The position numbers were made by a program, and so were the translations under genes. The notes under the pieces were generated by a model that saw only the letters and a list, made by a program, of their open reading frames with translations, was not told the origin of the DNA and did not search any database. Source: Calliopum simillimum (lineage: Eukaryota > Arthropoda > Insecta > Diptera > Lauxaniidae). From it: a stretch of DNA of 64,000 bases. The DNA lies in NCBI GenBank assembly GCA_951812925.1, contig OX638372.1:86511058-86575057 (forward strand), given 5' to 3'. Shown in pieces: positions 1-64,000 of the stretch; within the stretch, counting starts at the first letter, position 1, and each line of letters starts with the position of its first letter.

Positions 1-1630
1 CATATACCCTTTTTTTTGTGTGCCTGTGATATCAATGAGTTAACAGTCCACGGAAGTTAGAGCAATACTGTTTGTAGCCGAAACTATTGTTAGTCACTAA
101 ATCCGAGCGGAGATTTCTTTTGTACTACAGAAGTCAGCAGTTCGTCGAAAGATCCAGCTTCCTTGGAGAGTCTAGCAAACCTTCGGAGAGATCGCTGGCT
201 ATGGCTTGGAGCTTAACCACAGGGAGCTTGATGTGGAGTTTCGTTGTAAATTGGCGTCATAGCCCAAAGAATAATAGAAGTTTAGATGGGCCTTACTTTC
301 CACCATTGAGGTGCCTGAATGATTAATTAATAAAAATGGATCATGTGTGAAAAACACCGTAAAATTAAGCCATCTTGGTAGGTGTTTATATAAAACACTA
401 AAGAAATCGGCTTACTGACACATACTGGGTACACTGTATAAGTAATATTGGTGGCTCAATTTCATTAGTTTGTTGCCTAATTCTTCAAATGTAATTCGAA
501 GAAAAATTATTACTGAGCCTGTAAACTATAAGCCAAAATTCAAATGGATTGCTTATGGAATTGCCCATTCTAATACAAAAAATCATAGGCATACACATAC
601 GTTAATTTGTCTACCTTAGTTTAAATCATAAGCATAAAATTGACAAAGCTGTCATAAAAAAATCAAAGAAAAAATAATTTCCCATCACGACATATTAAAT
701 GGATTTTCTTGGAAACATTGTGTCAATTCCGCATGAGAAGCAGCAACACTTTACATCTGCAACAAATCAACAAAAAGGAGAAGCAATTTATTAATAGCAA
801 CAACAACAACAAATACACAGCAACAGTAACAACAGTTGTATAAACAAATCAAAAATGAAGAAAAAAAACAACTTGTTGCAAATACTAAGCATTCAACTTT
901 GCGGCAACATTAGCAGAACATGCAACATGCTGCTGCAACTCAGTCAGTCAGTCAGCACGCACGATTACCCGGAAAAGTAAACCACGATCGCAACGATCGA
1001 TCGATCGCGTTGTAATTTAATATGCAATCAGCGCGGAAAACGGCGGAAAATTGATGCGCTCAAGTGGAGGAAAGTTGAAAAATTAAAAGGAAACAAAATT
1101 AAAAAAAATTATGAAGTGCTCTTTTAGGCAAATACGCGTATTGAATTACATTCCCAGGGAAAATTTTAAGTGGTGTCGTCGTTTAATGATGAGGAGGGAT
1201 GATGGCGATGATGACTTTCAAAATGATTAAAATATAAATTCACTCATTAGTTTGGAGTACCATGCGGCAATACCAGGATGGCGCTGCTTTTGTTGTTGAT
1301 GCAGTTTTTGCTTTTTGTAGCTGATGTCTGCTGTTGACGACGACGATCTTTTATACATTTCCAGGGAAATCCTCTTGATTTGTCTCATGTTAAAGCGGTC
1401 GCGTCTGGTGCTACAACATGTCAACACTTTGTTGATGATAAACATTTTTTTTTGGAATACACATGTGAAGGATAAGGATGCGCCAATTAAGAGTTATCAC
1501 AAGATATTTAATGGAAACAAAAATTTTTAATGAATTTTTTTTCGGTTTTTTGGTACTATGCACTGCAATGTATCAAGGAATTTAAATTTTTTTCAAGTAA
1601 CTATTTGAACATGACCACATCTAATCTAAA
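1..1630. other. no gene recognised; non-repetitive flank or intron
   Basis: I see no convincing coding sequence. Short open frames at 87-326 and 1324-1530 have no recognisable motif. Positions 797-830 are CAA-rich. The stretch at roughly 900-1320 is less AT-rich than its surroundings, with a GATCGATCGATCGCG cluster near 994-1010, and looks like unique host DNA. It could be regulatory DNA for the homeobox gene whose exon lies at 6027, but nothing in the sequence proves this. Confidence 0.4.
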
Positions 1631-1631
1631 A

Positions 1632-2575
1632 CTAGTAAGGGTGTAAAATTTGGCCTGGCCAAACATTAAATACCCTACACTGCAGTATTTTCAAAATTTT
1701 GCTTATATGGGAGGTGCTACGCCCTCGTGTCCAAGTTCACCCAGTTTTTGTTCAGAGATTGCATTTATAGTTTTTAGTGTCTGAGTGAAAAACGTTTTCA
1801 GTACAGTGTTTTGAAGCTTTTGCTTATATAGGAGGTGCCACGCCCTCTTGTCCGAGTTCGTCTACAATACATTTAGCTAAGAGCGTGCATTTATAGTCTT
1901 TAGTATTTGAGTGAAGTTTGGTTGGATTATCTCAAAAAACTCTTTCAGTATAGCATTTTGAAACTTCTGCTTATATGGGAGGTGCTACGCCCCCTTGTCC
2001 GATTGCACCCAATTTTTGTCGACGGCTTTCATTTATGATACTTAGTGTCTAGGTCGAATTTGGTTCGAATATCTCAAAAAACGCTTTCAGTATAGCGTTT
2101 TGAAGCTTTTGTTTATATGGGAGGTGCCACGCCCTCTTGTCCGAATTCATTAAATTTTTTTTCAGAGCTTGCGCTTATAATTCTTCTATTTATGCGTATG
2201 TTGGTTGCATTGTCGTGAAAAATACTCCTAAGATTGCATTTTGAATATATTTTTTGTGTGGGCGGTAGGCGTGTCCGTTGACCGATTTCGCTCATTTTCA
2301 ATCCCCCAAGCTATCTTTGACGACGGAGGCAATATACCAAATTTCGTTGAATTATCTTACTCAGTTTTCCCAAAAAGTGTATTTTAACACACAGCCAGCC
2401 AACCACCCAGCCAGCCACCCAGCCAGCCAGCCAGACAGACGGACATGGCTATATCGACTCAGGAGGTGACGCTGATCAAGAATATATATACTTTTCTATA
2501 TCTGCCACGCCTCCTTCTCTGCGTTACAAACGGAAGGACAAAGTGAATATGTATACCCTGGGTGTAGGGTATAAA
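1632..2575 (-). mobile_element. INE-1/DINE-1-like (Helentron-associated) element, near full length
   Basis: On the minus strand the element begins near TTTATACCCTACACCCAGGG (subterminal inverted repeat). It continues with TATATATTCTTGATCAGCG and GCCATGTCCGTCTGTCTGGC, and ends with the palindrome TTTGGCCAGGCCAAA followed by CTAG and T. This order matches Drosophila INE-1/DINE-1: a TATACCC...GGGTATA start, a ATATATTCTTGATCAG block, a CATGTCCGTCTGTC block, then a 3' hairpin and CTAG. The body carries about four degenerate units of 120-147 bp, each with the phrase GGGAGGTGC-ACGCCC on the plus strand (near 1710, 1831, 1978, 2118). It has no protein gene and is non-autonomous. Confidence 0.75.
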
Positions 2576-3614
2576 AATGTCATTCATACTCGTAGTCCTG
2601 ACAAAAAGGGGGATTTCTCTTATACTTCCGGTTCCAGTGATTTTTGAAGGTTTCAAATTTCACTAAAAAAATTTTTTTCCTGAATGAAATTTGTAAGTTT
2701 TTTTTTGCAGACTTGTGTAAATAATATTTATTCACAACTTACAGCGTTCTAATAAAATTTCCTGCACTGATCTGTGAATAACTCATTTTTATTATCAGTA
2801 ATAAAAGAATTATTGGCAAAATTGTATTCAAACAAAGAACTGTTTAGTGTCAGTCAACTCTACTTCTGATGAAGGACACATAGATCAATTGACAGTGCTA
2901 ACGAGATAGATGGAAGGAGCCTGCCCAATTGAATGTTTCTTGATGTTGTAACTGAATTGTAAACATGCTGATGAAGAAATGACAACAGCTCTGCCTAAAA
3001 GTTTCGAAAATCTTGGAATAGAAATCAAAATCTGCTGAAATCAATGATTTTTTTTCCACAAAATGAACTTCCCTATTCAAAATTTTACATGAAAAACTCA
3101 CAACTTTAAGTATAACACGTTGGTCATGCAACACTCTCATGGCTATCATCAAAATCTGACTGACTCTTGTTGTAAACTCATTGACCACGACTTTATCACT
3201 AAAGAACTCAAATTGAATTCAAACAATTCCCAGAAGTTGTAGAAAAAACTCGACTAAAAATGAACTGGCTCAAAGCTACCAATTGGCTAAGCTCTATGAA
3301 CCGCTAATCGGAGAATCCTGGAGAAATTAAGTATCTTTATCGTACAATATTAAAAAACAATTTGTGCTTAGCTTTTGTACACGCAGAAACAGTATTTTGC
3401 ATTGATGAAAGGTCAAATTCCAAATTGAAACTAATTAAAAATAGAGCGTGTAAGTATGAGACAGGTTCGACTTACACAAGCGTCATGGTTCTGAGAACTT
3501 AAATCGACGTTCTCCGTGATATATCTTTCGAAAATGTGACTGAAAGTGTTCGTTTCAATAAAATCCCGTAAAGTTTATTTCAAAAAACCTTTTTTCAAAA
3601 AATTATTTTAAATA
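2576..3614. other. no gene recognised
   Basis: AT-rich sequence. The minus-strand open frame at 2898-3188 (96 codons) has no recognisable domain or signal. I see no repeat structure beyond homopolymer runs. Confidence 0.35.
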
Positions 3615-4750
3615 TAAAATAACTAGCGTTCCCTGCCCGCTTCGTTAGGCATGTTTTTTTTGTTTTTTCATTCCCAATAGCTTACAAGATATAGACAAAA
3701 AAGTTAATTTACGCCCCTGCCATGTCACAAATAAAAATTAATGTGTCATGGGAAAGTTAAATTTATTTTAAACCATCTCTTAATTCCCAATAGTTTAGCT
3801 GTGGTGTCCCAGAAAACTATCAATTAACCCTTGTTGGTAGTCCACCACAAAAGTTTTCTCATGACTATAAAATCTTTGGGTGACCTTTGGAAAACTTTGG
3901 GTATCCCAAAAAACTATCAGTCAAGGCTTGTTGATAGTTCACCATAGATTTTTTCCCTCTAGTATATCAAGATATTCTTCGTTTTGATTATGAAGCCTTC
4001 GGGTAAGCTTCAGGAACCTTCGAGTATTCCAAAAAAACTATCAATTCAAGCTTATTGATAATCCGCAATTGATTTTTCCCCCCTAGAATACCTAAATATT
4101 CTTCGTTTTGACTATCAAGCCTTCGGATGACCCAGAAGGCTATCGATTAAAACTTATTATGGATAATACATATCTGTGGACTTTTGACAAAACAACCTAA
4201 GTCGAGATAAGACAATTCTCCAGGATTTGAGTCCTAAAAAAATCAAATTTAAATACGCTTCTATTGGTAAAATCGCCATTTCTCTATGATTTCTTGCTTC
4301 AGAGATATACATATGTATGTCCCATAGTTTACGCAAGATTTGAACTAAGCGCCATTCGTGCGGTGAAATGTTATGAACCAAAAAAAAAAAATAATTTGAC
4401 CGCTGACATTTTAAAATTATTAAAAATCTATGGAAACAGGAAATTCAACGCTGCATCAACGAAATTGAGCCACATTATTGAAAAGTAATTAATCAGTTTT
4501 TAGGCTCTCCTGAAAAGTTGCCAATTTAGAGTTAGGTTGTTTTGTCAAAAGTCCACAGATATTTTCTTTCTATATATATTCTTCGTTTTAACTATGAAAC
4601 CTTCGGGTGATCTTCGAAAACCTTCTTGTATAGCATAACAACCGTCCCATATCTGAGGTACACTCATTGCCAATTTTCAGCTTAATTGGCCGAATGGTTC
4701 CTAATTGATAATGCTTCACACAGTCATTTTTATATACAAAGATGACAATA
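3615..4750. repeat. degenerate tandem repeat element, interrupted by a MITE
   Basis: The left edge reads ATAACTAGCGTTCCCTGCCC and the right edge CATTTTTATATACAAAGATG, both reminiscent of interspersed repeats common in insects. Between them are degenerate units of about 97-126 bp starting near 3807, 3904 and 4030. Each contains AAAACTATCA and a later phrase like TTCGTTTTGACTATGAAGCC followed by TTCGGGTGA. The fourth unit is split by the MITE at 4173-4559 and resumes at about 4563 with TATTCTTCGTTTTAACTATG, so the repeat is older than the MITE. Class unknown. Confidence 0.5.
4173..4559. mobile_element. 387-bp MITE with TA target duplication
   Basis: Terminal inverted repeats begin TCTGTGGACTTTTGACAAAA and extend about 28 bp (left end 4173-4200, mirrored at the right end). 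Both ends are flanked by TA. The insertion splits a tandem repeat unit, which gives independent support for the borders. TA duplication suggests the Tc1/mariner superfamily (inference). Open frames inside, such as 4264-4488 (+) and 4157-4381 (-), run through or past the inverted repeats and show no transposase motif. Confidence 0.7.
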
Positions 4751-4855
4751 AAAAAATAAATGATGAGGTTTTATGGCCAAAGACTTAAACTATCATTTGC
4801 AATCCAAAAATCAACACTTGTCAATACCTAATAGGCCCAGGTATGAGTCAAAGTT

Positions 4856-5170
4856 AGTGTTCGATTAATCGAACGTTCGTTGTTAGCTCATACCACAAGT
4901 TCCCCTACAAATACGACCAAACATGGTTGGTGTACACCTTATAATCTGCCAGCCCGAAGTTAAATATCGTCGATACCAGCTGAAAGGAGCTGTCTGTAAC
5001 ACTCGTGGTTCAAAAATTCGCAAAAATGTACGCCCTCCTTCCCGCTATTGCATCGACGATATTTAACTCCCAGCTAGCATATTCTTAGGTGTTCACCAAC
5101 CAGGTTTGGTCGTATTTGTATGGGATCTTGTGATATGGGCTAATGAACAAGGATCGGCTAATCGAACACT
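4856..5170. mobile_element. 315-bp palindromic (foldback) MITE
   Basis: The left end AGTGTTCGATTA is mirrored by TAATCGAACACT at 5170. The arms stay complementary for well over 100 bases: ACAAATACGACCAAAC near 4911 pairs with TTTGGTCGTATTTGT near 5105, and TTAAATATCGTCGAT near 4961 pairs with ATCGACGATATTTAA near 5051. The loop is short. There is no coding capacity and the superfamily is not determined. Confidence 0.7.
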
Positions 5171-6026
5171 TGATTTTTTGACTTCACGGTAAAATGAGTG
5201 GGAGTGAAAATTTTTTGATGATGGATTTGGATTCAGAGGGGCCAATTATTATAAAACTATACTTTATATCAAAAAATAAAATATTTTTTGCAGCGTGGCT
5301 GAAAATGGGATTCCGTTGCATATCCATCCTAGAGCCCAATAGTCCCAAGTCCAATTTTTTTCAAACGAAAAATAAGTTTCAAACGGTGATTATTTTAAAA
5401 CTGCTTGATAGTTTTGCATATAAAGTTAATTTCTACAGTCTGCCATTCAATATTCTAAAAAAAATTGGTGGACAGTTGTGGTAGTGTACTCGCTGAATAA
5501 AGCCACCACTAAAATTTTCGCAATATTTCAAGCGATTGGATATGACTATTGAGCTCTTAGATATCGAAATACATATAATGGCTGTGTTTTAGACGGCACC
5601 GTGTTAATACGTAGTTATCACTGTTCTTCTAAAACGAGCTTGAGTGCTATCTTCTTATTTTGTTTACTTTATTCTGCTTTTCGTTTGCCAATACAATAGA
5701 TAAAAAAGTGGTGCCACTATACATATTAAAATCCTATTAAAGATAGCTAATATTCAGTGTTGTATGGCAACATCAACAGTCTTCTTTGTGCTTAATAACT
5801 GAACAAGCAAATTTATCTGTGTAAAATTAAACACTTTAGTTGTTGCTTTCCAATACGTTTCAGCTTTTGTCAAACCCTACTTCATATGTGAATTTTTTTT
5901 TTAAAGTAGCACTCTTAATTAAATTTCAGTATTAATCATTTTCAAACAACATACCATACTTGAACTAATTAACAGCGAATAATGCTTTTTGTGTCATTCT
6001 TGTTTCTTTTTCTCTCCTCCAAACAG
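5171..6026. other. no gene recognised; intron upstream of the homeobox exon
   Basis: AT-rich. An open frame at 5194-5484 (+, 96 codons) has no recognisable domain and no known neighbour to support it. The last 40 bases (TTTCTTTTTCTCTCCTCC then AAACAG) are a strong polypyrimidine tract and splice acceptor for the exon that starts at 6027, so the stretch is intron at least at its 3' end. Confidence 0.45.
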
Positions 6027-6235
6027 CTGGACTTAGCACCAAAGATTTTACCATCGACGGCCTCAATGGTTTTGGTAATAAGAAAAAGAAAAAAAAGCGA
6101 CGACACAGTCGTACCATCTTTACGAGTTATCAACTTGAGAAGCTCGAGGAAGCATTCAAGGAAGCGCATTATCCTGATGTCTATGCGCGCGAGATGCTGT
6201 CATTAAAGACAGAATTACCTGAGGATCGTATACAA
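6027..6235 (+). CDS. Vsx: Vsx/Chx10-type homeobox gene, internal exon (homeodomain residues to Q46)
   Basis: This is a paired-like homeodomain transcription factor exon, acting in the nucleus. In Drosophila, Vsx1 and Vsx2 pattern the optic lobe and visual system. After two bases completing a codon, the frame runs 69 codons without a stop: a linker containing [16 protein letters not shown], a lysine-rich patch, then [20 protein letters not shown], then [13 protein letters not shown], and ends [17 protein letters not shown] and the FTSYQLE helix 1 are diagnostic of the Vsx/Chx10 family. The acceptor is CTCCAAACAG|CT and the donor is CAA|GTGAGT. The intron position between homeodomain residues 46 and 47 is classic for paired-like genes. 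The exon lies out of frame within a misleading open frame at 5982-6206. No exon encoding VWFQNRR was found, so this is one exon of a gene extending beyond the window or across a very long intron. I cannot tell Vsx1 from Vsx2. Confidence 0.92.
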
Positions 6236-7710
6236 GTGAGTACAAGACACAGACAATCAACTACCATAGAAACTAAAGCAAAGGTTCAGCTTAATATAAG
6301 TGAAATTTAATACTTTTTTCGCAAAGGAAAAGGATCTTAATTGTGCATATACAAACATATGTACCCATATGCCCAAGTAATTGCATTAACAAACTAATTA
6401 TATTATTTTCATTTTGTTTAAGAATTTCTTAAAAAAAAAGTGCTCAAATGAATTTTAATGTCTTTGAATTTGCTTTTATTGTGAAGTATATCCTGTTTGG
6501 TTGTTTCAGGTGTTTAATGTTGGCAAAATATTTTCCTACCTACTCGGTGGTTACGTTTTGTACGTTTTTATGATTTTTACAATTTTAACATGTTTGGATT
6601 TTTATTTAGTGATTTTCACACCTTTTTCGACTTAATATTTCATATGCAATGAAATATTGGGGATTAAAACTTTTAGTTGGTCAGTGGAATTCAAAGGGAG
6701 TAGTGCAATACGTTAGCGAAGCGGTACATTGAATATTAAAGTGCATAATGGTGTCATTAAATTATAACTCCAGTACTTCGTGTTATAAGACAGTACGTCC
6801 TTTGAAGGTTTACGGTGAAGTTAAATAAATCAAAATGATTGAATTCACTCATTATATAATATTATTGAGCGTTCCGTTTAAAATTCTTATATAAGGTATG
6901 ATATTTATCATTTATATGATTTCTCCAAGAAAAAGTCACGAAAACGGAATTTTTTAAGGTACTGGATGCAATAACTCAATGTTAACTTCAAACTTCAGAA
7001 TAACAAAGTAAAGTCATTGCTATATATAAATAAATAGAGCTGTGACAAAGTTATTACGAATCGCGAAGTCCATACAAATTTTGAATTTATTACCATAAAA
7101 ACAATAACATTTGCTTTTGATTGTAGCGAAAATTCTTTTAAATCAAATAAAAAATTCTTTTGAATTTGTGAAATTTATTTCCAATTCAATAACATATAAC
7201 ACTATAAGTCATACTCTTAAAATCGTTTTTTCTTATGTAGTTTTTGAAATTTATTTTTTCATTGTGATTGTAGTCTAGTCTAAGTACTAAAAATATTTTC
7301 TTTGATATTTTCACAGTTGAATAAAATTTTTTAGATTGGCTTATGTCCTAAACTACAAATGGTACAAAAACCATTCTTGCATATTTTCGTAGGTATTTTC
7401 CTGAGTTACAAATTTACACTGCAAAATTTTTCTCTTGAACTAACCGTTAGAATAATATTTGCAAAAAACTGATTTTTCTGACCTTTAACCTTGAAAAACT
7501 TTTTATATACAAACGATGTCGCAATGAATTTTTCACACTTTATTTTTTAAACATAAATAAAGTCTATTCCGGTAAAAAAATTTAATTGGAACAACAACTA
7601 ACTTTGCGTCTTTCCTTCATGCGGTATAGGTCTTTTCGGGAGTTAGGGCTCGATTTTATCATAGATAAGCCTCAATGGCTTCACAATTAACAATAAACTA
7701 ACTACACTTT
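6236..7710. other. intron sequence after the homeobox exon; nothing recognised
   Basis: The stretch starts with the donor GTGAGT. The rest is AT-rich with no open frame of note and no inverted or tandem repeats that I can see. A pyrimidine-plus-AG site near 6509 is followed by VFNV-type codons, not by the expected VWFQNRR, so it is not the next homeobox exon. Confidence 0.5.
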
Positions 7711-9421
7711 TTATAATCTATACCCAGTGTATATTCACTTTGTCCTTTCATTTGTAACGCAGAGAAGGAGGCGTGGCAGATATAAAAAGGATATATATTC
7801 TTAATCAGCTTCACTTCCTGAGTCGATATAGCCATGTCCGTCTGTCTGGCTGGCTGGCTGGCTGTGTGTTGAAATACACTTTTTGGGAAAACTAAGCAAG
7901 ATAATTCAATGAAATTTAGTACACAGCCTCCGTCGTCAAAGATAGCTCGGGAGATTGAAAATGAGCGAAATCGGTCAACGGACACGCCTACCGCCCATAC
8001 AAAAAAATATACTCAAAATTCAATTTTAGAAGTATTTTTCACGACAAAGCAACCAAAATACGCTTAATTACTCAAAATTGTAAGCGCAAGCTCTGAGAAA
8101 AAACTGAACGAATTCGAACAAGAGGGCGTGGCACCTCCCACATAAGCAAAAGTTTCAAAACGCTATTCTGAAAGCGTTTTTTGAGATATTCGAACCAAAT
8201 TCGACTCAGACACTAAGGGCCAATTTCACAGTGTGCGCTTAAGCTTTAGCTTAGCTAAACCGTTAGTGAAGCTTAAGCGGCCCTTAAAAAATTTCCAATT
8301 TCACAGTTGACTAGCCCACATTTGTCATTAGCATAGATTTAAACCGAAAATACTGGTAAACTAATTTGACAATAAGCAATTTTGACGTAAAAAATTGTTT
8401 ACAATTGATAAAATATTTTAATAAACTTTCAAAAAGATTTTAATCTTTTCGCTGCTTTTGGGAAAATTCACGCACACAATAGGTTTTTGGGAAAAATTTT
8501 TCTCACATTCAAGTGGGCGGAAACGAAGTCACACGAAAAAGAGTGAAAAAAGCATTTGAGGACGTTGAATTGCCAAAAAGAAGCGGAAAAATCTGCGAAT
8601 GAAATTATCAAAGAAACAGCGAAACATAATTTTTGATTCAAAGGCCAAGCAGTTCGGAATTTTATGTGAAAACACAAAAATATTGGCCTGTAGTGCGAGC
8701 TTGAGTCATAGGCTTGGGTTTATAAGCATTTTAGATTGTTGCTTTGTCATAAAAGTTTTTTATATTTGTAAATTTCAAAACAATATTCAGTTCAAATGCA
8801 AAAATTTCAAAAATACAAAAAATTTAATTTATTTATTTTTAATTTTTATTTATGACAACGTCAATTGTGACATAAACCGCCCTAACTATTTTGAGTGTCG
8901 AAAGACTGGCGCTTAAGCGGCCCTTAAATTCAAATGACTGTGAAAATAAAATTTTTACTTAAACTACACTCAACAGATAAACTACGCTTAAGCTCACACT
9001 GTGAAATTGGCCCTAAGAATCATAAATGAAAGCTCTCAACAAAAATTGGGTGAATCCTGAAAAGGGAGCGTGGCACCTCCCATATAAGCAAAAGTTTCAA
9101 AATGCTATACTGAAAGAGTTTTTTGAGATAATCCAACCTAACTTCACTCAAATACTAAAGACTATAAATGCACGCTTTTAGCTAAAACTAGACGAGCTCG
9201 GACAAGAGGGCGTGGCACCTCCTATATAAGCAAAAGCTTCAAAACGCTATACTGAAAACGTTTTTCACTCTGACACTAAAAACTATAAATCCAAACTCTG
9301 GACAAAAACTAGGTGAACTCGGACAGGAGAGCGTAGCACCTCTCATATGAGCAAAATTTTAAAAATACTGTAGTGTAGGGTATTTAATGTTTGGCCAGGC
9401 CAAATTTTACACCCTTACTAG
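7711..9421 (+). mobile_element. INE-1/DINE-1-like element, copy B, with nested MITE
   Basis: It starts TTATAATCTATACCCAGTG and contains GATATAGCCATGTCCGTCTG near 7823-7842. It ends with the hairpin TTTGGCCAGGCCAAA near 9390 and CTAG at 9418-9421. It has the same layout as the copy at 1632-2575 but in opposite orientation. It is interrupted by a Harbinger-like MITE at 8217-9013; removing that restores the ACACTAAGAATCATAAATG-type sequence expected from the other copy. The 3' terminus abuts a second copy without spacer. Confidence 0.78.
8217..9013. mobile_element. 797-bp PIF/Harbinger-like MITE
   Basis: Both ends carry GGGCCAATTTCACAGTGTG (the right end reversed), followed one base later by GCTTAAGC, giving about 28 bp of terminal inverted repeat. 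The element is flanked by TAA at 8214-8216 and 9014-9016. A 3-bp TAA/TTA duplication with GG-starting termini is the PIF/Harbinger signature. Subterminal GCGGCCCTTAAA motifs also occur in inverted positions near 8278 and 8917. Open frames at 8599-8916 (+) and 8468-8677 (-) show no recognisable transposase or Myb-like motif. The uninterrupted sequence of the neighbouring copy proves the insertion. Confidence 0.8.
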
Positions 9422-10070
9422 TTATAATCTACACCCAGTGTATATTCACTTTGTCCTTTCGTTTGTAACGCAGAGAAGGGGGCGTGACAGATATAGAAAG
9501 GATATATATTCTTAATCAGCTTCACTTCCTGAGTCGATATAGCCATGTCGGTCGGTCTGGCTGACTGGCTGGCGGGTTATCTGTGGAAATATTTTTTACG
9601 AGAAAACTAAGCAAGATAATTCAATGAAATTTGGTACAGTAGCGTTGCCATAAAAGCTTATTTGAGGGATTGAAAATGAATGAAATTGGTCAACGGACAC
9701 GGCTACCGCCCATACAAAAATATATTCAAAATGCAATAATAAGAGCATTATATGCAATAACAGAAACAAAATACGCATAAATACGAGGGATAGTAAGTAC
9801 AAGCTCTGAGAAAAAATTAAACGAATTCGGACCAGAGGGCGTGGCTTCTCCCATGTAAACAACAGTATCAAAATGTTATACTGAAAGCGTTTCTTGAGAT
9901 AACCCAACTAAATTGCACTCAAACGCTCAGACCAATAAATGCAAGCTATGAGAACATACTAGGCAAACTCGGACAACGGGGCGTGGCATCTCCCATTAAA
10001 GGAAAATTACAAAATTCTGTATAGAAAGGGTTTTATGAGATAACCCAACCAAGTTAGGGTTATCTCAAAG
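9422..10070 (+). mobile_element. INE-1/DINE-1-like element, copy C, 3' truncated
   Basis: It begins TTATAATCTACACCCAGTG at the very next base after the CTAG end of copy B. It contains GATATAGCCATGTCGGTCGG and the same repeated ACGCCC-type units in reverse. Similarity fades near 10070, before any 3' hairpin, so the 3' end is lost. It is more diverged than copy B. Confidence 0.7.
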
Positions 10071-11153
10071 CTTTTAAAACTAGCAAACATTTTTCTTAGC
10101 TTGTTCCAGTTAATATGTCATCCACATTTGGACAAGCATCGGTCAAGGCGTAACGCTTGAGTAAGTAGATTTTTTGAAAAAATCCCATGTTTGATCAACT
10201 TTTTTGGGGTTATACCAAAAAAAAATTTTCCAACTTTCATATTGTTCCCTAATAGGCTGATGAATAAGCTTTTCAGAGCCATTTACTAAAAGTCTCTAGA
10301 GTACTTCTTTCTACGATTTATACAAAAATTTCATCCGAACCTTTTATTGTGGGGCGTCACGGTGCCAGCGTTTCTAAATCACTGAGCCAAGCGCAGTCAG
10401 CGTAGAATTTTGGTTCGCCTACAATATTTTAACATTTTAATAAGTTCTCGGAAATACAACACCCATGAAAAATTGTTTTTGTTGCTTCATACACACTAGA
10501 ATCGAACTCAAAGTTGATGCGAAGTAGTGGATCGTCAGTCAATTTTTGTAGAAGTGGCGTACTTTCCTTTACTTTTTAATTTTTGCTGTTTCTCTCGGAG
10601 AGTACAATTCCTAAAAATTTTTATGTTTTGAATCGTGTGACACTCAAATAATTTCTTTCTGAACTTAAAGAAAGGATACTAACTAAGTAACATATACCTA
10701 CTTATATGAAAGCGATTTTTACTGTGCTACTTATTTAATACTTTATCTCAAAAATAACCTATTTTGCAGATTTTTTTTTTAAATCTCCCGTTTTTTCTGC
10801 AATTTAAGCAATTTTCTGTTCAATATCTTCAAGATATACAACATTCATTGGCAAGTACTCGTACGCAGTACGTACTTTTTTCATTTGCTTTACTGCTGCC
10901 GCTGCTGAACCATTCAAGTGTGCATTGTTTCCAACCAGTAACGCAACCATTAAGCCATTCAACCATTTAAGCATCCATCATTAGCATTTTTTACGCCATC
11001 ATCACTCAGTGACTCACACACTTAAGGGTGGTAATTTTAATCGCACTCAGCCATTAAAATGCTTAATTATGAATGCATGAAATTCGCTCGAATTCTCTTG
11101 CCCGCTGTCAATGCCGTTACACTTTTTTTTTTATGCCTGCCCAATAATCAGGA
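10071..11153. other. no gene recognised
   Basis: Mostly unique AT-rich DNA. Near 10383-10410 is AGCCAAGCGCAGTCAGCG, with AACACCCATGAAAAATTG nearby at about 10458. Similar phrases recur near 50600 and 51240 inside the giant foldback element, suggesting a relic of the same family. The frame at 10764-10970 (+) has no domain. Confidence 0.4.
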
Positions 11154-11158
11154 CGACG

Positions 11159-12210
11159 CACAGTGGGGCAAGGAGCTCTCATATGTGGCATCAAATAAAT
11201 GGAGCTAGGCACTGCAACCAAATTACATATACATACTTAGGATGGATCACTTAAGCTTTCAACAGAATTTGGTCGAATTTGAACAAGAGGGCGTGGCACC
11301 TCCCATACAAGCCAAATCTTAAAAACTCTATATTGAGAGTGCTTTCTGAGATAATCGAAGCAAATTTGGTACAATTGCTACGAATAGTAAAAGTCAGCTC
11401 TGATAGGAAATTAAGAGACACGCTTTCAGGTATTTTGAACAATATTGGGACTTGAAATGAGATCATTTCTTACTTAAGTGCTCGTGATGACCACCTGTCC
11501 TCTTTTCCATCTGTTTTAACAAAAAACCGAATTACTGTTCAAAATTATCCTGTCCAGAACTATACATAATGTTTATAAGTTCTTGACTCGTGACAAATAA
11601 TAAGTTAGAGGCCATTTGTAAACAAAATTAGAAATTTTGAATAATGTCGGCAATGCAAGAAAAAATATTTTATTTTAGGTTACGTTCTAAAAATCGATGT
11701 AAATTTTAAAGTAGCAAAAAGTAGCAAAATTTTCTTGTCGCTTCTAGAAGGCAATACTTAACGGAATATTTTTGAATTATTACTAATGCTTGGAAAGGCT
11801 TGGACCCCAATTAAATTATTTATTATATATTTAATTTCGTAAAATTTTTCTTCTCCATTTTATTTAACTTGCCTACCTAAATGTGTAAACATTTTTAAGG
11901 AAAAAAACATGTTTATATACGGTTACATACCTGAAGATGAAAGCTCCATGGTCAAATAATATTAAATGTTAATAAACTTTAGCAAAAAACTGCTTTGATT
12001 GATATGGAAATAACTTATAAAAATTATTTCAGTCTACAAAGTTAAAGTTTGGCGTGCTGTAGTGATGAAATGGGTTTGTTACAAGTCATTTGAAAAATGG
12101 CAAATAGTACGTTGGTTAATATTGTACTTAACCAATATAAAAGGATATTCTGAAATAACATTTAATTTTTTGAATTATCGCCAGGTATTGAGAGAATCTG
12201 CCCCACTGTG
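11159..12210. mobile_element. non-autonomous Transib-like element, 1052 bp
   Basis: The termini are CACAGTGGGGCA at 11159 and its complement TGCCCCACTGTG at 12210. They are flanked by a perfect 5-bp duplication CGACG (11154-11158 and 12211-12215). Transib transposons are known for 5-bp GC-rich CGNCG-type duplications and CAC-starting ends that resemble the V(D)J signal heptamer; here the first seven bases are exactly CACAGTG. No RAG1-like transposase frame is present, so it depends on a source elsewhere. A fragment of a DINE-1-like element lies inside. Confidence 0.72.
11250..11400 (+). mobile_element. DINE-1-like fragment inside the Transib-like element
   Basis: It contains AAGAGGGCGTGGCACCTCCC followed by CATACAAGC and a later TGAGATAATCGAAGC. 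This is the same phrase order as in the internal units of the copies at 7711-9421 and 9422-10070. No ends are present. Confidence 0.6.
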
Positions 12211-12215
12211 CGACG

Positions 12216-13172
12216 TCATCATAATTAAATAATGTTGTCGTCATTGTTTTACAGCGCAGTGCAAGTGTAAATAGATGTATTATTTTTATATATCATTTTA
12301 AATATCATCCCATAATCTTTTGCAAAACAATAGCAGTAATTTTGCAATTGTCTCCAGTAATAAAAAGTGTTGCATATTTTAAGGCATTTAAGCCAATTTC
12401 GTTTTGATGCATTTCCTTTTTCGCTCGATGAGTTTTTGTTTTATGTGACAATGAGGAGAGAACAAAATTCTAACATGTGAGTCGCTTAGAAGACAATGCG
12501 GCTAAGTACAAAAAACACAAATTGAGAAAGTTTTTGTTTTTAATTATATCTTTCTTTAAAATTCTTCTGAAATTATATAGGAAAATTTTCAGAAGTTTTA
12601 AAAAAGGCTGTTTGACCTAGAAAAAATTAAGAAGAATATTAAAAAATTTGCAAAAATCAGAAAATATCAAAAAATGTACTTAACCACATTGGCTTCTAGG
12701 CGACTCACATAAAAACTGTCATATAATTAGTGTCGAAATTATAACCAATTATTTTCTAAGGAACATATTTAAACGCTCTTGATTTTGTCTTTAATTATTG
12801 GCAATATTTTAAAATTAAGAAATAAAATGTCGGCTTTTTAGCAGAATAAATGCATTTCCTCTTCCAAGACTCCTAGAAGGCAAATGACTCTGAAAACAAA
12901 AATGAAGAAAATCAACCCATTCGGACTGAATGAATTCATATAGGTTCGTGGTTTTTGAGACAAGTTTGAAAAGCTGTAAAAACGCATGTATTTAGACTTT
13001 CTTTCAAGCCTCTGGTAGGCCATGAATTCATGATTTAAAAGACTTTCCTCTAAAAAATCATCACTGCAACCTTTAATTCGATAAAGTGAAACAAGTAAAA
13101 ACGAAATAAAAAATTTTGCGTTTTTTGGACCCTCTTACAATTTATTCAACATTATTTGAATTACTAGTCCAA
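12216..13172. other. no gene recognised
   Basis: AT-rich DNA with short unsupported open frames (for example 12838-13023, minus). No internal repeat structure seen. Confidence 0.4.
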
Positions 13173-14327
13173 GTGCCAGCGCTTAAAAACAACTTTGCGT
13201 TTCTAAAAGCTGAATTTTTTACAGTTGGTTATAGTAATTGTGTACATCAATAATCTGTCGGTCAGTCAAGCGAACTGTAGAACAGGCGGCTGCTATATGG
13301 CCTCAAACATGTAAAATTTCGATTTTTCTGCAATCAATTTCTAAAAGCTGAAACTTCTTATACACGTTATATAATGCATACAAATAACATTTTTGTCGGT
13401 CAGTCAATTGAACGTTAGAACGGGGCTAGTCAGCACGCCCCAATATATGTGCATTAAATGAATCAAGTCAAAATTATTTCTAAAAGCTGAAATTTTTTTT
13501 AGGGGTACTTTATTGTATATTTACCACAAATAAATCAGTCAGTCAACTATAATGTAGTACAATCTCCGTCAGCAAGTTCAACAAAACAAAAAACAATGGT
13601 TTTTAAAAGCTGAAATTGTTTTTTGTTTTGTTGAGCTTGCTGACAAAGTTTTTTCTCCAATATAGTTGACTGACTGGATTATTTGTGGTTAATATACAAT
13701 CAAGTACCCCTAAAAAAAATTTCAGCTTTTAAAAACCATTGTTTTTTGTTTTGTTGAACTTGCTGACGGAGATTGTACTACATTATAGTTGACTGACTGA
13801 TTTATTTGTGGTTTATATACAATAAAGTACCCCTAATAAAAATTTCATCTTTTAGAAACCATTTTTTTTTTAGCCCTAAAAAAATTTTCAGCTTTTAGTA
13901 ACCATTTTTTTTGCTTTGTTGAGCTTGCTGACGGAGATTGTTCTACAATATAGCTGACTGACTGATTTATTTGTGGTAAATATACAATAAAGTACCCCTA
14001 AAAAAAATTTCAGCTTTTAGAAATAATTTTGACTTGATTCATTTAATGCACATATATTGGGGCGTGCTGACTAGCCCCGTTCTAACGTTCAATTGACTGA
14101 CCGACAAAAATGTTATTTGTATGCATTATATAACGTGTATAAGAAGTTTCAGCTTTTAGAAATTGATTGCAGAAAAATCGAAATTTTACATGTTTGAGGC
14201 CATATAGCAGCCGCCTGTTCTACAGTTCGCTTGACTGACCGACAGATTATTGATGTACACAATTACTATAACCAACTGTAAAAAAATTCAGCTTTTAGAA
14301 ACGAAAAGTTGTTTTTAGGCGCTGGCT
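13173..14327. repeat. 1155-bp modular palindrome (foldback-type element)
   Basis: The outer ends GCCAGCGC and GCGCTGGC are followed inward by near-identical complementary arms. The arms are built of modules of about 125-137 bp, each opening with TTTCTAAAAGCTGAAA (or a one-base variant) and carrying a GGTCAGTCAA-like motif in the middle. The left arm has three modules at about 13200, 13329 and 13466. The right arm holds their complements plus extra tandem copies of module 3, one of them truncated near 13861-13905, so the arms are unequal. There is no coding capacity and no clear target duplication. Class unknown. Confidence 0.75.
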
Positions 14328-14390
14328 CTCCGGCTATACGTAAAGTGGTGATATCTTAAATTTTTTGGACACTCATAGTAGTAGTATAGT

Positions 14391-14435
14391 AGGCCCTATG
14401 CTCCTTCTAGGAATTAAAGGAGAATACATACATAC
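14391..14435 (+). mobile_element. 3' end of a LINE, severely 5'-truncated
   Basis: GGCCCTATGCTCCTTCTAGG followed by AATTAAAGGAGAATAC and an ACAT microsatellite tail matches the 3' end of the longer LINE remnant at 41181-41480 (GGCCCTATGCTCCTCCTAGG then AGTTAAAGGAGAATGC). Confidence 0.6.
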
Positions 14436-14521
14436 ATAGTAGTTTAGTTTATTGGTATAACAAGTTAGAAAAGGCGAAGAAATAGGACCCTAATGGTACA
14501 AATGGTTGAATTAGAAAAAAA

Positions 14522-15186
14522 CTAGTAAGAAAGTTAAATTTGACCTGGCCAAACATAAAATACCCTACACTGCCCTATTTGGAAACTTTTGCATATATGG
14601 GATTTGCCACGCCCTCTAGTCCGAGTTCACCACGCTTTGCTCATAGTTTGCATAGACAATTCTTAGTGTCTGAATGAAATTTAGTTTGATTATCTCAAAA
14701 ACGTTTTCAGTATAGCATTTTAAAGCTTTTGCTTATATAGTTTCTGTTCAGAGCGTATATTTATAATCCCTAGTATTTAGGCGAAATTTGGTTGGATCAT
14801 CTCAAATAACGCTTAAGATTATTGTCCCTAGTTATAATGTGTGTTTTGCTTGCGTTAGCGCAAATAATGCTCGTAATATTTCATTGTGAAAATATTCTTT
14901 GTATGGGCGGTAGGCGTTCACCGATTTCACTCATTTTTGATCCCTCGAGCTAACTTTGACGACGGAGGCTGAGTACCGAATTTCATTGAATTATCTTGCT
15001 CAGTTTTCCCAAAAAATGTATTTCCACGCACAGCCAGCCACCCATCCAGACAGACGGACATGGCAATATCGACTCAGCAGGTGACGCTGATCAAGAATAT
15101 ATACACTTTTCTATACCTGCCACGCCTTCTTCTCTGCTTTACAAATGGAAGGACAAAGTGAATGTACCCTGGGTGTAGGGTATAAC
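14522..15186 (-). mobile_element. INE-1/DINE-1-like element, copy E
   Basis: On the plus strand it opens CTAGTAAG, then GACCTGGCC (decayed 3' hairpin), then ATACCCTACAC, and closes with CAGACAGACGGACATGGC, TCAAGAATATATACAC and CCCTGGGTGTAGGGTATAAC. It is shorter than the copy at 1632-2575 because part of the repeated middle is missing. Confidence 0.72.
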
Positions 15187-15233
15187 AATACTTGTGTAAA
15201 ATTCTCAAACTTGAAGACCAGAACCAAATGATT

Positions 15234-16113
15234 ACACAGGTTTACAAAAAAAAAAAAAATTTCATGGCGTTTTGACCAGACTATGTGTTTCCTAAGGACT
15301 TTGACGTCCTGAATCCAAATCCGGTGTCCGTTTTTTTCCAGAACGTCTGAGAAAAAAGATTTCGAGGTCATATGGAGGTCAAAATGGTCATGTGTCGTTT
15401 AGTGATAAATTCGCTTAAGTTCTGAAACTAATTTTATATCATTGAATTCTTAGTCTTTAAAAAGAATATGTGATCAAAAAGGGTATCTCGGACCTAGTTT
15501 CGGAAATATAGCCATCGGAAGATCCGGATATATCTTCTATAAAAACCGCTATAAGTTGGGAACCCCTGGATGGATTTGAAAAATATTGGTGTCATATGAA
15601 AATTATTTTGTTGTTATTGCTTATGTCATTGTTGTAGTAATTGAAAAATTTCAAAAAATTTCAAAAAAGGTCATACCTCCAAAACTATGAATCCAATTGA
15701 AAATGTGCGCATAACATTTCTACAGTTTGTTAAAATACCTTTCATACGACACCAATATTTTTTAAATCCATCCAGGGGTTCCCATCTTATAGCAGTTTCC
15801 TTAGAAAATATATCCGGATCTTCCGATGGCTACCTATGTCTCCGAAACTATGTCCGAGATACCCTTTTTGATCACATTTTTTTTTTAAGGACTAAGAATT
15901 CAATGATATAAAATTAGTTTCAGAATTTTAGCGAATTTATCACTAAACGACACATGAACCCCATTTTGACCTCCATATGACCTTGAAATCTTTCTTCTTA
16001 GACGTTCTGGAAAAAAACGGACCCCGGATTCAGATTCAGGACGTCAAAGTCCCTGAGGAAACACATAGTCTGGTCAAAACTCCACGACATTTTTGTTTTT
16101 TGTAAATCTGTGT
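15234..16113. repeat. 880-bp palindrome (foldback-type MITE)
   Basis: The left arm starts ACACAGGTTTACAAAA and the right arm ends TTTTTTGTAAATCTGTGT. The arms match over about 350 bases: TTTTGACCAGACTATGTG near 15272 pairs with CACATAGTCTGGTCAAAA near 16063, and ATATCCGGATCTTCCGAT near 15809 pairs with ATCGGAAGATCCGGATAT near 15514. Arm identity is roughly 90 percent by eye, so it has decayed since it formed. The centre lies near 15675. The frames at 15111-15371 and 15687-15911 are by-products of the repeat. Confidence 0.72.
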
Positions 16114-17192
16114 TATTAAGTACGCAGAATTAAAATTTGCCACTAACACTAGTAAAACTATCAAATTTCGTATAGATTTTGACAACTATTACGAGTTTGC
16201 AAGGTTTTCGCGGCACTAACGCGTTTTAAGGAATACTCTAAACATAATTAGTTTCTTATGACAAAACGTATAAATCTATTCTGCATTCTCTTAGTTTATA
16301 TTATTTCGAGATTTGTGCCTGCTGCTCAGATCAGAAAACAATATTCTAAACTTGAATCTACTAAAGTTGATTATTGCGATTACAGATTAAAAATTATCGA
16401 GAATTCATGTTGAGCAGCTTTAGAGATAATTTGGATTCAAAGGAACTTACGAAAAAAGTGTACAACAAATACTTCGAATTGTCCAAAGAATACGTGTGAA
16501 TTTTTTGAGCTATTTTATGATTTTCAAAATTTTCCAAATGCACATCTAAGTATAGTATTTTTTGAAGGATTCTAAGCATTTTACGTCTAATGCAATTTTT
16601 TCGTAAATGCCTTGGCTGACAAACGTAAGCTTAACAGCTGAAAACTCAATTTGATAAATTTTTTGAAAAAATAAATTAAAAATAAAAAAATTCACACTTA
16701 TTCTTTGGATAATTCTAAGCATTTTTTACTGTACACACTTTTTTCGTAAATTCCCTTGCTTTTGAGTAAAAAATCGTTTTTCCGACCTCGTTATTAAAAA
16801 ACGTAAAAAAATCAATTTTTGGAACCAAATATTATCTATACCCCACAAAAAAACAAAAAAAATTATTTTAAATGCCAAAACTTTTGTAAAAATATAATCT
16901 TTATTTCTAAAGCACTCTTGTGCATTCATTTTCTAAAAAGTTATGACCAAAAAATATGTTTTTTTTAGCCAAAACGGGCCTTCAGTAGAATCAAAAGTGC
17001 TCCATTGGTTTTCCTCAGAATGACAAAAGAAACAAAATAATGCAGATATCGTTTCTAAAAGTTTCTCTAACTTTTGTGTCGGTTACGGGATGATTTTATT
17101 TGGCTTCATACAAAATCGACCTGGTCTAATTTGGCATTTCCTCCAAAAAGTCCACCGTGAGCCAAAAATTGAAATTATCATATCTCTGAAAC
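16114..17192. other. no gene; degenerate direct repeat
   Basis: AT-rich. A phrase like ATTCTAAGCATTTT, followed some bases later by TTTTTTCGTAAAT, occurs near 16569 and again near 16712, giving a degenerate direct repeat of about 143 bp. No gene or RNA recognised. Confidence 0.4.
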
Positions 17193-17194
17193 TA

Positions 17195-18501
17195 CAGGGT
17201 GGCTGATTCGAACTGTTACCAACTTCAGATAGACTTATCTGACAGATGGAACATGACAGCTGTCTAAAAATTGGCATGATGTTAGTTCATTCTATTGTTA
17301 ATAAGTAACCAAAAGCATTTGCGCGTCAATTTATTGAAAATAAAAAATTTTCGAAATGGAATTCAAACGTAATAGTGTGATTGCTCTTTATTTGGCTGGA
17401 AAATCGCAACCAGCAATTGTTCGTGAGCTGAAACATTTAAAAGTGAATAAAATGTTTGTGTATCGGACCATAACACGTTACAATGGTACCGACAGCGTTG
17501 CCAAACGACATGGTGGTGGTCGGAAAATAACTGCAACATCACCAGAAATGGTTCGAAAGGTGAAGCCCAGAATTGAGCAAAATCCGAGACGCAGTGGCAG
17601 ACAAACGGCTGCCGAGCTGAAAATATCGCGTGAACGAATGCAACACATATTGTCAAACAAGCTCGGACTAAAGGCCCTCAAGTTCCAAAAGGCGCATGAT
17701 CTCACTCCTGCTCAAAAAAAAGTTAGGCTCGATAGAGCCAAGGAGTTGTTGCGCTTGAACGCCGCCGGAAAACTGTCACAAATTGTCTTCTCTGATGAGA
17801 AAAATTACTGTATCCAGCAATATGCAAACAAACAAAATGATCGGGTTTACTTGACAGAGAGGTCCTACGAAAATTTGAATGTTCGTTTGGCCACCAGGAC
17901 GCAGGCACCACCGCATGTGATGGTTTGGGCTGCAGTGACTGCTGATGGGCGCTCACCACTCGTTTTTTTGGCCGCTGGCGTCAAAGTAAACGCCCAGGTG
18001 TATCGTGAATCAGTGTTGGAGGGTGCTTTACTACCGTGGGCACGCAAACATTTCGGTCGCAAGCCATGGACATTCCAACAAGACTCGGCACCGTCACACA
18101 AAGCTCGTGTGAATCAAGAATGGTTAGAAAAAAACGTTCCTAGCTTCATTTCTGCTCAACAATGGCTCTCAAATTCGCCTGATGCGAATCCGTTGGATTT
18201 CTCAATCTGGGGCATGTTGGACAGGAAGGTCTTGACTAAAAACTACCAGAGCGTTGATGTGCTAAAGGTGGCCCTTCAACGAGAATGGCGCAAACTTCCA
18301 CAAAATCAAATTCGTGCAGCATGCGACTCGTTCTTCGACCGTCTACGGGCCATAGTTAAGGCCAAAGGTGGCCATATCCAAAATCTGAAGTAGATTCTTA
18401 AATTATGAACATTTCCCAACAATTATAGCGCTTGATCAATAAAATTTGTTCGTGGAAACTAAAAATATAGTCTTTTGAATTGGTAACACATCGAATCAGT
18501 G
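17195..18501 (+). mobile_element. mariner-family transposon (DD37D, maT-like), 1.3 kb
   Basis: The left terminus CAGGGTGGCTGATTCGAA follows TA at 17193-17194. The right terminus, read inward on the minus strand, is CACTGATTCGATGTGTTACC next to TA at 18502-18503. Aligning the two shows CTGATTCGA and TGTTACCAA shared, but the right tip lacks about six bases of the left tip's GGGTGG. The size and single intact gene are typical of mariner elements. It may be transposition-competent if the shortened tip is tolerated. Confidence 0.85.
17356..18393 (+). CDS. mariner transposase, DD37D type
   Basis: 345-residue DDE/D transposase catalysing cut-and-paste at TA sites. The N-terminal half (about 1-120) holds two helix-turn-helix DNA-binding regions, separated by the basic GRPR-like linker HGGGRK (residues 52-57). 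The catalytic triad is D147 (VFSDEKNY), D243 (FQQDSAPSH) and D281 (NPLDFSIWG). There are 37 residues between the second and third acids, which places it in the DD37D (maT) group rather than DD34D mariner or DD34E Tc1. Length matches the family. The ATG lies 161 bases inside the left end, no stop or frameshift interrupts it, and TAG closes it 108 bases before the right end. Whether it is active cannot be judged from sequence alone. Confidence 0.93.
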   Translation: MEFKRNSVIALYLAGKSQPAIVRELKHLKVNKMFVYRTITRYNGTDSVAKRHGGGRKITATSPEMVRKVKPRIEQNPRRSGRQTAAELKISRERMQHILSNKLGLKALKFQKAHDLTPAQKKVRLDRAKELLRLNAAGKLSQIVFSDEKNYCIQQYANKQNDRVYLTERSYENLNVRLATRTQAPPHVMVWAAVTADGRSPLVFLAAGVKVNAQVYRESVLEGALLPWARKHFGRKPWTFQQDSAPSHKARVNQEWLEKNVPSFISAQQWLSNSPDANPLDFSIWGMLDRKVLTKNYQSVDVLKVALQREWRKLPQNQIRAACDSFFDRLRAIVKAKGGHIQNLK

Positions 18502-18503
18502 TA

Positions 18504-19735
18504 TATTGACCTTCAAAAAATGCATTCGCGTATCTTCTCTTCTTATACGAGCTAAAATTGTATGTTTGTTTTTTTGTTTTTTTGTTTCTTTGTACTTATT
18601 TCTGTGCCAAAATTTTTTCTCGAAAACGGCTACAGCGATTTTAATGAAACTTGGAATAGTGTTAGATATTAGCATACAATTAAGAATGAGCTAGGTTTGA
18701 ACTTTGTAAATGCTCAGCAGAGGGCGTGGCACAGCCTTAAATTTTAAATATGATTTAGTCATAACTCGCAAACCATACAAGGTATTTGGATGAAATTTGG
18801 TGAGCGGGTACGGACTAATAATACCTTGTTACAGACAAGAAGTGGGCGGGATCGAAGAAGTGCCACGCCCACTTTTTAGCCCTTGAAAATTTTGATTCAA
18901 TATTACTCGAAAACTACTCCAACAATTTTAATGAAAGTTTAGGAGATGTTACCCCTGCAAACAAGGATTATTATGTAATACGCCGTTATATTGGAAAAAC
19001 TCGTCGAAGGGCGTGGCACAGCCCACAAAAATAGAAAACGGTATAAAAAGAAAACTAATGAAGCAAACATTCTGAAATTTACTGTGAGGTGCGTAATTGC
19101 TAAATGGCATCTCTGTTCTGAAAGTGGGCGAAATATTGCCGTTGCGCGTGGAACCTCCCATACAAGCAAAATACGTTAAATGCTATTTCTCGCAAATGTT
19201 ACAAGATATTTTAATGAAATTTGGTATGTAGGTACTGCTTGTTAATGCCTTGTAATAAACGAAAAGTGGGCGGTATCGAAGAAGAACCACGCCCCCTTTT
19301 TCGCTGTTGAGTATTTTGATTCAATATTACTCGAAAACGACTCCAACAATTTTAATGAAAATTTAAGAGATTGCACCCTTGAAAACAAGTATTAATATGT
19401 GATATGCCGTTATATTGGAAAAATTCGATGAAGGGCGTGGCACCGCCCACAAAAATATAATACGCTATAAATAGAAAACTACTAAAGCAATATTTCTGAA
19501 TTTAACTATAGGGAGTCTGCTTGCTGTTAGACACATGCGACCTGAAAGTGGGCAAAATATCGCTTGTGCGCGTGGATCCTCCCATACAAGTAAAAACACA
19601 TTAAATGCTATTTCTCGGAAATGGTACAGTATATTTTGATAAAATTTGGATCATGAGTATCTAAAGCATAACGAAAAGTGGGCGTTGTTCAATAATTGCC
19701 ACTACCACTTTTTACCAAAATAAAAATTTTAGTTA
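18504..19735. repeat. degenerate tandem repeat of about 425 bp, unknown element
   Basis: TTGATTCAATATTACTCGAA occurs near 18892 and again near 19317. CCGTTATATTGGAAAAA, GGGCGTGGCAC and CCTCCCATACAAG recur at the same offsets, so two and a fraction units of about 425 bp lie head to tail. Phrases such as GGGCGTGGCAC resemble the INE-1-like copies nearby, but the body differs. The mariner is inserted at its left side. Small frames such as 18939-19169 (-) follow the repeat and are not genes. Confidence 0.55.
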
Positions 19736-20074
19736 ATAACTCAGGCACAAAACAAAAAAAATGAAATGAACTTTTTATTTCTTATATGCAGACTTATGTA
19801 CTTTTTGACGGTGAATCCGTCATCATCAGCAGAATTGTCATTATACCTGTAGGATTTTGAAATATCCTTGTTTGAAGTTGAAGAAAACGCTGTGTTCAGT
19901 CTTACAGCATAGCTACAAGAAAAGCTGAAATTCTTTTTTATCAATGGCATGAAATAGCCACTCTCTTCCTTATTAAAATATCTTTTCGGATTTTTCCAAT
20001 GAAACTTTGATCCTTTGAAGATAAGATATTTCAGCCTCCATACAAAAGGCGAAATATTTTGGGTGTGTGGCACA
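19736..20074 (-). other. unrecognised 110-codon open frame
   Basis: A minus-strand frame covers 19741-20073. The predicted protein has no motif, signal or domain I recognise, and it ends just at the border of the pogo-like element. It may be chance; AT-rich DNA here makes a 110-codon frame only mildly unusual. Confidence 0.2.
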
Positions 20075-20159
20075 TAGGGGAGGGGGGGCTAGTGTGGACA
20101 ATTTTTATATAATTACAAAATTATATATGTAAATATATCATTTTGTGAGGAAGGATGAA

Positions 20160-20483
20160 TTATGGCCTATATTGTTCAATAGCGTCTTTGCTGATTTTAT
20201 TTAATTTTTCGTAGTCAAAATTATGATATAAAAGTCTACCCTTTGTTTCATAGACATAAACTTTATCGTTGGGGATATCGTAACCCAAAAAGGTTGTGAC
20301 ATTCGCTAAATTATAGCATCTCGAATGACCCGCACGTTTTCGAGTTTGCAGTCCGCTGTTTAGTATTTTGCGTTTCTCTTGAAAGTATGTAGCAACCAAG
20401 TTGAGATATATATATGCAATTTTTTTGCTATGCGTTTTGGTAAAATAAACTCCGTTGCATTTGGGATACCCTACAGCTGGCAC
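20160..20483 (-). CDS. antisense open frame inside the LTR, unrecognised protein
   Basis: A frame of 107 codons runs antisense to the element near the outer edge of U3, and is repeated in the 3' LTR at 29120-29443. The predicted product begins (GTG as first listed codon) VPAVGYPKCNGVYFTK and ends DAIEQYRP. It has varied residue composition and looks more protein-like than random AT-rich translation. Upstream the frame remains open with a hydrophobic stretch (KIFFFIC) but no ATG, so it could be an exon with an upstream acceptor. I do not recognise it. Presence in both LTRs reflects recent copying, not selection. It may be a captured host exon, an antisense retroelement gene, or chance. Confidence 0.3.
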   Translation of the reverse strand: MPAVGYPKCNGVYFTKTHSKKIAYIYLNLVATYFQEKRKILNSGLQTRKRAGHSRCYNLANVTTFLGYDIPNDKVYVYETKGRLLYHNFDYEKLNKISKDAIEQYRP

Positions 20484-23011
20484 TTTGAGTTTTTGTTGAA
20501 AGTTACAAATGAAAAAGAAAATTTTTACTGATGGTTTATAAAATTATATGCATATTATCGTTTATCTCGTTAGGATATTGTCACTCTTGGGTGGGATTTA
20601 CGACATGGAAAATCATGGAATTTGAGCTTTAGCTATTTTAAATTTCTTATGCAAAATTAAATTTCATGCATATTATTCACTTTTGTCATATAAACTTTGC
20701 ATTTGCTAGATAAATAACTTCAGACATTGCTTTCATACTTCTGACATAACTAATTGAAAACATTTTGCAAAAGAAAACCGCCGTAGGGAACACTGAAAAT
20801 GTTTCGGAAATATATTATAATCGGTGTAAAAATAAAGTTTCGCATAAATGGGTATGGGCATAGTACTTAGTAGTCGGTGTGACCGATTATAAATTCGGAT
20901 CAAACCGAGTACCGTACGGTCATTTGGTCATTTGGCAAGTTGCACATGCATAGCCTTAGACCTTCAGAGAAAATTATTTCTCTGCCATTTGGCGATCACC
21001 TCGAAAAGCTTGCAGTACGTGTAATTTGGACGTGAGAAAATTCAAAAAAAAATACATATATTTCAAAAACGTGGTTTTCTTCACCAAAAGGTGACACGCG
21101 TTATACTAAAAAGTTGATTAAAATTCATCACTATTGCAACTAAATTTTACTGGTTATTGAGGACCTCAAATTCATAGCAGTGGAATTTAAGAAAATTTGC
21201 ATTGCTTTTCTACCAACATTGGTAAGTCATCATGAATTTACTTCAGTGAACAACCTAGAAACTATCGTTTCCCCTCTTGATCGTTTCAGCGGAGCGCCCT
21301 GTGTGTCTTGCGTAGCCACAGGAGTCGCTCCAGTGTTAATAAGATCCATTTCGACACTTAGCGTCCAGCAAAATTCACGCTGTGCAAGAGCAGTCACCAT
21401 TTTGTATGCTGAACATATATGCATGATAAAGCTGTCCACAAATTAAATTTCATGTCAAGGCGGTCTACAAATTTAAATTTGCAAAAGTCACACGGATTTT
21501 CATTGTTAAAAGAATCACCACAAATTTATGGTCTTAGATGATCTTGAAACTAAAGATTACATTAGTTAAAAATTAAATTTTATCCATCACTCGTTTCAAA
21601 AACAAAAATTGGAAGTCAGAAGAATATATTAACATCTTGATACGGTGGGGCATAAAGACTCGCTTAGCCTATTCTTCTGAATCTTCGTAAAAAAATAGAG
21701 AAATATCTTAAAATTAGAATTCGTCAAAATATTTTAATGTAAATACTTACTGGTTCTACAGAGTCCTATTAAACTTAATTGTTACCGCGATTTAGAATCT
21801 AACTTAACTTAACTTAAACTTAAAAATTATGCATTCATAAAGTTGTTTAGATTTATAGAATATTTCGTATTGGTGATAAATATGAATACCCTAAAAAAAA
21901 AAAAAAAAAAATAAATTAATCTTAGAATCATAATTAATATTATTGTAATTAAAACTTAATTTGGCTAAAGAGATTACTCAGATAAAAAAATGAATTAATA
22001 CTTAAAATATTAATAACTTACTTAAATCTAATGAATTTAAAATCGAAAAATCTAAATCTAAAATTACTCTAAGAAAGGTTAACGTACATTAATAGAAAAG
22101 GTGTATTCCATTTCATAATGTGGTAATTGCATTGCATCTAATAATTTGTAAGATACTTTCATCTGTGCCAATCGTCAGTTCATCGTGCGGATCAACGAAG
22201 GCCTTCAGAGATCAGCAGAGAGCAGAGATTAAAGGTATGAATTGGTTTTATATGGTGAAATTCTAAATTAGTTTATGTTTTATTTGCAATGTTTCAATTC
22301 AATCATACCACCTAAGTGTTAATCAGTGTTTGCTTGTTTCGCGTAAGAAAAGTAAAGAGAGAGGTGAATATAAGATTTCCACTCTCACTGCAGTAGCTTT
22401 TGCTATTCCATTTTACACTAGTTCCTAAAGATGTAAATTCACCTTTCGTTGTCTATGGCCCATGCTAGTAAAGTTTTTTTTTGTTGATTTTAGTAACAAG
22501 TACAGTAAACGCTGGTTAACGCGATTCGTAAATATAAGTTAAATACTTTTTCTTACAAATTACTCGCAATTTTTTTTTGAATTCATTATTTGTATAGAAT
22601 TAAGGAATAGATAAGAGCATTATTTCAATCTTCAAATGCAAGGAATTGCGAATATAGGATATATCTAGAACACCCATTTTAAGATTGAAGTAGTGCAGTA
22701 TTTATTAAGATTTATGTATTGTTATAAAACACTTACTGTGGTAACTTTCATTTTGAAATTCACACGAGCTATTAACTTTAAAATATGTGGCTAATTTGTA
22801 CTAATGTTTATTAAATTTTTGAATATGAATTGCTAAATTTTTCATTATTTTACCATCTAGAGGCTATGTAGGTTAGGTTGGGAGAGGATCTTACGATCTC
22901 ACAAGGGTTATTGAAATTAACCATTTTTATTCGATAACAGGATGGGCGGGTTGAGACGAAGAAGACAACAACACCAATGTTCTTCTTCTCTTTTCATACC
23001 AAGGTCGCGTG

Positions 23012-23045
23012 TATAAGATAGTTGTGCAGATACGAATGTTCAGTT
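23012..23045 (+). promoter_or_regulatory. LTR core promoter: TATA box and TCAGTT initiator
   Basis: TATAAGA at 23012-23018 lies 30 bases upstream of the A in TCAGTT at 23040-23045. That is the expected arthropod TATA-initiator spacing, and many insect retrotransposons start at TCAGT. The same pair occurs in the 3' LTR near 31973. This predicts an RNA start at about 23042. Confidence 0.65.
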
Positions 23046-23290
23046 TTAGTTTCAGTTTCTAGTTCAGTTTTTCATCATAATCACTAAGTTTAGAATCGAA
23101 TTTTTGGATTTCCCAACACTTTGCCTATCTGCACCTTATCTTGATTATGTTTCATTTATTTCGTGAATAGAGGCAACACCCACCCCCATTTTCCCTGAGC
23201 TAAGCTGAAGCAGAGCTAGGCGTGCAGAGCCCGCTTCGACGTCACGGAACAAAAATGTTTATTTATCTACTCAAATCGTTACATAATTAA

Positions 23291-23308
23291 TGGCGCCCAA
23301 CGTGGGGC
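23291..23308 (+). other. primer binding site, tRNA-Lys
   Basis: TGGCGCCCAACGTGGGGC is complementary to the 3' end of insect tRNA-Lys including CCA. It lies 7 bases after the 5' LTR. The same primer is used by Ulysses and Osvaldo of Drosophila. It primes minus-strand DNA synthesis. Confidence 0.93.
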
Positions 23309-24088
23309 ATAGGATATCGCTTTTAAAAAAATTTTTCCAACACCTGGAAAACTACTATTCTCGCCCCATTGCTTAATATCCCATCATATTTTCCTTTTCC
23401 CTCGTCCAAAATTCCTTTAAGTAATATAATATTTTTTTTTTTTCTCTTTGTTCTCCTTTAAAAACATTTAGTAAATTTATCTCGATTAGCTTTTCTTTTT
23501 GGAAATGCAGAGGTCTGGCTAGCTCGGATTCTGACCGAAAGAATACTTATTATCGTATACAAATGATTTTCCGGTTTATTTTGTTTAAAACTTAGTACTG
23601 CTTGTTTTTTTTGAATCTGCATGACTAGTGCCTATTTGGTCATGTACGAAATACAGCAACGTTCTAATGTTTTTCTACTTTTTTTTTTGGAATTGGCTCT
23701 TAAGTTTTTTTACTTTGAGATTGTATTGTATCTGTAGATTTACGGTTATAAACTCGTTAAAAATTTTGACCAATTTCTAATTTAATTTTCCCTTTATAGT
23801 TTTTTTGGTTTAACTTCTATGTCCACACAACTTACAGTGATCTTGGTATGTTAATTTTGTGTCCTCCTAGATTACCTACAATTAAGTCCTCAAATGATGG
23901 TAAAATAAATTTTCTCTTGTATATTAAACATTTTTCTTTTTATATATCGTTCTTGAAATTTACGTTTGACGGAAATTTTAAGTACGTACAAAAATTTTGT
24001 ACTCTTACATTTTACGTTTTCTCGAAAAATTTTATCGTTGATATTCAGTTTATCGGGGTTACTCAATAGTTCGCTTCGGTACGTCTAA
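23309..24088 (+). other. retrotransposon 5' leader
   Basis: About 780 bases lie between the primer site and gag, with poly-T runs. A small upstream frame at 23848-24069 ends just before gag. A packaging signal is expected here but cannot be identified by eye. Confidence 0.5.
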
Positions 24089-25663
24089 ATGATAATGCCA
24101 GTCACTCGCAGTTCAGAAGATATTCCCAGTCAAGTAGCAGAAGCTTCTGCTAATGAGACTCTGTGTCCCATTTGCAGTGAGATACTAGGGAGCGATGGTA
24201 ATAAAGTAGAAACTCCATGTAGACACAAGTTCCACAGCATTTGCCTTAGCACATGGTTGGAAAATAATTCCACTTGTCCCGTTTGTAGACAATTTTGTAA
24301 TACATCCGAATTGACAGATATTCGGGTTACAGACCTTAATATGCCAGTTCAATCTAGCGGTGCAAATCGGAGTAGAGGTGGTGCAATTTCGCGTGACCGA
24401 CCTCAGACTCGAATGTATGCTCGTATGCAAGCTTCGAGTGCTGCAAGCCATCAAACTCAAGGATTTCCACACCAAAGTCCACGTCCGAGGCGCAATGATT
24501 CACCTGGACGTTTACATCAAAACCAGATTAGTGAAGATAGAGTTCACGAACTTATTTCAAACTCTTTGCATAGTTTTCGCAATGAAGTTGCTTCAACTAT
24601 TTCTAACGAGTTGCAAACCTTATTCAGAAATTTAAATTTGAACGCAAATTCACGTCCGGTACCAGCCAATACTCCTCAAGAGGATCCCCTCTCATTTGAA
24701 CGAAATGTTCCTCCCAGAATTTATCAACCTAATGACCAACCAAACGAATCACACCGGCCAAATCGTTCTTTTGCTGCTTCTGATCGACTTTCCATGTCCA
24801 ACGAACGCATTTCGAAAATAATTTACAATTGGCACATACAATTTAATGGCTCGTCAGATGATATTAGCGTGGACGAATTCATTTATAGAATAAATATGTT
24901 AACGTCAGTTCACCTAAACGGTAACTTTAACGTCCTTTGCCAACATGTGCATTCCCTTTTCGAGGGTAAGGCCAAGCAATGGTTTTGGCGCTATCATCGG
25001 CAAGAGGATAATATAGACTGGTTTGAGTTATGCGAAGCATTACGTAGGCAATACAAACACTTTACGACCGATTTCGATATAAAAGACGACATTCGTAAAC
25101 GAAAGCAAAAAAGTTCAGAATCTTTCGATGTCTATTTAGACGAAGTAGTAGGTATGTGTGATCGTCTAAGGGTTCCTATGAGCGAGAATGAACTGGTAGA
25201 AACAATAATTCGAAATTTAAAGCCAGACTTACGCCACGAGCTACTGCATTTTAATTTTAATAGCATTTCGGATCTAAGGCGCGAAGTTTATAAGCATGAA
25301 AAATTTCTGAAGGATATTCAGTTCACTTCTTTTCCACGACAATTTGCTTCACGGAAACACGTTTCAGAAATTTACCACGAACCAGATTCTTTAGAAAATT
25401 GTTCGACTCATGCAGAAAATGTTTCTAATGATGATGTCGAAATCAATGCGATAAGCAAATCCCCTTTGAAATGTTGGAACTGTGAAGAAGATGGTCACGG
25501 TTACCAGGAATGCCTTCAACCGCGGCGCATATTTTGTTATGGATGTGGGGCAGTAGATATTTATAAACCTACTTGTCCCAAATGTTCCCCTAAGGCGGAA
25601 AACTTCTTAGCGGATGTTCGACAGCGGAAAAACGGACGTCCGCCGATGCGTCCTCGGATGTAA
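24089..25663 (+). CDS. gag: Gag with N-terminal RING-H2 finger and C-terminal zinc knuckles
   Basis: This 524-residue structural protein forms the retrotransposon particle and binds its RNA. Residues 26-66 form a textbook RING-H2 finger (C26, C29, C44, H46, H49, C52, C63, C66; spacing C-x2-C-x14-C-x-H-x2-H-x2-C-x10-C-x2-C), the fold of E3 ubiquitin ligases. A low-complexity linker follows. A retrotransposon capsid-like region runs at about 245-410 (WHIQFNGSSDD, then FEGKAKQWFWRYH, then LKPDLRHEL). A CCHC knuckle follows (C462, C465, H470, C475), then a C-x2-C-x9-C-x2-C motif (C483 to C499). The RING is in the same uninterrupted frame as capsid, so it is part of Gag. Ligase activity is inference. 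The start is the first ATG; a second lies two codons later. Confidence 0.92.
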   Translation: MIMPVTRSSEDIPSQVAEASANETLCPICSEILGSDGNKVETPCRHKFHSICLSTWLENNSTCPVCRQFCNTSELTDIRVTDLNMPVQSSGANRSRGGAISRDRPQTRMYARMQASSAASHQTQGFPHQSPRPRRNDSPGRLHQNQISEDRVHELISNSLHSFRNEVASTISNELQTLFRNLNLNANSRPVPANTPQEDPLSFERNVPPRIYQPNDQPNESHRPNRSFAASDRLSMSNERISKIIYNWHIQFNGSSDDISVDEFIYRINMLTSVHLNGNFNVLCQHVHSLFEGKAKQWFWRYHRQEDNIDWFELCEALRRQYKHFTTDFDIKDDIRKRKQKSSESFDVYLDEVVGMCDRLRVPMSENELVETIIRNLKPDLRHELLHFNFNSISDLRREVYKHEKFLKDIQFTSFPRQFASRKHVSEIYHEPDSLENCSTHAENVSNDDVEINAISKSPLKCWNCEEDGHGYQECLQPRRIFCYGCGAVDIYKPTCPKCSPKAENFLADVRQRKNGRPPMRPRM

Positions 25664-28600
25664 ATAGAATAACGATTTTAAAAAATGATATTGATCATCA
25701 ACAAAATTTTGCAAATTCTTTGCAGCCCAATAACCATTTTCTTCAATTTAAACCATTTCATGTACGCCTTCTTGAATATCAAGAGGCTCGTGCAAAAATT
25801 TTTTCACAACCATCAAAGTCACATTTACGCTCGACACTTCGTTTACGTAAATTTTGGCAACGTAAGAAGTCTCTACGGAAATGTGTTCTTTCTTGTGTTG
25901 CGTTTCAACAATCGGATAATCGACCATACGCTAAGCTCAACATTTTCGATCAAAATTATTTTGCTCTTTTAGATAGTGGAGCCAACAAAAGTTGTGTTGG
26001 TGGAAGCTTGGCACAGGCCATAATATCAGATCACAAATATTGTAAATTTTTAAATAACGTTAAAACTGCCGATGGACAAAAACAGCAGGTCGTAGGTTCG
26101 ATTGAGATTTCAGTGTTATATGATCAAATTACTAAAAACTTTGAGTTTCTCATTGTTCCTTCCATAAAACAAGATGTTATCTGTGGTGTCGATTTTTGGA
26201 AGGTATTTGGGTTAAAAATTAGTTTTGATAATTATGTTAGCGAAGTCGTCGAGGCAGAATCTTCTGATAAATTATATTTTACTGCAGATCAGCAGAAAAA
26301 ATTAGATGCAACCATTGCGGTTTTCCCATCTTTTGAGACTGATGGTCTTGGATTAACAACCATGATTGAGCACACTATCGATACTGAAAGGGCGGCTCCT
26401 ATAAAGCAAAGATATTATCCAATATCTCCCGCCAGAGAGAAGTTGCTTTGCCAAGAAATCGATAGGATGCTCAACATGGGAGTTATTGAAGAGGCTGAAA
26501 GTTCTCCCTGGTCTTCGCCTGCAGTGTTAATTGTTAAACCAGATAAGGTCCGCTTTTGTCTAGACACACGTAAGCTTAATGAAGTTACGATAAAAGACGC
26601 GTACCCTATTCCAAACTTAGACGGCCTGATTGCTCGATTACCCCCTGTGCAGATAATTTCAAAAATTGACTTAAAGGATGCCTTTTGGCAGATCAAACTC
26701 GATTCTTCTTCACGCCAAAAAACTGCATTTACTATTCCAAATAGACCGCTTTACCAATTTACACGCATGCCATTCGGGCTGTGTAACGCACCTCAGACCA
26801 TGTGCAGGCTCATGGACAAGGTGATTCCATATAATTTAAAAACCCATGTTTTCGTTTATTTAGACGATCTATTGGTGGTGTCATCGTCTTTTAAAGAACA
26901 TCTTGTTCATTTGCTAGAGGTTGCGTCACAGTTGCGTAAAGCAGGTCTAACGATTAACGTGAAGAAGAGCAGTTTTGGCTTAAAAGAAGTAAAATATCTT
27001 GGTTTTGTGGTGGGTTACGGCTGTCTTAAAGTGGATCCAGATAAAGTTAAGGCGATTACTGACTACCCTGTTCCGAAAAGTATTCGTCAAATGCGGCAAT
27101 TCTTGGGAATGATTGGTTGGTATCGTCGTTTTATCAACGACTATTCTTCTATAACTTTTCCCTTGACAGAACTGCTTTGTAAAAATAAAAAATTTGAGTG
27201 GAATTCTTCGGCTCAAAGTGCTTTTGACTCCATTAAAGACAAGCTCTCTTCAGCACCCTTTCTAGTGCATCCCAACTATGAAAAAGAATTTATTGTCCAA
27301 TGTGATGCCAGCCGTCATGGAATTGGTGGTCTCTTAGCTCAAATTGACGATAATGGCGATGAACGCCCAATCGCGTTCATGTCGCAAAAATTGAATAAAG
27401 CTCAGAGAAACTATTCCGTGACGGAGTTGGAGTGCCTTGCAGTGGTACTGGCGATAAAAAAATTTCGTCCCTATATCGAAGGACATAAATTCCGAGTAGT
27501 GACGGACCATGCTAGTTTAAGGTGGTTGATGAGGCAGAAGGATTTAAATGGAAAATTAGCACGATGGGCCTTAAAACTACAAGGATATGATTTTAGTATA
27601 GAGCATCGAAAAGGAACTGAAAATGTGGTGGCAGACGCTCTGTCGCGAGCATTTGACGACGAAGAAAATGAAGTTGGAGCTATAGAAATTGAAGTGTTAC
27701 CTGAAATTGACTTAGATTCACCAGCTTTTGAATCAGAAGAATATAAGCTTCTTAGGAAAAAATTAAACTCAGAAAACTTGCCAGATTTTCAAATCAGCGA
27801 AAAATTTATATATCATCGTGATGATTTTTCTTCAGATCGATCTGATAGTTGGAAACTTGTGGTCCCTGAAGAGCTACGTGAAAAAGTGATTTATGCGGCT
27901 CACGATACGCCAAGTGCAGCACATGGTGGTATCGCGAAAACTCTTGACCGAATCCGGCGTCATTTTTATTGGCCAGGACTTGTGTTACAAGTGAGAAATT
28001 ACGTTCTTGCATGCGAATTATGCAAAACATCGAAAGTCCCGACACGATCTCTTCGTCCGCCTATGGGTCAGATGTCAGAAAGCGCAAGACCTTTCCAAAA
28101 GCTGTACCTCGACTTAATTGGACCTTTCCCTAGGTCAAAGAAGGGCAACATAGGAGTCTTTATCATACTAGATCACTTTTCAAAATTCACATTTTTAAGT
28201 CCTCTTCGTAAATTTTCCTCTAAAAATATTATTGAATTTCTTAAATCACAAATTTTTGATTGCTTCGGTGTGCCTGAAGTGATTGTATCCGACAATGGCA
28301 GTCAGTTTAAAAGCCATGAATTCGAGTCATTCCTAAAAAAATTTGGTGTTAGCCATGTATGTACAGCGGTTTACTCCCCTCAGTCAAACGCGTCTGAAAG
28401 AGTCAACCGTTCGATAAATGAAGCGTTACGTTCTTACCTACGCAAGGATCAACGTGACTGGGACTACTATTTAAGTAGCATCAATGGCGCTCTTAGAAAG
28501 AGCATACACCAATCAGTAGGCCAATCTCCATATTATATTGTTTTCGGCCAACATATGGTAACGCATGGAGATGACTTCAAGCTTCTCAAGAACCTCAATT

Positions 28601-28923
28601 TCGTGTCTGAAAATGATACAAAACTAGCACGCGAAGACGAGTTCAAAATATTGCGAAATTCAATTTTATCCAAATTAAAAAAATCTTACGAGAAAAATGC
28701 TCAAACTTATAATCTTCGAGCAAGACCAAGAAATTTTGTCGTGGGCGAGGAAGTTGTTCACAGAAATTTTGCACAAAGCAGCATGATTAAAAACTTTAAT
28801 GCTAAACTAGCACCAACAGGCATAAAAGCCAAAATTAAGAAGAAATTGGGAAACTCCTACTACATACTAGAAAACCTGCAAGGTAAAGAAATTGGAACAT
28901 ATCACGCAAAAGATATCTGGTGA
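25594..28923 (+). CDS. pol: Pol polyprotein: protease, reverse transcriptase, RNase H, integrase
   Basis: The frame is open from 25594, in the -1 frame relative to gag and overlapping it by about 70 bases, so Pol is probably made as a Gag-Pol frameshift product of about 1.1 thousand Pol residues. Domains in order: aspartic protease with DSGA (DSG codons 25972-25980); reverse transcriptase with YLDD at 26857-26868; RNase H starting near CDAS at 27301 and ending near HRKGTENVVADALSR; integrase zinc domain with H27901, H27922 and CELC at 28012-28023; integrase core with D (28111), D (28291) and E (28396). The domain order is that of Ty3/gypsy. No stop or frameshift lies within it. No chromodomain is evident at the C-terminus. 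Confidence 0.96.
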   Translation, partial: GGKLLSGCSTAEKRTSADASSDVNRITILKNDIDHQQNFANSLQPNNHFLQFKPFHVRLLEYQEARAKIFSQPSKSHLRSTLRLRKFWQRKKSLRKCVLSCVAFQQSDNRPYAKLNIFDQNYFALLDSGANKSCVGGSLAQAIISDHKYCKFLNNVKTADGQKQQVVGSIEISVLYDQITKNFEFLIVPSIKQDVICGVDFWKVFGLKISFDNYVSEVVEAESSDKLYFTADQQKKLDATIAVFPSFETDGLGLTTMIEHTIDTERAAPIKQRYYPISPAREKLLCQEIDRMLNMGVIEEAESSPWSSPAVLIVKPDKVRFCLDTRKLNEVTIKDAYPIPNLDGLIARLPPVQIISKIDLKDAFWQIKLDSSSRQKTAFTIPNRPLYQFTRMPFGLCNAPQTMCRLMDKVIPYNLKTHVFVYLDDLLVVSSSFKEHLVHLLEVASQLRKAGLTINVKKSSFGLKEVKYLGFVVGYGCLKVDPDKVKAITDYPVPKSIRQMRQFLGMIGWYRRFINDYSSITFPLTELLCKNKKFEWNSSAQSAFDSIKDKLSSAPFLVHPNYEKEFIVQCDASRHGIGGLLAQIDDNGDERPIAFMSQKLNKAQRNYSVTELECLAVVLAIKKFRPYIEGHKFRVVTDHASLRWLMRQKDLNGKLARWALKLQGYDFSIEHRKGTENVVADALSRAFDDEENEVGAIEIEVLPEIDLDSPAFESEEYKLLRKKLNSENLPDFQISEKFIYHRDDFSSDRSDSWKLVVPEELREKVIYAAHDTPSAAHGGIAKTLDRIRRHFYWPGLVLQVRNYVLACELCKTSKVPTRSLRPPMGQMSESARPFQKLYLDLIGPFPRSKKGNIGVFIILDHFSKFTFLSPLRKFSSKNIIEFLKSQIFDCFGVPEVIVSDNGSQFKSHEFESFLKKFGVSHVCTAVYSPQSNASERVNRSINEALRSYLRKDQRDWDYYLSSINGALRKSIHQSVGQSPYYIVFGQHMVTHGDDFKLLKNLNFVSENDTKLAREDEFKILRNSILSKLKKSYEKNAQTYNLRARPRNFVVGEEVVHRNFAQSSMIKNFNAKLAPTGIKAKIKKKLGNSYYILENLQGKEIGTYHAKDIW
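25627..25653 (+). promoter_or_regulatory. candidate -1 frameshift site between gag and pol
   Basis: In the overlap, the gag codons CGG AAA AAC give the heptamer G AAA AAC at 25627-25633. It is followed at once by GGACG and, ten bases later, its complement CGTCC, which could form a small stem. The heptamer is not a perfect X XXY YYZ, so the exact slip site is tentative; a -1 shift somewhere in 25594-25660 is required by the frames. Confidence 0.4.
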
Positions 28924-29103
28924 AAATAGTGGTCTACTTCAGCTTATCAATTTTTAGAAAAACCAACCTAAGACCTTAATGATGAAATTTTGAGGTGAAT
29001 TTTATACTAAAATTCAAAGGCAATAAAACATTTGCTAGAATTGCAAATTTCGACTTCCTTTTCCAGTTTCTATCCTTTGGTAATCCGTGGTTAGCACCTG
29101 TTT
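28924..29103 (+). other. 3' untranslated region; no env and no obvious polypurine tract
   Basis: Only 180 bases separate the Pol stop from the 3' LTR, so there is no envelope gene. The bases just before the LTR (GTGGTTAGCACCTGTTT) are not purine-rich, which is unusual because a polypurine tract normally primes plus-strand synthesis here. Confidence 0.6.
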
Positions 29104-32100
29104 TGTGAGGAAGGATGAATTATGGCCTATATTGTTCAATAGCGTCTTTGCTGATTTTATTTAATTTTTCGTAGTCAAAATTATGATATAAAAGTCTACC
29201 CTTTGTTTCATAGACATAAACTTTATCGTTGGGGATATCGTAACCCAAAAAGGTTGTGACATTCGCTAAATTATAGCATCTCGAATGACCCGCACGTTTT
29301 CGAGTTTGCAGTCCGCTGTTTAGTATTTTGCGTTTCTCTTGAAAGTATGTAGCAACCAAGTTGAGATATATATATGCAATTTTTTTGCTATGCGTTTTGG
29401 TAAAATAAACTCCGTTGCATTTGGGATACCCTACAGCTGGCACTTTGAGTTTTTGTTGAAAGTTACAAATGAAAAAGAAAATTTTTACTGATGGTTTATA
29501 AAATTATATGCATATTATCGTTTATCTCGTTAGGATATTGTCACTCTTGGGTGGGATTTACGACATGGAAAATCATGGAATTTGAGCTTTAGCTATTTTA
29601 AATTTCTTATGCAAAATTAAATTTCATGCATATTATTCACTTTTGTCATATAAACTTTGCATTTGCTAGATAAATAACTTCAGACATTGCTTTCATACTT
29701 CTGACATAACTAATTGAAAACATTTTGCAAAAGAAAACCGCCGTAGGGAACACTGAAAATGTTTCGGAAATATATTATAATCGGTGTAAAAATAAAGTTT
29801 CGCATAAATGGGTATGGGCATAGTACTTAGTAGTCGGTGTGACCGATTATAAATTCGGATCAAACCGAGTACCGTACGGTCATTTGGTCGTTTGGCAAGT
29901 TGCACATGCATAGCCTTAGACCTTCAGAGAAAATTATTTCTCTGCCATTTGGCGATCACCTCGAAAAGCTTGCAGTACGTGTAATTTGGACGTGAGAAAA
30001 TTCAAAAAAAAATACATATATTTCAAAAACGTGGTTTTCTTCACCAAAAGGTGACACGCGTTATACTAAAAAGTTGATTAAAATTCATCACTATTGCAAC
30101 TAAATTTTACTGGTTATTGAGGACCTCAAATTCATAGCAGTGGAATTTAAGAAAATTTGCATTGCTTTTCTACCAACATTGGTAAGTCATCATGAATTTA
30201 CTTCAGTGAACAACCTAGAAACTATCGTTTCCCCTCTTGATCGTTTCAGCGGAGCGCCCTGTGTGTCTTGCGTAGCCACAGGAGTCGCTCCAGTGTTAAT
30301 AAGATCCATTTCGACACTTAGCGTCCAGCAAAATTCACGCTGTGCAAGAGCAGTCACCATTTTGTATGCTGAACATATATGCATGATAAAGCTGTCCACA
30401 AATTAAATTTCATGTCAAGGCGGTCTACAAATTTAAATTTGCAAAAGTCACACGGATTTTCATTGTTAAAAGAATCACCACAAATTTATGGTCTTAGATG
30501 ATCTTGAAACTAAAGATTACATTAGTTAAAAATTAAATTTTATCCATCACTCGTTTCAAAAACAAAAATTGGAAGTCAGAAGAATATATTAACATCTTGA
30601 TACGGTGGGGCATAAAGACTCGCTTAGCCTATTCTTCTGAATCTTCGTAAAAAAATAGAGAAATATCTTAAAATTAGAATTCGTCAAAATATTTTAATGT
30701 AAATACTTACTGGTTCTACAGAGTCCTATTAAACTTAATTGTTACCGCGATTTAGAATCTAACTTAACTTAACTTAAACTTAAAAATTATGCATTCATAA
30801 AGTTGTTTAGATTTATAGAATATTTCGTATTGGTGATAAATATGAATACCCTAAAAAAAAAAAAAAAAAAATAAATTAATCTTAGAATCATAATTAATAT
30901 TATTGTAATTAAAACTTAATTTGGCTAAAGAGATTACTCAGATAAAAAAATGAATTAATACTTAAAATATTAATAACTTACTTAAATCTAATGAATTTAA
31001 AATCGAAAAATCTAAATCTAAAATTACTCTAAGAAAGGTTAACGTACATTAATAGAAAAGGTGTATTCCATTTCATAATGTGGTAATTGCATTGCATCTA
31101 ATAATTTGTAAGATACTTTCATCTGTGCCAATCGTCAGTTCATCGTGCGGATCAACGAAGGCCTTCAGAGATCAGCAGAGAGCAGAGATTAAAGGTATGA
31201 ATTGGTTTTATATGGTGAAATTCTAAATTAGTTTATGTTTTATTTGCAATGTTTCAATTCAATCATACCACCTAAGTGTTAATCAGTGTTTGCTTGTTTC
31301 GCGTAAGAAAAGTAAAGAGAGAGGTGAATATAAGATTTCCACTCTCACTGCAGTAGCTTTTGCTATTCCATTTTACACTAGTTCCTAAAGATGTAAATTC
31401 ACCTTTCGTTGTCTATGGCCCATGCTAGTAAAGTTTTTTTTTGTTGATTTTAGTAACAAGTACAGTAAACGCTGGTTAACGCGATTCGTAAATATAAGTT
31501 AAATACTTTTTCTTACAAATTACTCGCAATTTTTTTTTTGAATTCATTATTTGTATAGAATTAAGGAATAGATAAGAGCATTATTTCAATCTTCAAATGC
31601 AAGGAATTGCGAATATAGGATATATCTAGAACACCCATTTTAAGATTGAAGTAGTGCAGTATTTATTAAGATTTATGTATTGTTATAAAACACTTACTGT
31701 GGTAACTTTCATTTTGAAATTCACACGAGCTATTAACTTTAAAATATGTGGCTAATTTGTACTAATGTTTATTAAATTTTTGAATATGAATTGCTAAATT
31801 TTTCATTATTTTACCATCTAGAGGCTATGTAGGTTAGGTTGGGAGAGGATCTTACGATCTCACAAGGGTTATTGAAATTAACCATTTTTATTCGATAACA
31901 GGATGGGCGGGTTGAGACGAAGAAGACAACAACACCAATGTTCTTCTTCTCTTTTCATACCAAGGTCGCGTGTATAAGATAGTTGTGCAGATACGAATGT
32001 TCAGTTTTAGTTTCAGTTTCTAGTTCAGTTTTTCATCATAATCACTAAGTTTAGAATCGAATTTTTGGATTTCCCAACACTTTGCCTATCTGCACCTTAT

Positions 32101-32244
32101 CTTGATTATGTTTCATTTATTTCGTGAATAGAGGCAACACCCACCCCCATTTTCCCTGAGCTAAGCTGAAGCAGAGCTAGGCGTGCAGAGCCCGCTTCGA
32201 CGTCACGGAACAAAAATGTTTATTTATCTACTCAAATCGTTACA
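29104..32244 (+). repeat. 3' LTR, 3141 bp
   Basis: It is nearly identical to the 5' LTR. The visible differences are one substitution (G at 29890 for A at 20930) and one extra T in the run near 31530. It ends CGTTACA followed by the target duplication ATTT. It carries the same antisense frame (29120-29443) and sense frame (30140-30406) as the 5' LTR. Confidence 0.95.
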
Positions 32245-32517
32245 ATTTTTGTAATAAAGTAATTTTTAGCGATTACTTATACCTCTTGCCTTTATAATTG
32301 CATCAATAGTTATGATTTTTTATTTTCATAAATGCTTTATTAATGCATTTTAAAAAGAGCTTACATTTGTCCACACTAGCCCCTTATACGGGGCTAGTGT
32401 GGACACCATAAGAGACTTGATAATTCATACAAAAATGTTAAGAAAGAGTGCAGATACATGTTTATTCAAGAAAATAATGATGTAATACAAATAATAATAC
32501 AAATAAAAATTTAACTG

Positions 32518-32935
32518 CTATCCCATGTTGTATTTGGAGAAATTTATATCAAACTTCATATAACTTGCTGATCGAGATGTTCCCGGCAGTTGTTGTGATT
32601 GTGGCAGCTTTGCCACTATTTCATTTCGGTGAATTTGGCTGGTGTCCGGTATATCGGGATACGTGAATCTATCGTTCTTTCTTTTTAGAAACGTTATGTC
32701 GAAATCTTCAGAACCGTGGATCGTGACAATTTGGCCAATATAAAATACTTTTTGTCTATGTTGTTTCAAACTTCATATAACTTGCTGATCGCGATATTTC
32801 CGACAGTTGTTGTGGTTGTGGCAGCTTTGCCACTATTTCATTTCAGTAAATTTCGCTGGTATCCGGTAAATCGGGATACGTGAATCTGTCGTTCTTTCTT
32901 TTTAGTAACGTACTTTCTTGGAACTGCTTTTAGAA
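32518..32935 (-). pseudogene. C-terminal remnant of a pogo-like transposase, tandemly duplicated
   Basis: The minus-strand frame at 32518-32769 encodes KVFYIGQIVTIHGSEDFDIT, then FLKRKNDRFTYPDIPD and IVAKLP. This resembles the basic C-terminal tail seen after the DDE domain of insect pogo-like/CENP-B-like transposases (family assignment from memory). The block of about 155 bp is repeated once, at 32545-32700 and about 32766-32915, with several substitutions, so the tail is duplicated. The catalytic domain is missing. Confidence 0.5.
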
Positions 32936-33388
32936 ATGGTCTGACGATTTCTGGAGTCATTTCAGCTGCTGTGGACATGTCCACACTAGCCCCATTTCAG
33001 TTGTCCACACTAGCCCCTTCATGTCTTTTTAAACAAAAATAGTTTTTTTTTAATCTTACGGTAAAGTTCTTCAAAAATAATTTCAATGGTTTAAATAAAC
33101 ACTATTTTAAGTTATATTATCTATTAACACTGCAGCAGAAGAATAATTAGTTTAAAAGTATCACTGAAATTACGACACAACAAAAAAATTACTTTTTGCT
33201 GCGTAAAACACGTTCGGTCACGTTATCATGGAAAGCTGAACTCTCAACACATGAATTTTTTTTCGGTGATGCAGAGTGCAAATACCAACTTGAAAAATAT
33301 AAAACAGAAACAAAAAATTCAAAACGGCGCGAGAATTTGAATTTGTCCACACTAGCCCCCAGTCCACACTAGCCCCCCCCCTCCCCTA

Positions 33389-34625
33389 CCATTTATTTAT
33401 TTTAGGGCATTCTATTTCACCGAAAAAAATTTTGAGATTTTGATATTTTCCTGTACTGTTTACGTTCTTACTATTGTTCTCATTGGTAAATTAATCATTT
33501 TGAAAGCATGAAAATTGGAGGCGAAAAGATCCGAATTTCTTCACAAAATATGAATAAAAAATTATCATATCAGATTTTCGACCGAGCAGGGATCGGTCTC
33601 CAGGTACTTGTCGATTATATTCGACAAAACACGGAAAGGGTTAACTAAGTTAATTGATATTTATCAACAATTTTCGTAATATTTTGACTTATGTAATATA
33701 AATTTCTTAACTTTTCAACTTTTCGAAATCTTTAAAAACTTTTTTCGACATTTTCTGAGTTTTTTGAAGCATATTGACTTTTTTGGTAGCTATGAACTAC
33801 TTATTTAAGATTTTCAATATCCAACAAAATGCTCGACAAAGCAATCACCATTTGCTTTGCATCTGCCCCTCCTCCGTACAGGTATAAAATACATATCCCG
33901 GTAGCTGTTTGAAATCTACCTTAACGTGCGTTTCATTGTCCATTCAACTGCACTCAAATTTAGTCAGGAATCCTTCTTAATTCTGATTTAAGAGTTGCTT
34001 CACCTTTTTCACCTATTGCGTCTAGAAGAAAGAGCACCTATATTTCGATCAATACCATGTTCTGGTAAACCAGAATTTTAAGAAACAAAAGGGACAATCA
34101 TTTCTGGGACAGTCCTCATCAACAAAGTTACAAAAGTACTCGTACTTCAGTCCAGAATGAGAACAATTCATTGTGATAAAGCATCTGCATATTTGACGCG
34201 GTTAGTCGGACAGTGAACAAAATTTTACCATTTTACAGTACATAATCAATCAGAGCTTAGTTGTATGAGAAAGAAAATTGAGATTATTTTGGCCACTTCG
34301 CGTCATTCGACTGCTGCAATTTTTTGTGCTTTTGAAACCTAGCACCAACTGACACGAGCTTATTATGGAAAATTCCTTGTACTGGAAACAGAAATTTTTT
34401 GAAAAAAATTAAATTAGGTATTTATCTCGTACAGCTTTTTAAAGAAGGGAACAACATAAGTACACAGTACCTTCCGTATAAAATTCAATTATTGGAATAG
34501 ATCCAATTGATTTTGCACCCAAAATGATATCAGCCACTCGATCTGTACTGTCAATATTTCGATTTTAAGATTCACCTCGATTAACTTCAGATGCCGTGAC
34601 AACATATTTCTAGACTTTTGTCTAA
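33389..34625. other. no gene recognised
   Basis: Unique-looking AT-rich DNA with no long open frames or visible repeats. It follows directly on the TA duplication of the pogo-like element and is the right-hand partner of the flank that ends at 20074. Confidence 0.4.
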
Positions 34626-35216
34626 AGTGAAAAAGTAAAAAACAAAATAAACACCGACTTGGGAAAAAATATCCATTTAAAACAACATGAACAAAACAAC
34701 AAAATCCCCCAATTATCCCAACAGTCAGTGCAAAGTTCTAAAATTAAACCCAAAAAAAAAAAGAGAAAAACAAAAACTACAAAAAGGACCAAAATTGAGA
34801 AAGACAAAAAAGAAAACAACATCGAAATTCAACTCAACTCAACACAAAATTGCTCACCGAGCGAATCAAAAGAGGGTCCAATTAGTAGCATGACTAACAC
34901 TTCAATTTTGCATAATAGCACCACTAACACTAACGCATCGACAGCAGGAGCAACAACAACAGCAGTACACATACATATTTACATACTTACAATGAGCTAT
35001 ACCAATTTGGCAATTTTACTACTGCCAAATGTACATACAAAAACTTTACTTTATGCATCGCACCACCTACCCCAGGCCACCCTATTCGAAGCTAAAGAGC
35101 GACGATTCCTTTCAATCCCCAAAAATGCAAAACTGCGGCACATCTGTTCGTTTGTATGTTGTTCAGGGCAATTTGCATTGAGGGGGTACAAGGAAATTTT
35201 TAAGTGCAATGAGTGA
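34626..35216 (+). other. possible coding exon, low complexity (Lys/Asn/Thr-rich)
   Basis: A frame stays open for about 197 codons from 34626 to TGA at 35214-35216. It has a basic stretch (KIKPKKKKRKTKTTKRTK) and then a polar stretch (NCSPSESKEGPISSMTNTS) that looks like linker sequence in fly nuclear proteins. There is no ATG upstream of this region and no strong acceptor; the final third turns into CATACATATTTACATAC-type noncoding-looking DNA. It could be an exon of a gene spanning the window or a chance frame in A-rich DNA. Confidence 0.25.
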
Positions 35217-36532
35217 AATTTACATTTCAACGCAACGCATTGCAAGAATTTACTTGAATCCCTATCGTAACAAGAGCAGCGCCAACAACAACAACAACAA
35301 AAGCAGCAAATATACTATATGGCTTGATAGTGTTGCCTCCACTTCACTTGCTGTTATCCTTGCAGTCATTGCCACTTTTTAACTACCATAACTACAATAC
35401 TACTATTGCTGCTACTACTACTACTTACTATAACTATTTTGCATAACCATTCAATATCTCCCAGTAGGAATTGTCTTAAAGACTAATAAATTCATTAAAA
35501 GTTATAGCACGGGAAAGTGTTAAAAAAACACTAGCTACTTAAATATCAAAAAACTTAATCTGATTTTTGAGCTTATAATATTAGGACAAACTGAACGACT
35601 GGTCCAAGGAATAGAGCTGTATATGTTGCTTTTCTGTAAAAAAAGCTGGCTATCGAGCTGTTTCTGCATAGCCAAACTTTGATTTGTCACCCTGAAAATA
35701 TATTCACGCTGATGAAAGATATCAGCACAAGCAGAGCAAGTTAAGGGAAGAATTTTTCTCCCTCTGTCTTCGATGTTTTTTCACCAATATGTTCCGAGTG
35801 GTATGAATTTCCGTAGGCCCCTTCGTTTGATCAGTTTATGGCCACGCTTCACAAAGTGCGGACATTTTTCTTACTAATGGAGTGAGGAAAAATGTTCTCA
35901 GAAGTTCACTACAGTCCCTGAAACATTTGTTCAAAATTTGTTAGCGCTCGTAATCACATTGGAAAGGAGTTGTAAAAGGTTTTAATAAAGCCCAAGCAGG
36001 GCGAACAATACTAAATTTTAGAGCGAATACATGCGGAATCGCGTAATATCAGGCATAAATTTTAATTGGTAAGAAGTTTACTGATACATCTATAGAGAAG
36101 AAGTAAAATTTCTCTACTCTGTGCTAATTACCCATTGAAAAATGCTGGAGCAGATTTTTGTATTGAAGTCCCCGTACTTGTCAATGACAATCTCGCAGGT
36201 CGGAACTTCATGATTTCTATTGAGTAAAATAAAGTCTGGCTAGTATAGATTGACTAGTAATCCGCAATTTGTAGCCCATTTAACAATTAGAAAAAGACCA
36301 TATCGTAAGCGTTATTTCAGTGTAGGCAATTATCCTTCTATTTCCAATTCAATCGGTAGGTGATTAACTACCAGAAGCCAGGGAAGAGGTGGCAAACAAA
36401 AAATCAATTTAGTTTGCCATGAGTCTTATAAATATTTACTATTTGGAATTTAGCCCAGTTCATAGCCTTGGGCATCCGTACTTTAAGAAAGTGACTAAGA
36501 ATTTTATTTATTACACTGCACTGTGATTGTTG
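35217..36532. other. no gene recognised
   Basis: CAA- and CTA-type trinucleotide runs occur near 35285-35310 and 35395-35430. The remainder is AT-rich DNA without frames or repeats of note. Confidence 0.4.
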
Positions 36533-37088
36533 CAGGGTGGTTTTTTGTCAATTCCAAATAAACTTTCCGCGTGGAATCCGAGGTCAGAATTAGCCTATCA
36601 GCTCTAGATTTTGAGATAAGTGAGGTTAAAACGCGACAACGGCAATTTTTAAGGTAAGATTATGACTGCAAAAATATTTTTTTTTTACCAAATTTATCAC
36701 GTAGTGCCACTCCTTTTCTTCAATATGCGTTCTTGAAAAGTATTGTACGATGCTTTCTTCAAAAGTTATGGTAAGATCATATCATCAAATCCAATAAAAC
36801 GACTAACCTAAAATAGCCCATGAAGTTCGTAATGTCATCCTTAATCAACTATAAATTTTGAAGGAAGTACTGTACGACACTTTTCAAAAGCTCATTTTAA
36901 AGAGAAAGATGGATTTGGACAAATAAAAATAAAAAAATTTTTGTGCAGTCAGCATTTAACCTCAAAAATAAAAATGTTCGGGTTATAAACCTCAAACATC
37001 TCAAAATCTAGAGCTGATGGGCCAATTCTGACCTCGGATTCGGATTCTACGCGGAAAGTTCCTTCATAAATTAAATTCAGTTGCCCTG
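36533..37088. mobile_element. 556-bp palindromic MITE with CAGGG ends
   Basis: CAGGG at 36533 is mirrored by CCCTG at 37084-37088. The arms share AACTTTCCGCGT, CCGAGGTCAGAATT and ATCAGCTCTAGATTTTGAGA in opposite orientation, and inner segments with AGTA-TGTACGA also pair. No coding capacity. The flanks do not show a clear target duplication, so the superfamily is open. Confidence 0.65.
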
Positions 37089-37097
37089 AAACAAAAT

Positions 37098-37475
37098 CAT
37101 TGTTGTGCTTGGTCTTAGTTTTGATATTGAGTCTTGGTCTTGATCTTGCTCATTAAGTCTTGGTCTCGGTCTTGGTTTTGAAAAAATTTTCAGAGATATT
37201 GAATATTCAAAACCATTTTTTTCCAAAGCAGTTATGTTTTTAAGATGCCAAAATTCAAATCGAGACATGATTTTATCTTCAAAACTGGCGTGAAAAAACT
37301 TTTAACTATAAATTAGCAAGACTGAAAAGCAGTCTTGGTCTTGACAATTATCGTGAGTTAGACCAAGACCAAAACCATAGCAGTCTCGGCCTTGCAAAAA
37401 TATCAGCATCTTGGTCTTGGTCTTGCAAAATTAGCAAGACCAAGAACAAGACACAAGACCAAGACTAATTTTGAT
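37098..37475. repeat. inverted (CTTGGT)n-type simple repeat pair
   Basis: Runs of TCTTGGTCTTG on the left (about 37108-37182) face runs of CAAGACCAAGAC on the right (about 37353-37463), with a single-copy spacer. The ends GTCTTAGTTTTGATA and AGACTAATTTTGATCATC are roughly complementary, so this may be a small foldback element. Confidence 0.5.
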
Positions 37476-39743
37476 CATCACTTACCCTAACATTTAAGAG
37501 AAAACGTATTTATAGAAAAGTTTAAGTTTTAGTTGGAGCTTTCTAAGAGAGTATTTAGTATAGGGCTTAAAAGGATTTCGCCAAGTTCTGGACCTACTCG
37601 TATGAAGTTGATATTTTAAATTTATTTTTCCCAATTTTTGACATTTGTCAACCATTTTAGTACGAAAAAGGTTCTAGATATTAACATATTCTCTTAGACC
37701 CCAGTTAAAAAAATTGGCATGACAAATTTACAACCGAATTAAAGGAAATTTAATGAGAATTCAAAAAAAAAAATAAAAAAATTTGGAAAAAATTTAAAAT
37801 ATCAACTTCAGAAAATCTATTTTAACCCTATTACTCCTCAGAGGTACATTTAACTTCTATGAATGAAATGTCGTCCATATTAAGACATTTACAACGACTA
37901 TTCTTGTTGATCGGACGTCAAATGGCGGAGAATAAAAACAAAACCGCATCGAATTTAGAGGCCGAAAAAAAAAAAATGTTTTTCTCCTTAAAATTCTTTC
38001 AATATTAGCTTTCAAACTGGGGGTGGTCAATCGAACTTTTTTTTTGTATGGGGGTCGATACTATCTAAGGACCATAGTCCTTTCCTTACTGGGTACATTT
38101 ACATAAATATACGACTATGAATGTATGTATATACCACAGCCATATTGCGCAAAAATGTTTGAATATTTCAAAAACCGACAAAATGTGGTTCTAATTCTAT
38201 TGTTTAACAGGGTGTTGTATTCTAAATCTTAAATCTAGCATACTTTGAGTTAATTTATAGCATCTCTTACTATTTTCTATAGAAAGCTGAGACATTCGCC
38301 ATTGTAATATTTTATTTTAGTGCATACCTCTAAGAAATTTAGTTTTTAACAGTTCAAACACTGCAATCAAAATCACAATTAATACCAATCTCTTCTTAGC
38401 TTAAAATCTTCACAATAACAATAGCCTTTTATGGTTTTAATTAATTTTTTTAGAGAGCAAACATTTTTTACTTTATTATCAGCATTTCAACTTTATTGCA
38501 CTGTAGTCAAACCAACAATGAACTGCTTTACCATGCAACATGTCTTTTACATAAGCTGGTAGCGATATTTGAATCTTGAAGTTACATGTCGAAACTGCTT
38601 TAGCTTCTCAGTGTTTCTTATCGTTACTTTCGAACACGCGCTAAATTTCTTTCTCGTTGGTTTCGATTGTAGCTAAGTAGTTGGCATAGAAGTACAGTAA
38701 GGTTTTCTCGTTGTTTATTTCCACCACATTCACCGGATGCACTGGAGTTTTCTTTTGGATATAATATTTTCGTAGCAGTTATTTATAATGCTTTGCATGC
38801 TTTTAGGCTTTGGTTATTTTGTGTTTATATCATAATATGCTGTAGTAAGTTTAGCTAGACTATATAACAAACCTATTATTAGCATAATCTTGAAATTACA
38901 AAGTTGAACCAAATACTTATTTCTATCAAGCAGGCAGTATCTTTCTTGTTATAACAAAAATGGCTTCTAAAACTTGCATATTTTCAGGCGCTCTAGCTAT
39001 TTTAAATGAATACTCGTACATAAGTGTGTAAAATTGTATGTGCGGTTGAACACACATTAAAACACATACGCACACATAAATATTTGCACTACGCTTGAGA
39101 ATTTCTATCCTCTCCACCTAAAAACCATTCTCGTATTGATTTTAATTGAAATATTGTTAATTTTCCATTTTCCCGCAGCTTATAAACCCAAAGTGAGGTT
39201 TATTTTTCTGTTTTGGTATGTAAATTTTTGCACCACCCCCATTGGTTTGCGTGTGTGTGTGCTGCTTGTGGTAGTATTGTATGTCGGGTTAATTATGTAT
39301 GCATGCATGAATTGGACTTTTGAAACCTCCCGCGTACACTTCGACGGTATACTATATATTGGTGTGTACGTGTGTGGAAAAACATGGCTATGGAAGCGGA
39401 AATGTGCTTTTAAACAAAAATCTATGAGTAATTTAAGCCATTTGTACGTGTGTATGTGTATATGCGTAAAAGCCACATACCAACTTTTTCATAGTTTGGG
39501 GAAAAAATGAGTGTGTGATGGCGTATGTATGTTTACAGAGCACGTGTATGAAAAGTTGCTGCAAAATATAATTAGGGTTGAATATTCACTTTCGAAATTT
39601 TACACGTTTTGAAAAAAAAAAAAATCAAAATAATTTTACAAAATTAAGTTCTCAGAATTATCGTTAACGTTTTGTAACAGTGCGACTTTTCAATTGTGAT
39701 GTAGTCAAAACATATTTATTTATTCATAATAATATTACTTCAA
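37476..39743. other. no gene recognised
   Basis: AT-rich DNA. A strong pyrimidine tract and CCGCAG acceptor at 39160-39178 is followed 14 bases later by GTGAGG, which could be a micro-exon, but nothing supports it. The overlapping frames at 39136-39510 (+) and 39180-39476 (-) are GT/CA-rich and not convincing. Confidence 0.4.
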
Positions 39744-40640
39744 GTGCAATATCCCAATGGGGAATGGAGCGCATCAATAGCGCTTCTGAAGCGCTCTAAA
39801 GCAGCAGTGAAGCGCATCTCTCTCGTTTCCAAAAGCGCTGAAATTAACATTGGCATGCCATTGGAAGGAAGCGCTTCGTTCTCGCTACCAGAAATGCTCT
39901 TTGGATGCGAATCGCTCTCGCATCCAGAAATGCTGTTTGGATGCGCATCGCTCTCGCATTCAGAAATGCTCTTTCGAAGCGCATCATCATGACAATAAAA
40001 ATATTTAAAAAATTAATTTTTAATTGATTCATCATTTTGATGTAACTATAATTATTTTTATTTTACTAAATTAATTATAATTTAAAAACTGCAAGTTGAA
40101 AAACTTTTGTGTTAGGTCTGGGCCGGAGTTGAACCGACGACCTCACGGTTGCTACGACTCTCAATCGCATTGCCAGTCGCTAGACCACTGCTCCATCCTC
40201 GCGCTCTTACGAAGCTGACTTATGGACTTATTTTGTTTTGTGCGTAAATACGTGACCGAAAGCGCTTCGTTCTCGCTACCAGAATTGTTCTTGGGATGCG
40301 CATTGCTCTCGCATTCAGAAATGCTCTATGGATGCGCTTCGCTCTCGCTACCTATAACGCAGAAAATATGCGCATATAAATCAGCTCTTTAGATGCGAGA
40401 AGGACGCGCATCGCTATTGCATCTTGGGGATGCGCATCGAAATTTTCTGTTGGGATGTAAAATCCTACTCGCAAGAGTTTCCTTAAATTGCTTTTCTAAA
40501 TTCTTTGCCCAGGAGCTATGGCACGGCAGAGAATGGTACTCACGAACCACACTAGCGCTAGAAGAACGCTATACATTGCAACTACTATCTCGACGAAAAG
40601 CGCTGGAAGGAGCGGTATGGCCACAGCGTTAGATGAAACG
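39744..40640. repeat. GC-rich 36-bp minisatellite region around a tRNA-like unit
   Basis: Units like GGATGCGCATCGCTCTCGCA then TTCAGAAATGCTCTTT repeat at 39881-39985 about three times, and again at 40259-40360. More diverged GCGCATCG copies continue to about 40445. In one frame (39744-39992) they translate to a 12-residue repeat (SLSHPEMLFGCA). The base composition is clearly richer in GC than the neighbours. A tRNA-derived sequence separates the two blocks. Probably a composite repeat rather than a protein gene. Confidence 0.6.
40115..40200 (-). ncRNA. tRNA-derived (SINE-like) RNA polymerase III promoter unit
   Basis: On the minus strand TGGAGCAGTGG matches a type-II tRNA A box and GGTTCAACTCC a B box, about 50 bases apart. 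A perfect T arm is present: the GTCGG and CCGGC stem around a 7-base loop. The 5' acceptor strand does not pair properly with the 3' strand, and no clean anticodon arm is seen, so it is a tRNA-like or SINE head rather than a functional tRNA gene. Confidence 0.5.
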
Positions 40641-41180
40641 CTTTGTGAAAGCTAGTATGATGAAAGTAGTGGTTACATCAAAATCGGATGAATAAGTTCC
40701 GAGCCCATAAAGGCCAGACAAGCAAACAAAACTCAATTTGTAGGTATATAATAGGTTACCTAGAAACCAATGGTATTAACTCGCAAGACGCAAAAATAAT
40801 TCAGAATAGATCTAAAGTTAAATAAACTTTCTAAATAATGAAAAAAAATTCCGTCCAGACTGTGGCAACCCTATATACATAGTAGCGCACGCGCACAAAC
40901 GACTCATGATAAGCACAACATTATATAACTTCAAAAACTCATAACTTGAAAACCGTAAAACATACCACAATTTTGAGAAAATAATTGTTTTAAAATTTAC
41001 TTTTAAATAAAAATTTTTAAAAAAAAAAAATAAATAAAAAGGGTGCAACAAGCCATTGTGGGGGCTTAGAAAAAGAGAAAAGTTATTTATCCACCAAAAT
41101 AAATTTTTTTCAGTGCATTTTTTTTTCAAAAGCTCATATTTTTCTACAAAAACCCTGAAAATTTCATTAGAATCGGATAT
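40641..41180. other. no gene recognised
   Basis: AT-rich with poly-A/T runs. The minus frame at 40818-41222 (134 codons) is Phe/Lys-rich with no domain and is probably chance. Confidence 0.35.
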
Positions 41181-41480
41181 GTGAGTATCCAAAGATTGGA
41201 TCGAATTTCGTATGGCCGCCATCTTGGAAATTTTCGGAATTTCGGAAAATCATTTTACCACAGCAATATGTGTGTTTGTCGCCAGCCTCTGGAGTGGAAT
41301 CCACAAGGCAGTAGAGGACGTGGTAGACCCAAAACCAACTGGAAGAGGTCGCTGGAAAAGGAAATCCAAGAATCGGGAAAGTCGTGGGAAGAGATTAAAG
41401 TCATCGCAAGGGATCGTGACAAATGGAGAGATTTCATATTGGCCCTATGCTCCTCCTAGGAGTTAAAGGAGAATGCTAAC
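41181..41480 (+). pseudogene. C-terminus of a LINE ORF2, 5'-truncated
   Basis: The frame ending at 41459 encodes PLEWNPQGSRGRGRPKTNWK, then RSLEKEI, then WEEIKVIARDRDKWRDFILA and a stop. This GRGRPKTxW...ARDRxxWRxxxxALC arrangement is the well-known C-terminal tail of many LINE reverse transcriptase polyproteins. No reverse transcriptase domain remains. The 3' untranslated end CTCCTCCTAGG with AGTTAAAGGAG is shared with the short fragment at 14391-14435. Confidence 0.75.
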
Positions 41481-41956
41481 TTTCCACCAATTTTCATAAA
41501 AATCGGATAGTCAAGTCGAATCTTGGTCGGATACGCAGAGAAAGACTCAGTAGCCAGTAATCAATACTTCAATAATACAAAACAAACCTAAGTATACCAC
41601 CAATACCAGCACTTACTGATCCACTAAGACATACAGCTAAATAATTTGAAACAGCAGGCTCCAGAAAGTGTTTTCTCATTTTCATGATATTTCCGATGCT
41701 TTTCATCTATTTGGCAACATTCACATGACTCAATCACAAGTTTTCACTGTTGAATACCACCCTGCCGGCAAATGGACTAGTTAAAGAGTAATCCATTAAC
41801 TAGTCCTCTACCGACCAGTACTAGTCCGACTTCAATCCCTTTTGCATACAAGCAACTGTTCTTTTTTGTGTGTTGATGTCCTACAAAATTTCAATTGGCC
41901 CCTTCTGCATTACGCTTACACCAGTCCGTGCAAAAGGGATTGAAGTCGGACTAGTA

Positions 41957-42529
41957 GGGTAGGGGGGGGGGCTAGTGTGGACAATTTTTATATAATTACA
42001 AAATTATATATGAAAATATATCATTTTTGTAATAAAGTAATTTTTAGCAGTTACTTATATAAATAAATTATTTTAAAAAGAGCTTCTAGCCCCGTATAAG
42101 GGGCTACTCTGGACAAACATTGATTTTACTGGGGGCTAGTGTTGACACCATTAGAGACTTGATAATTGATACAGTTTAAGTTGAACCAAAACCAAAACAT
42201 CTTGGACAATTAAAAGAGGTGGTTCCTTACTGTCGTCACCGATTTCATCAAGTCCAGGCTCCTCCTCTGATTCCAATATATTCTCATTGGGAACATCGCT
42301 ATCTGAATCCGACGATGAATTTAATATTTTTTTTTTTAATTTGTTTCTTAAAGCGAATATTTTTTGGAGGTGCATTTTTTATTTTAAGCGTTTCTTCATT
42401 TGTCTTGTCAGGTGTTTCGGTAAGAATTGATGACTTTCTACGTTTTTGTTGATTTTGATTTTGAAACGGCGCGAGAATTTGAATTTATCCACAGTAGCCC
42501 CCAGTCCACACTAGCCCCACCCCCTCCCC
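41957..42529 (-). mobile_element. pogo-like element, 573-bp deleted copy
   Basis: It is bordered by TA on both sides, with GGGGGGGCTAGTGTGGACAA on the left and CCACACTAGCCCC plus a C-rich end on the right. The left 100 bases match 20086-20143 joined to 32249 onward, giving the empty site for the gypsy insertion. A different internal part survives than in the copy at 20077-33386, so the two arose by separate internal deletions. Confidence 0.72.
42151..42475 (-). pseudogene. linker region of a pogo-like transposase, frameshifted
   Basis: One minus-strand frame reads QKRRKSSILTETPDKTNEE followed by a lysine-rich stretch. A second frame continues with NSSSDSDSDVPNEN and an acidic ESEEEPGLDEIGDDSKE. 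KRRKSSILTxTP followed by basic and then acid-serine segments is typical of the region after the DDE domain in insect pogo-like transposases (recognised from memory). A frameshift separates the two parts. Confidence 0.5.
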
Positions 42530-42590
42530 TAGTGGTAGTTAGAGGACTATTTAATGAACTTCACTTGAACTAGTCCGTTTGCCTGCAGGG

Positions 42591-42899
42591 AGACTTAAAA
42601 TGTTTTTCCCAGTGCAGTCAGTACATCGGTAACAATACAGAATTTAGATATAAATGCAATTAACTAAAAAATACACAGGAAATTTATACTAAAGCATATG
42701 TACGAGAGAGTCTGAATAGGAGTTGTGAGTTGAGTATTTAAATACCCACCTCAGCGACTAATTATTACCAGGAAAAGCCCTTGAAATTGACGTTTCTTCA
42801 CTTGTTCGTTGATTGTTGAAGACGTTGATGAGGATGATGTTGATATTGTTGTTGTTGTTTGTAACGATGCACATCATGTGCAACACCAGTGCATACAAG

Positions 42900-42942
<43 letters not shown>

Positions 42943-44100
42943 AAAGAAGGGGTGATAATGATAATAATGATGATGACAAGTTAATGCTGATGGTAAAATT
43001 GTTACAACTACAGCAACAACAACAGCGAAAAAAAAATTCAAATTATGAAAGAATAATATTTTTCTTAGAATTGATATCTTTGAGAATTGGTACTTCAAGG
43101 TATGCACCAACAACAACAACAACAACCAGCTAAACAGATTCTTAGTAAGAAGGGGCCTTTAAATAGAACACTTGCTCACTCACTCAGTAGTAGGCTGTTT
43201 AAGTTTTTGGTTTCTTTTGGTTGGTTGGCCAAGAAATGCGATATCATTCCAACTTCGATCGGCAGACTGCATAGCGTCAAGTGGCAAATATTGAGAAGAG
43301 AATACGGAAGACAGACGAAAATTAAACTGGAAACTAAAAGCCACTTGCGCATTGTCTGTCTGTCTGTCTGTTGTCTACCCATCCCATTCAAGTGGGGCAC
43401 AGTTCCCATACTTTTGTTGAATCCAACTGCACAATTCTTGGTAAGGAATTGTTGTTGTGGACGGCATACAAAGTTAGCACTCATGTTTGAAAATTAGTTT
43501 CATGGAATTTAATAAGTTTTTTGTTAAATTTATTATTTTCATATAAATTGTAATCGTGCCAGACAATATGAGTTAATTCTTAAACAACAACGTCAAGCCA
43601 ACTAAAAATTAGATTTTTTTGTATGTGTTCTGTAAATGGTTGTAAAAAAATGTGTTCCCGGATTAAGATTTGAACAAATTTTGAATTTCTCAAATGTAAC
43701 AATATATATTCAAAATTTTTGCGAGCAAAAATTTGCTAAATAATAAATAACAGATTTAGATACAGGAAAATGTGTGTAATAGCACAATCTTTGCACAATG
43801 AGCTCGGAAAAAGTTTTGGTGATCATCAAAGTCCACTGATTGAAATTCAGCAACTTAAATACGTCCCCCTTAGTTTGTAATTTTTGAATATAATTTCTGA
43901 TTCTGCACAAATCTTCGGGAGCGACATTATGACTCTAACCATATGGATTCAGTAGATGATCATTTGTTCTTGTGAAACAAAAAAAAAAAAAGGTCATGAT
44001 TTGTTCAAATAGGTAAAATTGAGAATGTAGGCAGAAAACAAACTATGTAAATAAAGTCGAGCACTGAGTCTTATCATCAATAGACGACACTCGAGAATTT
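42591..44100. other. no gene recognised; microsatellites
   Basis: It holds a (CAA)n tract at 42901-42944, shorter CAA runs near 43110, and a (GTCT)n tract near 43352-43372. The frames at 42813-43133, 43087-43497 (+) and 43176-43484 (-) follow these repeats and show no domains. Confidence 0.4.
42901..42944 (+). repeat. (CAA)n microsatellite
   Basis: About 14 uninterrupted CAA units. A short GTT run lies 55 bases upstream and could pair with it. Confidence 0.9.
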
Positions 44101-44109
44101 TTTTCTCCA

Positions 44110-46590
44110 AACCTTAGCGTGCAATTTCAACGCTATACTACTTTTGTTGCCTATCGATCTTTCGCCCAAGGAGTAGCCTACAAAACTATACTTAGGCTTA
44201 AAGGATCAGGAGGCTGCAAATATAGACCTTATGGGCACAGTAACATAGGTGACATCCAGAGTATTATTACTGATTACATGGTTTTCAAACTTTAAAGGGG
44301 GACATTTTTTTGGTCCCGTCTAGGGAATTCTGGAACTCTCGAGGTGACGATGCAGCAGAAATTATTAACGCTTACACAGATGGCTTTAAATCAGAAAATG
44401 GGGTTGGAGCCGGCTTCTATGAATCCAACTTACGCGAAGAACAATCATTTAAATTACCAGATGAATGCAGTATTTTCCAAGCGGAAATTTTCGCGATTAA
44501 CAAAGCGGTCGACTATCTTAAAGAAAAAGTAAACAATAAGCAAATTGCTTTGTACGTCGATAGTCAAGCCGTCTTAAAGGTCTTAATGCAACATGGTTTT
44601 TTCGCTGGTCGTTCTACAGTCACTAATTTGGCTGTTTTTTCTGACTTTTATCTGGCGGCTTTCTCAAACTGTTTACAAGTTGATACAATTTATACTGATT
44701 TTTCAAAGGCTTTTGACAAAGTCTCACATAAAGTTCTTATTGCTAAACTGTCAAAACTTGGATTTCACTCGAAAGTTTTGGATAATCGGTTGAATTTGGT
44801 GATTGTTGACAGTGTTAAATCCAGATCGTTCATAGCAAGCTCGGGAGTTCCTCAAGGTAGCATTTTGGGTCCACTTCTTTTTATATTATTTATAAATGAT
44901 ATTGGATTTTGTCTAAAGAATGCGAGTTTCTTACTCTATGCTGATGATCTAAAACTATTTTTTAAAATTAACAGTCCACTTCAAAATGATTTAAATAATT
45001 TGTTTGTTTGATGCTCTCGAAATCAATTATTTTTAAATATTGATAAGTGTTGCCATGTGTCTTTTGCAAACCTTCAACATATCTTCATATAAATTGAATT
45101 CTACTACTTTAAAATGTAAAAGTGAAGATTTAGATCTTGGCATTTTGCTCGATTCGAAATTTTCTTTTGTAAGCCACATAAATTACATCATTCCTAAATG
45201 CTATTCAATGTTGGCTTTTGTTAAGCGTAATAGTGATGAATTCTGTGATCCTCATACGTCAAAAGTATTGTATACTGCGTATGTTCGTTCGAAACTTGAA
45301 TATGCATCAGTTATTTGGTATCCATTATTCTTTGTGCACTCTAACAGATTAGAGCAGGTTTAAAAAAGGTTTCTGAAATCTGCGCTTAGATCTATTAGGT
45401 TTTCAGATACTGTGCCACCCTATACTGCAATCAAGGAGATTGATAGCCACTTTGATGTTTGTCTATGACATTATAACAAACCATATTGATTGTTCATATT
45501 TGCTTGAGCGAGTAACATTTAATGTTCCTTCTAGAACTTTGCGGCACTGCAATTTGTTTTCAATTCAGTTGTGTAGAATTAACTATTCATTAAATGCACC
45601 AATAACAAGGGCTCTTATTTAATTTAATAAAATTAATATAAATCATGATATAGATTTTTCGATCTCCAGGGATCTATTTAAGAATCAATTGATTAGTTTG
45701 TATTCTCGATAGTACACTCATTAATAAACAATTCAATTAATAATTCAGATATGTAACTTCCAAAGCTTTTATCTTAAGTATTGTTAAATAATCTTTATTT
45801 AATTAAATTGTTAATTTCATTTTAACTTGTAATTTTCTTAATTATTGCCTAGTCTGTAAGGAATTGTTTATCCAAAGACTTAATAAATAATAATAATAAT
45901 AATAAAAAAATCAGACAGTTTTAAATCAAAGACAGTTTTTCAACGTTATACCGATTTAACTTACCTCAGCGAAATAAATCAGGTATCTCTAAAGTAGGTG
46001 CCATCGCATTTCAAAATTTTGAGAAAAGAAAAGGCAGATCTATCAGCAAAAAATGGAGCTCTACAAGAAGCTCAGCCCATTAAAATTCCAGCCCCGCTAC
46101 AACATTTATTCTCTTTGAAGAACTCGCAATTGCTAACAGTAGCAAACAGACACTTGGAACAATCCCCTGATAGCGCTATAACAAAGCACTTTTGGCCTCG
46201 TTTTCACAAAGCAGAATATTCCAAATATATGCTATCCTTGACGCGGAGTGAGTGCAGTTTGCTGACCAGAATTGTGACTGGACTTTGTCTAATTGGGCAT
46301 CATGCTTTTAGATTGGGCATAGTCTGGAACAACGAGCCTGAAGAAGAAGAAACAATTGAACATCTTCTATGTCTCTGCCCTACTTTAGTAAAAACTAGAC
46401 TAAAATGCTTTGACAGCCACTCTTCAACTCCATAAAAGAACACACTAAAATTCACCTAAGTGACATTAAAAGATTCGCTGTACTGACAGAATCCTTCCTT
46501 TTAATAAGAGAGTTTGTGGTATCACTATGGACCCTTGTTGTCTATCAATGGCAGTATTGCCGCCACCCTAACCTAACCTAGCGTGCAATA
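44110..46590 (+). pseudogene. LOA/I-type LINE remnant (RNase H and C-terminal domain), interrupted
   Basis: The left part encodes KTILRLKGSGGCKYRPYGHS near 44175-44240. It continues with RNase H in frame from 44310: YTDGFKSENGVG (first acid), FQAEIFAINKAV, and YVDSQAVLK ending at 44579. The domain resumes after the inserted LINE at 45911 with SDSFKSKTVFQRYTDL, then SLK-stop-VPSHF, where TAG at 45995-45997 replaces the expected Trp of LKWVPSH. The C-terminal part (to 46432) has LLTRIVTGLCLIGHHAFRLG and EETIEHLLCLCPTL, the zinc-binding tail of LOA/I/Jockey-group LINEs. The 5' end is truncated, and the 3' end is near CTAACCTAACCTA at 46567. Confidence 0.7.
44580..45910 (+). pseudogene. Jockey/CR1-like LINE fragment inserted in the LOA/I-type LINE
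   Basis: The insert opens inside the reverse transcriptase (QHGFFAGRSTVTNL), continues with YTDFSKAFDKVSHKVL, GVPQGSILGPLLF and the catalytic YADD (about 44937-44948). It then breaks at a stop near 45010. A second frame at 45040-45363 carries LDSKFSFVSHINYI and YVRSKLEYASVIW, and a third at 45440-45622 the C-terminus. Frameshifts and stops make it dead. The 3' tail is an (AAT)n-plus-A run at about 45884-45910. The first 90 codons of the frame at 44310-45011 belong to the other LINE, so that frame is a chimera of two elements. Confidence 0.75.
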
Positions 46591-46914
46591 GGAATTTTCT
46601 GGATGGCATAAATTTACATACCAAAAAATTGGAAAAAAATTCAATAAAACTTGGAAGTGAAAATTATGTCTGCTAGAAATCGAGTAACCATCCTCAGAAT
46701 ATTCTGGATTGCAAATGCTCCCTATCGAGAAAGGAATATATATTCGATGTAAGGGCTACTGTATCTACCAAATAAAAAAATACACCTAAATTTTGAAGAA
46801 ATTTTTGTATCAAAATGGCACTACAGTGGCCTATGTGCCTAGTTTCAGTGTGAACCCTTAGCCAAGTGAGTCCTGAAGGCAACTACTAGTACTTTATTGC
46901 TAACAATTGTCTGA
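46591..46914. other. no gene recognised
   Basis: Short AT-rich spacer between the LINE remnant and a DINE-1-like copy. Nothing recognised. Confidence 0.4.
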
Positions 46915-47405
46915 GTCAAATTTGGTTCGATTATCTCAAAAAACGCTTTTTTAACGTTTTGAAGCATTTTCTTATAAGGGAGGTGCCACGCTCTCTTGTC
47001 TGAATTTGCTGAGTTTTTGTCAGAGCTTCCGCTTACAATTCTTAGTATTTATGTGTATTTTGGTTTCATTGTCGTGAAAAATACCCCTAAAGTTGCATTT
47101 TGAATATATTTTTTGTATGGGCGGTAGGCGTGTCTGTTGACCGATTTTGCTCATTTTCAATCCCACGAGTAAACTTTGACAACGGAGGTAGAGTACCAAA
47201 TTTCATTGCATTATCTTGCTCAGTTTTTTCCAAAAAATGTATTTCCACACACAGCCAGTCAGCCACCCAACCAGCTAGCCAGACAGACGGAAATGGCTTT
47301 ATCGACTCGGGAGGTGAAGAATATATATACTTTTCTATATCTGCCAAGCCTCCAAGCGTTACAAACGGCAAGACAAAGTGAATATACCCTGGGAGTAGGG
47401 TATAA
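46915..47405 (-). mobile_element. INE-1/DINE-1-like element, copy F, 3' truncated
   Basis: The plus strand shows ATGGGCGGTAGGCGTGTC, CAGACAGACGG, AAGAATATATATACTTTTC and the end CCCTGGGAGTAGGGTATAAA. The GGCC hairpin end is absent, so the element is truncated on the left. Confidence 0.7.
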
Positions 47406-47899
47406 AAAAGTTATCGATACATCATTATAAATTTTGTGTAATTGGATTCTGGAACACCTTAAATTTTGGAACATGGCTGGTAAACTAAATTTTATAGAAA
47501 CCCAATGATCTAATTTTTGTAATATTAATCTTTAATAATTTTTGAGAAAATTTTTATTTTTCCGCTCGAAAACATACGATTGCAGCTTTTGCCATCTTTG
47601 CACAGATATAGATTACAAAATACACGAGACTTGTTCGGATGCCCGCTCGTCATCTGAGCAGTGGTTTCTAGAGTTTGACTGTAGTTGGAAATTATCTTAA
47701 TATAACTTTCGAAATTAGTGACGCCAGCTTTTCTTGGAATTTTAGTCTTTATTTTTTAACTAATCTAAAGTAAACATTTTAAGACTTGGCCCACGAATAA
47801 AAATAATGGCTCCATGTAAAACTATAAAAGTTGCCTTAAGGTTCTCTTTCTAGATGCGCAGTTTTTATATCAATAAAGGCCAAAACTAGACAAAGTGAG
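47406..47899. other. no gene recognised
   Basis: Unique AT-rich spacer that ends at the target duplication of the foldback element. Confidence 0.4.
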
Positions 47900-47908
47900 C
47901 TTTTATTA

Positions 47909-48330
47909 AGCTGTGTGAACTTGGCACCCAAGTTTAACAAAAAATGATTTTTTTTTTATAAATCGATAGCATATTTGTTGTAGATGTTTGTAGTGATTTG
48001 CATATCGTTTGTAGTTTAACGGTTTTCGAGAAATCGAAGTTTGAAAAAAACGTTAGCACCCCACTTTTGAAATCGGTAAAACTGAAAACGCAGTTTCGTT
48101 TGAAATCGTTTGTAGATGTTTGTAGTGATCTTCATTTCCATTTTGGGCCAACCGTTTTTGAGATATCGAAGTTTAAAAAAAAAGTTAGCCCCCCACATTT
48201 CGGAATCATAAAACTGAAAAAGCAGTTTTATTTGCAACCGTTTGTAGTTGTTTGTAGTGATTTTCCTTTCGTTTGTAGTTCAAAGGATAAAAAGTTACAA
48301 ACGATTTTCTAAAACTCGAAACCGGTTTTT
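47909..48330 (+). repeat. left terminal domain of the foldback element
   Basis: About 420 bp with a looser period of about 130 bp marked by GTTTGTAGTGAT near 47989, 48118 and 48250. It is mirrored by 59330-59786. The frame at 47998-48312 stays open because this period is close to a multiple of three, and it has an antisense-mirrored counterpart at 59383-59628. I regard it as repeat-driven, not a gene. Confidence 0.8.
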
Positions 48331-50545
48331 TTTAATATTGAATTGACCCAAAAACTAAGTATGCAGTTCGCTTAACAATCGTTTGTAGTCGTAGAAAAAC
48401 ACTTTTTTTTCGTTCGTTGTTCAAAGAATAAAAAACTACAAACGATTTTCTAAAATTTGAAACGGTTATTTTTGAAATATTAATTTTATCCAAAATCCAA
48501 GTATGCAGTTCGCTTAACAATCGTTTGTAGTCGTAGAAAAACACTTTCTTTTTGTTTGTAGTTCAAAGAATAAAAAACTACAAACGATTTTCTAAAATTT
48601 GAAACGGTTATTTTTGAAGTATTAATTTCATCCAAAATCCAAGTATGCAGTTCGCTTTACAATTGTTTGTAGTCGTAGAAAAACACTTTCTTTTTGTTTG
48701 CAGTTCAAAGAATAAAAAACTACAAACGATTTTCTAAAATTTGAAACGGTTATTTTTGAAGCATTAATTTTACCTAAAATCCAAGTATGCAGTTCGCTTA
48801 ACAATCATTTGTAGTCGTAGAAAAACACTTTCTTTTCGTTTGTAGTTCAAAGAATAAAAAACTACAAACGATTTTTTAAAATTTGAAACGGTTATCTTTG
48901 AAATATTAATTTTACCTAAAATCCAAGTTTGCAGTTCGCTTCAGAATCGTTTGTAGTCGTAGAAAAACATTATCCTTTCGTTTGTAGTTCAAAGAATAAA
49001 AAACTACAAACTATTTTTTAAAATTTGAAACGGTTATCTTTGAAATATTAATTTTACCTAAAATCCAAGTTTGCAGTTCGCTTCAGAATCGTTTGTAGTC
49101 GTAGAAAAACATTTTGCTTTCGTTTGTAGTTCAAAGAATAAAAAACTACAAACGATTTTTTAAAATTTGAAACGGTTATCTTTGAAATATTAATTTTACC
49201 TAAAATCCAAGTTTGCAGTTCGCTTCAGAATCATTTGTAGTCGTAGAAAAACATTATGCTTTCGTTTGTAGTTCAAAGAATAAAAAACTACAAACGATTT
49301 TTTAAAATTTGAAACGGTTATCTTTGAAATATTAATTTTACTTAAAATCCAAGTTTGCAGTTCGCTTCAGAATCATTTGTAGTCATAGAAAAACATTTCG
49401 CTTTCGTTTGTAGTTCAAACAATAAAAAACTACAAACGATTTTTTAAAATTTGAAACGGTTATCTTTGAAATATTAATTTTACCTAAAATCCAAGTTTGC
49501 AGTTCGCTTCAGAATCGTTTGTATTCGTAGAAAAACATTTTGCTTTCGTTTTTAGTTCAAAGAATAAAAAACTACAAACGATTTTTTAAAATTTGAAACG
49601 GTTATCTTTGAAATATTAATTTTACCTAAAATCCAAGTTTGCAGTTCGCTTCAGAATCGTTTGTAGTCGTAGAAAAACATTTTCCTTTCGTTTGTAGTTC
49701 AAAGAATAAAAAACTACAAACGATTTTTTAAAATTTGAAACGGTTATCTTTGAAATATTAATTTTACCTAAAATCCAAGTTTGCAGTTCGCTTCAGAATC
49801 GTTTGTAGTCGTAGAAAAACATTTTCCTTTCGTTTGTAGTTAAAAGAATAAAAAACTACAAACGATTTTTTAAAATTTGAAACGATTATCTTTGAAATAT
49901 TAATTTTACCTAAAATCCAAGTTTGCAGTTCGCTTCAGAATCGTTTGTAGTCGTAGAAAAACATTTTGCTTTCGTTTGTAGTTCAAAGAATAAAAAACTA
50001 CAAACGATTTTTTAAAATTTGAAACGGTTATCTTTGAAATATTAATTTTACCTAAAATCCAAGTTTGCAGTTCGCTTCAGAATCGTTTGTCGTCCTAGAA
50101 AAACATTTTCCTTTCGTTTGTAGTTCAAAGAATAAAAAACTACAAACGGTTTTTTAAAATTTGAAACGGTTATCTTTGAAATATTAATTTTACCTAAAAT
50201 CCAAGTTTGCAGTTCGCTTCAGAATCGTTTGTAGTCGTAGAAAAACATTTTACTTTTGTTTGTAGTTCAAAGAATAAAAAACTACAAACGATTTTTTAAA
50301 ATTTGAAACGGTTATCTTTGAAATATTAATTTTACCTAAAATCCAAGTTTGCAGTTCGCTTCAGAATCGTTTGTAGTCGTAGAAAAACATTTCGCTTTCG
50401 TTTGTAGTTCAAAGAATAAAAAACTACAAACGATTTTTTAAAATTTGAAACGGTTATCTTTGAAATATTAATTTTACTTAAAATCCAAGTTTGCAGTTCG
50501 CTTCAGAATCGTTTGTAGTCATAGAAAACATTTTCCTTTTGTTTG
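48331..50545 (+). repeat. left arm: about 15 tandem 142-bp hairpin units
   Basis: TCAAAGAATAAAAAACTAC recurs every 142 bases from 48421 to 50409. Each unit contains a perfect 11-bp stem, CGTTTGTAGTT with AACTACAAACG around a 12-base loop, then AAAATTTGAAACGGTTATC, a TTAATTTTACC stretch, AATCCAAGTTTGCAGTTCGC and a third CGTTTGTAG. The outermost units (48421-48900) are most diverged, and the inner ones are nearly identical. Confidence 0.92.
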
Positions 50546-50811
50546 GTTGTACGTATGTAGTTGAAACAAAGCAAACGTTATTGTTACAAAAGAACTGGGC
50601 AAAGCGCAGTCAGCGTAGAATTTCTCGGAACTACGATACTCATCAAAAAATGTTTTTGTTGAGGTTTGAATTGAAATATTCACTTTAAATCCAACTATGC
50701 AATTTGTTTTAGAATCGTTTGTAGTTGTAGCAAAACGTTTTTTCATTTGTAGTTTATAAAATAGAAAGCTACAAACGATTTTTAAAACTTAAAGCGGCTA
50801 TTTTTGAAATA

Positions 50812-51129
50812 CAGTGAACTCGCGATATTATTAACATTTCAACATATGAACATCCCAATAAATGAGCACTTTTCGTACAAAATATGAACTTCCTTCAAAA
50901 GCCCTAAAATATGAAGATAATTTTTTTGTCTAAAGTTTGTTTTGAGTTTAGAAATAAAAAGATATTTTTTTCGAAATTATTGAAACTTAATTATTTTTTT
51001 TTTAATTCATACGCCTTTTTAAATATAAACAAAATAGTAGTTATATTATCGCGAGCACACTGCAATTCGTTAATATGAACATTCTCGCAAAAACGATTTT
51101 AATTAGTTCATATTATCGTGGGCCAACTG
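50812..51129. mobile_element. 318-bp pogo-like MITE inside the foldback element
   Basis: It is flanked by TA (50810-50811 and 51130-51131). The ends are CAGTGAACTCGCGATA and, reversed, CAGTTGGCCCACGATAATA. CAGT-starting ends with a CGATA-type body and TA duplication fit pogo/Tigger-type MITEs. It interrupts a degenerate 142-bp unit. Confidence 0.65.
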
Positions 51130-51748
51130 TAAAATTTTTTCGTAAATTCCAAGTATGGAAATCCTATTAGAATCATTTGTAGTCGTAGCAAAACATTTTT
51201 TTAGCGTTTGTGGTTCAATCAAAGCTAGCGTAACTGAGCCAAACGCAGTCAGCGAGGAATTTTTCGGAACTACAACACCCATCCAAAGATGTTTTTGTTG
51301 GTTTTTGGATTGAAATATTGAATTCACTTTAAATACAATTATGCAATTTGTTTTAGAATCGTTTGTACACAGTAAAAAATTAAAGATTAATTTTGATTCC
51401 ATTCGGTATTGATTTTAAACTGTTTTGGTATTAAATTGAAAATTTATTCAAAACAAGGTTGAAATTTCGTCCGGTAGGTTTTAGTGTTATCACAAAAAGG
51501 AATTGCTTTTAAACCATTTAGTTTTTTAAATTTTGTAGTACCAAAGTGGCTTAAAAACAATCCTAAATGACTTTAAATTCAAAAAACTAATCATTTTTAG
51601 ATTTAAAATAAGTCCAAGAAACGTATTAAAATATTCTCTGCGCCAATTGTAATACTTTTGGTTTGAAACTTATGCCATCAAAGTTTTAATTTATAGTACA
51701 GTAAAGTTGTCAAAAAATGTATGAAGACCTAGGAAAAATTGCGCACTG

Positions 51749-52562
51749 CAATTTTTTTTGCTTAATGTTTTTAGGACTACTATAAAAGCTTAACGTCAAA
51801 AAGGTGACCTCCCCACCCTTGCGCATTAGCCGACATCTTGAAATATGTTTGATTCAATTTATCTCGGACAATAAAATTCTACGTTATTTTGATCTCGGAC
51901 GCGATATCCATAAGTTGATATTTTGGGCGGTAGAGGCCGCCAAAGTTACAAAAAATCAGTTTTTTCGATTTGCACCCACTGGGTGTTGATTTTTCAAAAA
52001 GTTGTGATGATATAATTTGTAGCGCTTGCAAAAGCAAGCGAAATAATTTTTAAATGAAATCATTATCTCAATTGGTTCTCGAGTTATAGTAAGTAAAAAT
52101 GTAAAAATTGCAGTGCGCAATTTTTAAATAAAATGATTATCTCAATTGGTTCTCGAGTTATTACAAGTTAAAAATAAAATGCGTGCAAAAAATTTATTGT
52201 TTATGTATTTGAACATTGATCACATAATACTTAATAACTCGAGAACCAATTGAGATAATCACTTCATTTAAAATTTATTTTGCTTGTTTTTGCAAGTGCT
52301 ACAAATTATGTTATCATAATTTTTTGAAAAATCAACACCCAGTGGGTGCAAATGGAAAAAACTGATTTTTTGCAACTTTGGCGGCCTCTACCCTCAAAAT
52401 ATAAACTTATGGATATCGCGTCCGAGATCAAAAAAACGTAGAATTTTATTGTCCGAGATAAAATGAATCAAACATATTTCAAGATGTCGGCTAAGGCGCA
52501 AGGTTGGGGAGGTTACCTTTTTGACGTTAAGTGGTCCTAAAAACATTAAGCAAAAAAAAATT
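51749..52562. repeat. 814-bp palindrome at the centre of the foldback element
   Basis: The left arm holds GCTTAATGTTTTTAGGAC, AACGTCAAAAAGGTGACC and CACCCACTGGGTGTTGAT; the right arm holds their complements in reverse order. ATCTCAATTGGTTCTCGAGT occurs twice on the left (about 52067 and 52139) and once reversed near 52235. The arms are not made of the 142-bp unit, so this is a separate module or a nested MITE. Confidence 0.75.
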
Positions 52563-55500
52563 TCAAATTTTAAAAAATCGTTTGTAGTTTTTTATTCTTT
52601 GAACTACAAACGAAAGGAAAATGTTTTTCTACGACTACAAACGATTCTGAAGCGAACTGCAAACTTGGATTTTAGGTAAAATTAATATTTCAAAGATAAC
52701 CGTTTCAAATTTTAAGAAATCGTTTGTAGTTTTTTATTCTTTGAACTACAAACGAAAGGAAAATGTTTTTCTACGACTACAAACGATTCTGAAGTGAACT
52801 GCATACTTGGATTTTAGGTAAAATTAATATTTCAAAGATAACCGTTTCAAATTTTAAGAAATCGTTTGTAGTTTTTTATTCTTTGAACTACAAACGAAAG
52901 AAAAATGTTTTTCTACGACTACAAACGATTCTGAAGCGAACTGCAAACTTGGATTTTAGGTAAAATTAATATTTCAAAGATAACCGTTTTAAATTTTAAA
53001 AAATCGTTTGTAGTTTTTTATTCTTTTAACTACAAACGAAAGGAAAATGTTTTTCTACCACTACAAACGATTCTGAAGCGAACTGCAAACTTGGATTTTA
53101 GGTAAAATTAATATTTCAAAGATAACCGTTTCAAATTTTAAAAAATCGTTTGTAGTTTTTTATTCTTTGAACTACAAACGAAAGCAAAATGTTTTTCTAC
53201 GACTACAAACGATTCTGAAGCGAACTGCAAACTTGGATTTTAGGTAAAATTAATATTTCAAAGATAACCGTTTTAAATTTTAAAAAATCGTTTGTAGTTT
53301 TTTATTCTTTTAACTACAAACGAAAGGAAAATGTTTTTCTACGACTACAAACGATTCTGAAGCGAACTGCAAACTTGGATTTTAGGTAAAACTAATATTT
53401 CAAAGATAACCGTTTCAAATTTTAAGAAATCGTTTGTAGTTTTTTATTCTTTGAACTACAAACGAAAGAAAAATGTTTTTCTACGACTACAAACGATTCT
53501 GAAGTGAACTGCAAACTTGGATTTTAGGTAAAATTAATATTTCAAAGATAACCGTTTCAAATTTTAAAAAATCGTTTGTAGTTTTTTATTCTTTGAACTA
53601 CAAACGAAAGGAAAATGTTTTTCTACGACTACAAACGATTCTGAAGCGAACTGCAAACTTGGATTTTAGGTAAAATTAATATTTCAAAGATAACCGTTTC
53701 AAATTTTAAGAAATCGTTTGTAGTTTTTTATTCTTTGAACTACAAACGAAAGGAAAATGTTTTTCTACGACTACAAACGATTCTGAAGTGAACTGCATAC
53801 TTGGATTTCAGGAAAAATTAATATTTCAAAGATAACCGTTTCAAATTTTAAGAAATCGTTTGTAGTTTTTTATTCTTTGAACTACAAACGAAAGAAAAAT
53901 GTTTTTCTACGACTACAAACGATTCTGAAGCGAACTGCAAACTTGGATTTTAGGTAAAATTAATATTTCAAAGATAACCGTTTTAAATTTTAAAAAATCG
54001 TTTGTAGTTTTTTATTCTTTTAACTACAAACGAAAGGAAAATGTTTTTCTACCACTACAAACGATTCTGAAGCGAACTGCAAACTTGGATTTTAGGTAAA
54101 ATTAATATTTCAAAGATAACCGTTTCAAATTTTAAAAAATCGTTTGTAGTTTTTTATTCTTTGAACTACAAACGAAAGCAAAATGTTTTTCTACGACTAC
54201 AAACGATTCTGAAGCGAACTGCAAACTTGGATTTTAGGTAAAATTAATATTTCAAGGATAACCGTTTTAAATTTTAAAAAATCGTTTGTAGTTTTTTATT
54301 CTTTTAACTACAAACGAAAGGAAAATGTTTTTCTACGACTACAAACGATTCTGAAGCGAACTGCAAACTTGGATTTTAGGTAAAACTAATATTTCAAAGA
54401 TAACCGTTTCAAATTTTAAGAAATCGTTTGTAGTTTTTTATTCTTTGAACTACAAACAAAAGGAAAATGTTTTTCTACGACTACAAACGATTCTGAAGTG
54501 AACTGCATACTTGGATTTTAGGTAAAATTAATATTTGAAAGATAACCGTTTCAAATTTTAAAAAACCGTTTGTAGTTTTTTATTCTTTGAACTACAAACG
54601 AAAGGAAAATGTTTTTCTACGACTACAAACGATTCCGAAGCGAACTGCAAACTTGGATTTTAGGTAAAATTAATATTTCAAAGATAACCGTTTCAAATTT
54701 TAAAAAATCGTTTGTAGTTTTTTATTCTTTGAACTACAAACGAAAGGAAAATGTTTTTCTACGACTACAAACGATTCCGAAGCGAACTGCAAACTTGGAT
54801 TTTAGGTAAAATTAATATTTCAAAGATAACCGTTTCAAATTTTAAAAAATCGTTCGTAGTTTTTTATTCTTTGAACTACAAACGAAAGAAAAATGTTTTT
54901 CTACGACTACAAACGATTCTGAAGCGAACTGCAAACTTGGATTTTAGGTAAAACTAATATTTCAAAGATAACCGTTTTAAATTTTAAAAAATCGTTTGTA
55001 GTTTTTTATTCTTTTAACTACAAACGAAAGGAAAATGTTTTTCTACGACTACAAACGATTCTGAAGCGAACTGCAAACTTGGATTTTAGGTAAAACTAAT
55101 ATTTCAAAGATAACCGTTTCAAATTTTAAGAAATCGTTTGTAGTTTTTTATTCTTTGAACTAGAAACGAAAGGAAAATGTTTTTCTACGACTACAAACGA
55201 TTCTGAAGCGAACTGCAAACTTGGATTTTAGGTAAAATTAATATTTCAAAGATAACCGTTTCAAATTTTAAAAAATCGTTTGTAGTTTTTTATTCTTTGA
55301 ACTACAAACGAAAGAAAAATGTTTTTCTACGACTACAAACGATTCTGAAGCGAACTGCAAACTTGGATTTTAGGTAAAATTAATATTTCAAAGATAACCG
55401 TTTCAAATTTTAAAAAATCGTTTGTAGTTTTTTATTCTTTTAACTACAAACGAGAGGAAAATGTTTTTCTACGACTACAAACGATTTTGAAGCGAACTGC

Positions 55501-58500
55501 AAACTTGGATTTTAGGTAAAATTAATATTTCAAAGATAACCGTTTCAAATTTTAAAAAATCGTTTGTAGTTTTTTATTCTTTGAACTACAAACAAAAGGA
55601 AAATGTTTTTCTACGACTACAAACGATTCTGAAGCGAACTGCAAACTTTGATTTTAGGTAAAATTAATATTTCAAAGATAACCGTTTCAAATTTTAAAAA
55701 ATCGTTTGTAGTTTTTTATTCTTTGAACTACAAACGAAAGCAAAATGTTTTTCTACGACTACAAACGATTCTGAAGCGAACTGCAAACTTGGATTTTAGG
55801 TAAAACTAATATTTCAAAGATAACCGTTTCAAATTTTAAAAAATCGTTTGTAGTTTTTTATTCTTTTAACTACAAACGAAAGGAAAATGTTTTTCTACGA
55901 CTACAAACGATTCTGAAGCGAACTGCAAACTTGGATTTTAGGTAAAATTAATATTTCAAAGATAACCGTTTCAAATTTTAAAAAATCGTTTGTAGTTTTT
56001 TATTCTTTGAACTACAAACGAAAGCAAAATGTTTTTCTACGACTACAAACGATTCTGAAGCGAACTGCAAACTTGGATTTTAGGTAAAATTAATATTTCA
56101 AAGATAACCGTTTTAAATTTTAAAAAATCGTTTGTAGTTTTTTATTCTTTTAACTACAAACGAAAGGAAAATGTTTTTCTACGACTACAAACGATTCTGA
56201 AGCGAACTGCAAACTTGGATTTTAGGTAAAACTAATATTTCAAAGATAACCGTTTCAAATTTTAAGAAATCGTTTGTAGTTTTTTATTCTTTGAACTACA
56301 AACAAAAGGAAAATGTTTTTCTACGACTACAAACGATTCTGAAGTGAACTGCATACTTGGATTTTAGGTAAAATTAATATTTGAAAGATAACCGTTTCAA
56401 ATTTTAAAAAACCGTTTGTAGTTTTTTATTCTTTGAACTACAAACGAAAGAAAAATGTTTTTCTACGACTACAAACGATTCCGAAGCGAACTGCAAACTT
56501 GGATTTTAGGTAAAATTAATATTTCAAAGATAACCGTTTCAAATTTTAAAAAATCGTTTGTAGTTTTTTATTCTTTGAACTACAAACGAAAGGAAAATAT
56601 TTTTCTACGACTTCAAACGATTCTGAAGCGAACTGCAAACTTGGATTTTAGGTAAAATTAATATTTCAAAGATAACCGTTTCAAATTTTAAAAAATCGTT
56701 TGTAGTTTTTTATTCTTTGAACTACAAACGAAAGGATAATGTTTTTCTACGACTACAAACGATTCTGAAGCGAACTGCAAACTTGGATTTTAGGTAAAAT
56801 TAATATTTCAAAGATAACCGTTTCAAATTTTAAAAAATCGTTTGTAGTTTTTTATTCTTTGAACTACAAACGAAAGGAAAATGTTTTTCTACGACTACAA
56901 ACGATTCTGAAGCGAACTGCAAACTTGGATTTTAGGTAAAATTAATATTTCAAAGATAACCGTTTCAAATTTTAAAAAATCGTTTGTAGTTTTTTATTCT
57001 TTTAACTACAAACGAAAGGAAAATGTTTTTCTACGACTACAAACGATTCTGAAGCGAACTGCAAACTTGGATTTTAGGTTAAACTAATATTTCAAAGATA
57101 ACCGTTTCAAATTTTAAGAAATCGTTTGTAGTTTTTTATTCTTTGAACTACAAACGAAAGCAAAATGTTTTTCTACGACTACAAACGATTCTGAAGCGAA
57201 CTGCAAACTTGGATTTTAGGTTAAACTAATATTTCAAAGATAACCGTTTCAAATTTTAAGAAATCGTTTGTAGTTTTTTATTCTTTGAACTAGAAACGAA
57301 AGGAAAATGTTTTTCTACGACTACAAACGATTCTGAAGCGAACTGCAAACTTGGATTTTAGGTAAAATTAATATTTCAAAGATAACCGTTTCAAATTTTA
57401 AAAAATCGTTCTTAGTTTTTTATTCTTTGAACTACAAACAAAAGGAAAATGTTTTTCTACGACTACAAACGATTCTGAAGCGAACTGCAAACTTGGATTT
57501 TAGGTAAAACTAATATTTCAAAGATAACCGTTTCAAATTTTAAGAAATCGTTTGTAGTTTTTTATTCTTTGAACTAGAAACGAAAGGAAAATGTTTTTCT
57601 ACGACTACAAACGATTCTGAAGCGAACTGCAAACTTTGATTTTAGGTAAAATATATATTTCAAAGATAACCGTTTCAAATTTTAAAAAATCGTTTGTAGT
57701 TTTTTATTCTTTGAACTACAAACGAAAGCAAAATGTTTTTCTACGACTACAAACGATTCTGAAGCGAACTGCAAACTTGGATTTTAGGTAAAATTAATAT
57801 TTCAAAGATAACCGTTTCAAATTTTAAAAAATCGTTTGTAGTTTTTTATTCTTTTAACTACAAACGAAAGGAAAATGTTTTTCTACGACTACAAACGATT
57901 CTGAAGCGAACTGCAAACTTGGATTTTAGGTAAAATTAATATTTCAAAGATAACCGTGTCAAATTTTAAAAAATCGTTTGTAGTTTTTTATTCTTTGAAC
58001 TACAAACGAAAGGAAAATGTTTTTCTACGACTACAAACGATTCTGAAGCGAACTGCAAACTTGGATTTTAGGTAAAATTAATATTTCAAAGATAACCGTT
58101 TCAAATTTTAAAAAATCGTTTGTAGTTTTTTATTCTTTGAACTACAAACGAAAGCAAAATGTTTTTCTACGACTACAAACGATTCTGAAGCGAACTGCAA
58201 ACTTGGATTTTAGGTAAAATTAATATTTCAAAGATAACCGTTTCAAATTTTAAAAAATCGTTTGTAGTTTTTTATTCTTTGAACTACAAACGAAAGCAAA
58301 ATGTTTTTCTACTACTACAAACGATTCTGAAGCGAACTGCAAACTTGGATTTTAGGTAAAATTAATATTTCAAAGATAACCGTTTCAAATTTTAAAAAAT
58401 CGTTTGTAGTTTTTTATTCTTTGAACTACAAACGAAAGGAAAATGTTTTTCTACGACTACAAACGATTCTGAAGCGAACTGCAAACTTGGATTTTAGGTA

Positions 58501-59330
58501 AAATTAATATTTCAAAGATAACCGTTTCAAATTTTAAAAAATCGTTTGTAGTTTTTTATTCTTTGAACTACAAACGAAGGCGAAATGTTTTTCTATGACT
58601 ACAAACGATTCTGAAGCGAACTGCAAACTTGGATTTTAAGTAAAATTAATATTTCAAAGATAACCGTTTCAAATTTTAAAAAATCCTTTGTAGTTTTTTA
58701 TTCTTTGAACTACAAACGAAAGCATAATGTTTTTCTACGACTACAAACGATTCTGAAGCGAACTACGAACTTGGATTTTAGGTAAAATTAATATTTCAAA
58801 GATAACCGTTTCAAATTTTAAAAAATCGTTCGTAGTTTTTTATTCTTTGAACTAGAAACAAAAGGAAAATGTTTTTCTACGACTACAAACGATTCTGAAG
58901 CGAACTGCAAACTTGGATTTTAGGTAAAATTAATATTTCAAAGATAACCGTTTCAAATTTTAAAAAATCGTTTGTAGTTTTTTATTCTTTGAACTACAAA
59001 CGAAAGGATAATGTTTTTCTACGACTGCAAACGATTCTGAAGCGAACTGCAAACTTGGATTTTAGGTAAAATTAATATTTCAAAGATAACCGTTTCAAAT
59101 TTTAAAAAATCGTTTGTAGTTTTTTATTCTTTGAACTACAAACGAAAGGAAAATGTTTTTCTGCGACTACAAACGATTCTAAAGCGAACTGCAAACTTGG
59201 ATTTTAGGTAAAATTAATATTTCAAAGATAACCGTTTCAAATTTTAAAAAATCGTTTGTAGTTTTTTATTCTTTGAACTACAAACGAAAAGAAAGTGTTT
59301 TCTACGACTACAAACGATTGTTAAGCGAAC
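52563..59330 (-). repeat. right arm: about 49 tandem 142-bp hairpin units, inverted
   Basis: The same unit as the left arm in reverse complement. TTTTTATTCTTTGAACTAC recurs at a 142-base period from about 52589 to 59405, with rare 1-base length changes. Frames such as 54609-54809 and 56455-56655 are repeat by-products, since 142 is not a multiple of three. Shared variants (for example the CTTTTAACTAC version of the hairpin) reappear at multi-unit intervals, suggesting block duplication within the array. Confidence 0.92.
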
Positions 59331-59795
59331 TGCATACTTAGATTTGAGGTGAGTTCAATATAAAAAAAACCGGTTTCGGGTTTTAGAAAATCGTTTGTAG
59401 TTTTTTATTCTTTGAACTACAAACAAAAGAAAAATCACTACAAACATCTACAAACGGTTGCAAATAAAACTGCGTTTTCAGTGTCATGATTTCGAAAAGT
59501 GGGGGGCTAACTTTTTTTTTAATATTCGATATCTCAAAAACGGTTGGCCCAAAATGGAAATGAAGATCACTACAAACAACTACAAACCATTTCAAACGAA
59601 ACTGCTTTTTTAGTTTTGCCGATTTCAAAAGTGGGGTGCTAACTTTTTTTTTAAACTTTGATTTCTCGAAAACCGTTAAACTACAAACGAAATGGAAATC
59701 ACTACAAACATCTACAGAAAAAATGCTATCGATTTTTAAAAAAAAATTAAATTTTTTTTAAAATTGGGTGCCAAGTTCACACAGCTCTTTTATTA

Positions 59796-62278
59796 TGCTT
59801 CTTGTAAAAAGTCTGAATAAAATGGTAAATGAAGCATTCAGATGTAAATAAAAATGACAAAGGTTGTAAATGTTATGGAATGGGAATTGAAACACCTGGA
59901 TATATACGTATGAAAATTTAACTAGAAATATATGTAATTCTGCACGTCCGCATCTTCTACACCGTTAGTATTTTTTGTTTTGTCATATTTATCATCAAAA
60001 CTGAACTCAGCATTACACAATAAATTATTTACTACAGAATTGCTAACAAGCTACAAATATTTTATCTGCTCCAATTTAAAAATTCCTCACCCACAATTTT
60101 CTCACACTACATTCACAACTTTTCTTAAACACAATAACACATTATATGAAACAAATTATTAATAAAAATCAAAATAATTAATTGGAATCACTCACCGCGA
60201 GCAACAAAAAAAAAAAAAAAGAAAAAAAAAAAAATACTTTTGACCATTTTTGATATGTCGATCAAGCACTTGAACTTTGAAGTGGTTGAAGTAACAAAAA
60301 ATGATAAAAGTAACGATTTTTTCCAGCATATGTGAATCATGTAATACGCTACAATGTAATAAGGAAACCATTTCACAGCTACAATGGGAATGGTCGATTT
60401 AAAAAATAAAAATATTTCCAACACATGGTCCGAATTCTGAAATTTTTGAAAAAGCGCAACTATCCCGAAAAATACGATGTATGGATATTTCCCTAGCCTT
60501 TTGCATCCAATATTAAATAACATTTTGTGTCCAAAAATTTTTGAAATAGTCCATCATAAGTGGATAATCCTTTCTGGGCTTCGAAATTTCGTCGAATATT
60601 TAAATTCATTTTACTAATGTTCAAAAATTATTTATGTCACAGCCGATTCCAGTCTTACAAATTTTGATAGAAAACTTAATCGATATATCAATACGCAAGA
60701 CATAAATTTATCCTACCTTTTTACTATGTAAGAAATGGAACACGACTTTGAACTATGCACCATTAGAAAGGCATTTGTGTGTAAATGTACACAAAGTTAA
60801 AATTACTTTTTTAATTTTGCCATTAAGCCAGGTAAAATTAAATGCAAATTTTTCATTATTAACAACGACAAAATATGCGGTCACACAGAACACAGAGTTG
60901 AAAGGATACAGCACAAAGAGAAAGACAAAAGCTGACTGACAATGACTTCATGTTCTTTTCGTTTCACATTTGTCATTGTACCAGGTATAATGAAGGAGCT
61001 TTTCTATTTTGTACGAAATACCAAAAAAAGTACTAAAACTATCCAAAAAGTACCAAAATTATTTAATTCATTTGTGGTCAAATTTTGACCATTCGTTGCG
61101 ATTCTAGTATACCATTAAAGTAGTGTACCACAATACCACAAATCTAAACAAACTTATTAACGCTTAGCCAGAAAAGAAAACATCAACAAAATAACAATAA
61201 AAATTACAACAATTTTATAGAGGAAGCTATGAAAACATTATTTCTTCTTTTGGTATCGAATTATGATGATGCCGATCGATGATGTTGATTATGATGATGA
61301 CTTGGATGAAGCCTATTATACGCATTTACCAATTATTCATCATAATAAAGTGTTGGCTTACATTTTTCAACACCTTCAGTGCAGTGTTTAGAGTCGTACG
61401 TACCATTTTAAATTGAAAAATTGATTTGTCATATTTTTGGAAATGTAGCAATTATCATAGTGAAGAGAATTGATCAATAAGGGTAACAATTAAAATATCT
61501 AAGTAATTAAATCAAATAGTGAGGTGTTGGTAATTTGCTGCATTTTTTAATTTTTTTAACTTACATAGATGTGGGTGATTCTCCAAAAAATGAACCATTC
61601 AATGTCCCGGGGCTCAAAACCATGTTTAAATTTTAAATTTGATATTTTTACAGATTCTGGACAAAAATATAATTTTTAATATTTTACTATTAAATTATAA
61701 CATAAAAAAGTGTTAAAATTTCATTCTCCGTCCTGTCCCTAACCGCTTCTTAGTGTTCGTTTCGTATATTGAGTTATTTTCTAAAGCTTCTAAAGCTCAG
61801 CTTCTGTTTTTCTGTATTAACTCTTCGAAAAATTTTTTCTATATAAGTACATACTTTGAATCGACATACATAGTCTAAAATGAGAGGTCAATTTCTATCT
61901 TCGCTCAGTTTTTCTTATTCTAACTGTAATAGAGAACTGAAAGTAATGAGAAAGAGGAGATTCAGTGTATTTCCAGCTCAGTCAGATTTGGTTTTTCGAT
62001 AGTGAGTGTTTGTGTGTTTTTTTTTAAAAAGTTCGCAAATTTTGTAAAGTACGCAAGTGTGCATCATTCTCCGCGTAAGTTTTTTTTTATATTATTAAAC
62101 ATTTTATTTTATCTTTATATAATTAAATTTATATAAACAATTTCAGGAGATATTTACCAGTTTAAATTTTTTTTAAAAAAATTGCTATTTCATTGGGATA
62201 TTACTGTTTTTGCAACATTTCGTCATTCTCCGTAGTTTTTTGCAACATATTCTACGTTTACTAACCCTCCACCTGGTT
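59796..62278. other. no gene recognised
   Basis: AT-rich DNA. A long A-rich run lies at 60207-60235. The frames at 60188-60523 (-) and 60748-60939 (+) have no domain. The 9-mer CATTCTCCG recurs near 62065 and 62224. No repeat or RNA gene recognised. Confidence 0.4.
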
Positions 62279-62370
62279 TTTATACCCTACACCCAGGGTA
62301 TATTCACTTTGTCCTTCCGTTTGCAACGCAGAGAAGGAGGCGTGGCAGATATAGAAAAGTATATATATTA
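62279..62370 (+). mobile_element. INE-1/DINE-1-like 5' end fragment
   Basis: TTATACCCTACACCCAGGG, followed by TATTCACTTTGTCCTTCCG, GCAGAGAAGGAGGCGTGGCA and TATATATTA, is the 5' part of the family. The rest is missing. Confidence 0.7.
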
Positions 62371-62530
62371 GTGTGTATTGAAATATATGGGCGAGTTTTA
62401 AAACCCAATTCCACACTCAAATTATGAAAGAAGAAAGATAAACAACTCAGGAAATATAAATTTTTTGACTTTAAAATAAATTCCTAGCTGGCCAAATGGC
62501 CATTGTTTATAAAAACTGAGTGATTTTACA

Positions 62531-62965
62531 CTGGAGCCTATCTAACGGTAAATTTTTTTCCAAAAAACACCATAGATATCGATTTGTGGTCTAAAATAAC
62601 TTATGTGTGCAAATTTTCAGAGAGATCGTATGACGTGCAGGAGCGTCAGCAAAGGAATAAGAAACGATTATCTTCAATGAAACGAATACTTTTTGTACTG
62701 GAGCCTATCTAACGGCAGATTTTTTTCCAAAAAACACTACAGATCTCAGTTCGTAGTCAAAAACAACTTATGTATGCAATTTTTCAGAGAGATTGTATGA
62801 CGTGCAGGAGTGTCAGCAAAGAAAAAAAAGCACTTATTTTCAATCAAACGTTTAATTTTTGTACTAGAGTCCATCTAACGATTCATTTTTTTCAAAAAAA
62901 ACTTGTGGTACTTGATTCGTCATAAAAAATAAACTATGCACCCAAATTTTAAGATTGGAGGAACG
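62531..62965 (+). repeat. tandem repeat, about 167-bp unit, 2.6 copies
   Basis: CTGGAGCCTATCTAACGG or a close variant occurs at 62531, 62698 and 62864. It is followed in each unit by TTTTTTTCCAAAAAACAC-like and GACGTGCAGGAG-like or GACGTGTGTGAG-like phrases. The array runs directly into the inverted repeat that follows, so it is probably part of its arm. Confidence 0.7.
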
Positions 62966-64000
62966 ACGTGTGTGAGTGTCAGCGAAGGATTAAAAAATGG
63001 TATACAGCCATTTCTTGCCTATCGTAACAAGATCTGCCACACTCCTTCCGATTTCGCTGAAATTTGGTACATGGTAATCGTATTGCAGCACGGCGTATTT
63101 CATTTTCAAAATCTTTCGAGGAATTTAAAATGATGTAAATTACAAAAAAACCTACATTATACGAAATATTGCATGTACTGAAATGTTCAAAAAATCATTA
63201 CTCCTATACCATTAATGGTAGCATCCAAATTTTAGATTCATTTGAAAGGTAATTTTGTCTTCTTTTCTAAAAAATTTTTTTTTGGAAGGTCGAAAATAGG
63301 TACTATAGCGTTTTTAGTAGTTTATTATAAAAATAGTAGTAAATTTAGTAATTTTTACCAAATCAAAACACTTTTACTTGTGCGCATAGAATGATTCAAT
63401 CCCTTTCTAAAAATGATCCAAACATTAAAATGAGATAAGAAATGTTCCAGCTATGGGCCATTTTCTAATCGGACCTTTTTTTAAATTTTCAAAAAATCAT
63501 AACTTCTAAGCCTCGAGACATACCAATTTTCTCTCTTTTTTGACTGAAAGATTATTTTTTTCTTCTTTCCAAAAAAAATATTTTGTAAGGTAACAAAAGT
63601 GTACTCGGGCACGTTTTTTGTAGTTTAGTACTAAAATAGTAATAAATGTAGTACTTTTTAACAACTACAAAAAATTTTATTTTCAGCTTATAGCCTGATT
63701 CAATGCTTTTCCAAAACAGGTCTAAACATGAAAATCGGTTAAAAAATGGCCAAGTTATTGGTAATTATTTGAGGAGAGTTTGTTACATTTTACATATTTT
63801 TCGACTTTTTGCATCCCTCCACAAGCCACAAAAAAAATCGGGAAATTTTTTTTTTGCCATTTTTCAAAGTTTAAGCATGAAACGAAACCATGTACCAAAT
63901 TTCAGCGATATCGGAAGGGGTGTGGCAGATCTTGTTACGATAGGCATGAAATGGCTGTATACCATTTTTTAATCCTTCGCTGACACTCCCACACGTCGTT
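62966..64000. repeat. large inverted repeat, cut by the window edge
   Basis: GGAACGACGTGTGTGAGTGT near 62959-62978 and the stretch through TATACAGCCATTTCTTGCCT and GATCTGCCACAC are mirrored by GTGTGGCAGATCTTG and AATGGCTGTATACC, up to CACACGTCGTT at 64000. The inner region holds two degenerate direct copies of about 300 bp (CAAAAAATCAT near 63189 and 63489). The right arm continues out of the window, so the total size is unknown. The frames at 62936-63133 and 63703-63972 lie in the arms and are not genes. Confidence 0.7.

Follow-up and report, generated by a model that had tools for sequence, protein, structure and literature searches.

The locus studied here raises the question of what kind of sequence brings two long tandem arrays into opposite orientation at one site of a fly genome, and how it came to lie there. 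The arrays are found in 64,000 bp of contig OX638372.1 of Calliopum simillimum (Diptera, Lauxaniidae); this whole stretch was analysed and is called the window below. We observed that both arrays belong to one element of 11,878 bp (47909-59786), known from one copy, within the 64-kb window. It is very probably a non-autonomous fly foldback DNA transposon, which inserted once at CTTTTATTA with transposase supplied in trans, most likely by a member of the MULE superfamily.

Borders and anatomy of the element

The two ends carry AGCTGTGTGAACTTGGCACC in inverted orientation (47909-47928 on the plus strand, 59767-59786 on the minus strand). These were the sole two sites in the window at up to 3 mismatches, and no match of this type appeared in 100 shuffles. 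The first 23 bp are the same at both inverted ends, and comparison of the terminal 520 bp, end versus end, gave 477 identities, 41 mismatches and 4 gaps. A perfect 9-bp duplication, CTTTTATTA, adjoins both tips. As a 9-mer, CTTTTATTA is not rare in this AT-rich window (3 occurrences, approximately 3 expected). Nevertheless, the exact pair at the two borders is not a chance match, because a random pair of 9-mers from outside the element agrees with a probability of only about 2e-5. We found no tip or unit sequence beyond the borders in the window; the only matches there were to a 93-bp segment of the inner domain. The initial annotation had described an 11.9-kb element with a perfect 9-bp duplication and had read it as a single mobile foldback-type insertion. 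The size and the duplication were confirmed by ends unique in the window and by CTTTTATTA at both borders, and a single mobile insertion is the best reading of an exact duplication at the tips of inverted arms. Two marks of the foldback class, long inverted arms of tandem repeats and a target-site duplication at the tips, were found.

Table 1. Parts of the element and its target-site duplication, with positions in the window.
Feature	Position	Strand
Left target-site duplication, CTTTTATTA	47900..47908	+
Left terminal domain, 351 bp, degenerate 132-bp repeats and GTTTGTAG motifs	47909..48259	+
Left arm array, 16 units of approximately 142 bp	48260..50545	+
Inner domain (degenerate unit sequence), first copy of the 93-bp segment at 50593-50685	50546..50811	+
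Nested MITE-like insertion, CAGT...ACTG, 318 bp, TA on both sides, amid degenerate unit sequence	50812..51129	
Inner domain continued, degenerate unit sequence with second copy of the 93-bp segment (51232-51324)	51132..51379	+
Middle stretch without unit similarity	51380..51751	
Hairpin block, adjoining the right array	51752..52559	
Right arm array, 48 units of approximately 142 bp and a 62-bp partial unit	52561..59435	-
Right terminal domain, 351 bp, inverted copy of the left domain	59436..59786	-
Right target-site duplication, CTTTTATTA	59787..59795	+

The degenerate 132-bp repeats of the terminal domain were reported at approximately 2.3 copies across 47978-48278. The 142-bp unit matched bases 88-243 of the ends at approximately 59% over 167-168 aligned positions (E = 5e-4 and 2e-5), and stronger matches between terminal domain and unit extend into the first unit itself. 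The terminal domain and the unit are weakly related.

The arms are inverted arrays of the 142-bp unit, as first annotated, with the correction that their lengths are very unequal (approximately 2.6 kb on the left and 7.2 kb on the right; array lengths are those of the assembly, and the window contains no N). The outer left units, L01-L04, are more diverged. The unit contains a perfect 12-bp inverted repeat with a 12-base loop, and such a repeat was present in 43/64 units. Single-stranded folding of the unit was no better than that of its shuffles (z = -0.67).

The centre had been annotated as a single module. We observed instead degenerate unit sequence, a MITE-like insertion nested in it, a stretch without assignment and a block of hairpin arms. 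The right border of the MITE-like insertion is less certain, since its end motif is also present at 51043-51065. The hairpin block, of 0.8 kb, consists of three collinear inverted-arm pairs (51752-52087 with 52234-52559) whose arms are 91-97% complementary, and it sits exactly at the mid-unit break of the right array. No clear target duplication was seen at this block, so that insertion and deletion are indistinguishable. Two short stretches at 10370-10487 are similar to the 93-bp inner segment, which may therefore be a dispersed repeat that the element acquired.

No stop-to-stop frame of at least 110 residues was found within 48313-59382. A Pfam scan covered all 20 stop-to-stop frames of at least 40 residues overlapping the centre (50546-52560) and two frames overlapping the ends. 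It revealed no transposase in the centre, where two matches lay far below the cut-offs (DUF1258, E = 0.022; PBECR4, E = 0.071). The two end frames are translations of the terminal domains, and no Pfam family matched them. A transposase remnant in the centre was thus rejected as a candidate, no Pfam transposase being present among the 20 frames. The earlier statement that no transposase is encoded holds for all frames scanned. The claim drawn from it, that something else must have moved the element, needs tempering, since such dependence is usual for these elements, as FB4 illustrates (PMC8277862).

Elsewhere in the window, an LTR retrotransposon (20141-32244) has unusually long LTRs of approximately 3.14 kb that are 99.94% identical, TG...CA ends and ATTT at both borders, and is therefore probably a very recent insertion. 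Its gag has an N-terminal RING finger; the gag relatives with an organism name (4/96) came from Eurosta, Rhagoletis and two Lucilia, all flies. A Mariner/Tc-like transposase frame (17344-18390, 349 codons, no stop) had a best database relative, among the matches listed, that was 97% identical, and its named relatives, among 120 of 327 listed, included flies, a bee and a beetle. There is a homeodomain exon at 5969-6307 (Pfam Homeodomain, 5.5e-12), which may resemble Vsx proteins. A dispersed, partly inverted repeat family occupies 1627-2589, 7708-10052, 14512-15203 and 46908-47420, its listed pairs longer than 200 bp being approximately 65-91% alike in the self-comparison of the window.

Relation to known elements

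Tetris of D. virilis is the nearest described element in anatomy, closer than FB. In the available part of its description (PMC4079207), Tetris of D. virilis and D. americana consists of a flanking domain, tandem units of approximately 220 bp, an inner domain and a variable middle. Its duplications are 8-10 bp, no transposase was found in it, and the element was proposed as a Mutator. By description, the same layered arm is present here, and a 37-bp similarity between the Tetris flanking domain and unit parallels the weak relation between terminal domain and unit in our element (PMC4079207). The two differ in unit length (approximately 220 bp versus 142 bp) and in the extent of the inverted repeats, which as described reach 1,735 bp in Tetris, versus arms of approximately 2.6 and 7.2 kb here. 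The Tetris unit has been amplified into satellite-like arrays, and fiber-FISH revealed long arrays between two flanking domains (PMC4079207); in our element, by comparison, long arrays lie within one sequenced, duplication-flanked copy.

The initial annotation had drawn a parallel with the architecture of Drosophila FB elements and regarded the unit as undescribed in flies. The parallel is apt, but Tetris is anatomically closer, and with its description the architecture is already known in flies (PMC4079207). As to the unit, searches of an open-access library listed no title or opening of an abstract on this 142-bp sequence, and the papers listed for a 142-bp repeat concerned mealworm and fission yeast. 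Among the tip and unit strings searched for in the open-access literature, only the FB4 string was found, in one paper. Viral contigs contained 0 exact matches to the 20-bp tip and 0 to the 34-bp unit core. Two prokaryote matches to a 19-mer of the tip were dismissed as chance, with approximately 1.9 expected and blastn matches to the element at both loci of at most 21 bp.

FB4 (FB-NOF of D. melanogaster) shares with our element 9-10-bp duplications, long inverted ends and a non-autonomous character. The text available describes it as more likely a MULE, moved by an unknown transposase, and its inverted ends measure approximately 700 bp, versus arms of approximately 2.6 and 7.2 kb here (PMC8277862). 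The tip of our element agreed with the 20-base FB4 tip at 11/20 positions (AGCT....GAA..TGG...C; shuffle p = 0.005), this tip being the sole FB sequence compared, while the other tips in the same passage matched at 4/20 (hobo), 4/20 (P) and 2/20 (roo) (PMC9682801). Since 386 of the 127,962 20-mers of the window match the FB4 tip equally well, the resemblance is a lead and not a proof, and at the level of sequence it is suggestive only. Internal repeats of FB are approximately 31 bp long and in this respect differ from the 142-bp units.

Two further elements were compared through the available parts of their descriptions. Tm1, a Mutator/Foldback element of Meloidogyne, has composite inverted ends with a variable number of tandem units and duplications of 8-10 bp, mostly 9; the two ends of one element are on average 93.15% identical, and one class carries a Phantom-like Mutator transposase (PMC3169594). 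It resembles our element in its composite inverted ends with tandem units and its 9-bp duplications, and differs in its unit of approximately 14 bp in 1-9 copies, its nematode host and its different, asymmetric tips (PMC3169594). Galileo of Drosophila likewise has long inverted ends with tandem repeats, which expand independently at each end, but it has a P-type transposase and inverted ends of up to approximately 1.26 kb (PMC3573991, PMC3688188).

The 9-bp duplication makes the Mutator-like superfamily the most likely one, an argument also made in print for FB4 (PMC8277862), Tetris (PMC4079207) and Tm1 (PMC3169594). MULE target duplications are about 8-11 bp long, mostly 9, and those of hAT and P are 8 bp; a 9-bp duplication, which lies within the MULE range, does not by itself prove a MULE. 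We classify the sequence as a foldback-type element, probably Mutator-like and probably of a new family, filed apart from FB, Tetris and Galileo. It is unlikely that a foldback-like element of some other superfamily (P/Galileo type, hAT or Merlin) grew its long repetitive arms independently. In the excerpts available the foldback shape occurs in several superfamilies, Galileo with its P-type transposase among them (PMC3573991, PMC3688188, PMC3169594), but the duplications of Galileo are 7 bp, not 9 as here (PMC3573991), and neither P nor hobo came near the agreement of the FB4 tip (4/20 each versus 11/20, PMC9682801).

Growth of the arrays and history of the arms

The right array grew through block duplication. 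Blocks of 6 units recur in it at offsets of 13 and 7 units (the comparison was detailed for offsets 7, 13 and 20). The block R21-26 recurs as R34-39 with 6 differences summed over the block, and R36-41 recurs as R43-48, at the inner end of the array, with 5 differences summed; single unit pairs differ on average at 4.4 positions. With 16 and 48 units that are homogeneous and include repeated blocks, the arms resemble satellite DNA. That a satellite block was simply inverted by a chromosomal rearrangement, without transposition, is nevertheless highly improbable, as an exact 9-bp duplication lies at the very tips, the terminal domain is present at both outer ends, and outside the borders the window holds matches to the 93-bp segment but none to the tip or unit.

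The left arm was globally aligned with the outer part of the right arm. Differences between the arms numbered 27/351 in the terminal domain, 13/141 in the first unit and 38/426 in units 2-4, and then 15, 10, 7 and 15 per 426 bp. The ends therefore differ by 8.1% (40/492) and the inner arrays by 2.8% (47/1704; Fisher p = 6e-7, the test omitting the intermediate 426 bp with 38 differences, which diverge like the ends). Long repeats are hard to assemble and the array lengths could be wrong, but an artefact in which one arm falsely mirrors the other is scarcely credible: a fold-over should yield near-identical arms, and here the ends diverge by 8.1% and the arms are unlike in length and repeated blocks.

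Returning to a genuine foldback element with two arms, we compared its core units, a set without L01-L04 and without the right unit nearest the tip. Their divergence was 2.9% within the left arm, 3.0% within the right arm and 3.1% between the arms, and 10/50 distinct core variants were common to both arms. The order of variants in L05-L16 matched that in R02-R14 with a score of 26.7 (19.4 +/- 2.8 in 2000 shuffles, p = 0.0075; 14.7 for the reversed order). The p value is optimistic, since the region was chosen after inspection of the unit alignment. This was the top score among 34 right-arm windows. The top-scoring window starts closer to the tip than L05-L16, by three units; the one at exactly equal depth scored 22.4 and those further in approximately 6-12. 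The order of the unit variants is thus common to both arms, and their depth almost so, an observation that is supported but post hoc. Such an order is unexpected from independent array growth and expected if one arm served as template for the other or if paired inverted arms exchanged sequence. Together with the contrast between ends and inner arrays (8.1% versus 2.8%), it makes copying or exchange of array sequence between the arms probable.

A possible binding motif, movement and meaning

Of the occurrences of the motif CGTTTGTAG in the window, 173 lie in the element and 1 in the other 52,122 bp. The consensus unit contains three CGTTTGTAG motifs, two of them inside the perfect 12-bp inverted repeat, and the motif also recurs near the tips. 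At each end, the first GTTTGTAG begins at base 78. Eight motif sites, of which six fall in the terminal domain and two in the first unit, occupy identical positions at the two ends within 412 bp of the tip, and in this region 1/64 motif positions were mismatched versus 32/348 elsewhere (p = 0.04). Within the array, the motif was not conserved above the rest of the unit in 59 core units (10/27 versus 34/113 sites variable, p = 0.50), and selection on it there is unsupported. In the Galileo text available, the THAP domain of the transposase binds tandem-repeat sites, the nearest of which lies approximately 70 bp from the end, a spacing comparable with base 78 here (PMC3688188). By this analogy, the motif near the tips is a plausible subterminal transposase-binding site; a binding role in the array is unproven.

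Briefly, we propose that a transposase supplied in trans would have inserted the element once at CTTTTATTA, possibly recognizing CGTTTGTAG near the tips. Its long arms, two opposed arrays of the motif-rich 142-bp unit, would have expanded through local block duplication by unequal exchange or slippage. Copying or exchange between the inverted arms, perhaps by conversion, would have involved part of the array and may have preserved the likeness of the arms as their terminal domains diverged. A broader reading, which we offer tentatively, is that of an undescribed FB-related family in which a satellite-like array grows within mobile borders, is homogenised between the arms by exchange inside the element and is possibly carried as one transposon; an autonomous relative would then reveal the FB-type transposase.

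In summary, the element gives a sequence-level view of the state that fiber-FISH detected in Tetris, a long homogeneous array between terminal domains, and here such an array carries an intact target duplication. Diverged ends versus similar inner arrays suggest sequence exchange between inverted arms, which would be a route of satellite homogenisation absent from ordinary head-to-tail arrays. The FB4-like tip, if upheld in other copies, would provide a starting point in the search for the transposase of FB elements.
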